IMG/VR virus record: IMGVR_UViG_3300035660_000040
Location: 1-37,237 of that record
DNA length: 37,237 nucleotides
Source: a virus
Strand: one strand, 5' to 3'
Below are positions 1-37,237 of the stretch, piece by piece. Made by a program: the position numbers and the translations under genes. Numbering within the stretch: the stretch's first letter is position 1; each line of letters opens with the position of its first letter. The notes under the pieces are model-generated. The model worked only from the letters and a program-made list of their open reading frames with translations. It had not been told where the DNA came from and made no database searches.

Positions 1-2
1 AA

Positions 3-113
3 GACATTGTGCTACTGGCATTGCCATTGCTGTATTATTCAGGCAGCTTGTCCTCAATTTCAGCTCAACCTGAAGGCGACGTCAACGGAAAGACTCAGAA
101 GCATTTCACATGA
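3..113 (+). other. Possible 3' end of a flanking host gene (partial, dockerin-like)
   Basis: The reading frame starting at base 3 is open to a TGA at 111-113, which lies inside the left 18-bp repeat. Its product contains DIVLLAL near the start and PEGDVNGK about 22 residues later. Both resemble pieces of the calcium-binding dockerin-type repeats (GDVNGDGKVDI..DIVLLA) common at the C-termini of archaeal surface proteins. Only 36 codons are visible and the second repeat is incomplete, so this may be chance or a degraded end. If real, the flank is host DNA. Confidence 0.25.
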
Positions 114-127
114 ATTCAGAATTCATA
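110..127. repeat. Left copy of 18-bp near-palindromic direct repeat (candidate attL)
   Basis: ATGAATTCAGAATTCATA is repeated exactly at 37111-37128. The core is an inverted repeat with 8-bp arms around a central A. It lies 109 bp from the left edge, just beyond the last gene of the element, while the other copy lies 109 bp from the right edge beside the recombinase cluster. Two identical copies bounding a coherent viral gene set fit attL/attR left by a tyrosine recombinase. A regulator-binding palindrome used at two places is the alternative. Confidence 0.6.
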
Positions 128-172
128 CTATTTCTACGTTCGTGTGTGGATAGAAGAAAGATTCTCGCGTTC

Positions 173-421
173 TCATGCGCGTGCGCGAGTATTCTCATGT
201 GTATTCTTTAATTTCTCATAAAACGTCAAAAAGGGGAGTTGTGATAAAGCCTCAACGCCGAGAGAGATCGCAATAACGTTAATGTCCGCGAGTCGTAGAC
301 GAAAGGATTTGGGAATGCGTCCCGCTCTCTTTAGTGCGGTGCATTCGCGAAGAAGGCGCTCATACTGTTCCTCCGTCTTAAGATCAACGTCTACTCTTAC
401 TTCTTTACGAGTTCTTTTCAA
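173..421 (-). CDS. Hypothetical 82-aa protein, last gene of the element
   Basis: No family recognised. The protein is strongly charged: a basic N-terminus (KRTRKEVRVDVDL), a predicted helical middle (TEEQYERLLRECTALKRAG) and a short hydrophobic stretch (INVIAISLGVEALSQLPFL). The start is a TTG at 421 with AAGGAG about 10 nt upstream. It overlaps the end of the Cas4-like nuclease gene by 17 nt, so translation is probably coupled. It sits at the extreme 3' end of the long minus-strand array, next to the left 18-bp repeat. A small accessory factor of the recombination module is possible, but nothing in the sequence proves it. Confidence 0.6.
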   Translation of the reverse strand: MKRTRKEVRVDVDLKTEEQYERLLRECTALKRAGRIPKSFRLRLADINVIAISLGVEALSQLPFLTFYEKLKNTHENTRARA

Positions 422-1130
422 ACTGACATAACTCCTTATGCTCTTTAAAGCAGCAGCGGCACTTCCATGGCTGCGGTTTTATGACAAGTTTCGGGTCTTT
501 GATTGCATGAAGTGCGCGAAGAATGTTCTCCTCCGTCTGATGCGGATAATACTCAACACGCCACCAGCCCACAAGCCTGAATGTGTTGCGATCCCAATAC
601 TGAACGGCGTTGTAACGATTCATGACTCCGGCGAGTTCCTGCACGATGGGCTCTAAGACGAAGGAGTAGATTTGCGACTGAAACTTAGCGAGAGGGAGCT
701 TGAACCGTTCAATGAAATACTTATCGGGGTTAACAGGGTCCCGCGCCTCAATCGTCTTATTCTCGATTACGCTTACAAGAAAATCGGGGAAGATTTGAAG
801 ATCGTCCGGGTGCGTCGTTAGATCACAGTAAAGCTCAGTATCTTCAATCTTGCGAGTAAAGCCGAGTTCTGCATTGTTGTGTTTTCCTAGAAGCTCCATG
901 AACTCTTCCTCCCACGGAAACCGTCTACCCATTGACTCTTCCAGAACTTTGTGCAGCATCGTGCCTACTTCGCAGACTTCCTTTGGTTCTTCCTCTTCTG
1001 GTATTAGGCCTAATGCTGCGTGTCTGAACTGCTCTGCACACCAGAACCATTTTGCCATTGTGCTGCCGCGAATGCGTTTCGGGAAGTCGCTTAACGGGTA
1101 TTCAGGTTTCCGTAGGCGGAAGCGAAGCAA
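405..1130 (-). CDS. Cas4-like PD-(D/E)XK nuclease with Fe-S cysteines
   Basis: Predicted RecB/Cas4-family exonuclease, 241 aa. The motifs appear in the expected order: Cys31 in WFWCAEQF, His60 in GTMLH, Asp116 in FPDF, Glu123-x-Lys125 in VIENK, and QSQIY (Gln151/Tyr155) as the RecB QxxxY motif. A C-terminal cluster of Cys224, Cys227 and Cys235 joins Cys31 as a likely [4Fe-4S] site. The length suits standalone viral Cas4-like nucleases. These process DNA ends for recombination or replication, and no cas genes or CRISPR array are present here. The start is a TTG at 1130 with GAGG about 10 nt upstream; an internal ATG at codon 25 would lie just before Cys31. The gene follows a possible ssDNA-binding-type protein by 5 nt. 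Confidence 0.85.
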   Translation of the reverse strand: MLRFRLRKPEYPLSDFPKRIRGSTMAKWFWCAEQFRHAALGLIPEEEEPKEVCEVGTMLHKVLEESMGRRFPWEEEFMELLGKHNNAELGFTRKIEDTELYCDLTTHPDDLQIFPDFLVSVIENKTIEARDPVNPDKYFIERFKLPLAKFQSQIYSFVLEPIVQELAGVMNRYNAVQYWDRNTFRLVGWWRVEYYPHQTEENILRALHAIKDPKLVIKPQPWKCRCCFKEHKELCQFEKNS

Positions 1131-1135
1131 GGGTT

Positions 1136-1618
1136 TTACGCCTCAAGATTTTCTGTCTTAAACTCACGAACGCGGTAATCGCAGGCGAATGTGCCCTTCT
1201 TAGTCTTGATCTTCTGCTTCATGTTTGCGATAGCGAATATTCTGCCCGTCAGCGGTCTTCTTTCATTCATTAGTCGCCACAATCCCGCGTGGCGCTTAAG
1301 ATTCATCGCCGCCTTTGCGCCTTTCTTGACCTTTACCGGCTTCTTTGTCTGTCCGTCCCAGCCCTCATGATCTTTGAGTAATTCAAGTTCCGCGTATGCT
1401 ATCTCCTTTCCGTCTTTCCTTATTTTCTCAGCGGGTTCGCCTGTGAATTTCACGAAGATTATTTCCCCGGTCTGCACACTCACTGACGGCTCATTTCCGA
1501 ATCCCGGACTTTCAGTCTCCATCTCTTCCATTAACTGCTCCGGGTCTTCCATTGCTTCGTCTACGCTCCACGGTTTTTCCTCTTTCGCGAGTCTTCTAAA
1601 CCAATATCTTTTGTTCAT
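1136..1618 (-). CDS. Hypothetical 160-aa protein, possible OB-fold/ssDNA-binding partner of the nuclease
   Basis: The start is the ATG at 1618, preceded by a strong AAAAGGAGG, rather than longer upstream frames. The first 45 residues are acidic (DEAMEDPEQLMEEMETE). The rest is basic and beta-rich (TGEIIFVKFTGEPAEKI, AYAELELLKD, GRIFAIANMKQKIKTKKG, CDYRVREF), which resembles a short OB-like barrel. Its position directly before a Cas4-like nuclease is where viral recombination modules often carry an ssDNA-binding or annealing protein. That role is inferred from context, because no diagnostic motif is visible. A 28-bp gap separates it from the tail gene upstream, so it begins a new functional module. 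Confidence 0.65.
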   Translation of the reverse strand: MNKRYWFRRLAKEEKPWSVDEAMEDPEQLMEEMETESPGFGNEPSVSVQTGEIIFVKFTGEPAEKIRKDGKEIAYAELELLKDHEGWDGQTKKPVKVKKGAKAAMNLKRHAGLWRLMNERRPLTGRIFAIANMKQKIKTKKGTFACDYRVREFKTENLEA

Positions 1619-1646
1619 TTTTTTTCCTCCTTTTGTGTTAACGTGA

Positions 1647-2579
1647 TTATGGAACTCCAGCCTCCAGCCCGCCTTCAACGTATGTGATAAGCGGGTAAGG
1701 ACGCAAACTTTCTCGCTGTGTGTGCGTCAACTTCACCTTGAGCTTAAGTTGATAACTCCCGTATTTCGTGCTCAGGTGATTGACGCCACTCCCGCTCGTG
1801 AAGTTCGTGATCTTAAGCAAAATGCGCTTTTTGCAGCCTAAGTTCAGACTTATCGTGCCAACGCTTACTGCTTCACCACGATCTCCACGGTCTACGGTTG
1901 GCGTATGAGAAACGGCATCGCCGTCCGTCCATGCGCTCCCCGCCGTGCCCCAAGCTGTTCCGCCTGTTCCCCACGTGCCAATCGCGCTCCACGCGGCAGC
2001 TTTCCAGCCGTAAACTTCAATCTTGTCAATATCGTCTCCGCACTGAATTTCGATTATGGCGTCCTGCGCAGCGTTCTTGTAATTGTCAACGTAAAGTTGG
2101 TAATCCATGATAAGGGCGCTTGTGTAAGTTTTGCCGTGTTTTCCAAAGTGCGGGTCGACATATGAGAACTTTGCGCGGTAATCAAGATCATGAAGATACA
2201 TCTGATCTATGTTAAGTCTCGTAAGAGCGACCGCGGGCTGAAAGCGTAAGATCATCTCATAATCCGTGAGCGTTCCAACGTTCTCTTCATCTATCTTTCT
2301 GAGATTCACAACTTTGCCGAATCCGAGTAAGTCCGCACGCTGATCTGAAAGGTCAATGAAGACGATTAATCCGTGAGAGCGAATATTGTTAAGAGATTCA
2401 ATGGAGTCTTGCGTGGGGTCAATAAGTTCGCCCTCTATACGCCACTCATGTTGTTCGTTGATTAAGTTCTGATTATAAACGCCAAGAGCGCCTACTGGAG
2501 ACACATCAATGAAGGTCTTTTTCTCAATTTGCTCGATTGTTGTGATTATTCCAAGATCAATATTCTCAATCTTCGCCAT
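1647..2579 (-). CDS. Tail-tip / distal tail structural protein
   Basis: About 310 aa, starting at the ATG of MAKIEN (2579); a GTG three codons earlier (2588) overlaps the stop of the preceding tail gene. The N-terminal half has the mixed strand pattern of phage tail-tip proteins. A central low-complexity segment, rich in WGT/AW motifs (about residues 195-220), is probably a loop or linker. It is followed by a beta-rich C-terminal part (LGCKKRILLKITNF, SYQLKLKVKLTHTQRE). Being last in the tail cluster, after the hub/fibre protein, it probably decorates the tip or contacts the receptor. The family is not identified. Confidence 0.6.
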   Translation of the reverse strand: MAKIENIDLGIITTIEQIEKKTFIDVSPVGALGVYNQNLINEQHEWRIEGELIDPTQDSIESLNNIRSHGLIVFIDLSDQRADLLGFGKVVNLRKIDEENVGTLTDYEMILRFQPAVALTRLNIDQMYLHDLDYRAKFSYVDPHFGKHGKTYTSALIMDYQLYVDNYKNAAQDAIIEIQCGDDIDKIEVYGWKAAAWSAIGTWGTGGTAWGTAGSAWTDGDAVSHTPTVDRGDRGEAVSVGTISLNLGCKKRILLKITNFTSGSGVNHLSTKYGSYQLKLKVKLTHTQRESLRPYPLITYVEGGLEAGVP

Positions 2580-2584
2580 TTTAA

Positions 2585-5500
2585 TCACTCATGAATGTGC
2601 TGACTATGTCCCCAACCGACAACCCACGTTTTAACGTCAAGTGTACGACCTATCGAATAGTCGATTATGCACTGCAGTGTTAAATTCCAACCTTTCAAAT
2701 TTTTCGGTATGGTGAAGAACATATTTCCGCCATGGTTTATGTGCGAACTTTGCGGTAACACAATTTTTGGACAGTATGAATATCCAGCATCCGTTGGATA
2801 ATAGACGGTTGTCTCTCCCGCCTTAGTTGCTTTAATTCGACCAAAGATGTAGTCCGGATTATCTGTCTTTTCTGAGTCGCCAACAACATTTGCTTCCACA
2901 AAGAACGCTTCGTGATCTATATCTGGTACCGCAATAGTATTACAGTCTGTCCAACTTCCTTGATTAATCGTAGTTGTGGAAGTGGTTCCGCTATTCGTAC
3001 AAGCGACCGTTCCCGCTATTGATATTGCCGCTTTTTGTTGACTGAAAATCACGTCGTCTATGTATGATATTGACGCTGCTGTTGGCTCATAAATGAACAA
3101 GTCTAATTTGGCGTAGGCGGCATCCATCGGAGATAACAAAACCTCGTTTTTGGGTGTCCAAACGGTAGGTGTGCCCAATGATGCAAGATCATTATATGGC
3201 GTCATGGCGGATGCCGTTCTATCGCGCTTGTACCATTTCACCCTGTAAACTACAGACCAGCCGTTTGCCCATTTGTACGTTAGACCACAATAATATCTGG
3301 TGCTCGGTCGGACCTGAATGAAATCGGTTTTAATTCCGCCATTGTGTCCCGCTCCCGCCTGAAGCCAAAACTTGATGCACTTGCCGCCTTTGTAAGAATC
3401 CGTCTCAATTAACACTGGTCTATCATTCGTTGAGCCATAAGCTGTCCAGAAGTCAGGCACATCGTCAGAATCATTGTCGCGTTCAAAGTCGCCGTTTGGA
3501 ATCAAGTTCTCCGCTTGCGCTGTTGCTGGCACTAACACCTTTTTGATTGCAATCTTATCACTGTATGTTCCTGCAAAGTCGCCAACGTTGACTTTGTATC
3601 CGTCCACCCATACGGTTCCTTGCGGATAATCTTCAAATTCTCCTGCACGATACCAACTGAACGTCGGGCAAACGTAGGCACAGTCAGCGGGCAGATCAAC
3701 GCTCGGCGCGATCGTTTTCACATATTTAATCCACCGATTAAGTCTTGGTGCTTCAGAGATTATCTTCCAGTCAATCCTTGCCGGTGAACATGGGGTTGTT
3801 TTGTCGGCTTTGTAAAGATCAAGTTGCAGGAAAAAGTTGCCCGTCACGAAGCTGACAAAGTACAGCCATGCCGAAAGCGTTAACTTGTCCCAGAAATTCT
3901 TTGTGCCTCTTACGTCAATTAAGTCCGTGTATTCATAAGCGTCTGGATGCGTTCCGACAACGTATCCGCTTGCTGAGAGCAAACATGCGAATCTTCCGAA
4001 TTTCGCATAAGCCTCGGATTGTACGCTGTCCCCACCCCATCCACCCTCTTCAAAACTACCGTTGAAAACAAGATTTTCTGATGTGATACGGTCGGTTTCC
4101 GTGTAATTCGTCACCATATCACGGAAGAAGACGAATTTTCTGCATTTGACTTCTATCTCAACGTTTTTGGCTTCAGCTTGACGCTCATAACAGAGATAAA
4201 CGCTGCATATCTCATCATCTTCATCTAAACCCCACGCTCTCTTGATATACTTCTGGAAGTCAAGATTGTACGTTCTCCAAGTATTCAAAGTCAATTGGTC
4301 AACCTTGAATTCCACAACGTCATTGCCCGTGAACACAATATCTCCATCTTCTGGAATGTCTCCGCTATCCATTTGCTGTTGCGGAAGAGTGTCGTAGATA
4401 TCAAGTTCAACGTATCTTTTGTCGCCGACCGTGGCTTTCATAATCTCGATCACTATGGCAATACGGAAGGTCGCCAATGGATCGGCGTTTATTAATGTGA
4501 TCTTGAGTTCCGCGTCTAATCGCAAAGCACGCGGCACGCTCATTGGCGTTTTGTTCGGACTCGTAAGCAGTCCGTTATGGTCCCACCAATGACCGATTGC
4601 CACGTTGCCCGCTCGCGTTTCTGTCGCTAGAATCTTGAAATATCTCGTCACTATGTCTGTGCCGTCTTCAGTTCCGAAAGTCATGCTCTTAGTGCAGTTC
4701 CAGTCAGCAGGGAACTTTGTGTCAAACCAATATGCGTCATGGGGCGGGTCAAGTTCAAAATATCCGTCTTTATTGAGAACTTCGAGACTCGAATAATATG
4801 TCTCATTCCATTCCGCTACTGGCGTTCCTTGCTCCGTCGTACTGTATTCGCCCGTTCGACCTTTTAGATCATTTACGACGCCTTCACCGGGCTCAACAAG
4901 ATATTCCGCATTAGACGTTATGTGCGTTAAGGTGCAAATCTTGATGAACGTTGATTCTCCTTTGGCTTTGTTAAACTTTTTCTCAATCTCCATAATGCGG
5001 TAATTCCCGGCAACACCAACTTCGCTGTCTTCCACGTATATGGTGTCGTAAACGTCATAAGCCAAACCAACAAACGTATCTATTACGTCCATCACTCCAA
5101 ACTCAACGTTATTCTGTGCGTCATCCAGATACGCTTGAGCTGCTAACGTACATGTTGCGTCAACGACTAGGCTTTTTCTGTTCAGTGTTTTTTCAGGTGA
5201 TCCAACGGCTCCTCCCGCAATGCCGTAATTCATGTAGTCGCCCTGTCCTTTTCCGATCACGACTGCGCGGGTTATCTTATTGTTGATGTTTACGGTGTGC
5301 GGGTCAACCCATTGCTTCAGTAACTCACCTTTCCTGAAGATAATGCTCGCATGAAGATCACTTCCGCACGCTGCTTTGAAGTCCAATGTTCCCGCTGGTG
5401 TAAGTTTAGTTTCGTATCCCGTGACGAAAATAATCTCCTCAAGCGTCTTTAAACGATCAAAACGTGATTCATTATCGCTTCCGTATTCCATTGTGATTGT

Positions 5501-5995
5501 GGGACCGGGAGAGATTGTTCCGGGCGTTATATCTGTTCCTGTTCCTATCTGATTGCTGATTTGCGTTCCGGCTGCAACGTTCGTCTCTATTCGATTCGCA
5601 CATTTCAAAGTTTTTAGGCTGTGATATTGGGTAACGCACCCGAGTTCTAATGACGTTCCCTGCTTTCTGATTCGCTTGATCTTGCCTTTATGATAAAGCG
5701 CTCCGTCACGGTAAATCTCAAGCCACGAATCAATAGTTATGGCGTCGCCCGCATCCGCTAAAACTACGGTGAACTCTTGCGGTTTCATAACGTAACTTTT
5801 AACGAGCGAAAGTTCTATTACTGTTGGATATTCCACGCCCCCTATTTTTACCGTGTATCCAACCATCTGTGAGGAACTACTTCCGCCGCCACCTCCGGTG
5901 CTAAAATCGTCTAAAGAAAAATCCGCAGAGTCAAAGTCCGCTGACGTACTCAAACCTCCTAAATGAACGAAGTTCCATATTGTTGAGTATTCCAA
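2585..5995 (-). CDS. Large tail hub / fibre protein with carbohydrate-binding-like modules
   Basis: The largest protein in the window, 1136 aa. After a short leader and a glycine/serine hinge (GGGGGSSSS, about residues 34-42) comes a region (about 45-330) resembling siphovirus tail hub proteins: beta-rich, with KGKIKRIRK and GCVTQYHSLKTLK. Two later segments, NLVFNGSFEEGGW and NLIPNGDFERDN...PDFW, are the typical openings of jelly-roll carbohydrate-binding modules. The distal part therefore probably binds host surface glycans. The reading frame opens at a TTG (5995), overlapping the preceding gene by 37 nt. An AGGAGG lies about 40 nt inside, so the true start may be slightly downstream. Confidence 0.75.
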   Translation of the reverse strand: MEYSTIWNFVHLGGLSTSADFDSADFSLDDFSTGGGGGSSSSQMVGYTVKIGGVEYPTVIELSLVKSYVMKPQEFTVVLADAGDAITIDSWLEIYRDGALYHKGKIKRIRKQGTSLELGCVTQYHSLKTLKCANRIETNVAAGTQISNQIGTGTDITPGTISPGPTITMEYGSDNESRFDRLKTLEEIIFVTGYETKLTPAGTLDFKAACGSDLHASIIFRKGELLKQWVDPHTVNINNKITRAVVIGKGQGDYMNYGIAGGAVGSPEKTLNRKSLVVDATCTLAAQAYLDDAQNNVEFGVMDVIDTFVGLAYDVYDTIYVEDSEVGVAGNYRIMEIEKKFNKAKGESTFIKICTLTHITSNAEYLVEPGEGVVNDLKGRTGEYSTTEQGTPVAEWNETYYSSLEVLNKDGYFELDPPHDAYWFDTKFPADWNCTKSMTFGTEDGTDIVTRYFKILATETRAGNVAIGHWWDHNGLLTSPNKTPMSVPRALRLDAELKITLINADPLATFRIAIVIEIMKATVGDKRYVELDIYDTLPQQQMDSGDIPEDGDIVFTGNDVVEFKVDQLTLNTWRTYNLDFQKYIKRAWGLDEDDEICSVYLCYERQAEAKNVEIEVKCRKFVFFRDMVTNYTETDRITSENLVFNGSFEEGGWGGDSVQSEAYAKFGRFACLLSASGYVVGTHPDAYEYTDLIDVRGTKNFWDKLTLSAWLYFVSFVTGNFFLQLDLYKADKTTPCSPARIDWKIISEAPRLNRWIKYVKTIAPSVDLPADCAYVCPTFSWYRAGEFEDYPQGTVWVDGYKVNVGDFAGTYSDKIAIKKVLVPATAQAENLIPNGDFERDNDSDDVPDFWTAYGSTNDRPVLIETDSYKGGKCIKFWLQAGAGHNGGIKTDFIQVRPSTRYYCGLTYKWANGWSVVYRVKWYKRDRTASAMTPYNDLASLGTPTVWTPKNEVLLSPMDAAYAKLDLFIYEPTAASISYIDDVIFSQQKAAISIAGTVACTNSGTTSTTTINQGSWTDCNTIAVPDIDHEAFFVEANVVGDSEKTDNPDYIFGRIKATKAGETTVYYPTDAGYSYCPKIVLPQSSHINHGGNMFFTIPKNLKGWNLTLQCIIDYSIGRTLDVKTWVVGWGHSQHIHE

Positions 5996-7578
5996 TAGTA
6001 GAATTTGATCTCTTTTTCCACGCTTTCATTAGTCACGAAGTACACATACGCCAAGTTTCCAAGTCCGCCACTTGCCGGCAGATTAGTCGTGATTTGTCCT
6101 TGATAGACGTCACCAGACCAGAATGTAACGTTTACACCCGGCGTTAGTTCGGCTCTCAATTTCTTCTCAGCTCCTGCACTAAACGTTCCAAGACTCAACA
6201 ATGTTTCTGACGCGCCGTTTCTTACGCACCCGTAAAGCGTATTATTGACAACCTTGAATCCGAGAAAAGAGTTGTCTTCAGCCCATCCAGTTCCAAAGTA
6301 AAGCGTCTGCAATGTATTTGCCATTAATGTTACAAAGATTTCTACGGAAGCACGATTCGTCCAATTTCCCATCAGATCGGTTACGCTGCAAATCTTTCTT
6401 ATTCTCGCGTAATTGCCACTTACGGCTCCGGTCTTAACGTCCAAGTATCCATCAGTGCTTAATGTAGCAGACCCGCCAGAGTGTTGTTGCAGCCAGCCGT
6501 CTATGCTCTCGAAGAATGTTATCCATTTGCTTAGTTTTGTCGGTCCACGCTGATAACCTTCATATTCAAGATGTCCGCCGGTTGACTTCCAAAGTCTCGC
6601 ACAGTTAGCGCCCACTCTGCAGTTCTTAAGTTTTCCGTAACCGCCCGCTGCCAACATTCCGTAGTTTGTTGCGATGCCGGGATCGAAGAGAATATTTCCA
6701 AAGCTGTTTGCTTCACCGTACATTATCAATCCCGGTTTGTCTGTACCTCCTTTCCATAGAAGATTGGTTCCTGAAACCTTCAAATGTCCCGAAGTCGAAT
6801 TCATTTCGATGCAAGGATTATCACTGTTCGGTTGTTCAATCCAGATATTCTTTATCTCTCCTTGACCTCCTTCCAAACCTATTCCGCGAGCAGCCGTAGC
6901 AGCTCCAGCAGCTAATACTCCTCCTTGAATCTGCGCCCAGCAACTCTTCAAGTACAGTCCATAAGCCGTGTGATTGTAAATCCTAGGATTTTTGAAGATA
7001 TTAGTTCCCCACGTGTCTTCGTAATATATTCCCGTCGGGCACGTTTCAACGGTTATGTCATTGAGAATGTTATCCTCCATTTTCACTAATGAAAGCCCGC
7101 GCGAAGTGAAGTTGTAGATATGCACCTTATCAACAATGTGAATGGGAACTGAGACGGTGGACTTCTCCATTATTATTCCCTTCGCAACGCTTGCTTGTCC
7201 GTCAAGTTTTAACTTTGAGACGGAGCATCTAACGTTATTGGGGTCAAATGTTATAGAGCCCTGTATTGTGGTAGAATGTACTCCTGCACCCTCCAGATTT
7301 ATGAAGTCGTGATTTAAAACGACGTTGCCCGGAAAAGTTCCATCTCTCAACTCTATTGTTTCACCGCTTGCTGGAGATGCTGCGATTACTGCAGCCATGA
7401 GCGTCGCGAATGAGGCATTATGATAACTGACTACGCCTGACAGACCGTTAACCGCTTCGTATTCACTCTCGTTATAGTCAACGATATACTTTGGTCCCTT
7501 CATCAAAGCATGAGCTAATAGTGCGTTCCATTCCGTCTTTGTCAATGTTGGTGGTATTGTTCTAATTTCATCAACCAT
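5959..7578 (-). CDS. Beta-helix tail fibre / spike protein
   Basis: 539 aa, ATG at 7578 with AGGGATGA upstream. Residues of about 75-370 have the repetitive short-strand pattern of a pectin-lyase-type right-handed beta-helix (INLEGAGVHSTTIQGSITF, VDKVHIYNFTSRGLSLV, ETCPTGIYYEDTWGTNIFKNP). The C-terminal 170 residues look like a concanavalin-type jelly roll (LYFGTGWAEDNSFLGFKVVNN, LRAELTPGVNVTFWSG). This architecture is common in virus receptor-binding spikes that bind or cleave host glycans. No lyase catalytic residues can be assigned by eye. The gene lies between the tape measure and the hub protein and overlaps the latter. Confidence 0.75.
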   Translation of the reverse strand: MVDEIRTIPPTLTKTEWNALLAHALMKGPKYIVDYNESEYEAVNGLSGVVSYHNASFATLMAAVIAASPASGETIELRDGTFPGNVVLNHDFINLEGAGVHSTTIQGSITFDPNNVRCSVSKLKLDGQASVAKGIIMEKSTVSVPIHIVDKVHIYNFTSRGLSLVKMEDNILNDITVETCPTGIYYEDTWGTNIFKNPRIYNHTAYGLYLKSCWAQIQGGVLAAGAATAARGIGLEGGQGEIKNIWIEQPNSDNPCIEMNSTSGHLKVSGTNLLWKGGTDKPGLIMYGEANSFGNILFDPGIATNYGMLAAGGYGKLKNCRVGANCARLWKSTGGHLEYEGYQRGPTKLSKWITFFESIDGWLQQHSGGSATLSTDGYLDVKTGAVSGNYARIRKICSVTDLMGNWTNRASVEIFVTLMANTLQTLYFGTGWAEDNSFLGFKVVNNTLYGCVRNGASETLLSLGTFSAGAEKKLRAELTPGVNVTFWSGDVYQGQITTNLPASGGLGNLAYVYFVTNESVEKEIKFYYWNTQQYGTSFI

Positions 7579-7610
7579 TTTTATTTCATCCCTTTGTAAT
7601 TAGATCATTA

Positions 7611-8687
7611 TCAACTCGCTAACTTTCGAAGGATTTTTCGATAAACGTCATTTGTGATGCTCTCCGCATCAACTTCCTTCGTTATGTAATTATATTGCAC
7701 TACGCTCGCACGCAGAGTTTTCGAGATAACCCGCTCTCGCGTCAAATCCGCCTGCGCACGCGTCAAGACCCGTTCGCCCTCATGAAGCAAATACGGTCGC
7801 GTCTCCGGCACGAAAGGAATACCGAACTGCCCGCCCGTTATTGATCTCCACCAATCCGCTATCGGCGTCCACCATTCTCCAAGTCCATGAGCGCCGAGTA
7901 TTGTCTGACGCATCTCCGGCGTTGCCAGAGTCCACATTGCCTTTTCTTCAGGCGTAAGTTTCTCCGGCGGAGCTTTCGTGAAGAGTTCTGGGTGTAGAGT
8001 CTCCAAAACTTTCTCCGTAGCAATCGCCACGGTTATTGGTATTATGATTGGCGCGATGTTAGCAAGCATATCCAAGCCGCCTTTTGCGAGAACGGCAGCG
8101 CCGCCTATCTCCTGAATTTTGACGGCGATAAGCCCAATGTTCGCCGCAATTCCAACGGCACTCAGAGCCATCGTCAGATACCCCGCGTACAAGTCATTTT
8201 GAGCCTTTGTCGCGCCTTCCTGCGCTGTTTTCAGCCTACTATTCGCGGCTTCCAATTTACTTAAGGCATTAAGTGTATATGCGCTGTCAGCGCCGAAGTC
8301 TCGTAGATATTGATTGTAAAGCGCCTGATATTCTGCGACGTCTTTCTCCGCATCCGTAACGTCGCGTATTGCACGCTCTACGCGAATTTGCCCGACCTCA
8401 TAAGCCTGCCAGATGTTCATTAAGCTCTGCCCTACGTGCCCGATGCTCTGCATAACGTGAAGGCTTTGCATCATCTCATAATTCTGGACGCGAGTGGTCA
8501 TTCTGATTTCGTTCTGGGCTCGATTAAGCGATCGCGTCTCATCCGTGTTCTGCTTGATCGCCGCATTGAATTCTTTGACGGTTAACTCTCCGCCCTGAAA
8601 ACTCTCCATTAACTGCCTCTGCGCGGCGATAACGTCTTCAGCGCCGAAAACTCTGTACTCTGTGATTAACTGAAACGGACTGCTCAT
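7611..8687 (-). CDS. Short tape measure protein
   Basis: 358 aa, ATG at 8687, sharing one base with the end of the preceding gene. The N-terminal half is helical and coiled-coil-like (about 20-165; TDAEKDVAEYQALYNQYL, LSKLEAANSRLKTAQEGATKAQ). A hydrophobic, alanine/isoleucine-rich membrane-like segment follows (about 168-225). Near the C-terminus, GQFGIPFVPETRPYLLHEGERVL matches the G.pyvP..r..llH.GErVl signature seen at the end of many tape measure proteins. At about 1.5 angstrom per residue it would set a tail of only about 50 nm. Its place after the tail chaperone is the usual one. Confidence 0.75.
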   Translation of the reverse strand: MSSPFQLITEYRVFGAEDVIAAQRQLMESFQGGELTVKEFNAAIKQNTDETRSLNRAQNEIRMTTRVQNYEMMQSLHVMQSIGHVGQSLMNIWQAYEVGQIRVERAIRDVTDAEKDVAEYQALYNQYLRDFGADSAYTLNALSKLEAANSRLKTAQEGATKAQNDLYAGYLTMALSAVGIAANIGLIAVKIQEIGGAAVLAKGGLDMLANIAPIIIPITVAIATEKVLETLHPELFTKAPPEKLTPEEKAMWTLATPEMRQTILGAHGLGEWWTPIADWWRSITGGQFGIPFVPETRPYLLHEGERVLTRAQADLTRERVISKTLRASVVQYNYITKEVDAESITNDVYRKILRKLAS

Positions 8688-9052
8688 TATTGAAGCAACC
8701 TCCGTTGCAAGTCTGAAAGTTTAATCATCATTTCATTGAAGTTCACCCATACGAAGGGCATCCAATACGGCTGTGCACGCTGATTAACGGTGCCGAACTC
8801 TGGGAACCCGGCGTAAGGGGATGAAACGACGCCCTCCACCATCAAGTTCTCTTCATCAATGAAGCCTATTCTTATGGTGTCTGCGAGAGCCCACCCACGC
8901 GCCTCTGTCTCCGTTCGCGCGGCATCCACCGTTTTCTGCATGGCGTCAAGTATGATGCGCATGATTTCAGATTTGAACGTCTCATTTACTTTATTGAGCG
9001 CGCCGACTAACTCCGTCACGCCGCTAAGTTTTACCTGAATCACTTTCCACAT
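8687..9052 (-). CDS. HK97 gp10-like head-tail/tail-completion protein
   Basis: 121 aa. A central helix (MRIILDAMQKTVDAARTETEARG) is followed by SPYAGFPEFGTVNQRAQPYWMPFV, which matches the ya..vEfGT..q.aqPfm.pa signature of the HK97 gp10 family. Members usually sit at the head-tail interface or tail end. The gene starts at an ATG (9052) that overlaps the end of the frameshifted chaperone frame by 29 nt. The location is odd: in most siphoviruses gp10-like genes come before the tail tube, whereas here the gene lies between chaperone and tape measure. Confidence 0.7.
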   Translation of the reverse strand: MWKVIQVKLSGVTELVGALNKVNETFKSEIMRIILDAMQKTVDAARTETEARGWALADTIRIGFIDEENLMVEGVVSSPYAGFPEFGTVNQRAQPYWMPFVWVNFNEMMIKLSDLQRRLLQ

Positions 9053-9538
9053 CTTCCGTTATGAGTATTAACTCGATTATGACGTCTCGAAAGAGCATCT
9101 GATTTATCTCTTCAAACGTCCAACCGTTCTTTCTTGCGAGATTATGCCTAACAATAAAGGGGTTAAACGTGGTCTTCGTCGGTTTTGATATGATGTTGAT
9201 GACTCTTTGAATTCTCTTTGTGTTGACCTTTACGCCTCTGTATCTGAGGATGGTTTCGGCGATGACACTAAAGGGACCGCGTTAAGGGTTATTGACGCTA
9301 TGTACAATTCATTCCCTTCCGCTTCCGTTAAGTTCTCAAACTCTGCGTCCGTCATTTTCGGCTCCACAATCATTCTGCGTAGTCTTGCGAATCTGCTTTT
9401 TTTGACGCTTATCTTTGACATAAGCGTCTCTTTGTCAATAGTCGTCGCTTCATCCAAAACGTCGCAGACCTCACCGAACGTCAACTCTCTGAATTTGTAC
9501 GTCTTTCCACTCTTCGTCTTGTATTCTTTTGGCTCCAT
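9024..9538 (-). CDS. Tail assembly chaperone long form (G-T type) made by -1 ribosomal frameshift
   Basis: The zero frame (9538 to 9230) ends after ...NAVPLVSSPKPSSDTEA. The overlapping -1 frame is open from just before the site to a TAG at 9024-9026 and has no start codon of its own near its beginning. At 9269-9275 the minus strand reads C CCT TTA in the zero frame, a canonical X XXY YYZ slippery heptamer. It lies after the last -1 stop (a TAA a few codons upstream). Slippage gives ...NAVPL-SVIAETILRYRG...ending in ESDSGKT, about 171 aa. The extension contains FNPFIVRHNLARKNGWTFEEINQM, a helical segment like T-domains that contact the tape measure. Lambda G/GT is the known precedent. Confidence 0.8.
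9230..9538 (-). CDS. Tail assembly chaperone short form (G-type)
   Basis: 102 aa, ATG at 9538 with AGGAGATCACG upstream. The start, MEPKEYKTKSGKTYKFRELTFGEVCDVLDEA, is the compact alpha/beta opening typical of chaperones in which a short beta hairpin leads into helices. It lies directly downstream of the tail tube gene (12-bp gap) and upstream of the tape measure, the standard place for this family. The slippery site is near codon 90, so most ribosomes would make this short form and a minority the extended one. Assignment is by position, length and the frameshift arrangement rather than a catalytic motif. Confidence 0.75.
   Translation of the reverse strand: MEPKEYKTKSGKTYKFRELTFGEVCDVLDEATTIDKETLMSKISVKKSRFARLRRMIVEPKMTDAEFENLTEAEGNELYIASITLNAVPLVSSPKPSSDTEA
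9269..9275 (-). promoter_or_regulatory. -1 programmed frameshift slippery heptamer CCCTTTA
   Basis: Read on the minus strand in the zero frame as GTC CCT TTA, so both the P- and A-site tRNAs can re-pair in the -1 frame (CCC TTT). It falls within the roughly 65-nt overlap between the chaperone zero frame and the open -1 frame. This is where frameshift sites of phage tail chaperones lie. Confidence 0.8.
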
Positions 9539-9550
9539 CGTGATCTCCTC

Positions 9551-10477
9551 TTAAGCTATCGTTGAGACGGCGAGACCTGAGAATTTGGCTGTCAAGTCCA
9601 TACTGATAAGGTCTAACTCTCTATGCGGGCTTGCGTGCTCCGCCCATCTACCATTCGTCAGCGTCAAGAGTCGCCCTGTCGCGCCTGAGGGTATAGAGAC
9701 CGTTGCGGTGAACTCTGTCGCGCTCAGAAGTTGCGTTAACTCTGTTGTGCTGTTAAAGTCAAGATTTACTCTCAATGAAAGCTCCGCGTCTCTCTCCACG
9801 AACGCCTTGTATAACTTTGCGTCTGCGGTTGATTTACCCTTTCTCTCAATAGTCCTTCTTCCGCTTAACGTCCAGTTATTGAGACGCTCTATGATACTTG
9901 ATGCGGCGATCGTTATGTCGCAGTCTTCATGTTTTATGTATTCTGAGGTTGGGTTCGCTTGTCTTGTGGCGCTCCCTGAGACGTAGTCCGTTGTGCCGAA
10001 AGAGTCAATTTGACTCAACACGTTTATTCTTGCCTTTAGCGGATTGTCAAGTTCTCCGCTAATCTCAAATCCTGTGAGCTTGCAGCCCTTCAGAAGCCAG
10101 TATTCGTCCGTCGTCAAGTCCAACTTCGCGCCTATTGAGAGAGATTTCAGTCTTTTGTCGAAATTGAAAGTCGCGCCGTATGCTGAGTTCGTGCAGATAA
10201 AGTAGAAGATGTCTGTCCACTCGAACGCCGGAGACCCCTGCTTTGCGAGCATTTCTAACTCGATAAGCGCCTCCGCGTATTTCTTGACTTCCGTGTATGA
10301 AGAGGGCAGTTGTCTTCCAACACCTATCTTCGGTTTCTGTATCGGTCTATGTTTTGGGTCAAAGTTGTTAACGAGCCACATTGGTTTCCATGTGCCTGTC
10401 GTCGGCGTTGTGCCGAACGTCGCCTCCTCTATGAAGAGGCATTCTGTAACATCATATCCTGCTCGATATTCTGTCAT
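9551..10477 (-). CDS. Major tail tube protein
   Basis: 308 aa, ATG at 10477 with a GGAG about 9 nt upstream. The beginning, YDVTECLFIEEATFGTTPTTGTWKPM, and the many alternating strands with repeated elements (LKGCKLTGFEISGELDNPLKARINVLSQ; LNNWTLSGRRTIERKG) match the beta-sandwich tail tube proteins of siphoviruses, which often begin with an EETYG-like motif. It lies between the tail terminator-like gene and the tail chaperone, the expected place. No sheath gene is seen nearby, so the tail is probably non-contractile. The identification rests on fold pattern and order. Confidence 0.75.
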   Translation of the reverse strand: MTEYRAGYDVTECLFIEEATFGTTPTTGTWKPMWLVNNFDPKHRPIQKPKIGVGRQLPSSYTEVKKYAEALIELEMLAKQGSPAFEWTDIFYFICTNSAYGATFNFDKRLKSLSIGAKLDLTTDEYWLLKGCKLTGFEISGELDNPLKARINVLSQIDSFGTTDYVSGSATRQANPTSEYIKHEDCDITIAASSIIERLNNWTLSGRRTIERKGKSTADAKLYKAFVERDAELSLRVNLDFNSTTELTQLLSATEFTATVSIPSGATGRLLTLTNGRWAEHASPHRELDLISMDLTAKFSGLAVSTIA

Positions 10478-10506
10478 GTTTTTTTCTCCATTTTTGTTAC
10501 CGTAAT

Positions 10507-10938
10507 TTAAGGATACGAATATGAACAGTGAACGTTCATAATCGTCTGCAAATACGGGGCGGGGTCAAGATGCACCTCTCCGCCACGATACATGAAACGA
10601 ATATCAGGAACCGCTTTACGATTCGCTTGAACAATCTCTCTTATGTTTTGAATAACGCTCTGTCTCAGTACGAATGCGTCTTCCTTTTCCGCGTCTGTCT
10701 TCGGCTGCGGATTCATCCATATTTGAACTTGCAGAACTTCGCGATAATGCGTCTTCGCCTGCGTTTGATGAATAACGGGAGTCGCGGACTTATGTATCTC
10801 GACGCTTATGTCACAGAGATAAAAGCGCTCCTGAAGATTAATCGGTTCGCCTATGAGAAACCGTATCTTCTTTTCTCCCATTGCGAGAGTCCAGTTATCT
10901 GCAAGTAGGTCTCTGAGAGTTATTGCCGGGTCATTCAC
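10507..10938 (-). CDS. Tail terminator / tail completion-like protein
   Basis: 143 aa, starting at an ATG (10938) that overlaps the connector gene by 8 nt. It has alternating strands and a helix: IRFLIGEPINLQERFYLCDISVEIHK, REVLQVQIWMNPQP, a helix AEKEDAFVLRQSVIQNIREIVQAN, then a final strand in VHCSYSYP. Length and layout match the alpha/beta tail terminator proteins (lambda gpU-like, gp17-like). It comes right before the tail tube gene, which supports a role in capping or joining the tail. The specific family is not certain. Confidence 0.6.
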   Translation of the reverse strand: MNDPAITLRDLLADNWTLAMGEKKIRFLIGEPINLQERFYLCDISVEIHKSATPVIHQTQAKTHYREVLQVQIWMNPQPKTDAEKEDAFVLRQSVIQNIREIVQANRKAVPDIRFMYRGGEVHLDPAPYLQTIMNVHCSYSYP

Positions 10939-11248
10939 TTTGAACAGCTCCTTTCTTGAACGTTGTGTTTATGTATGTGTTAATCTTGTCTTTTGACAAG
11001 TCTTCATACGGGCTAATTTCTCCGGTGGCGTTGTGTCGTTTGTGATAAATCGCTGCGCCGAGATCAGCGGTTGCGAACTTTATTATCTTTGGAACGGGCG
11101 TGAGCGGCGTTGTCGTGAATTCTGAGAGAATTTGATCCACAACGGACTGCGCCTCTTCAATTATGTCGGTAAGTTCCTCATCATACTGAGTGTCATCTTC
11201 GCGCATTTTTAGTCGCTTCTTCAAGTCTTTTATTGTGCAGTAACTCAT
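10931..11248 (-). CDS. Head-tail connector (gp6-like adaptor)
   Basis: 105 aa. It starts with MSYCTIKDLKKRLKM, then acidic helices (YDEELTDIIEEAQSVVDQIL) and IKFATADLGAAIYHKRHN. This is the all-helical DNA-packaging adaptor (HK97 gp6 / gp15) pattern, in which helices with a conserved A..la..l.... stretch line the connector below the portal. ATG at 11248 overlaps the preceding gene's stop by 4 nt (ATGA). The neighbours (head-adjacent beta protein before, tail terminator after) agree. Recognition is by pattern, not by active residues. Confidence 0.7.
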   Translation of the reverse strand: MSYCTIKDLKKRLKMREDDTQYDEELTDIIEEAQSVVDQILSEFTTTPLTPVPKIIKFATADLGAAIYHKRHNATGEISPYEDLSKDKINTYINTTFKKGAVQSE

Positions 11249-11568
11249 GCGTATTCCTCTCTGAATATTATCTCGAAGTCACCTTTAGTTGGAAAACTTT
11301 GCTTTTTTCCGTCTCCAAAGGTGATCTCAAACTCTCCATGACACATACCGCTGTAATTCGTATCTCCTGACGCCCAATCATAACGCACCTGCCCGGCGGT
11401 GGGAGGCGTAATAATAGTCGCGTCTTTGTTGATTATCGCCGTTTCATTTTGTCTCATGTGAAACTTCGCGCTGCAGCCGGTCAAGTCCACGACCGTCCCA
11501 TCCGCATTCTTCAACGTAGCAAGAATGGATGGGCGCAAATCGTTTTTTACCATCTCGAATTTAGTCAA
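11245..11568 (-). CDS. BppU N-domain-like small beta structural protein
   Basis: 107 aa. The pattern LRPSILATLKNADGTVVDLTGCSAKFHMR...YDWASGDTNYSGMCHGEFEITFGDGKKQSFPTKG matches the N-terminal beta-sandwich domain found in phage baseplate upper proteins and head-neck accessory proteins, including the conserved pairing of DGT.vDLtg with w...dt...G.y..eFe. In many phages a standalone copy lies between capsid and connector genes, as here. It may decorate the neck or head, or anchor the fibre proteins encoded just before it. The start ATG is at 11568 and overlaps the upstream gene by 8 nt. Confidence 0.65.
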   Translation of the reverse strand: MTKFEMVKNDLRPSILATLKNADGTVVDLTGCSAKFHMRQNETAIINKDATIITPPTAGQVRYDWASGDTNYSGMCHGEFEITFGDGKKQSFPTKGDFEIIFREEYA

Positions 11569-11770
11569 GATTCATCTCCCCGTCATTTCCGATTAACGTA
11601 ATGTTGCTCAACGTTCCGATAAGCGTCTGAGGATTATCTGCAATGAAGGTAACACCAGTCAATGTTCCAATGAGTTTCTGCGGATTGTTTCCGCCTATTA
11701 ACGTAACCGTTTTTGAGACTATGACGCCCCAGCCTGAAAGCCAGTGAGTCTTAAGCATGATTGTTGGCAA
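11561..11770 (-). CDS. 69-aa protein with internal beta repeats
   Basis: Starts with TTG at 11770, preceded by an excellent AAGGAGG with 8-nt spacing. The C-terminal 45 residues contain a repeat: NNPQKLIGTLTGVTFI and DNPQTLIGTLSNITLI, followed by a partial third copy. The pattern suggests short stacked strands, as in a beta-solenoid or trimeric fibre tip. The gene follows the large beta-helix protein and overlaps the BppU-like gene, so it is probably a small head or neck decoration. No known family recognised. Confidence 0.6.
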   Translation of the reverse strand: MPTIMLKTHWLSGWGVIVSKTVTLIGGNNPQKLIGTLTGVTFIADNPQTLIGTLSNITLIGNDGEMNLD

Positions 11771-11799
11771 GAATTCAACCTCCTTTTTCGTAAGAAGAG

Positions 11800-11916
11800 T
11801 TAAAACTTTGATTGACGCATAAATGAGTGAGGCGGGTATACGGGGAAGATAACATAATCTCCATAAACCAGAAGTTTTCTTCGTGTACTCGCTTCTCGTT
11901 CTTCAAGTTCAATCAC
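11800..11916 (-). CDS. Possible 38-aa small protein
   Basis: A GTG at 11916 overlaps the stop of the preceding 492-aa gene (GTGA). The frame gives a 38-residue product containing LEEREASTRRKLLVYGDYVIFPVYPP and ends at TAA 11800-11802. It fills an otherwise empty gap between two genes. Stop-start overlap is frequent in this genome, which supports it, but there is no Shine-Dalgarno sequence at good spacing and the short length allows chance. Confidence 0.4.
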   Translation of the reverse strand: MIELEEREASTRRKLLVYGDYVIFPVYPPHSFMRQSKF

Positions 11917-13391
11917 CCACTCAAACTCATGATTATCTTATTTTCCGGGTCCGTAGTCTTCAAGTTGATTGCGGGCTGCCCGAGATTCAGGAAAATCGGC
12001 ACTGCTTGTGCAAGCTTGATAAAAAGGTTAGTTGTCGCTGTTGGAGTTAGAATGCTTACGTATGTTTGATAACCTGCTTTCGAGATCGTGAGAGTATGAG
12101 GGCTATAATCCTGCAACGTACTTCCGTGAGTGCCATCATAATATCCTCTGCTCACAATCTGTGTGACGATATCGCCGTTTACGTCTGTCGTAACGCTGAA
12201 GATTTGCGTTCCATTCTTATCTTTCAAGGTTACTGTCGCGCTACTTATCGCAACTCCATTCTTGTCCTTTAGATTTACGTTGAAGGTATATTGTCGATTG
12301 ACCTTAGCATTATTAGAGTTATAGAAAAAGAGAATCCACGAACTTATCGTACAGTCTATCAAGTAGTTTTCTTGAGCGGAGTTTACGATGCTAATCGCAT
12401 AACTGTTGAAGTCGCTAATAGCACAATTTCGCAACGTTACTGAGATGTCGCCGATTCTGACGCCCTTATCGCTCCCGAAAGCGTTCACAGTGTTAAAAGT
12501 ATTGCCTGCAGTGAATACCTGCAAGCTGTACATAGGGTTTGCTCCTTTGAGAAAGTTGCCTTGAAGATTGAAAACATCTACGCCTGTGTTTACGCTTAGA
12601 GTCACGCATCCGACGAGAAGGCAGTTCCAGATGTTTGTGCCAGCCCAAATTTCGATCCCGAAGCTTACAAAAGGAGCGTAAAAACTACAGCTATACAGGT
12701 TAATGATTCCAAGACCTGCCCATTGGCTCGTCATGAAGCCTGCAGGCGTCGTATCTTCTAGAGTTATGAAGCAGCAGCCGTTAGCGGTATGTTTCAGGGT
12801 CGCGTCAATTACTGTCCCAAAAGTCGCCGTAGCAGCTGTTCTTACGAGCATCCAGGCTCCGGCAGACCACCACCCCTTATTTATGATGATAAGCTTGTTC
12901 GTATCTATGAGATATGTCGTTGTTGAATTGTCGCCTACATAGAGGCGAACGTCGAATGCGAAAGTGTTCGTGCCTAGCTTCCAGATGACGCCCCACTGGC
13001 TTTGCGTGATTTCAACAGTGTACGTTCCTGTACAGTCGATGCCGCCCGCGTCAATGCTTGAATACCAGAGTGCCGAAACCAGCGTGCCGTTGCCTGCGAC
13101 CGCAATTAGTTCGGACTGTGCTCCGCCATCCTTGTCCTTCCCTGTTAGTGTTATGTTGCCGGCGCCACTGAAGCTTGTAATAATGAGATTTATTTTTAGT
13201 GCTACCTTCTCCGTCGGACGAATCGCTCTTGTCAAACTCAGGTCTAGAGCTGCTGCGGTAGGAGCCAGAAGCTGGAGCGTTCCTGCTTTATCGGCGTTCC
13301 ACATATCAAGAAAAGTAATCGGTGCGCCGAGAGTTCCGCCTGTCATGTTTATGCGGTTATTCGCGACATCGTACGTAAACGTGCCTGTCAA
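11913..13391 (-). CDS. Beta-helix surface protein with C-terminal Ig/CarboxypepD-like domain
   Basis: 492 aa. The start is a TTG (13391), 4 nt after the preceding stop, with AGGTG at suitable spacing. The body (about 40-370) is rich in short strands and ladder-like repeats (NKLIIINKGWWSAGAWMLVRT, IINLYSCSFYAPFVSFGIEIW, IGDISVTLRNCAISDFNSYAISIVN), which indicates a beta-helix. Residues of about 375-450 (FNVNLKDKNGVAISSATVTLKDKNGTQIFSVTTDVNGDI...LTISKAGYQTY) match the carboxypeptidase-regulatory-like / bacterial Ig fold. Encoded between capsid and connector genes, it is likely a head fibre or decoration that may bind host surfaces. Confidence 0.7.
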   Translation of the reverse strand: MTGTFTYDVANNRINMTGGTLGAPITFLDMWNADKAGTLQLLAPTAAALDLSLTRAIRPTEKVALKINLIITSFSGAGNITLTGKDKDGGAQSELIAVAGNGTLVSALWYSSIDAGGIDCTGTYTVEITQSQWGVIWKLGTNTFAFDVRLYVGDNSTTTYLIDTNKLIIINKGWWSAGAWMLVRTAATATFGTVIDATLKHTANGCCFITLEDTTPAGFMTSQWAGLGIINLYSCSFYAPFVSFGIEIWAGTNIWNCLLVGCVTLSVNTGVDVFNLQGNFLKGANPMYSLQVFTAGNTFNTVNAFGSDKGVRIGDISVTLRNCAISDFNSYAISIVNSAQENYLIDCTISSWILFFYNSNNAKVNRQYTFNVNLKDKNGVAISSATVTLKDKNGTQIFSVTTDVNGDIVTQIVSRGYYDGTHGSTLQDYSPHTLTISKAGYQTYVSILTPTATTNLFIKLAQAVPIFLNLGQPAINLKTTDPENKIIMSLSG

Positions 13392-13395
13392 CGAG

Positions 13396-13686
13396 TTACA
13401 CCTGGACCCATTTCTCTATGCTCTTTGTTTCGGAGACTGTTTTCTTTTGCCAATGTTCAACGACTGTTCCAGACCACGTTTCCTGCTGGTTCATCCACGT
13501 TTGAATTTGGGCTATGAGATTCTTCGCTTGCTGCTTGGTTGCCGCATCTAGCTTGATTTTGTACATGTCAACGCCGTTCGAATCATAATAAGTAACGTAC
13601 CAGTCTGTGCCGTCGCTTACGGCTTCAAAGTTCATATCCCAACCGAATACCAGATTTCGCTTAACTGTTTTGCTGACTGCTGCCAT
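13396..13686 (-). CDS. Hypothetical 96-aa structural-cluster protein
   Basis: ATG at 13686, 2 nt after the preceding gene's stop. A strand-rich N-terminal half (VFGWDMNFEAVSDGTDWYVTYYDSNGVDMYKIKLDAATK) is followed by a helix (QQAKNLIAQIQTWMNQQETW). No family recognised. The tight packing between the 124-aa protein and the large beta-helix protein suggests one assembly made from these three genes, perhaps a head fibre with its base. The sequence shows no catalytic motif or membrane segment. Confidence 0.6.
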   Translation of the reverse strand: MAAVSKTVKRNLVFGWDMNFEAVSDGTDWYVTYYDSNGVDMYKIKLDAATKQQAKNLIAQIQTWMNQQETWSGTVVEHWQKKTVSETKSIEKWVQV

Positions 13687-13688
13687 AT

Positions 13689-14063
13689 TTAACTCCTCAC
13701 AATGTTGATGTGTGTCGCGTCTGGATAGGAGAGAGTTAACGTGAACAAAACTGCAGGCACCGCGTCCCTGAAGACGATTGTTGCCACTGTGCCATCAGCG
13801 TTAAGAGTCAAATTAACTTCATTCACTTTCTTTGTAGTGGGAGGATCAACTAAACCGCGAAGCATGTCAGCAACGGTGGCGGTTGGAAGACTTGAAACGC
13901 CAATTTTGCCGTTCGCATCGATGACTAACATTCTCCCTACAGTTGTAGGGTCAGCAATAGACATTACTTCGCTATGAACCTCAACTCCGTCTACAGTGTC
14001 CTTGATTGTTCTCAGCTTTTTACCGGGACCGTCAGGCGGTGCTTGAACATAACCTTCAGACAT
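13689..14063 (-). CDS. Hypothetical 124-aa structural-cluster protein
   Basis: ATG at 14063 with AAGGAG about 11 nt upstream. Residues 1-25 are polar and proline/glycine-rich (VQAPPDGPGKKLRTIKDTVDGVEVHSEV), like the anchoring N-terminus of phage fibres. VGRMLVIDANGKIGVSSLPTA follows, and the C-terminal half is beta-rich (NLTLNADGTVATIVFRDAVPAVLFTLTLSY). This plan (anchor, then beta segment) suits a fibre or spike base attached to the capsid. The gene lies between the cysteine-rich gene and two further fibre-like genes. Family unknown. Confidence 0.6.
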   Translation of the reverse strand: MSEGYVQAPPDGPGKKLRTIKDTVDGVEVHSEVMSIADPTTVGRMLVIDANGKIGVSSLPTATVADMLRGLVDPPTTKKVNEVNLTLNADGTVATIVFRDAVPAVLFTLTLSYPDATHINIVRS

Positions 14064-14090
14064 CTGGTTCTTTCGCTCCTTTTTGTGATC

Positions 14091-14438
14091 TTAGTTCGAG
14101 ATAAACTCCATGATCGTACCCAATCTCTTGAGTATACAATCTTTGATGAGCGCATGTTTACGCTCCTTATGAATCAATATCGTGTAAATTGAGACGGGAA
14201 TGCACGCCGGGAGTTCGCCCGTATATGCGCGTCGTGTTCTGCAGGTGCGACAAGTAGCGTGTCCCCGCCTAAGTTTATGCGGGCAAACGTCATGACAGTC
14301 ATTATGCGGGTCCGGCGGCTTAGGGAAAAGCCACGACTGCCACCACTGCCCGCTCTCATCACGGTAAAGATATGAATATTGTGTAATCTTGATTAATGAA
14401 GAAAAAGAAGGGGATTGAGTCTCTGTCTGAACTTGCAC
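14091..14438 (-). CDS. Cysteine-rich 115-aa protein, possible zinc-binding
   Basis: Starts with GTG at 14438, preceded by GAGGAG with 10-nt spacing, 2 nt after the capsid gene's stop. A dense Cys/His cluster (NDCHDVCPHKLRRGHATCRTCRTRR followed by ELPAC) is centred on residues of about 47-80 and could bind one or two zinc ions. The C-terminus is basic and hydrophobic. It is unusual for such a protein to follow the major capsid gene; a minor head or assembly factor is one guess. Coding is supported by the ribosome site and tight spacing, but no homologous family is recognised. Confidence 0.55.
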   Translation of the reverse strand: MQVQTETQSPSFSSLIKITQYSYLYRDESGQWWQSWLFPKPPDPHNDCHDVCPHKLRRGHATCRTCRTRRAYTGELPACIPVSIYTILIHKERKHALIKDCILKRLGTIMEFISN

Positions 14439-14440
14439 GT

Positions 14441-15370
14441 CTAATGATCTCCTCTCGCGACAGCGTTTGCGTCAAGTATTCCCATGCCGACTCGTTCACG
14501 ACCGGAGATGCCGACCATAAAGTTCGCACGGTCTTCCCAGGGTTGCGTCATAATGTCTTGACGTAATAGCAGAACACCCGCTCTAGCGGGGTCTATCCAG
14601 ACGACTTTGTTACATAGACTGCATGTTATGAACTTGATTCCTAGTTGCGTGTGATATACGACGCCTTGTCTCCAGTCCTGAGCTTGATTGTACAGTGAAC
14701 TCATGAACTCTGCAACGTTTAGCAGATTCAAAAGTTCGTCAGAATTGCCTATTATTACGCTCGGCGCTCTGTTTACTTTTCTCATAGCTTTTATGCCGGT
14801 GACTATTTGTGCCCAAGTTATGGCGCCGTCCGTTACCGTCATCTCAGCGCCGCCAGCCAAGTCTCCTGCTACAATCGCTTCAAGCAATGTGATAACGTCT
14901 GTGTTTTCCTTCTTCGCGATGTCCTGACCCAAAATGTTTGCATAGAAACCTGTGATATCCCAACTAACGTCTTCTGCGAAGTCTTGATTCCACTCTTGTT
15001 TTGTCGTGTAAGTCTTGTTTGGCGTGATGTCAACATTCGTTACTTTAGGCCCGAGAGCCATAACGTTGCCGGAGTTATCGAAAACGTAACCCGTAGCTTT
15101 CTGCTTATAGAATCTTTCAGCGGCTTTCGTTGTTCTCACAACGGAAAGAACTTCACGACTGATTTGCGCTGGGTACGCTGCTTGTATTACTTGTGTCTGC
15201 ATTCCACCGAGAGCCAAAGCAACGTCTGCGAAAAGACCCTCGTTAATCCCGCCTCTAATGATAGGATGCTGTCCATAAGTCTCGCAGAGTCTCTTCCATT
15301 CAGAGGGACCCAAAGCCGGGTCTTTCTCGATCGCTTCTTTCAGATTCAAAAATGCTTGTCTCATTGCCAT
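14441..15370 (-). CDS. Major capsid protein (HK97 fold)
   Basis: 309 aa, ATG at 15370 (an alternative ATG lies two codons inside). It follows the protease/scaffold and decoration genes, the normal order. Features of HK97-type shells: an N-terminal helical arm (RQAFLNLKEAIEKD), a domain entering with SREVLSVVRTTKAAERFYKQK, a middle of EWNQDFAEDVSWDITGFYANILGQDIAKKENTDVI (spine helix and peripheral domain), and a C-terminal A-domain with PSVIIGNSDELLNLLNVAEFM and LGIKFITCSLCNKVVWIDP. The last part resembles the ...vi.hp..y..l......G.pv..s......... pattern of this fold. There is no long N-terminal delta domain, in keeping with a separate scaffold. Confidence 0.8.
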   Translation of the reverse strand: MAMRQAFLNLKEAIEKDPALGPSEWKRLCETYGQHPIIRGGINEGLFADVALALGGMQTQVIQAAYPAQISREVLSVVRTTKAAERFYKQKATGYVFDNSGNVMALGPKVTNVDITPNKTYTTKQEWNQDFAEDVSWDITGFYANILGQDIAKKENTDVITLLEAIVAGDLAGGAEMTVTDGAITWAQIVTGIKAMRKVNRAPSVIIGNSDELLNLLNVAEFMSSLYNQAQDWRQGVVYHTQLGIKFITCSLCNKVVWIDPARAGVLLLRQDIMTQPWEDRANFMVGISGRERVGMGILDANAVARGDH

Positions 15371-15373
15371 CGC

Positions 15374-15784
15374 CTACAGGATAAGGAGCGCTGTGTCGCC
15401 TGAGGGTCCTGTCTGCATTGATCTACCTATAATCGCGCCTATAGTGTTGCCATCGCAAGCGTGTCCCCATGCGTCTGAGATGAAAGTCTTGCCCGCTGTT
15501 ACGCCGCCGTTGCCGATCAGACCCTTGAAAACTCCTTTGAAGCCTACTGAAACCTTTTCGCCAACTGCGCCTGTCCCGCCGTCCTTATATGCGACGACGA
15601 TACCGTTCGCGATTACGCTTGCGGCACCCGCGGGGCAAACAGAAGGCAAAGTTCCAGCGACATCCGTAAGAGCAACAAGCTGCCCTTTCACAACGGCAGC
15701 AGTCACGACAGTGCAATCAATGATTGTAGCCCTGGTGAGGTCTAAGCACTCACCCGTTTCCAAGCCGGGAAATTGATCTGTCAT
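15374..15784 (-). CDS. Capsid decoration / DUF2190-like protein
   Basis: 136 aa, ATG at 15784, ending 3 bp before the major capsid gene. The sequence has many glycines, alanines and short strands: DCTVVTAAVVKGQLVALTDVAGTLPSV, GIVVAYKDGGTGAVGEKVSVGFKGVFKGLI, GKTFISDAWGHACDGNTIGAIIGRSMQ. This layout (a modifiable value with A.GI.l......G..v.V...G) matches the small beta-barrel decoration proteins of the DUF2190/gpD-like type encoded next to capsid genes. It probably caps the capsid lattice and stabilises it. The exact family should be confirmed by profile search. Confidence 0.7.
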   Translation of the reverse strand: MTDQFPGLETGECLDLTRATIIDCTVVTAAVVKGQLVALTDVAGTLPSVCPAGAASVIANGIVVAYKDGGTGAVGEKVSVGFKGVFKGLIGNGGVTAGKTFISDAWGHACDGNTIGAIIGRSMQTGPSGDTALLIL

Positions 15785-15852
15785 TTTAGTTTATTCTCCA
15801 CACTTCTTTCTGCACTTTCGCCAATTCATCTTGGCTACTAATGCTCACTCTT

Positions 15853-17370
15853 TTACGAATGAGTATGCTCTCGAATGACGCTCTGAATTTCTTGAACGAA
15901 TCGTCTAGGCCCGGGAGTCCAGCAGCCCAGAACTTGCACAGATGGGAGTTTTGATTCTACTGCATTAACGAATTCGTGCATTCTCGCATCCGCAAGCTGT
16001 TGCGTCTGTGTTTTCACAATATTTGCTTCCGCAAGTGCCGCCTTTGTGTCAATAACTTCTTTACGCGCCGCGACAAGTTCCTTCTGAGAGTCCGCTTCAC
16101 CAATTATCTGCCCCATGTAGATTTCTAGAGCTTCAATCTCAGAGTGATTTGTCTCCATTTCCGCCCGCAATGTACGGGCTTCCTCATCTGAGACTGCCGA
16201 CGCGAGTGCTTTAGGCCATAGTTTGTCATTGATCTCCTGTTCTCGATTTGACAGTTCTGCGAGTCTGGCTTTGACTTGGTCAAGAGACATGGCGTTTTTC
16301 TTCGCCAAGTTAAAGACGTCAACGCCTTTCTTCGTCGCTTCCTTCATCAACTCAATTATGTTTTTATCCATTTTTTTCACTTCATTATTTTGTACATGTG
16401 ATTCTTGAACGGGCTTATACTCAGGGTTCTCCTTTTCCAAAATGCCCTCTAATTTCTTACGGATGGCGTCCTTTTCCGTAGCGGGAATATCTTCAGTTTG
16501 ATCTAATCTTGCGAGAGCGTTTCGCACATGCGGTAGGCTTATTGACCCGTCCGCATTTTTGTAAGGAAGTTTCCGCAAACTCTTATTCCCGTCTTTACCC
16601 TTCGCATCTTCAGGGACCCACATGAAGCAACTATCTGGAAAACTTGCGTCGCCGAAGCCCTCCTGCAACGTTAACGCACGCTGAAGAGATTCAAGCATCT
16701 CCGCGAAGGCGTTTGGGTCCCCCGGCGTCATTTTCTCGTCAAGAACAGAGATGCCGTTAAACTCAAAACCGTAGGGCACGATTCCAATTTCCCCCGTCGG
16801 AATTTGAACGACACGAATCCCGCCCTGATCTGGAATCAGCCAGTTAATGTCAACGCTGACGTTACCGTTAGTCTCAATAATCGTCTTAATCTGCTTGTCA
16901 CATGTTCCCCAGAACTCTATCGCCTGCTCCGTCTCATTCCAAGCGGTCTTCGTTATGACGTTCACCGTTGGATTGGGATAATCCATTGAATGATCAATAT
17001 CAAAGTGCTTGCCCACGAGCGTCGGTGCGGCTTTGATTAAATCCGCTTTTGCTTCAGTGTAATCTCTCGGCGGTTCGCCCGGGTGCCGCGTTATGACGGG
17101 GTGAAGTGCAAAACCGTGAACGTTAAAAGCGCCGTTTACGCCTTCAGTGAATTGTATTTTGCCGAGCGGCAGAAAGAGAGAAACTTTACCTTCCTTCGCC
17201 CGCGTTACTGCCGCCCAAGCTGCCTTAGCGCCATGAACGTCGCAGTTTTTCTCTCCTTTCTTTTCACACTGCTGATAGACGCTGTTAAAGACGCTCATCC
17301 ACATTCTCTTTTCTTTGTCACTCAGACCTTTCGTCTGTTCAGGTAAATCTTCAATTTTTGAATACGGCAT
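15853..17370 (-). CDS. ChaB-domain / head maturation protease / scaffold fusion
   Basis: 505 aa with four parts. (1) Residues 1-55, MPYSKIEDLPEQTKG...VFNSVYQQC...AKAAWAAV, match ChaB domains. (2) Residues of about 65-200, with VNVHGFALHP-type strands and LVGKHFDIDHSMDYPNP, resemble prohead protease/DUF2213-like capsid proteins. (3) Residues of about 240-320, SFPDSCFMWVPEDAK...RKLPYKNADGSISLPHVRNALARL, match a small domain often found behind such proteases. (4) The last 170 residues are helical and charged, suiting a scaffold. The start is the ATG at 17370, which has GGTGA nearby; an ATG four codons earlier (17382) is less likely. It lies upstream of decoration and capsid genes, as expected. 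Confidence 0.75.
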   Translation of the reverse strand: MPYSKIEDLPEQTKGLSDKEKRMWMSVFNSVYQQCEKKGEKNCDVHGAKAAWAAVTRAKEGKVSLFLPLGKIQFTEGVNGAFNVHGFALHPVITRHPGEPPRDYTEAKADLIKAAPTLVGKHFDIDHSMDYPNPTVNVITKTAWNETEQAIEFWGTCDKQIKTIIETNGNVSVDINWLIPDQGGIRVVQIPTGEIGIVPYGFEFNGISVLDEKMTPGDPNAFAEMLESLQRALTLQEGFGDASFPDSCFMWVPEDAKGKDGNKSLRKLPYKNADGSISLPHVRNALARLDQTEDIPATEKDAIRKKLEGILEKENPEYKPVQESHVQNNEVKKMDKNIIELMKEATKKGVDVFNLAKKNAMSLDQVKARLAELSNREQEINDKLWPKALASAVSDEEARTLRAEMETNHSEIEALEIYMGQIIGEADSQKELVAARKEVIDTKAALAEANIVKTQTQQLADARMHEFVNAVESKLPSVQVLGCWTPGPRRFVQEIQSVIREHTHS

Positions 17371-17506
17371 ACTTTTCACCATGATGATAAAACTGAGTTA
17401 ATTGGAAAGGTGTGATTCTTGTTTTTTCCACAAACCAAACGCTTACGTCTTCCACTATGTTGACGCTGCAAGAAACCTTTACAGTCTGTTTTTGGGCATT
17501 TTGGGT

Positions 17507-17893
17507 TCATGTCTCATACTCCCAATCAATTATCGTGACAAGAAAGTCCGCCGCCAGATGGGCAACTCTGCGGCAATCGTAAATGTAAATTTGCTTCAGC
17601 GCATCAAAAAGCTGCTGAACAGTCTTGAACTCCGTGCCCGTCAAGTCTTCTTTCTTAATGTCATTGAGCTTCATCAATCTGACGTTCGTGATCTTAACGG
17701 AGGTTAAGGGCATGCAGAAAGACGTCAGAAGGACACGATCTCCGGGCCTAAACTCTTTTGCTTTCTTGTCGCCCAAACGAAAGCTGCGAGTTTTCACCCT
17801 TGTATGAATTAGAGCACAATATTCTGGAAAGAAATCCAGTGTTTTTATGGGAAGTTCACGAATCTGCAGCGGAGCGCTTTCTTCAGTCTGCAA
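17507..17893 (-). CDS. ASCH-domain protein
   Basis: 128 aa. It has the ASCH/PUA-like beta-barrel pattern: LPIKTLDFFPEYCALIHTRVKTRSFRLGDKKAKEFRPGDRVLLTSF, where the helix is followed by k.kT.t.R and then GD.v.l, and later LTSVKITNVRLMKL. ASCH domains bind RNA or modified nucleosides, and one subgroup (YqfB) hydrolyses N4-acetylcytidine. Start by TTG (17893) 2 nt after the stop of the coiled-coil gene, so translation is probably by reinitiation, since no Shine-Dalgarno is seen. A second ASCH protein is encoded at 20324-20596. Its place among structural genes suggests a moron. Confidence 0.7.
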   Translation of the reverse strand: MQTEESAPLQIRELPIKTLDFFPEYCALIHTRVKTRSFRLGDKKAKEFRPGDRVLLTSFCMPLTSVKITNVRLMKLNDIKKEDLTGTEFKTVQQLFDALKQIYIYDCRRVAHLAADFLVTIIDWEYET

Positions 17894-17895
17894 GT

Positions 17896-18045
17896 CTAGT
17901 ACACATCGAGCAATTTGTTTAGTTGTGTAATTCTATTCTTCGTGGACTCAATTTCCTCTCTTATGAGAACCTTAATCTGGGCAATCTCATTTTTGAGAGA
18001 GGAGACTTTTTCATTTCTCTTTTTTAATTCAGACTCGTAATCCAT
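17896..18045 (-). CDS. 49-aa coiled-coil protein
   Basis: The ATG at 18045 opens a 50-codon frame ending at TAG 17896-17898, 2 nt before the ASCH gene. The product is almost wholly a charged coiled coil (SELKKRNEKVSSLKNEIAQIK then EEIESTKNRITQLNKLL) with heptad leucines/isoleucines. It is too short for a scaffold. It might be a partner of the membrane protein upstream, in the way lysis accessory proteins pair with holins; this is only inference. A leader with three hairpins lies immediately upstream. Confidence 0.6.
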   Translation of the reverse strand: MDYESELKKRNEKVSSLKNEIAQIKVLIREEIESTKNRITQLNKLLDVY

Positions 18046-18054
18046 CTGTTTTAC

Positions 18055-18126
18055 ACCCGGTTCCCAAAAAGAGGGAACTTCGTGGGCTTTTCACCCATTT
18101 GCCGACTTGCACGGCTCATCAGGGGT
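18055..18126 (-). ncRNA. Structured leader: three consecutive hairpins, hammerhead-like core
   Basis: On the minus strand, three stem-loops lie in a row: GCCG/CGGC (18101-18115), TGGG/CCCA (18083-18097) and GTTCCC/GGGAAC (18060-18078), ending about 15 nt before the 49-aa gene's ATG. They are preceded by CTGATGA (18116-18122). CGAA lies between hairpins two and three, and ACCC/GGGT could close the whole element. That is the skeleton of a hammerhead ribozyme (CUGAUGA, stem II, GAA, stem III, C at the cleavage position, stem I). Stem II is irregular, however, and residue 15.1 is G instead of A. A plain regulatory or terminator structure is just as possible. Confidence 0.45.
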
Positions 18127-18133
18127 TTGTCTT

Positions 18134-18595
18134 CTACGCAGGTTTTGGTTTCTTGAACGCCGTTGGGAAGACTTGAGCCAAGACGGAGGCTAACAAATCA
18201 AGGAAGAATATGATGGCTGTTCCAATTATCCTCCATTCAGCCGTCGGTGCCATGTTGAATACTATCGCTATTGTGCCAAAGTAGTATGATGCGGTTTGGT
18301 AGAATTTGTTGATGTTGTATATCTCAGCAACTCCGTCAGCTTGGGCTCCGTATTTCGCAGTCAGGAACCCAAAGACGTTACGCAGCCAAATGAACCCTAC
18401 CGATACCGAACCACCGAGAAGAGTTGTCTTCAAGAAAACGACAATTCCGTTGAACGGATAGGGAACAGAAGCTACGTTAATGACCTCTAACGCAGTGTAA
18501 ACTCCAATTGTCACACCCGCCAATATCAAAAGTATTGTGGTGATGACAAGAAGTGCAGCTGCGAAGGTCTTAGGCTTCCAAAACAATTCACTCAT
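18134..18595 (-). CDS. Integral membrane protein (possible holin or virion membrane protein)
   Basis: About 153 aa, starting at the ATG of MSELFWKP (18595) with GGAGGTG upstream. Three or four hydrophobic helices are visible: FAAALLVITTILLILAGVTIGVYTAL, a middle segment around FLKTTLLGGSVSVGFIWL, YYFGTIAIVFNMA, and IIGTAIIFFLDLLASVLAQV. The C-terminus is basic (FKKPKPA). Multi-span size and genomic place between portal and protease allow a holin or a host membrane modifier. No family assigned. RNA-like stem structures lie on both sides of the gene, which may control its expression separately from the capsid genes. Confidence 0.65.
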   Translation of the reverse strand: MSELFWKPKTFAAALLVITTILLILAGVTIGVYTALEVINVASVPYPFNGIVVFLKTTLLGGSVSVGFIWLRNVFGFLTAKYGAQADGVAEIYNINKFYQTASYYFGTIAIVFNMAPTAEWRIIGTAIIFFLDLLASVLAQVFPTAFKKPKPA

Positions 18596-18646
18596 TTTGT
18601 CTCGCACCTCCGTCTACATTTTTATGATTAAACAGAAAAATTTGAG

Positions 18647-18724
18647 ACGCTGCGGGAATGAAGCCCAAAAGTCTTGGGAGGGAGAAAGGAGAAGCCTTCA
18701 TTCTTGCACTCCCGCAGTTTCGTC
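18647..18724 (-). ncRNA. Long conserved-looking stem structure at end of portal gene
   Basis: On the minus strand, GACG/CGTC outer pairs, then CTGCGGG with CCCGCAG (7 bp), then AATGAAG with CTTCATT (7 bp), enclose a small hairpin CCCAA/TTGGG. The 5' arm is the last codons of the portal gene (stop at 18698) and the 3' arm is intergenic, about 50 nt before the membrane protein's start. Such an interrupted stem could act as a transcription attenuator, RNA processing site or translational switch between portal and membrane protein. Confidence 0.5.
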
Positions 18725-19978
18725 CGTCTTACTTTGTGCTGGCGTCGCGCCCGTTTCGAGTTCCTTTTTCTCTAAGTTGACGCCCATTCCCATGAGAATA
18801 TCGCGCCACTCCGGCGTTGTGATGCCTTTAAGTTCCCATGTTTTCTCAAGAATCGGCAAGAGAACTTCAGATTTCGGCTTGTCGCCAAGTTGCCAATTCA
18901 TACGAACCTGAGCTTTACTGGGATCAAGACCCTCCTCCTTGACCCACGCGTCAAAAATCCACGTTTCAGTCATTCTCTTCAAGTAACGCTGAGAGGAGAC
19001 AACTCGTCGCTCTCCCATCATCATTGCCGCGTTTGCGGCTGCCTCGGTAAAGTTCGCTCCGCCGCCTAAGATCAACTTTGGATACGGCGTTCCGAGAGCA
19101 AGATAGAATGAGTTCCAAATCATTTCAGCGTAGAAGTCAAGCCCGCGCATACGTTCTGGGATAAGAGAGAGCACTTTAGCGTCAGGTTTGTTGATCGCCA
19201 TTCGTGCGTTCTTGAGTGTCTGAATCTTCGTGTGATATTCTTTCAGTTTATCATCAGAAAGCCCGGGCAAAACCCATAACTCGTTGTATGAGGAGAACTT
19301 CTCAATCTGCTCCATCATTGCCTTCTGAATTCTGTTCTTAATCTCTGCGAATGCAGGGCGAGTTCCGCCTTCCACACTCATCGCTGTGCAGAGAGCTTGC
19401 AGAATTCCCACGCCAATAGGTGACCGCCCGATGCGATTGTAACAGAAAGGAATTATTGTGTCTGCAGCATAAGAGGCGCTTTCCGTTTGAACTGCTTTGA
19501 GACTCAAAGCCATCTCATCAAATTCAAAAGACTGAATCGTGCCCGGTAAAATACGAGCAAGAGTTTCGATCTTTACAGGGTTTTTCTTCCAGAGAAAAGA
19601 GTTTCCATATCCAGTTAAGTCTCTACTCACTTCTTGAAGTAACTCATCTATTCCGAAAAACTTGCACTTATCATCAACAACTTCTTTTGCCGTTCGCCCG
19701 TCTTGAGTTACGGTCTTATATTCTTGATTCATTGTGACCTGAAAGCCGTTGCCTGTAATGACGTCTGCGATAAAGTCAATTGCTGAGCGAATGTCCGGGT
19801 CGCCCATGAGTGTCTTATTCATATCTTGAAAGGTCGGGTCTGGGTAAACTTTGCCTCCGTAAGACTTCTCAGGGATAACGAGACTCCCGGGACCCTTGCC
19901 CGCTAGTGTCTTTAATCCTTCAAAAAGTTTCTGAAGATATGCGCTCACTCGGTTACTTCCTTTCGGGCTCATTTCCAC
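18698..19978 (-). CDS. Portal protein (HK97/SPP1-type)
   Basis: About 426 aa from GTG 19978, or 424 from the ATG two codons on. Typical portal sequence runs: DPTFQDMNKTLMGDPDIRSAIDFIADVITGNGFQV (N-terminal), LLQEVSRDLTGYGNSFLWKKN, IPFCYNRIGRSPIGVGILQALCTA (the y.....g.spi.....l.. signature), and NSFYLALGTPYPKLILGGGANFTEAAANA followed by a helical crown. It forms the dodecameric DNA entry vertex and docks the terminase. A TATA-like GCATAAAG centred about 29 nt before the GTG suggests a promoter with almost no leader, so this may be the first gene of the late structural transcript. Confidence 0.85.
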   Translation of the reverse strand: MEMSPKGSNRVSAYLQKLFEGLKTLAGKGPGSLVIPEKSYGGKVYPDPTFQDMNKTLMGDPDIRSAIDFIADVITGNGFQVTMNQEYKTVTQDGRTAKEVVDDKCKFFGIDELLQEVSRDLTGYGNSFLWKKNPVKIETLARILPGTIQSFEFDEMALSLKAVQTESASYAADTIIPFCYNRIGRSPIGVGILQALCTAMSVEGGTRPAFAEIKNRIQKAMMEQIEKFSSYNELWVLPGLSDDKLKEYHTKIQTLKNARMAINKPDAKVLSLIPERMRGLDFYAEMIWNSFYLALGTPYPKLILGGGANFTEAAANAAMMMGERRVVSSQRYLKRMTETWIFDAWVKEEGLDPSKAQVRMNWQLGDKPKSEVLLPILEKTWELKGITTPEWRDILMGMGVNLEKKELETGATPAQSKTDETAGVQE

Positions 19979-20002
19979 TTTCGCGCGTTGCGCCAGTAAC
20001 TT

Positions 20003-20012
20003 TCTTTATGCA
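20003..20012 (-). promoter_or_regulatory. TATA-like promoter of the portal/structural unit
   Basis: On the minus strand TGCATAAAG is centred near 20007, about 29 nt before the portal GTG (19978). This is the usual archaeal TATA-to-start spacing for a very short or absent leader. It faces away from the plus-strand unit that starts at 20158, so the 179-bp gap is a divergent promoter region. Confidence 0.4.
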
Positions 20013-20084
20013 CTTTTAGAAGAAGTAAGAACGATAATTCTAAGGCGCATTTTGAGTTCTACTAACGTAAGGCGCGAGAGAACC

Positions 20085-20093
20085 TTTATTAAA
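20085..20093 (+). promoter_or_regulatory. TATA-like promoter of the plus-strand unit
   Basis: TTTATTAAA, followed by more A/T-rich boxes up to 20119, lies 65-70 nt before the ATG at 20158. TTGGAG stands 9 nt before that ATG. The arrangement fits an archaeal promoter with a short leader for the only two plus-strand genes. Confidence 0.4.
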
Positions 20094-20157
20094 GACGACG
20101 TAATAAAGAAAGTTAATAACCTAGTTGCATTGTGAGTTTCAGTTTGGAGACTTAAAG

Positions 20158-20313
20158 ATGCCCACCTGCAAGAAGTGCAACAAAGACGCTGACTGGGTAA
20201 GCAAAACAGGATATTGCATGCGTTGCGCCCGCAGAGCATTACTACCTTATTTCGCATCACTCTTCATCTTCATCGTGTTGCTCATTGTAAGTTGGAAGGT
20301 CTTCTTTACGTGA
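20158..20313 (+). CDS. 51-aa zinc-ribbon membrane protein
   Basis: The ATG at 20158 has GGAG at good spacing. The N-terminal half carries two CxxC pairs (CKKC at residues 4-7 and CMRC at about 21-24), a compact treble-clef or ribbon. The C-terminal half is one transmembrane helix (LLPYFASLFIFIVLLIVSWKVFF). Single-span zinc-ribbon proteins are widespread in archaea; function unknown. With the ASCH gene it forms the only plus-strand unit, opposite to all surrounding viral genes and placed exactly between the early and late halves. This is a common site for cargo (moron) genes. Confidence 0.65.
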   Translation: MPTCKKCNKDADWVSKTGYCMRCARRALLPYFASLFIFIVLLIVSWKVFFT

Positions 20314-20323
20314 GCGCGAGCCC

Positions 20324-20596
20324 ATGTTCAAGCGCCGTGCCCGAGCAGTTAGCTTTTACGCACGCCGAGGCGTCTATGCTGCCGTTTTGAGCGGGGCAAA
20401 GAACGTTGAGTATAAGGCGGACACGATCTTCTGGCGCTCAAGACTACGGGGCAAAAATCCGCCCGTAACGGCGGTCTTCATCTGCGGGCGAAAGGTGTTA
20501 AGGCGGCGAATACAAAAAATCAGTTATGAGCGAACGCCGTCCGGACTTCAAGAAATCAAGACGCCGATGTGCTTCGCGTTGCATCTTGAAAGTTGA
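20324..20596 (+). CDS. Small ASCH-domain protein
   Basis: 90 aa. The opening, SFYARRGVYAAVLSGAKNVEYKADTIFWRSRLRG, follows the ASCH pattern s...ey...vlsG.K.vEyR...fw, and PVTAVFICGRKVLRRRIQKISYERTPSG supplies the next strands. ASCH proteins recognise RNA or modified bases. In some mobile elements they accompany antiviral or toxin genes. Starts 11 nt after the zinc-ribbon gene with only a weak ribosome site (GAGCGCGAG). It is not a close copy of the other ASCH protein (17507-17893), so the two were probably acquired separately. Confidence 0.6.
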   Translation: MFKRRARAVSFYARRGVYAAVLSGAKNVEYKADTIFWRSRLRGKNPPVTAVFICGRKVLRRRIQKISYERTPSGLQEIKTPMCFALHLES

Positions 20597-20680
20597 ACCG
20601 CACATTCAAAAAGAGTATCGTGATCTTCCTTCGTTTCATAAGAGTATTAACATAGCACGACATCTTCACTCTAGCAAGGG

Positions 20681-20690
20681 CTTTTTTTGA
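20681..20690 (+). terminator. T-rich terminator after the plus-strand unit
   Basis: GGGCTTTTTTTG follows 85 nt after the ASCH stop. A run of seven T residues on the coding strand is a standard archaeal termination signal and would end the two-gene plus-strand transcript. Confidence 0.45.
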
Positions 20691-20902
20691 AAAAACTTCT
20701 AGAATCCGCGAAAGCTGTGTGGTCATAATAAGTATTATCGCCACGCGAGGCAACATCGCGTAAGCGCTCGCGTACTCATGCACTTACGTAACCCTTACAA
20801 CTTTTTTTGTATCGCTTCCGAGAAAAAGCAACGGGCTTGATAAAATTCTCTATGACCACAGAAGCACAAAAACTTGTTCAGAATAAAACAAGCTCCTTTC
20901 AA

Positions 20903-20949
20903 GACGAGAGATTACGGGACACTGGGCTTTTTGCAAACCCAATGTCGTC
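20903..20949 (-). ncRNA. Stem-loop element, copy 1
   Basis: On the minus strand the outer stem is GACGA/TCGTC, and the inner stem ACATTGGG/CCCAGTGT is fully paired with one G-U wobble around an A/T-rich loop. An 11-nt bulge lies on the 3' side. The last 27 nt on the plus strand align without gaps to copy 2 at 21120-21164, sharing TGGGCTT and CCCARTGTCGTC. The pairing is better on the minus strand, so the transcript is probably from that strand. Confidence 0.5.
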
Positions 20950-21119
20950 ATTAAGAAGACGTTGAAAGCAGCACAACCTCTCATACAGATCACTATCTAT
21001 TTTAGTAGTAGAGTGAGCGATATCGGCGCATTTTTCTGGCGTCTGACTGCTTAGGGTATAGCACACTCAACTTCTGAAACAGAGAGTAAACGGCACATAA
21101 GAGCTACGTTCGTTCAAGA

Positions 21120-21164
21120 GACGACGTTAGGCGAAGCTGGGCTTCAAAAAACCCCAGTGTCGTC
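21120..21164 (-). ncRNA. Stem-loop element, copy 2
   Basis: Outer stem GACGAC/GTCGTC (6 bp), inner stem CTGGG/CCCAG around an A-rich loop, and a bulge of about 11 nt on one side. It has the same layout as copy 1, 217 bp away. The one change within the shared stem (A to G) keeps pairing. It lies 18 nt beyond the end of the 48-aa gene, so it could be a 3' structure of that transcript. Confidence 0.5.
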
Positions 21165-21181
21165 AAGTTGATGCGTGCGCT

Positions 21182-21328
21182 TTACGGGTAAATCTCCACG
21201 GCAGATTCACCTATCTTAAGCCCGTTTAAAGTCCGGGATTCAACTCTGTCATCAAAATGAACTCTGTAATGCTTGACGGGCTTGTCTCCTCCAATGAATA
21301 TGCCTAATATTTTGTTTTTATTCGTCAT
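21182..21328 (-). CDS. 48-aa hypothetical protein
   Basis: The ATG at 21328 overlaps the preceding TGA (ATGA), and the frame ends at TAA 21182-21184. The product contains ILGIFIGGDKPVKHYRVHFDD, ESRTLNGLKIGESAVEIYP: alternating strands, like a small five-stranded barrel. Polar and hydrophobic residues alternate well and translational coupling is clear. No family recognised. It is the last gene of the minus-strand early block before the non-coding region. Confidence 0.55.
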   Translation of the reverse strand: MTNKNKILGIFIGGDKPVKHYRVHFDDRVESRTLNGLKIGESAVEIYP

Positions 21329-21483
21329 GGAATGCTTAACTTCCTGAGCGTAAATCGTCTTTCGTCTTCCAAGAATCTTCTTCGTTCATCAATCTCTTTC
21401 GCTGAGCGGCAATCGTCGCACAGCCATTGCCCTTTCTCAAAATGCAAGTTCTCTTTCGCGCCGCAGATCGCACAATGAGCCAT
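21325..21483 (-). CDS. 52-aa zinc-ribbon protein
   Basis: The ATG at 21483 overlaps the upstream stop (TAATG). The sequence MAHCAICGAKENLHF...WLCDDCRSAKEIDERRRF has two CxxC pairs (Cys4/Cys7 and Cys22/Cys25), which make a zinc ribbon like the DNA- or RNA-binding small proteins of phages and archaeal viruses. A charged helix follows. It is one of many small zinc proteins between 21 and 25 kb. Confidence 0.65.
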   Translation of the reverse strand: MAHCAICGAKENLHFEKGQWLCDDCRSAKEIDERRRFLEDERRFTLRKLSIP

Positions 21484-21752
21484 TAATCTTCCTCTTCCTC
21501 AGGCTTAATGCCCGGCTTCCAGAGCTTGCGGGCGGTTGTGGGCTGGCGCTGCTTGAAGTGCTCTGAATGAGAGAACTTTGTCACGCGGCGCTTGTTAATC
21601 GCGGCGATTCTCTCTTGTCTTGCAACTCTTTCAATTTCCATTCTTACTTTCTGAACGCTCGCGCCTGACACGATGCCCTTTCTGGGCTCTGAGAAATCTT
21701 CAGGTTGAGGCGTTGGTGGTTCTGTACCCGCAGGTTTAGCCCGCACAATCAT
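21483..21752 (-). CDS. 89-aa basic hypothetical protein
   Basis: ATG at 21752 with AAGGA close upstream. The first 30 residues are rich in proline and glutamate (GTEPPTPQPEDFSEPRKG), and a basic helix follows (VQKVRMEIERVARQERIAAINKRRV). The end is basic, then acidic (KPGIKPEEEED). It is probably disordered except for the helix. Two tandem stem-loops in the leader (21786-21826) suggest control of this gene. Function unknown; nucleic-acid binding is possible from its charge. Confidence 0.55.
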   Translation of the reverse strand: MIVRAKPAGTEPPTPQPEDFSEPRKGIVSGASVQKVRMEIERVARQERIAAINKRRVTKFSHSEHFKQRQPTTARKLWKPGIKPEEEED

Positions 21753-21785
21753 TGTTTCCTTCGGGGATGTGGGCTTGTGACGCTT

Positions 21786-21826
21786 GAGAAAAGCGCTTAT
21801 TCTCTTGAGTAAGCCCGTTCTTACTC
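21786..21826 (-). promoter_or_regulatory. Two tandem hairpins in the leader of the 89-aa gene
   Basis: On the minus strand GAGTAAG-AACGGG-CTTACTC (7-bp perfect stem, 21807-21826) is directly followed by GAGAA...TTCTC (21786-21804). They start at the stop codon of the upstream zinc protein and end about 34 nt before the next start codon. They could be an attenuator or a processing site. Confidence 0.45.
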
Positions 21827-22244
21827 ACCTCATAGAGCGGTAAATGATGTCGATTAACTCAATGCCCTCGCGTTCACAGTCGCGTATGATCTGCAAGAGT
21901 TTCCGCGGCGGGTAGAGGCGTTCGCAGTTCCCGCAGAGCTTCTTGACGCACACGCGATGAATCCAAACGTGCCCCATACCCGGAGCCGCCAATCGCCCTT
22001 TGCAGTCGCACTTATTCGCCGTGAGCCACCAGACCCTTCCGCAGTGTTCACAGGCGCCATAAATGAAGCCCATACTCTGAAGTTTTTTAACGGCGGCTTT
22101 GAGCGTCTCCTTACTGAACATCTCTGCGGCTTTCTCTTCGCCTGACATTAAGATGATGAGCGCACAGGTCTGAGTTTCCGTTATATACCCGATCGCCACG
22201 CTCATGCCCTCCTTAATGCCCTGAACTTCGCGAGCGCTCTGCAA
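21825..22244 (-). CDS. Zinc-finger protein, 139 aa
   Basis: N-terminal alpha/beta part (VAIGYITETQTCALIILMSGEEKAAEMFSKETLKAAVKKLQ), then a zinc-rich region: CEHCGRVWWLTANKCDCKGRL...VWIHRVCVKKLCGNCERLYPP with at least seven cysteines, enough for two zinc sites. A C-terminal helix follows. The frame starts at a TTG (22244), but the ATG at 22205 (AAGGAGG just before it) may be used. Such proteins can be transcription regulators or DNA-binding accessory factors; nothing more specific is visible. A TATA-like CTCTATTATG lies about 37 nt upstream of the TTG. Confidence 0.6.
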   Translation of the reverse strand: MQSAREVQGIKEGMSVAIGYITETQTCALIILMSGEEKAAEMFSKETLKAAVKKLQSMGFIYGACEHCGRVWWLTANKCDCKGRLAAPGMGHVWIHRVCVKKLCGNCERLYPPRKLLQIIRDCEREGIELIDIIYRSMR

Positions 22245-22337
22245 TCCTGTGGAAAGAAGTTCGTGGTCAGGCGGAGTTCTGCATAATAGAGATAATAACG
22301 AATTTCATCTCTTATTCTCATCTTACGCACCCGATCA

Positions 22338-22375
22338 CAAAAAAAGAAGAGTGATTTCGCCCGAATTTCACGGGC
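22338..22375 (-). terminator. Hairpin plus T-run terminator
   Basis: On the minus strand GCCCG-TGAAATT-CGGGC (22359-22375) is followed by CTCTTCTTTTTTTG. It lies just after the stop of the AbrB-like gene (22394). With the promoter at 22845-22853 it delimits a one-gene transcription unit. Confidence 0.6.
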
Positions 22376-22393
22376 TTTACGAGGGTGTTACGC

Positions 22394-22822
22394 TTACTCT
22401 TTCTTTCGCGAGTCAGGAATTTTCACCGTAACGGTCTGAGCGTCCAAGTCTGCGCTCTCAATGATGATCTTATGAGCGACGCCCTTCGTTAGGCCCAGTG
22501 CAGCCATAACGTCTTTGCCGAAGTGTAGGAACCCGTACTTGTTAATCTCGCCTGCAAATGGGAAAGTTGCAGACGCGGGCTCTACTTGCTCAGGGACCTC
22601 TGGAGCGCCCGGTGGAGCGGCGGACTCTGTTCGTTTCTTCTTAACCATAATTTCACCCCCCTTTTTTTCTTCAACTTTCTCTAAGCGTAAGCATGACGCG
22701 TGCGCCTTTCGCCCGTCTGGCAAGTTTCTAAGTTCTTGACCAGATTTTATGGCTTCTGAGCAAAAAGCGCACACGTAATGCCCGCTTCCCGCTTTTTCTC
22801 TCTTCTGTGGCACGCAAATCAC
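22394..22822 (-). CDS. Zinc-finger protein with C-terminal AbrB-like domain
   Basis: 142 aa from a GTG (22822). N-terminus: CAFC...LPDGRKAHASCLRLEK, a treble-clef/LIM-like zinc finger. A flexible proline-rich linker (SAAPPGAPEVPEQVEPASA) follows, and the C-terminal part INKYGFLHFGKDVMAALGLTKGVAHKIIIE...TVTVKI has the swapped-hairpin AbrB pattern (i...G.v.ip..v...lgl..G). The GTG is about 27 nt from an ATTTAAAT TATA box, so the transcript may be leaderless. An internal ATG (MVKKKRTE) with GGGGGTG upstream could give a shorter AbrB-only form. It is likely a transcription regulator of the virus. Confidence 0.65.
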   Translation of the reverse strand: MICVPQKREKAGSGHYVCAFCSEAIKSGQELRNLPDGRKAHASCLRLEKVEEKKGGEIMVKKKRTESAAPPGAPEVPEQVEPASATFPFAGEINKYGFLHFGKDVMAALGLTKGVAHKIIIESADLDAQTVTVKIPDSRKKE

Positions 22823-22844
22823 AAAAGAGACTTAGACAGTGCTC

Positions 22845-22853
22845 TATTTAAAT
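22845..22853 (-). promoter_or_regulatory. TATA box for the zinc-finger/AbrB-like gene
   Basis: The palindromic ATTTAAAT core, centred near 22849, lies 27 nt before the GTG at 22822. This is the typical distance from an archaeal TATA box to the transcription start, so the mRNA would begin at or near the start codon. Confidence 0.55.
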
Positions 22854-22858
22854 GTCAA

Positions 22859-23062
22859 TTACAAGTTTTTCAATGATGGTCTGAAAAGAAACGCTTTGCG
22901 ATCGCATTTCACAAGAATATACTTCAAAAGCGTTGCAATGAGTAAATCGTGGCAGCTTTGCGTTCCTTTGCAACTTTCACAAATGCTTTTATCTGCGGCA
23001 AACGGCAACTCAATAAGTAGTCCGCGGCGTTCTGAAACGGCTTTGAGGTAATACTTGCGCAT
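22859..23062 (-). CDS. 67-aa small protein with a four-cysteine cluster
   Basis: ATG at 23062 (a TTG three codons earlier is possible). The sequence KYYLKAVSERRGLLIELPFAADKSICESCKGTQSC has a CESC pair with another Cys 8 residues on; it continues with HDLLIATLLKYILVKCDRKAF. It may bind zinc or form disulphides. TTTTTAT, near 23093-23099, could be its TATA box. No Shine-Dalgarno is seen, so it may be translated from a nearly leaderless mRNA. Family unknown. Confidence 0.5.
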   Translation of the reverse strand: MRKYYLKAVSERRGLLIELPFAADKSICESCKGTQSCHDLLIATLLKYILVKCDRKAFLFRPSLKNL

Positions 23063-23110
23063 GAACGTCAAGAGACAAGATGCCCGGAGCGATAAAAAGG
23101 TTAGAGTATC

Positions 23111-23395
23111 TTATGCCCCGGCAAGTTTTACGCCTACGATCGCGGCGATTATTACGAAAGTCCATTCAAGAACTTTGAAGAGTGCGTTCCGCGCCCAAGA
23201 CGCCCAAGCTGAATCTTCCTCTTCGCGTTTCGGCTTAGGCATCTTGAACTTGCCGCTCAGATAATCCTCAACTGAGCGTAAGCGAGCGTCAATCTTCTCA
23301 ATGCGTTTCAGAAGGTTAATCATTGAATTCACGACGGCGTCATTGTCTTCCCCATTTCCACCTCTCTTTTTCTTACTTCTTTGAAATCTTCTCAT
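23111..23395 (-). CDS. Small coiled-coil membrane protein
   Basis: 94 aa. Its ATG overlaps the terminase stop by 4 nt or fewer (ATGA-type coupling). Residues 1-20 are basic (RRFQRSKKKRGGNG), the middle is a coiled coil (VVNSMINLLKRIEKIDARLRSVEDYLSG), and the C-terminus is one membrane helix (LEWTFVIIAAIVGVKLAGA). This architecture matches single-span holin-like or tail-anchored phage proteins such as XhlA (haemolysin XhlA family). Coupling to the terminase is unusual for a lysis gene. Confidence 0.6.
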   Translation of the reverse strand: MRRFQRSKKKRGGNGEDNDAVVNSMINLLKRIEKIDARLRSVEDYLSGKFKMPKPKREEEDSAWASWARNALFKVLEWTFVIIAAIVGVKLAGA

Positions 23396-24849
23396 ATCAA
23401 CAATACACCTCCCGAAGTCCTTTCAATCGTTAAGGCATAAGTTAAAAGTGCAAGCGTATCGCTCAAATCATCCGTGCTGCCCGGGCCCGCTTGAATGCGG
23501 AAACGATCTGCAAGCACGATGCGCTGGAGATATTTGAATTCCTCTCGCATCTCATCATTGTCCTGAAAAACGATCTTTTCTGGGCCCTGCGTAACTCGTT
23601 CAATGAGGTTCTGATAAATCTTCATATCCGTATTCGTCCCGTAAACGAAGGGTCTTGCGGGTAAGCCCAAGTTCTGGAATCTCTGAAGCGTCGGCGTGAT
23701 TAATCGCTCATCACCTAAGATATCCGTTACTCTGTAACGCTCACAATGATCTTGAACGTAGTCTTCAATATCCACAATGTTGATAAGCTCTCCTTTCTGC
23801 GGGTGCCAGACCTTCATTATGTCCACGACGACCTTATCGTTCGCTTCAAGATGCCCCATTGAGAATGCAAAGTTATCATGCTTAAGTCCGGCGTCAATGG
23901 CGATAACGTAATTTTTCTCCTTGTCTCTCGGCGGAACGTAGAACTGCTTTATGCAGCGTTCAACAATGCGCATATCAAAGAACGGGCTTACGACGTCTGC
24001 GAACTCTGCGCCGTATTCTCTCTTGAAACCCCAAGGGTCTCTCTGTTCCTCTTTTCGCAAGAAACTGTGATCTCGCGGGTAAAGCGGGTTAAGCACCCAA
24101 GTCGGCGCTTGAAATACAGCGCGAAAATTGTGTCGCCCTTGAGATGTAAGTCGTTGCAGAATCCACGGCTGAATTGGCGTTCCCGTCTCAAACATTTCAT
24201 ACGCTGCTCCGCTTCGCCCGGCGGGTGTACTGATTCCGATAAAGCGTCCGTCTTTGCCGAACGGGAGGAGACGCGGCATAAAGGCGTTAACGCACTGCTG
24301 CCCGCTTAAGTTGCCTTTCGTGTCTATGAAGTGGCAGAACTCATCGAATATCAACGTATAAATTTGATATCCGCGACCTCCACGACTGCTGCTTCCCTGA
24401 GCGCGAGTAATAATGCCGTCCGTGAATTCAATTTCATTCGAGCGTTCTGTGATGATGTAATCCGAAAGATACCAAGAGTTCTGCGCGAACCCAAGAATGT
24501 AATTGAGAATAACGCCTTTTGCAATGTCTTCTTTCGGCGCTATGTTCATGCAATAGATGTTCGTGCCGGGATTCAGATTATACTTGGTGCACGGGTCTTC
24601 GTTTTGAAGTAGAAGATAAACTCGCCAGAGCGTAAGTTCCGCCATTAACGTTGACTTGCCGCCCTTGCTCCCGCACATTACAAGCGTTTCAGGATATTTC
24701 GCAACTGCGCGCATTATCGCTTTCTGAATCTCGCTGGGGTCCCACTTAAGATTGAGAATCCACTTATGAAAAGCCACAGGGTCTATAAGCGTGGCTTCAT
24801 ACTCGATTTTGTTGAATCGCTTAAGGACTCTTCTACGTCGTGGATTCAA
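23392..24849 (-). CDS. terL: Terminase large subunit
   Basis: 485 aa packaging motor. ATPase motifs: Walker A GSKGGKST (residues 60-67), Walker B LIFDE (166-170), and the coupling motif STP (208-210) in GISTPAGRSGAAYEMF. Nuclease (RNase H-like) acids: Asp319 in VIAIDAG, Asp380 in ILGDER and Asp460/461/464 in STDDLSD. All main motifs are therefore intact. It drives DNA into the prohead and cuts concatemers. The small subunit lies upstream (25328-25702), separated by two small genes. The portal lies 3.4 kb downstream instead of next to it, an uncommon separation. Start ATG at 24849, 1 nt after the preceding zinc protein's stop. Confidence 0.93.
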   Translation of the reverse strand: MNPRRRRVLKRFNKIEYEATLIDPVAFHKWILNLKWDPSEIQKAIMRAVAKYPETLVMCGSKGGKSTLMAELTLWRVYLLLQNEDPCTKYNLNPGTNIYCMNIAPKEDIAKGVILNYILGFAQNSWYLSDYIITERSNEIEFTDGIITRAQGSSSRGGRGYQIYTLIFDEFCHFIDTKGNLSGQQCVNAFMPRLLPFGKDGRFIGISTPAGRSGAAYEMFETGTPIQPWILQRLTSQGRHNFRAVFQAPTWVLNPLYPRDHSFLRKEEQRDPWGFKREYGAEFADVVSPFFDMRIVERCIKQFYVPPRDKEKNYVIAIDAGLKHDNFAFSMGHLEANDKVVVDIMKVWHPQKGELINIVDIEDYVQDHCERYRVTDILGDERLITPTLQRFQNLGLPARPFVYGTNTDMKIYQNLIERVTQGPEKIVFQDNDEMREEFKYLQRIVLADRFRIQAGPGSTDDLSDTLALLTYALTIERTSGGVLLI

Positions 24850-24850
24850 C

Positions 24851-25066
24851 TTAAAACAACTTCTTTTGCTCTGTTGCTTTCTCTCTTGATTTTGTTAAAC
24901 TTCTTTTGCATTCCATGCAATTATCAGGAGAGTTATCGTTTCCCGTCTCAAGCTCTCCAAAGAACAGCCAAGACATACAGAGAGACCTTACGCCGACGAA
25001 GTAATGCGCCTTTCTTGAATTACTCGGAAAACCCCAACCCTCTCTCTTCTTATCTTCTCCAGACAT
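24851..25066 (-). CDS. Small zinc-binding phage-type protein
   Basis: 71 aa from the ATG of MSGEDKKREG (25066), overlapping the upstream gene's end by 17 nt. The part HYFVGVRSLCMSWLFFGELE...DNSPDNCMECKRSL matches a small metal-binding domain common in virus genomes (vHyf..grSLCgrw...dnC..C...l): His at about 30, Cys at about 38, then CxxC. Longer upstream frames lack a good start. It lies between the small and large terminase genes. Confidence 0.65.
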   Translation of the reverse strand: MSGEDKKREGWGFPSNSRKAHYFVGVRSLCMSWLFFGELETGNDNSPDNCMECKRSLTKSREKATEQKKLF

Positions 25067-25325
25067 ATTTTCGCATCCACCTGAATTTCCAATATAATGA
25101 GACGACGCCAAGACACAGCAGAAACGCCTCAAACGCGAACGTAAACCATGCGACCGTGATGAAGCCCACAACGGAGATTAACCCGTTCCCGACTATATGC
25201 AGAATTATCCCTTCAAGACTTGTGGACTCCATGTTATTGCGGCTCTCCCAATGTCTCTGTAATCTTGCAACTTCGCTGATGAAGAAACAAAAAGAGGCAA
25301 TATTGAGTAGTAATGTGAAATCCAC
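25050..25325 (-). CDS. Membrane protein, two to three spans
   Basis: 91 aa, ATG at 25325, overlapping the end of the small terminase gene's reading context by 2 nt. Hydrophobic segments: FTLLLNIASFCFFISEV (N-terminal), LEGIILHIVGNGLISVVGFITVAWFTFAFEAFLLCLGVVSLYW (two adjacent spans), then the basic end KFRWMRKYVWRR. Family not identified. The location next to packaging genes and the size permit a holin-like or host-membrane role; neither is shown. Confidence 0.6.
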   Translation of the reverse strand: MDFTLLLNIASFCFFISEVARLQRHWESRNNMESTSLEGIILHIVGNGLISVVGFITVAWFTFAFEAFLLCLGVVSLYWKFRWMRKYVWRR

Positions 25326-25327
25326 GC

Positions 25328-25702
25328 TTATTCCTCAGTCAATTTCTCCAACGGACTCTGCTTTTTCGGCTTTTCCTTTCGACGTTCTCTGCTGATGTAT
25401 GAGATTCCCATTCTCGTCAAATACAAAACGAAGGTTCGTCTAAGCCCGTCAAGTTCGTTTTTCTCAGCAATTATCGCCGTATTCGCAAAGACTCTTTCAT
25501 TAAGTCTTCGCATTCGTAACTCCATGAAGATCAATTCTCCGAGTAGAAGCTCCATCGCGGGCTCTTTCAGATACGGGTAAGCCTTAAGATACGTTTCTTT
25601 GCGCTTTTTGAAGTATTCTTTCTCTTTATCATCAAGTAACGTCTGCAAATACTCTGGCGGATTACAGTCTGTCTCACTTCTTTCCAATCTTTTTACCTCC
25701 AA
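25328..25702 (-). CDS. terS: Terminase small subunit (P27-like)
   Basis: 124 aa. Helix-rich, with DDKEKEYFKKRKETYLKAYPYLKEPAMELLLGELIFMELRMRRLNERVF followed by LDGLRRTFVLYLTRMGISYISRERRKEKPKKQ. The order (helix containing LL.EL...E...., then LR....yl..lGis...R..) matches P27-family small terminase subunits, which recognise DNA and regulate the large subunit. ATG 25702 overlaps the preceding gene by 10 nt. Its position 0.5 kb upstream of the large subunit supports the assignment. Confidence 0.7.
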   Translation of the reverse strand: MEVKRLERSETDCNPPEYLQTLLDDKEKEYFKKRKETYLKAYPYLKEPAMELLLGELIFMELRMRRLNERVFANTAIIAEKNELDGLRRTFVLYLTRMGISYISRERRKEKPKKQSPLEKLTEE

Positions 25703-26640
25703 AAGTTCGTTTCCAAATCATTATCTTCATCATCTTCAATTCCCGGATGTTCGATTACGCAGACGCTCATCCGCGGGGAAAACGTCACAAGTTCTCTGGC
25801 GACTCGCTCAACTTTCACCTCCCAATTTGTGAGAGCGGCGCCCTCAAGCTCTATCGGCTCCGTTGCCCAGTGCATCAACTCATGAACAATACTGATGTTT
25901 AGATCGAACACCAAGAAGTCAATGAATTTCTCAAAGTTTATGCCCCACTTCTTCCAACACTGCTTTGTCCAAATGTCTGTGATAATGTTGATTTCGTCCG
26001 TTTCTGGGTCATAAAGCGCCACGGCGGGGAAATCTTTGCTTAGGATAAATGAGATGTCTCTCTTCGTTAGGCGCACTGCTCTTGTGAGCTTACGGAATCT
26101 TAGCGGGCTATTACTGAAGAGTTCTCTTAAATCCCAAACGCCGCCATTACGTTGTATTCTCAAATTGGCGTGTTTTTCAATACTCTCCCAAGTGGCAGAC
26201 TCATATCCCGCGCTTTCATTCTTGACTTTGAACCAATTCTCCGGGCGAAGTGCGAAAAGCTGATGCTTGCGATCTTCTGTGCTTCTATGAAGTATAAGGA
26301 GCCAGTAAATTCCACCAGCTTTCTCGATAACTCGCATTGCGCTTTCTTGATGCTCTTTAACATTCTTGAATGCGTATCGTTCTCTTACGCTTGACTTGCA
26401 CTCAATGATGTAGAATTGCCCCTTATTGCAAGCCATGAAGTCGCCGACCTGCTTAAAGCAGAAGAGATTGGGATTAATTGCAACGTAAGTTTTGTAGTCC
26501 CATATACGCTGGAACCAAAAATTGCCGCTGTTTTGCTCTCTGATGGCGGTAAGGGCGTTTCTTGTCATTTGTTCAAAGAGTTTGCCCTGCGTGGACTTGC
26601 CCATTCCGCGACGCATTCTAACGAACATTATTAAGGTCAT
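25693..26640 (-). CDS. RecU-like nuclease fused to HExxH metallopeptidase-like domain
   Basis: 315 aa (start at ATG 26640; ATGs at codons 5, 9 and 13 are alternatives). Residues 15-120: STQGKLFEQ, GDFMACNKGQFYIIECKSS (Asp67, Glu80-x-Lys82), KEHQESAMRVIEKAGGIYWLLIL. This is the PD-(D/E)XK layout of RecU/Holliday-junction resolvase-like enzymes. Residues of about 185-280 form a second domain with ISIVHELMHWATEPIELE, that is, His253-Glu254-x-x-His257 with acidic residues following (Glu263/266) as a possible third zinc ligand. Resolving branched DNA before packaging fits the position just before the terminase genes. What the peptidase-like domain does (SprT-like crosslink repair, or ImmA-like cleavage of a regulator) is unknown. 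Confidence 0.75.
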   Translation of the reverse strand: MTLIMFVRMRRGMGKSTQGKLFEQMTRNALTAIREQNSGNFWFQRIWDYKTYVAINPNLFCFKQVGDFMACNKGQFYIIECKSSVRERYAFKNVKEHQESAMRVIEKAGGIYWLLILHRSTEDRKHQLFALRPENWFKVKNESAGYESATWESIEKHANLRIQRNGGVWDLRELFSNSPLRFRKLTRAVRLTKRDISFILSKDFPAVALYDPETDEINIITDIWTKQCWKKWGINFEKFIDFLVFDLNISIVHELMHWATEPIELEGAALTNWEVKVERVARELVTFSPRMSVCVIEHPGIEDDEDNDLETNFWR

Positions 26641-27332
26641 TTTTTCAACCTCTTCGGAATCTCATCATAGTAATAAAGAAACATCGCGTTTGCCGCGACG
26701 TGAAGCATGTGATTCAATGAGGATTCAAGATCATGAACTTCTCCGCGGTGATACGCAAGAAGATGTCTGTATAAGGCGGCGATTATTCTCCTCTTTTCAA
26801 GATCGCGTTTCCAATTCTCAAGCCCGTATTTCTGGGCGCCCATCGTTAAGACTCGCGCTAATCCCTCAATGAACTCGGGCACGATTAAGTCAACCATGAT
26901 CTTGCCCTGATCAAACTTCTTTCCTTTCTCACTCTTCAACGTCTTTGTGATTCTTCGAAATCGAATTTCACTCTGTGCATTAATTGAGGGTCTCTCACCA
27001 TACAGTAAATCTTCGAAAGTTATCACTGGCTTCTGAATTAACTCTGCGAAGCTCTTTTCCCAGTTGACGCCGATGGAGACGTTCTGAGGGTCATAAGCGA
27101 ATATGTCACATCTTGCAATTATCGCAAGTTCCGCGAGTGCGATTTCTGGGTGCGTATAGCCCGGCGGAAAGTCGTATAACGCATCAAATACAAGATGTGG
27201 GATTATCAGAATTAGATCGTTAGTCTGCTCGTAGATTTTCTGAGAAAGCGCCTTCATCTCTTCTGTTCTTGTTATGGGCCCGTCGCTGTACGGATAACTG
27301 CAATACACTAAGAAGAATTTCTTCATTTTCAT
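26637..27332 (-). CDS. Deoxyribosyltransferase-like + dATP/dGTP diphosphohydrolase-like fusion
   Basis: 231 aa. Residues 5-110 (VYCSYPYSDGPITRTEEMKAL, LIIPHLVFDALYDFPPGY, IIARCDIFAYDPQNVSIGVNWEKSFAELIQKPVI) match the DUF4406/nucleoside deoxyribosyltransferase-like fold, with Glu92 in the catalytic area. Residues of about 136-225 (KKFDQGKIMVDLIVPEFIEGLARVLTMGAQKYGLENW...IIAALYRHLLAYHRGEVHDLESSLNHMLHVAAN) match the DUF5664 dATP/dGTP diphosphohydrolase domain of phages, an all-alpha relative of MazG. The enzyme would act on deoxynucleotides or cyclic or modified bases. ATGA overlaps with both neighbours tie it to the P-loop kinase and the nuclease fusion. Confidence 0.75.
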   Translation of the reverse strand: MKMKKFFLVYCSYPYSDGPITRTEEMKALSQKIYEQTNDLILIIPHLVFDALYDFPPGYTHPEIALAELAIIARCDIFAYDPQNVSIGVNWEKSFAELIQKPVITFEDLLYGERPSINAQSEIRFRRITKTLKSEKGKKFDQGKIMVDLIVPEFIEGLARVLTMGAQKYGLENWKRDLEKRRIIAALYRHLLAYHRGEVHDLESSLNHMLHVAANAMFLYYYDEIPKRLKK

Positions 27333-27904
27333 GCACCTAATAACTCGATTATTTTCTTTGTGACGAATTTTGTGCGGGCTGACTTACTCTTTCCTTTAAC
27401 TTCAATGACGTTAGGATCATTGAGAAAAAGTCTCATAAAGTGGCTGTTGATCTCTTTTCTCTCTTCCTCACTGCACGTTCTATCAGCGTCAGAGACTAAT
27501 GGGAGCGGGGTAAAGAGAAAGAACTTGGTGTATGGTGAGATTTTCTGCCACGCACGACAAATCTCTTGAATATATGTTAATACTTCACCCGCACGCCACA
27601 ACTGCTTAACTGAAAGATTCTTGCGTTCTACGCCGTGTTCAAAGAAAGGAATCTCATCAAAGACGCTGCGATCTGTTATAACGTGTTCCCACTTGCGTTC
27701 AGCTTGATGCTCCGCTAAAATCTGCTGAAGCAAAATCCAGTTTGCCGTGTCAAATCTCCCATCTTTTAGTGGATAAGGACAGCTTCGCGCAACTTCTTGT
27801 ATAAGTGTAAAGTTCGTAAGCCCGAGTTTCTTCAACGTCGCGCCTACGTGCCAAAGCGTTGTGGTCTTTCCAGAGCATTGTGCGCCTATGAATGCGATCT
27901 TCAC
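27329..27904 (-). CDS. P-loop NTPase, AAA_28/NadR-like nucleotide kinase
   Basis: 191 aa. Walker A GAQCSGKTT (residues 7-15), then EVARSCPYPL, a DR motif in HVITDRSVFDEIPFF, and DADRTCSEEERKEINSHFMRLFL, the lid-like arginine region. These are the features of the AAA_28 (NadR kinase/thymidylate-kinase-like) family. Substrate unknown; given the following fused nucleotide enzyme, phosphorylation of a deoxynucleotide or nicotinamide riboside is likely. The family is common in large phages. Its end overlaps the next gene by 4 nt (ATGA). Confidence 0.75.
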   Translation of the reverse strand: MKIAFIGAQCSGKTTTLWHVGATLKKLGLTNFTLIQEVARSCPYPLKDGRFDTANWILLQQILAEHQAERKWEHVITDRSVFDEIPFFEHGVERKNLSVKQLWRAGEVLTYIQEICRAWQKISPYTKFFLFTPLPLVSDADRTCSEEERKEINSHFMRLFLNDPNVIEVKGKSKSARTKFVTKKIIELLGA

Positions 27905-28134
27905 TTTGAGACACCTCTTCTTGCGATGTATTTCTTCGCCGCGTCTCTGTTCCCGCTTAAGAGACTCTGCAGATTCTCAAGTAAGATGGCGATCGTGTGC
28001 CCGCAGACAGGGCAAGTAATTCCAAGATAGTTCTGCCCGTCTATCTCCAGAACTTCCGTATGCACCTCGATTGTCTTTATCTCCGACGTTTCCGTTTCAA
28101 CGTGGCGAAAGAGAATGTATCCTCTTTTTGTCAA
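27901..28134 (-). CDS. 77-aa single CxxC protein
   Basis: It overlaps both neighbours by 4 nt (ATGA), the usual coupling here. The N-terminus is beta-rich (GYILFRHVETETSEIKTIEVHTEVLEIDG) and contains LGITCPVCGHTIAILLENLQSLL with one CPVC pair (residues of about 41-44). A basic helix ends the protein. A dimer could bind zinc. It is placed directly downstream of DNA polymerase, so a replication accessory is plausible, but nothing proves it. Confidence 0.6.
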   Translation of the reverse strand: MTKRGYILFRHVETETSEIKTIEVHTEVLEIDGQNYLGITCPVCGHTIAILLENLQSLLSGNRDAAKKYIARRGVSK

Positions 28135-30344
28135 AATATTCTACCTCCTTTAAGTGCCCACAAGATCGTTTTGTGAATGTAACCGTGCGTAACCTTCAAC
28201 GGTCGCACAAGAACGCTTGCAATGCGATCACGATAATACTCATAATCAATCTTGAAGGAACGATTCCAAAGTGCGCCGTAAGGCATGAAACCGTATTCTT
28301 TCGTCTTGAGATACTGAAATTCACTGCCCCAGAAGACGTTTAACCCTGCCTTTTTCGCTTTCTCAATGAGTTTGCCGTATTGATTATCCTCTGAGTAACG
28401 CTCAGGTTCCTTACTGAGCTTTATCGTCATCAAGAAGTCTTCAATGCTTGACTGTTTCTTGATTTCAGCGCCTAAGTTATTCAGTATGCCTATTATGTCG
28501 TCTTCTTTGAATATTCCCCATGTGATCTTCTCTAGAGCCCAGTCGCATATCTTCGGGAGATGTCTTCCTTTGAGCCCGCTTCCGTGAAACGTTAACTTCT
28601 GCCCGTTGCGTAGAATGTATCCTTTCTCATCGTAGAATATGCCCGCGTCATAAGTATTCGTTTCGAGTTCAATTGCGTCTCTTTCATAAATCTCTGGAAT
28701 TATTGCGCGAATGAGTTCGGTTATCTCTTTTGCGTAATCTTCTCCGAGATAGTATATTCCGTCCGTATCTCGCTCTATCGGCGTCGCATGTTCTTTGAAT
28801 AGAAAGTCCGTGGCGTGCGTTATTTCCCAGCGCCCTTCGCCCGTTATGTGAGCGGCGATCGGGAATGATCCGCAGCGAGCATATCCCATTCCGTTATAGC
28901 CCGGGATTGCGTTCATTATTACCTTTATTGCCCATTGCTGACTGTTGATGTCCGCCGCGTCTTCAACTTTCTTGACTTTTCGTTTTAGTTCTCTACGCTG
29001 TCTCGTAAAGTCTTTCAGAACTCGTTTTGAGACTCCCTCATGCTTTAAGTCCACTTTCACAGTGATAACGCCGAGATATTTGTCGTAAACGCTGATTTCA
29101 TCTCCGTGAATTTCAACCCATTCCTTCATTCGTCCGTCGTGATTTATCTTCGTCCACAAAAGCGTTTCAGGGCTGTAATTGAAGCAGATCATATTGCCCG
29201 GATACATTGAGCGAAAGTCAACGTGCATTATTTTCTCATGCTTGCCCGGCGCGAAGAGATTAATGAGCGCTCCCTGATAACTGCTTTTACCTTCTTGATA
29301 AAACTCTGGGTAACGTTCTGAGTTATTCTTGTCCGCGACTATGTCAAGTTTTCTGAACTCGCGCATGTATATGTAATTTGAAACGTGGCTCGGGCTGCGA
29401 TCAACTGCCATGTTGAAGGCGATGGCAAGCTGCTCCGTTAGTGGGATAAGGTTTCGTATGTATATTTTTGCGAGTTGATGAGTGGCGTGTGCGTCGCTTT
29501 GACAGTATGCGCGGAGCTGCTCCGGCGTTAAGTCTTTCATCGAGGCGCGGTCAACTTTTATGACGGGTATTCCGAACCACTGTGCAACGGTCTTAAGCTG
29601 GTGATTCTTTATTCCGAAAAGCGTTTGATCTTGTTCAACTTCCTTCCAGACGTCAAAATGAACTCTTCCCTCAAGCTCAATAATGCGGTCTTCCCCAATT
29701 TTCTTGCCCGTCTTGAATGTGCGAATCTTCACGAAGGGCGGGCTTCCGTCTCGCCCGACGCTTAATGGGATCCCATTCGCATCTGCGCGTTTAATGAGCC
29801 AATCCCAGTCTGCGAATGACCCGAAAAAGGTGTCAAGTAAGTCTGGGTTACGACGCTTAATGAGATCAGTAAACCAGCCGATTATCTCATATTCTGGCTC
29901 ATCATGAACCGTCTTGCACTGTGCGAAATTTTCGCCTTCATAACTTATTGCGGTGATTCGATCTTTGAGAGCGTTCGGGAAGAATCCATGCGTGCTTTCC
30001 ATTTCAAGATCGAAGGCATCATGAGAGAGAGCGCCGCTTGCTGTTTTAAAGCCTATGTCAACGGCAACTCTCTGGTCATAAGGCATCTCTGCCTCTATTG
30101 CGCTTGGCACTCTGAGATTTTTGAGCATCTTTGTATTCGGGAATGACACCTTAAAGAGCGGCGTTCGCTTCAGTGTGGAGAGCAAGATTTTTTCAAGAGC
30201 TTCATGTTCTCCGTAAGTGGGCTTATACGGGCAGAAGAAATACGGGTCAAAGGGGCGCTTGACGTCGCGCATCTCCCCGCCAACTTTCGTAAGCTGAAGA
30301 TAAGTCTCATCATTATTCATTTGAGTCTTAACTTTCAACAGCAT
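28131..30344 (-). CDS. polB: Family B DNA polymerase
   Basis: About 737 aa. The ATG at 30344 is chosen because GGGAGAG lies at correct spacing; an ATG 33 nt earlier lacks a ribosome site. Exonuclease: FDLEME (Asp112, Glu114), GSFADWDWL (Exo II), YCQSD (Tyr280/Asp284, Exo III). Polymerase: VDFRSMYP (Asp376, motif A), KVIMNAIPGYNGMGYARCG (motif B, with a non-standard AIPGYNG instead of NSxYG), DTDGIYY (Asp526/Asp528, motif C), then KGRHLP. Both activities appear intact. The enzyme would replicate the viral genome with the prim-pol encoded upstream. There is no evident protein-priming TPR insertion, but this was not aligned. Confidence 0.9.
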   Translation of the reverse strand: MLLKVKTQMNNDETYLQLTKVGGEMRDVKRPFDPYFFCPYKPTYGEHEALEKILLSTLKRTPLFKVSFPNTKMLKNLRVPSAIEAEMPYDQRVAVDIGFKTASGALSHDAFDLEMESTHGFFPNALKDRITAISYEGENFAQCKTVHDEPEYEIIGWFTDLIKRRNPDLLDTFFGSFADWDWLIKRADANGIPLSVGRDGSPPFVKIRTFKTGKKIGEDRIIELEGRVHFDVWKEVEQDQTLFGIKNHQLKTVAQWFGIPVIKVDRASMKDLTPEQLRAYCQSDAHATHQLAKIYIRNLIPLTEQLAIAFNMAVDRSPSHVSNYIYMREFRKLDIVADKNNSERYPEFYQEGKSSYQGALINLFAPGKHEKIMHVDFRSMYPGNMICFNYSPETLLWTKINHDGRMKEWVEIHGDEISVYDKYLGVITVKVDLKHEGVSKRVLKDFTRQRRELKRKVKKVEDAADINSQQWAIKVIMNAIPGYNGMGYARCGSFPIAAHITGEGRWEITHATDFLFKEHATPIERDTDGIYYLGEDYAKEITELIRAIIPEIYERDAIELETNTYDAGIFYDEKGYILRNGQKLTFHGSGLKGRHLPKICDWALEKITWGIFKEDDIIGILNNLGAEIKKQSSIEDFLMTIKLSKEPERYSEDNQYGKLIEKAKKAGLNVFWGSEFQYLKTKEYGFMPYGALWNRSFKIDYEYYRDRIASVLVRPLKVTHGYIHKTILWALKGGRIF

Positions 30345-32517
30345 TTGAGAACTCTCCCAAACCTTTGTCTGACGCATTGACTTTCTGCGTTTTTTCCTTC
30401 TTTTTTTTAGTTTTCATTACAGCCTTTTTGGGCTTGAAAATGATATGCGCATCTTCAAGAACTTTCTCTCCTGTAAACGGGCTCATCAGGGGTATATCTC
30501 GCTCAACTTTCTGAACGCCTATCTTTCTGAGATTATTTTCAAACTGTGTTTTTAATTCAGAGAATGACAACTCCACATTTGCAAAATCCACAGTTTCCCG
30601 TATATCTAAACCCGGAGAGGCAAGATTTTCACGCCCCTCTTTTCTGAGAAAGATTAACCCCTTTATCTCAAACTCCTTAAAATATCCCTCCGCGGTCCCT
30701 GTTGCGAATCTCGCAGCTTCCGCTAACTCCTTAGTTGAAACTTCAGGTTTAGAAATGAAAAGATTCTTCAGAACATCCCACACGAAAAGTTGTCTCTCCG
30801 TGAGTCCAATAATTTGAGTAAAGATCGCTTCATCACCGATTTGCCAAACATACCAAAAGACGTTCGGCGTTGCGATTATACACTCGTCACTTCCATCATG
30901 ATATTTAGGTAACTTCTTTGCAAAGACTCTGCTGATGCACGCAATAATATTTAGAAGTTTGAGCGTATGTCTTCTTATTGACGTATCAAACGTTGGTAAG
31001 AGCTTCTTAAGTGCGTGTGCATAAGGAATAATGATCGGTGCTGTCGTAAGCTCTTTATCAAGTTTTTCAAAGAGACAACGAAGAATTTTCTTCTCATGCT
31101 GAACATTCACTCGCTTACTTGGCGGCTTTGTGGCTTCTTCAAGCTGAAAGTCTCTGACTCGCACATTTTGCTCAACTGACTCATCCACGACCAAGTTGAA
31201 GATTCTGTTTTCAAGTTCTGGGGGCGGAGCAATCTCCGTTGTGGTCATAATGAAGTTGCCGACTTTTACTCGCTTTTCGTCAAGAACCATCTTCCCGCTT
31301 TCTGGGTCTCGATGCGGGTATAAGGTGACGATTTCCCCCTCGCTTATGCCGACCTTCATATCATACTCTGTCGTGGATTCTTGAGAGGGGCTTTCCATAC
31401 CGCGGCGTTCTGCAAGATAGACGGTGCGATATTCATCGCCTAAATATCTGAATGCCTTATCCGTCGCTCCTGTGATCTTCTTAATCCACTTTTTCGGAAA
31501 ACAGAGCATAACGCAGTCAACGAGATGGTTCTTTCCTCCGGCACTCTTGCCGCTCACCTCCATGCTTAACTTCGCGAGTTCCAAGATCGGTATGAGAATC
31601 TTGTTTTTATCTTCCTGCACTACGTCTTGATTTGCTCTGAAGACGTAATGCAGAATCTGCTCAGGATTTGCAAGTAAATGCTCAACTTCCTTCTGTTCCT
31701 CTTCTGTGAAAATCTCTGTTTCTTCAAAATCAAAATGATAAGGCGTCTGATCTTTGAAAGCAGATCGCACCTTAACTTGTAAGACTTTGTGCTCAAGCGA
31801 CGGTTTGTTTCGCTTGTTCCAGTCTTCTAAAAGCGTTAGAGTTTCTTCTTCATTTTTGCCCTGCGTTCGATAATATGTCGCGACTCTGATCGCGGCGCAA
31901 TCACGATTTCCTTCTTCAACGCCTTGAAGAAGCTCAGAGATATTCACCTTCTTGAAGTCATCATATTTAACGCCGAACTTCTCAAAGAGAATCTGTTTGA
32001 TATCAAGCTCTAAATCACCCTCCCAGACTTTAGGAGGCACCTTTGAAAGAAAGGCGTAAGGTTTCTTTGTATCTGGGTGAATGCTCATCGGAGCGATGCC
32101 CTGAACTCCCTCGCTCTGAATGTCAAACTGAATCTTGCCCTCATGTCTTCGGAAGGTGTGAATAGGCATTAGAGTTCTGAGATAAATATGCCACTTGCCG
32201 CTGCCCGTTCTTACGGTTGTTGTGTCGCCAAGAAATCTCTTGAATGCTTCAAACGTTTCTTTGCTGTCACAATCAATTATTACGAGATTTTCGCTTGCCT
32301 TTCCGCAGATAAAGCCGATATTGCCCTGTTCTGAAATGAACCACTTTTCCCAGTCAGCTTGACTTGCTTCATAGACTTCTGGCGAGTTCCACTGAAGGTC
32401 AATGGGGTCTTTGCCGACTGTGCGGACGATCTTTATACCGTTTGCTTTAGCCCACTCGATCGTTTCAAGTCTTGTGTTCTTAATGTGATCTTGTTCAGGT
32501 GGCGCTCTCTTTCGCAA
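30328..32517 (-). CDS. Prim-pol fused to helicase-like ATPase
   Basis: 729 aa, TTG start (32517) with AAGGAGTGG 7 nt upstream. N-terminal archaeo-eukaryotic primase domain: NLVIIDCDS (Asp82, Asp84), GSGKWHIYLR (His110) and FDIQSEG (Asp132). A PriCT-1-like linker is at about 200-245 (GNRDCAAIRVATYYRTQGK). Next is an ATPase-like domain with GKSAGGKN (residues 323-330) in place of GxxxxGK[ST], then TVYLAERRGM and FIMTTTEIAPPPELENRIFNL (sensor-like TTT and an arginine-finger-type R). A winged-helix-like region follows (TERQLFVWDVLKNLFISKPEVSTKELAEAARF). It probably primes and unwinds viral DNA for PolB, which overlaps its 3' end. Confidence 0.8.
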   Translation of the reverse strand: MRKRAPPEQDHIKNTRLETIEWAKANGIKIVRTVGKDPIDLQWNSPEVYEASQADWEKWFISEQGNIGFICGKASENLVIIDCDSKETFEAFKRFLGDTTTVRTGSGKWHIYLRTLMPIHTFRRHEGKIQFDIQSEGVQGIAPMSIHPDTKKPYAFLSKVPPKVWEGDLELDIKQILFEKFGVKYDDFKKVNISELLQGVEEGNRDCAAIRVATYYRTQGKNEEETLTLLEDWNKRNKPSLEHKVLQVKVRSAFKDQTPYHFDFEETEIFTEEEQKEVEHLLANPEQILHYVFRANQDVVQEDKNKILIPILELAKLSMEVSGKSAGGKNHLVDCVMLCFPKKWIKKITGATDKAFRYLGDEYRTVYLAERRGMESPSQESTTEYDMKVGISEGEIVTLYPHRDPESGKMVLDEKRVKVGNFIMTTTEIAPPPELENRIFNLVVDESVEQNVRVRDFQLEEATKPPSKRVNVQHEKKILRCLFEKLDKELTTAPIIIPYAHALKKLLPTFDTSIRRHTLKLLNIIACISRVFAKKLPKYHDGSDECIIATPNVFWYVWQIGDEAIFTQIIGLTERQLFVWDVLKNLFISKPEVSTKELAEAARFATGTAEGYFKEFEIKGLIFLRKEGRENLASPGLDIRETVDFANVELSFSELKTQFENNLRKIGVQKVERDIPLMSPFTGEKVLEDAHIIFKPKKAVMKTKKKKEKTQKVNASDKGLGEFSNAVES

Positions 32518-33955
32518 CGTTTAACCACTCCTTATCGAAAACTAAGTATATCTTGGGCTGCGTCATGACCCCGGCGGTTCGTATCATGTGGATTATCGTG
32601 TCTCTGGGAGCGTTCGCGATAGCGTTCTTGTAATCAACGTTGCTTGCAAAACGTTCTGCGGAGACGACTTTGCGGAAGATGAGATGTGTTGCAAGCATTA
32701 TGAGGACTTTTCTTATCTGCTCAAAGGTGTCCGGGTGTTCGTTCAGAAAGCGTGTTATGTATCCTTCACTACTCATGTATCGAACGTCAAAGCCCAAACT
32801 TTTCACAAAGGCGTTGAACTTCGCAATAGGCTCCTCTAACGCTTTCTCTTCAATTTTTCGCATCCCCGCCTTCTCAAAGAACGGGTTATACTTCGCCATG
32901 ACTGCAACGGTTTCAGTGTAACGGGTCGGCGCTTGCGGCAAAGATTCTCGCACGATCTTCTGTCCAAGCCCGATTGTGCGATATTTCGGGTGCACGACGA
33001 CGCGGCTGATTATCGTGAGAATTTGGTTAAGTTCCGCCACCTTTATGGGTCTGTTAAAGAATCTCTTTCTCCCGAAGACTGCAAGAGGCGGGCATGAGTA
33101 AACAATGACTCCGCAAAGTTCCCGTTCTGAGCGCTCATTTTGTCTTATGAGGTTAAAGATCGCTTTTGGCGGAGGGGCATAGTGAGAACGATAATGAAAA
33201 GGCGCCAAGATTTTCCAATCAGCATACGTGCCCTTTTCTAAGTGCATCTCTGAGATTAAGCTGCACTCTTTCGCTGCGACGTTCGTGTTATATGTGATCT
33301 TGATTTCCTGTCCGTAACGCTTGTCAATGCGCACGCTGGGGTTAAGATCAGCGTTCAAATCTAAGTTGCACGTGGCGACAAGAACCGTTATGCCTAACTG
33401 TCTCGCGATCTTCTGAACGTTGAAGCTCACGATCTTCGCCGTGTCCCTGTCAAGCGTGCTGCAGAACTCATCACAGACCCAGACTTTCTTCTTGCTCTCG
33501 ATCAATTTCGCGAGTCTGTAACGGTATTTTTGCCCGTCGCTAAGTTCTGGGAACTTGCGTAGAAAGAGAAACGCATCATTTAGGCCTACGGCGCTCAAAA
33601 TGCGCAGAGCTTCATCAATTGTGGCTTCAACACTGTCCACGAGCGGCTTGTTTATGTCAATTTCAAGTTCATTTATATCCGCGACGTCATTGATGAAGGT
33701 CTTTTTGAACTCTCTCAGAATTGAGCTTTTCCCGCTGCCGCTATCTCCGGTGATATAGACAACGTCGCCCTCGTTTACGTCAATGTCTGTGTCGCAGATT
33801 ATGAATTGCTTTTCGCCGTCAATACCGAGACCAAAAGCCTCAGCGGTTGCGATCGTTCTCTCCGTAAGCTCTACGGCGGTCTTGTAGATTATTGAGACAT
33901 GATACTTACGCAGTCGCTTGACTGCACGAAACCTCAAAATCTTCATCTTTTCCAT
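32495..33955 (-). CDS. ABC-ATPase fused to GNAT acetyltransferase (COG2401-like)
   Basis: 486 aa. ABC part: Walker A GDSGSGKSS (residues 70-78), signature LSDGQ (138-142), Walker B VWVCDEF (158-164), all intact, but no membrane domain. GNAT part (about 250-390): VIVYSCPPLAVF, then SRVVVHPKYRTIGLGQKIVRESL (the V.P..R..GiG acetyl-CoA motif) and NPFFEKAGM. A helical C-terminus of about 90 residues follows. COG2401 proteins with this fusion occur in many archaea and some viruses, with the biochemical role unproved. Nucleic-acid or protein modification coupled to ATP binding is likely. The start at 33955 (or ATG 33946) overlaps the HNH gene by about 50 nt. Confidence 0.85.
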   Translation of the reverse strand: MEKMKILRFRAVKRLRKYHVSIIYKTAVELTERTIATAEAFGLGIDGEKQFIICDTDIDVNEGDVVYITGDSGSGKSSILREFKKTFINDVADINELEIDINKPLVDSVEATIDEALRILSAVGLNDAFLFLRKFPELSDGQKYRYRLAKLIESKKKVWVCDEFCSTLDRDTAKIVSFNVQKIARQLGITVLVATCNLDLNADLNPSVRIDKRYGQEIKITYNTNVAAKECSLISEMHLEKGTYADWKILAPFHYRSHYAPPPKAIFNLIRQNERSERELCGVIVYSCPPLAVFGRKRFFNRPIKVAELNQILTIISRVVVHPKYRTIGLGQKIVRESLPQAPTRYTETVAVMAKYNPFFEKAGMRKIEEKALEEPIAKFNAFVKSLGFDVRYMSSEGYITRFLNEHPDTFEQIRKVLIMLATHLIFRKVVSAERFASNVDYKNAIANAPRDTIIHMIRTAGVMTQPKIYLVFDKEWLNVAKESAT

Positions 33956-34235
33956 TCCCTTCTAAATAATGTTTTTCAGCGTGATGATTCGGGCAAAAGA
34001 GTCGTGTATCTTTGGGAACTTTGCCCGTTCGATGAAACTCATAAACCGTCAAAATGCGGGCTCGCTTATACCCGCGAACTTCTTTCTCATGATGAATCTC
34101 AAGAAGATACGGAATTTCATTCCAACCGCACTCCGTCCCGTCTTTGCGGACCCATTGACAGCGCCCGCCCATTGCCATTATCAGACGCATGCGGATTTGC
34201 TTCCACCAAGTCTTTCTTGAGATTAATATCAACAA
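33906..34235 (-). CDS. HNH endonuclease
   Basis: 109 aa (TTG at 34235; an ATG at codon 16 is possible). The zinc-binding HNH fold runs CQWVRKDGTECGW (Cys26, Cys36), LLEIHHEKEVRG (His48/His49) and LFCPNHHAEKHYLE (Cys81, His84/85, His89). In the usual LCpnCH the second cysteine is replaced by histidine (CPNHH), so the zinc site may be C3H. Such proteins nick DNA and may be homing, packaging or defence-related enzymes. It lies in the early gene cluster, not by the terminase, and overlaps both flanking genes. Confidence 0.75.
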   Translation of the reverse strand: MLILISRKTWWKQIRMRLIMAMGGRCQWVRKDGTECGWNEIPYLLEIHHEKEVRGYKRARILTVYEFHRTGKVPKDTRLFCPNHHAEKHYLEGNGKDEDFEVSCSQATA

Positions 34236-34432
34236 TCTTCATCTCTCTCTGGTGGTTCGGGCTGATACCAATCATTAACGGTTTCGCGAGCGTCATCAAA
34301 TCCCTCAGAACGTGCTTGATCAAGAAGTTGCTCAAACTCACTCCATGTAAAAATTCCTCTTATGAGATTCTCAAGGAATTTCTGCGCAGCCGTCTTGAGA
34401 ACGTTGCTCCAATCTTTCTTGTGTTCAAACAT
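34229..34432 (-). CDS. 67-aa hypothetical protein
   Basis: The ATG of MFEHKKDW (34432) has AGAGG at 9-nt spacing. The reading frame also has a GTG two codons earlier, overlapping the upstream stop. The protein is helical and acidic, with FLENLIRGIFTWSEFEQLLDQARSEGFDDARETVNDWY and a final PEPPERDEDC. No family recognised. Packed between a coiled-coil gene and the HNH nuclease with overlaps on both sides, it is certainly in a translated operon. Confidence 0.55.
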   Translation of the reverse strand: MFEHKKDWSNVLKTAAQKFLENLIRGIFTWSEFEQLLDQARSEGFDDARETVNDWYQPEPPERDEDC

Positions 34433-34434
34433 GT

Positions 34435-34638
34435 TCACGCAAACCTCTTAATGCCGTCTTTTAACCTCTGCACAATGCGCTTCAGAACTTTGATCTCTCT
34501 CGCTTGATGCGGTACTTTCCATTTATTGAGAGACCATTTGAGTATGCATAAGTTAGCGTTAGAATGAATGAGTGTGTTAATCCGTTTCTCCAACTCCATG
34601 ATTATTACGTTTACTTCTGATTTATCTAACTCAGACAT
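34435..34638 (-). CDS. 67-aa coiled-coil hypothetical protein
   Basis: Starts at the ATG of MSELDKSEVN (34638) with GAGGAG 7 nt upstream, rather than at longer frames. It overlaps the upstream gene by 8 nt. Helical pattern VNVIIMELEKRINTLIHSNANLCILKWSLNKW followed by a basic C-terminal helix (REIKVLKRIVQRLKDGIKRFA). It may bind nucleic acid or another subunit through its coil. No known family. It lies in a run of four short early genes. Confidence 0.6.
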   Translation of the reverse strand: MSELDKSEVNVIIMELEKRINTLIHSNANLCILKWSLNKWKVPHQAREIKVLKRIVQRLKDGIKRFA

Positions 34639-34930
34639 CCGCATTCTCCTCAAGTTTCTTCTGTTCATACGGGTCCATAAAGCGTCGTTCAAACTCTCGC
34701 GCTACGGAACGGCAGATTTTCTCAACGTCTCCGCGTTCATACCAGCCCGCGTTAACGTCTGCGAAAAAGAACTTCACAATTCTGAAAAATGAGTACGTAA
34801 TCATCTTTGAAAGTTTCTTGTAATCAAGATCAATCCAAGTTCTATCCTTCTGTTCTCTGCAGAGCGCCTCAATGAGCGCCGTAATCTCTTCATCAACCTT
34901 CACTCGCAAATCTTCCGTGATATATGGCAC
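34631..34930 (-). CDS. 99-aa hypothetical protein, first gene of the replication unit
   Basis: The GTG at 34930 opens the unit that continues into HNH, ABC-GNAT and prim-pol. It lies 34 nt from a TATA-like box, so a short leader is likely; no Shine-Dalgarno is seen. The product is helical, with VKVDEEITALIEALCREQKDRTWIDLDYKKLSKMITYSFFRIVKFFFADV and a basic/acidic end (FERRFMDPYEQKKLEENADV). It may be ribbon-helix-helix-like at the N-terminus (DLRVKVDEEITALIEAL). A small regulator is possible. Confidence 0.55.
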   Translation of the reverse strand: MPYITEDLRVKVDEEITALIEALCREQKDRTWIDLDYKKLSKMITYSFFRIVKFFFADVNAGWYERGDVEKICRSVAREFERRFMDPYEQKKLEENADV

Positions 34931-34956
34931 ATCTGATCATAAGATCACGAAGCGCG

Positions 34957-34970
34957 GTCTATATTTATGA
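34957..34970 (-). promoter_or_regulatory. TATA-like promoter of the replication unit
   Basis: CATAAATAT on the minus strand, centred near 34964, is about 34 nt before the GTG at 34930 and directly downstream of the T-rich terminator of the recombinase unit. Confidence 0.45.
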
Positions 34971-34984
34971 GTTAATTAAAATGT

Positions 34985-35069
34985 TAAAAACGAAAAAAGC
35001 AAAAAAGGAGAAAAGCAAAAAAGCAAAAATCACGAAAAGAAGAAAAGCAAAAAAGCAAAAAAGAGGAAA
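34985..35069 (-). terminator. Extended T-rich terminator after the recombinase
   Basis: Downstream of the recombinase stop (35078) the minus strand is a long run of T-tracts, separated by GC (TTTTTTGC repeated several times). Archaeal RNA polymerase stops at such T-tracts without needing a hairpin. The region separates the recombinase unit from the replication unit. A plus-strand frame over it (lysine-only product) is an artefact of the A-richness. Confidence 0.65.
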
Positions 35070-35077
35070 TGTGGAAA

Positions 35078-36358
35078 TTAAGAAGGCGGCTCCGCGGCGA
35101 TCTCAATTATGATCTTGCCGCTCGGCAACGCCGTGACAACGCGCCACCCGCTTGCAAGATTCTCCGCAAGTTCGCTTTCGCTTACGATCTTCTGCACGTT
35201 AGGCTCCTCCGCGTCGCGTTCCGTCTTCTCCTCAGATTCATCGACTTTCTCTTTCTTACGCATCATTGTAACCCCGAATTTTCTCATGAGGTCTTTCTGA
35301 TCGTCGCTCATCGTGCCCATTATGCCCTCGATCGCTTTTACTCGTTCCTCAACTGTGCCGCCGGATAAGTCGATGTTTTTATATGCTTCTTTGTAGAGTT
35401 TAAGTTGCTCAGGTGTTGGTGGGAGAATATATCTTGACTCTATGTCACGACTTTTCTTGCCGCGGACTGCGTGCCCCATCCAATACTTGAGCACTATTGG
35501 GTGCCTGACGGTTAACGCCATATACGTCTCAAAGAATTTTCTGAGTCTGTGAGAGCTGAAGTTTATCCCCGAGCGCTTGTGTATTCGATAAAGATGCGTG
35601 GAAAGCGCATGTATGGTCATTCGTGTATATGGTCTTTCATCAATAATGAATATCGGCGAATCTTTCGTGATCTTTTCTCCGCGACTTTCACGAAGAGTGA
35701 AGAACGCTCTCAGATCTCTTACGGCGTTAGGGCCCAGGAACGTCTCATACTCAACTTTTTCCTTTCCTCTGTAAACGTTGAGGTGTATCCACTGCTCTCC
35801 TTTCTCAAAATCCTCCAAATCGCCGACGTTTACGATTATTGCGTCAGCCTTACTCATGCCGCTGTCTTTGAAGAATGAGATATATGCTCTCTCAGGAACG
35901 TTGCATAGTCCGTAGATTTTCTTAAGTTCGTCAACTGTGTTGCCGGGAATCGTGCGACTGTATGACTCCGGCGTCTCCGCCTGTAATCTTAGGCTTCTTG
36001 GAACGTTTGTGTTAATGAGCGCTTTTGCGCCTGCGTGGTATAATGCGACGCTGGCGGAGGCAAAGTTTTTCTTTTTCTCAAGGAAGATCGCGAAATCGTC
36101 AAAGATTCGCTCCCACTTATCGAAGGCGTCATAAGCGTTCGCTTTGACGTCTGCAACGTATTCCTCCACAATCTCTGTGGGATTCTTGCCCAAGTGTTCG
36201 CAGAAGAATTCTATGCCCGTTGCGTAACGGACTTTCGTGCTGATGGACTTCGCAACTTTATCAAACATGTGTTGCGCAACGGCATGTTTTTCGCAGAACT
36301 CGACCACTCTGCGTTCACAGGGAGACAACTTACGCTCCGGCGTTGTTACTTTCTCCAT
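35078..36358 (-). CDS. int: Tyrosine recombinase (integrase)
   Basis: 426 aa, ATG 36358 with an excellent AAGGAGGTGA. An N-terminal SAM-like arm region (about 35-125) precedes the catalytic domain. SHRLRKFFETY gives His270-x-x-Arg273, KYWMGHA gives His296, and DIESRYILPP gives nucleophile Tyr310. A beta-hairpin lysine is likely in NVYRGKEKVEYE. The usual first arginine (tGlRisE) is missing: the site reads SGMSKADA (Ser169, Lys170). The last 115 residues are acidic and coiled. It probably inserts or excises the viral genome at the 18-bp repeats. It lies 0.75 kb from the right copy. Confidence 0.85.
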   Translation of the reverse strand: MEKVTTPERKLSPCERRVVEFCEKHAVAQHMFDKVAKSISTKVRYATGIEFFCEHLGKNPTEIVEEYVADVKANAYDAFDKWERIFDDFAIFLEKKKNFASASVALYHAGAKALINTNVPRSLRLQAETPESYSRTIPGNTVDELKKIYGLCNVPERAYISFFKDSGMSKADAIIVNVGDLEDFEKGEQWIHLNVYRGKEKVEYETFLGPNAVRDLRAFFTLRESRGEKITKDSPIFIIDERPYTRMTIHALSTHLYRIHKRSGINFSSHRLRKFFETYMALTVRHPIVLKYWMGHAVRGKKSRDIESRYILPPTPEQLKLYKEAYKNIDLSGGTVEERVKAIEGIMGTMSDDQKDLMRKFGVTMMRKKEKVDESEEKTERDAEEPNVQKIVSESELAENLASGWRVVTALPSGKIIIEIAAEPPS

Positions 36359-36579
36359 ACGTTATCACCTCCTTTGAGAAGTTTCTCTAATCTTTTATGA
36401 AATTTTAGAAATCCCGGCTTGAAAAGGAACGCGAATGGAAAACTTACGCCTATCCCTTGAAAGTCGCCAGTCTTTTCATTTATATTTTCGTGAAAGCTCA
36501 AGTTTGCAATGTCATATCTTCGAACACCGAAGCCAAAATCGCAGAGATAAAGAGTTGGTGCGCTCTTACTGTTTCGCAT
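36346..36579 (-). CDS. 77-aa hypothetical protein before the integrase
   Basis: The ATG of MRNSKSAPT (36579) has GGAG at 9-nt spacing; a TTG at 36594 is less likely. It ends 13 nt inside the integrase gene. Beta-rich first part (TLYLCDFGFGVRRYDIANLSFHENI, GDFQGIGVSFPFAFLF) and a basic end (KFHKRLEKLLKGGDNVWRK). Coupled with the integrase, it could be an excisionase-like or directionality factor, but no motif supports it. Confidence 0.55.
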   Translation of the reverse strand: MRNSKSAPTLYLCDFGFGVRRYDIANLSFHENINEKTGDFQGIGVSFPFAFLFKPGFLKFHKRLEKLLKGGDNVWRK

Positions 36580-36580
36580 C

Positions 36581-36727
36581 TTACTTATCTCCAAGCTTAG
36601 ATTCCCAAATGTCCCTTGCTTCGTTGACGGTTAATTCCTTATTCTTGACTTGTCGTCTAAGCCGTTCCAACTCCGCTAACTGCTCTTTCGTCATTTTCGG
36701 ACCGATGTTGAAGCCTAAGAGTCGCAT
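36581..36727 (-). CDS. 48-aa hypothetical protein
   Basis: The ATG at 36727 has GGAG 8 nt upstream, and the stop (TAA 36581-36583) is 1 nt before the next gene's ATG. The product has MTKEQLAELERLRRQVKNKELTVNEARDIW as a helix-turn-helix-like pair of amphipathic helices. A small accessory regulator or part of an integrase complex is possible. Confidence 0.55.
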   Translation of the reverse strand: MRLLGFNIGPKMTKEQLAELERLRRQVKNKELTVNEARDIWESKLGDK

Positions 36728-36782
36728 CTAAAGCTCTCCTCTCTCACTTGTATATTTGGTATATCGAGTATAAGGAATGTTC

Positions 36783-37004
36783 TCATGCGTAGATGCCAAC
36801 TTTATACCCCGTTAACATTAGTTTTGCTTTTTGTATGTCAGAAATCTTTTTAACTCCGATCACAGCGCCGTTCTTATGTATTAGGCTCCAGATGGAGTTC
36901 CCGCAATGGTTTAGTCTCTCGCAGAGTTCTCGCCAGTCCTGCGTTGTCGGCATCTCTATTTCTTGCTTCGCGCTCTTTTTCTGCCCGTTTCTTAAATTCT
37001 TCAT
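36783..37004 (-). CDS. 73-aa basic protein, first gene of the early unit
   Basis: The ATG at 37004 follows GGGAGG with 9-nt spacing. A GTG at 37058, 27 nt from a TATA-like box, could give a 91-aa leaderless form. The N-terminus is very basic (KNLRNGQKKSAKQE). A possible alpha/beta part follows: DWRELCERLNHCGNSIWSLIHKNGAVIGVKKISDIQKAKLMLTGYKVGIY. Being the gene next to the promoter with repeats and to the right 18-bp repeat, it is a candidate regulator. Confidence 0.5.
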   Translation of the reverse strand: MKNLRNGQKKSAKQEIEMPTTQDWRELCERLNHCGNSIWSLIHKNGAVIGVKKISDIQKAKLMLTGYKVGIYA

Positions 37005-37049
37005 TTTTTCTTTCCTCCCTGCGCGATTGGAGCTCTTTCTGAGCTTCTC

Positions 37050-37096
37050 AAATCGCACGATTTAAGACTAGGCAGTGCGCGATTTAAACTCTAGGC
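37050..37096 (-). promoter_or_regulatory. Early promoter with tandem repeats and TATA boxes
   Basis: GCACGATTTAAGACTAGGC (37055-37073) is nearly repeated as GCGCGATTTAAACTCTAGGC (37077-37096), 22 bp apart. Each carries a TTTAA box. AAATCG-CA-CGATTT (37050-37063) is also an inverted repeat. The distal TTTAAA lies 27 nt before the GTG at 37058. The repeats look like regulator sites placed over promoter elements. Confidence 0.5.
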
Positions 37097-37110
37097 CTAA
37101 GACCACATAT

Positions 37111-37128
37111 ATGAATTCAGAATTCATA
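37111..37128. repeat. Right copy of 18-bp near-palindromic direct repeat (candidate attR)
   Basis: Identical to 110-127. Here the palindrome extends to 21 bp (37109-37129, arms of 10 bp). It lies upstream of the early promoter and near the recombinase. The 37,001-bp distance between copies would equal the length of the excised circle if they are att sites. Confidence 0.6.
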
Positions 37129-37156
37129 TTAGAAAGTCATAACCATTTAATATATT

Positions 37157-37237
37157 ATGGGCCAAACCATGGAACAAGATTGGAAGACAAACATGGTGTG
37201 TAAAAATGATGAAGAAAACCTCAGTGAAGAGAGAGAT
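37157..37237 (+). CDS. Possible partial gene running off the right edge
   Basis: The ATG at 37157 (or 37169) opens a plus-strand frame of at least 27 codons without a stop to the window end (MGQTMEQDWKTNMVCKNDEEN...). TTTAATATAT at 37146-37155 is a TATA-like sequence, but closer to the ATG than is usual. Outside the right 18-bp repeat, it would be a host gene if the repeats are attachment sites, or a divergent viral regulator if they are operators. Confidence 0.3.
   Translation, partial: MGQTMEQDWKTNMVCKNDEENLSEERD

Follow-up and report, generated by a model that had tools for sequence, protein, structure and literature searches.

The uncultured tailed virus IMGVR_UViG_3300035660_000040 (positions 1–37,237 of the record, called the window here) appears to rely on programmed −1 frameshifting to produce a tail assembly chaperone of the lambda G/GT type, a reading to which we assign a probability of about 0.88. 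The case made for it from the sequence lies in a combination of features, namely a conserved slippery site, a switch of the conserved reading frame at that site, the missing start of the T frame, and the order of the surrounding genes. The feature is real and very probably functional, and would be ordinary in kind, although the virus that carries it is unusually diverged.

Gene order and reading frames

Nearly all plausible genes of the 37,237-base record lie on the minus strand. The head genes (portal, HK97-type capsid, and terminase) are followed by an adaptor-like gene, and then by the tail tube, G, T, gp10-like and tape-measure-like genes (Table 1), which places G-T between the tail tube and tape measure genes, with the one gp10-like gene intervening before the latter. 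The 358-aa protein is assigned as a tape measure mainly because of its homologue in a related virus, IMGVR_UViG_3300022223_000282 (G002, locus L009), which matches the PHROG 58 tape measure (E = 3.3e-6); G-T lies upstream of this gene in both viruses. The position of the gp10-like (Neck1/tail completion) gene between T and the tape measure is unusual, and is also common to both: in the window its first 29 bases overlap the end of T, and a homologue with 31% identity occupies the same place in G002 (L009 11678–12043), where it overlaps the end of T as well.

Table 1. Tail-module features of the window surrounding the candidate frameshift site.
Feature	Position	Strand	Evidence or remark
Major tail tube protein, 308 aa	9551–10477	minus	Pfam PF18906 Phage_tube_2, E = 5.7e-8 (over cut-off); PHROG 290, E = 1.1e-12
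G ORF, 102 aa, predicted to encode the short tail assembly chaperone	9538–9230	minus	52% identity to G002 homologue
Candidate slippery heptamer C CCT TTA	9275–9269	minus	Phase X XXY YYZ; same codon in G002
T domain, −1 frame, coordinates between stops (contributes to the predicted fusion from 9269)	9281–9024	minus	48% identity to G002
HK97-gp10-like tail completion/Neck1 protein	9052–8687	minus	PHROG 5, E = 8.8e-9; Pfam PF04883, E = 0.003 (below cut-off)
Short tape-measure-like protein, 358 aa	8687–7611	minus	39% identity to G002 protein; own match weak, E = 0.0049

G begins with an ATG that is preceded by a GAGGAG ribosome-binding motif, and ends with a stop at 9232–9230. It is overlapped by a second ORF, T, which lies in the −1 frame and has no start of its own near its 5′ end; the last stop of this frame is a TAA at 9284–9282, after which T stays open for 85 codons until a TAG at 9026–9024, with its first ATG, GTG or TTG only at residue 62. 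An earlier note on this DNA had placed the heptamer at 9269–9275 in the correct frame, past the last −1-frame stop and inside the overlap, and had described the −1 frame as one without its own start that encodes a plausible T domain of about 80 residues, and each of these points was confirmed. A −1 shift at the heptamer would yield a fusion of 171 aa, comprising 90 residues through the shift site and 81 from T, with the predicted junction peptide ...AVPLSVIAETILR... / ...NAVPLSVIAETILR....

Searches of Pfam, PHROGs and NCBIfam gave no significant match of G or T to a chaperone family. AlphaFold models built from two sequences were of low confidence (mean pLDDT of 43 and 62), and a structure search with the low-confidence T model returned no significant match. 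Assignment to the G/GT type is one of organisation and not of sequence similarity, and G-T of the window would be best explained as a new, highly diverged member of these chaperones.

Conservation of the site and of the −1 frame

The heptamer, which reads GTC CCT TTA in the G frame, is the sole in-phase heptamer within the 17-codon overlap of the window. When such an overlap was redrawn with synonymous codons, keeping the peptide and codon usage of the window, at least one in-phase heptamer was present in 10% of the redraws, and the site in the window by itself therefore proves little. Comparison with G002 lifts the heptamer well above chance, as independent synonymous draws for the two viruses put an in-phase heptamer at matching positions in 2 of 20,000 cases, a figure that ignores shared descent. 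Third-position identity between the window and G002 is 43–48%, from which we estimate that, given the site in the window, passive inheritance of its three unchanged third positions would have a chance of roughly 0.1.

G002 was the only homologue of G-T found, and conservation of the site is thus a statement about two genomes. Their fused G-T proteins are ∼51% identical, and the two records about 60% identical in DNA. Synonymous sites are near saturation, yet the heptamer is kept in G002 (L009 12269–12263) and is spanned by an identical 9-base run, TCCCTTTAG. T of G002 is again in the −1 frame, with no start until residue 74 of 99. The earlier note had suggested searching related viruses for the heptamer and the −1 frame, and had named loss of the heptamer beside a T kept with its own start as a pattern that would speak against it; in the one homologue found this pattern was not seen, and G002 retains both elements. 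The two viruses thus have homologous G, T, gp10-like and tape-measure genes in the same order, with the same heptamer. G002 differs in that its G has a longer tail past the site, and in that its tail tube gene falls outside the contig, G and T occupying the last ∼520 bases of a contig that terminates exactly at the G start codon; its tape-measure homologue is likewise near one contig end. A second in-phase canonical heptamer, T TTA AAC, is also present in G002 (L009 12281–12275, minus strand), 12 nt upstream of CCCTTTA, and is absent from the window. The exact shift point in G002 is uncertain because of it.

The conserved frame switches at the heptamer, from 0 upstream to −1 downstream. In an ungapped alignment of the window with G002, the 60 bases upstream encode identical residues at 11/19 positions in frame 0 vs. 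5/20 in the −1 frame, whereas in the overlap downstream the counts are 3/12 and 8/12, respectively; G beyond the site can therefore vary, whereas T is constrained. Across the 81 aligned residues of T, pN is 0.31 and pS is 0.78, and the other two frames are broken by stops. The −1 frame of T is under purifying selection as a protein.

It is on this evidence that the idea that T is a gene in its own right, translated from a non-standard start codon or by ribosomes that re-initiate after the stop of G, with the heptamer a coincidence, has to be weighed. Candidate codons do exist in the T frame (ATC at 9263, ATC at 9251 and ATT at 9212), and the 10% chance of a single in-phase heptamer in the overlap is not small, but neither virus has an ATG, GTG or TTG in T before the late residues given above, and the heptamer stands at the same codon in both. 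Conservation of the −1 frame, moreover, sets in at the heptamer itself, before the G stop is reached, and any separate start of T would therefore have to lie within its first few codons in both viruses. We consider a separate T gene very unlikely.

Slightly less probable still is that the T frame is reached by transcriptional slippage or by a shift that is not a simple −1, in which case the heptamer would not be a ribosomal slip site. A +2 shift would arrive in the same frame equally well, and the direction of the shift does vary among tail chaperones, as is seen from phage D6E (GU568037), where a weak match to G (E = 0.2) has its T in the +1/−2 frame and lies directly before the tape measure. 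The runs of three in CCCTTT are, however, too short for the usual case of transcriptional slippage, and the heptamer, which is conserved, is an exact match to the tandem −1 slip pattern. The D6E locus (L017 3001–3400) consists of two unannotated, tail-chaperone-like ORFs flanked by structural genes and the tape measure gene; as a supporting homologue of G-T it was set aside, given the weakness of the match and the other direction of its T, and it serves as context only. The least likely explanation, and one close to refuted, is that G and T form one unbroken gene with the frame broken by an assembly or sequencing error, since, whilst both records are metagenome assemblies, they are independent and at about 60% DNA identity have the same −1 relation, G runs on past the heptamer in an open 0 frame for 39 nt in the window and 69 nt in G002, and it is very unlikely that an identical error arose at one base in both. 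Programmed −1 frameshifting in the tail chaperone, as proposed in the earlier note, is well supported in comparison, with a conserved site, a conserved −1 frame that lacks a start, and a fitting gene order.

Proposed mechanism

Under programmed −1 frameshifting, the majority of ribosomes would translate G and stop at 9230, while a minority would shift by one base towards the 5′ end at C CCT TTA, with re-pairing from CCU to CCC in the P-site and from UUA to UUU in the A-site, and would continue translation in the −1 frame as far as 9024 to give a G-T fusion of ∼171 aa. By analogy with lambda, G would coat the tape-measure protein, the T portion of the fusion would recruit the tail tube protein, and the ratio of G to G-T would thus matter for assembly of the short tail. 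The sequence shows the reading frames, the in-phase heptamer kept in a second, diverged virus, selection on the −1 frame and the order of the genes; the slippage, its rate and these chaperone roles are what we infer.

A convincing stimulatory RNA structure was not found, the folding z over the 60 nt downstream being −1.9 in the window and −0.6 in G002. A small hairpin common to both viruses (CCUC/GAGG and CCUU/AAGG) begins 18–19 nt past the heptamer, within codons for conserved residues, and is no classical stimulator because it lies too far from the heptamer. There was no Shine-Dalgarno-like motif in the 10–14 nt upstream of the heptamer, and no match in Rfam.

Comparison with known systems

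The lambda heptamer is GGGAAAG, as opposed to CCCTTTA in the window, and G-T of the window shares no detectable sequence similarity with that of lambda; unlike in lambda, the HK97-gp10-like gene separates T from the tape measure. In the G/GT tail assembly chaperone of lambda (Xu et al., 2004, as cited in PMC7911831), the binding partner of G is the tape measure and that of T is the tail tube protein (PMC5009743). Frameshifting of G-T by −1 in archaeal tailed viruses has been proposed since 2013, for HVTV-1, HCTV-1, HCTV-2 and HCTV-5 (PMC8211752; PMC5009743) and later for Hardycor1, and these haloarchaeal viruses are like the window in having a predicted −1 shift in the G-T gene. They differ in having known haloarchaeal hosts, and in their heptamers, which are GGGAAAC in HCTV-1, AAAAAAC in HCTV-2 and GGGAAAG in HCTV-5 (PMC5009743; PMC8211752), and GGGAAAT in Hardycor1, with −1 likewise predicted for a Natronolimnobius relative (PMC7911831). 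Shifts of +1 are proposed for HSTV-2 (PMC5009743; PMC8211752), and for the HF1 group without the usual slip site (PMC7230728).

The heptamer of the window has itself been proposed elsewhere, as the −1 slip site C-CCU-UUA, with a pseudoknot, in the CP/RdRp overlap of giardiavirus, and the authors of one study dispute it for their own strains (PMC8230311); this is the same heptamer, but in a eukaryotic RNA virus and an unrelated protein. What is new here is the heptamer CCCTTTA, which differs from the heptamers that the part of the literature covered here gives for archaeal viruses, together with the virus group that carries it.

Related genomes

Relatives of the window were found through IMG/VR searches with the polymerase and portal, which returned G001, G002 and G003, whereas single-protein searches of IMG/VR with G, the tail tube protein and the terminase returned none. 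Profiles of G-T, the tape measure and the terminase gave no further close relative, and the virus group had no close match in the searched collections. No homologue of G-T or of the tape measure was found in G001 or G003, both of which are fragments. These two share the portal, capsid, polymerase and terminase with the window, and have a different tail module (L003 6475–7515 in G001; L006 8414–9434, minus strand, in G003), consisting of proteins of 145–151 aa and 189–190 aa followed by a very long protein. Whole tail modules have apparently been exchanged.

The relatives also carry genes that resemble, by eye and from their translations, those of the 7-deazaguanine (preQ0) pathway, namely QueC, QueD, QueE, FolE and a transglycosylase-like protein (L002 4252–7856 and L006 24–4043), which may suggest modified DNA in these viruses. 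In the window, a 486-aa protein at 32495–33955 combines an ABC-type ATPase (Pfam ABC_tran) with a GNAT acetyltransferase-like region (Acetyltransf_10, below cut-off), and adjoins the Prim-Pol gene.

Host and implications

The description of the virus as archaeal in the earlier note is plausible, but a link to a host was not found. Exact-short-pattern scans of 84,980 bacterial and archaeal genomes found no relatives of the terminase or polymerase, an absence that is weak evidence; the portal had no match in phages or plasmids, and the terminase and polymerase had only distant matches, in bacterial phages. Weak hints come from two proteins whose best matches are archaeal models but score far below cut-off, namely the family B DNA polymerase (archaeal-type Pol I) and the integrase (archaeal XerA), and from the origin of G001 in dataset 3300002966, from the Obsidian Pool hot spring in Yellowstone at 56°C (PMC5864196). 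Scans of 17500–37237 for sigma-70 promoters and terminators gave no excess over shuffles, by which the host is not decided. In our judgement an archaeal host is somewhat the likelier.

The further suggestion that the site newly points to this mechanism on archaeal ribosomes is not borne out, both in view of the haloarchaeal viruses discussed above and as −1 slippage has already been shown for fucA1, at ∼10% in Saccharolobus solfataricus in vitro translation, a gene given in a 2021 review as the one experimentally demonstrated archaeal −1 case (PMC8211752); a sequence by itself, moreover, says nothing about ribosomes. More tentatively, and at somewhat under an even chance, the host may be a non-halophilic and possibly thermophilic archaeon, whose ribosomes would slip efficiently by −1 at C CCU UUA and would need little RNA structure, if any, to do so, and G-T frameshifting would reach beyond the haloarchaeal viruses.

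The finding would bring an uncultured and deeply diverged virus group within the range of a conserved regulatory device, and it supplies a specific candidate slip site. An archaeal host other than a halophile would also make it a further case in the small set of archaeal-ribosome frameshift candidates.
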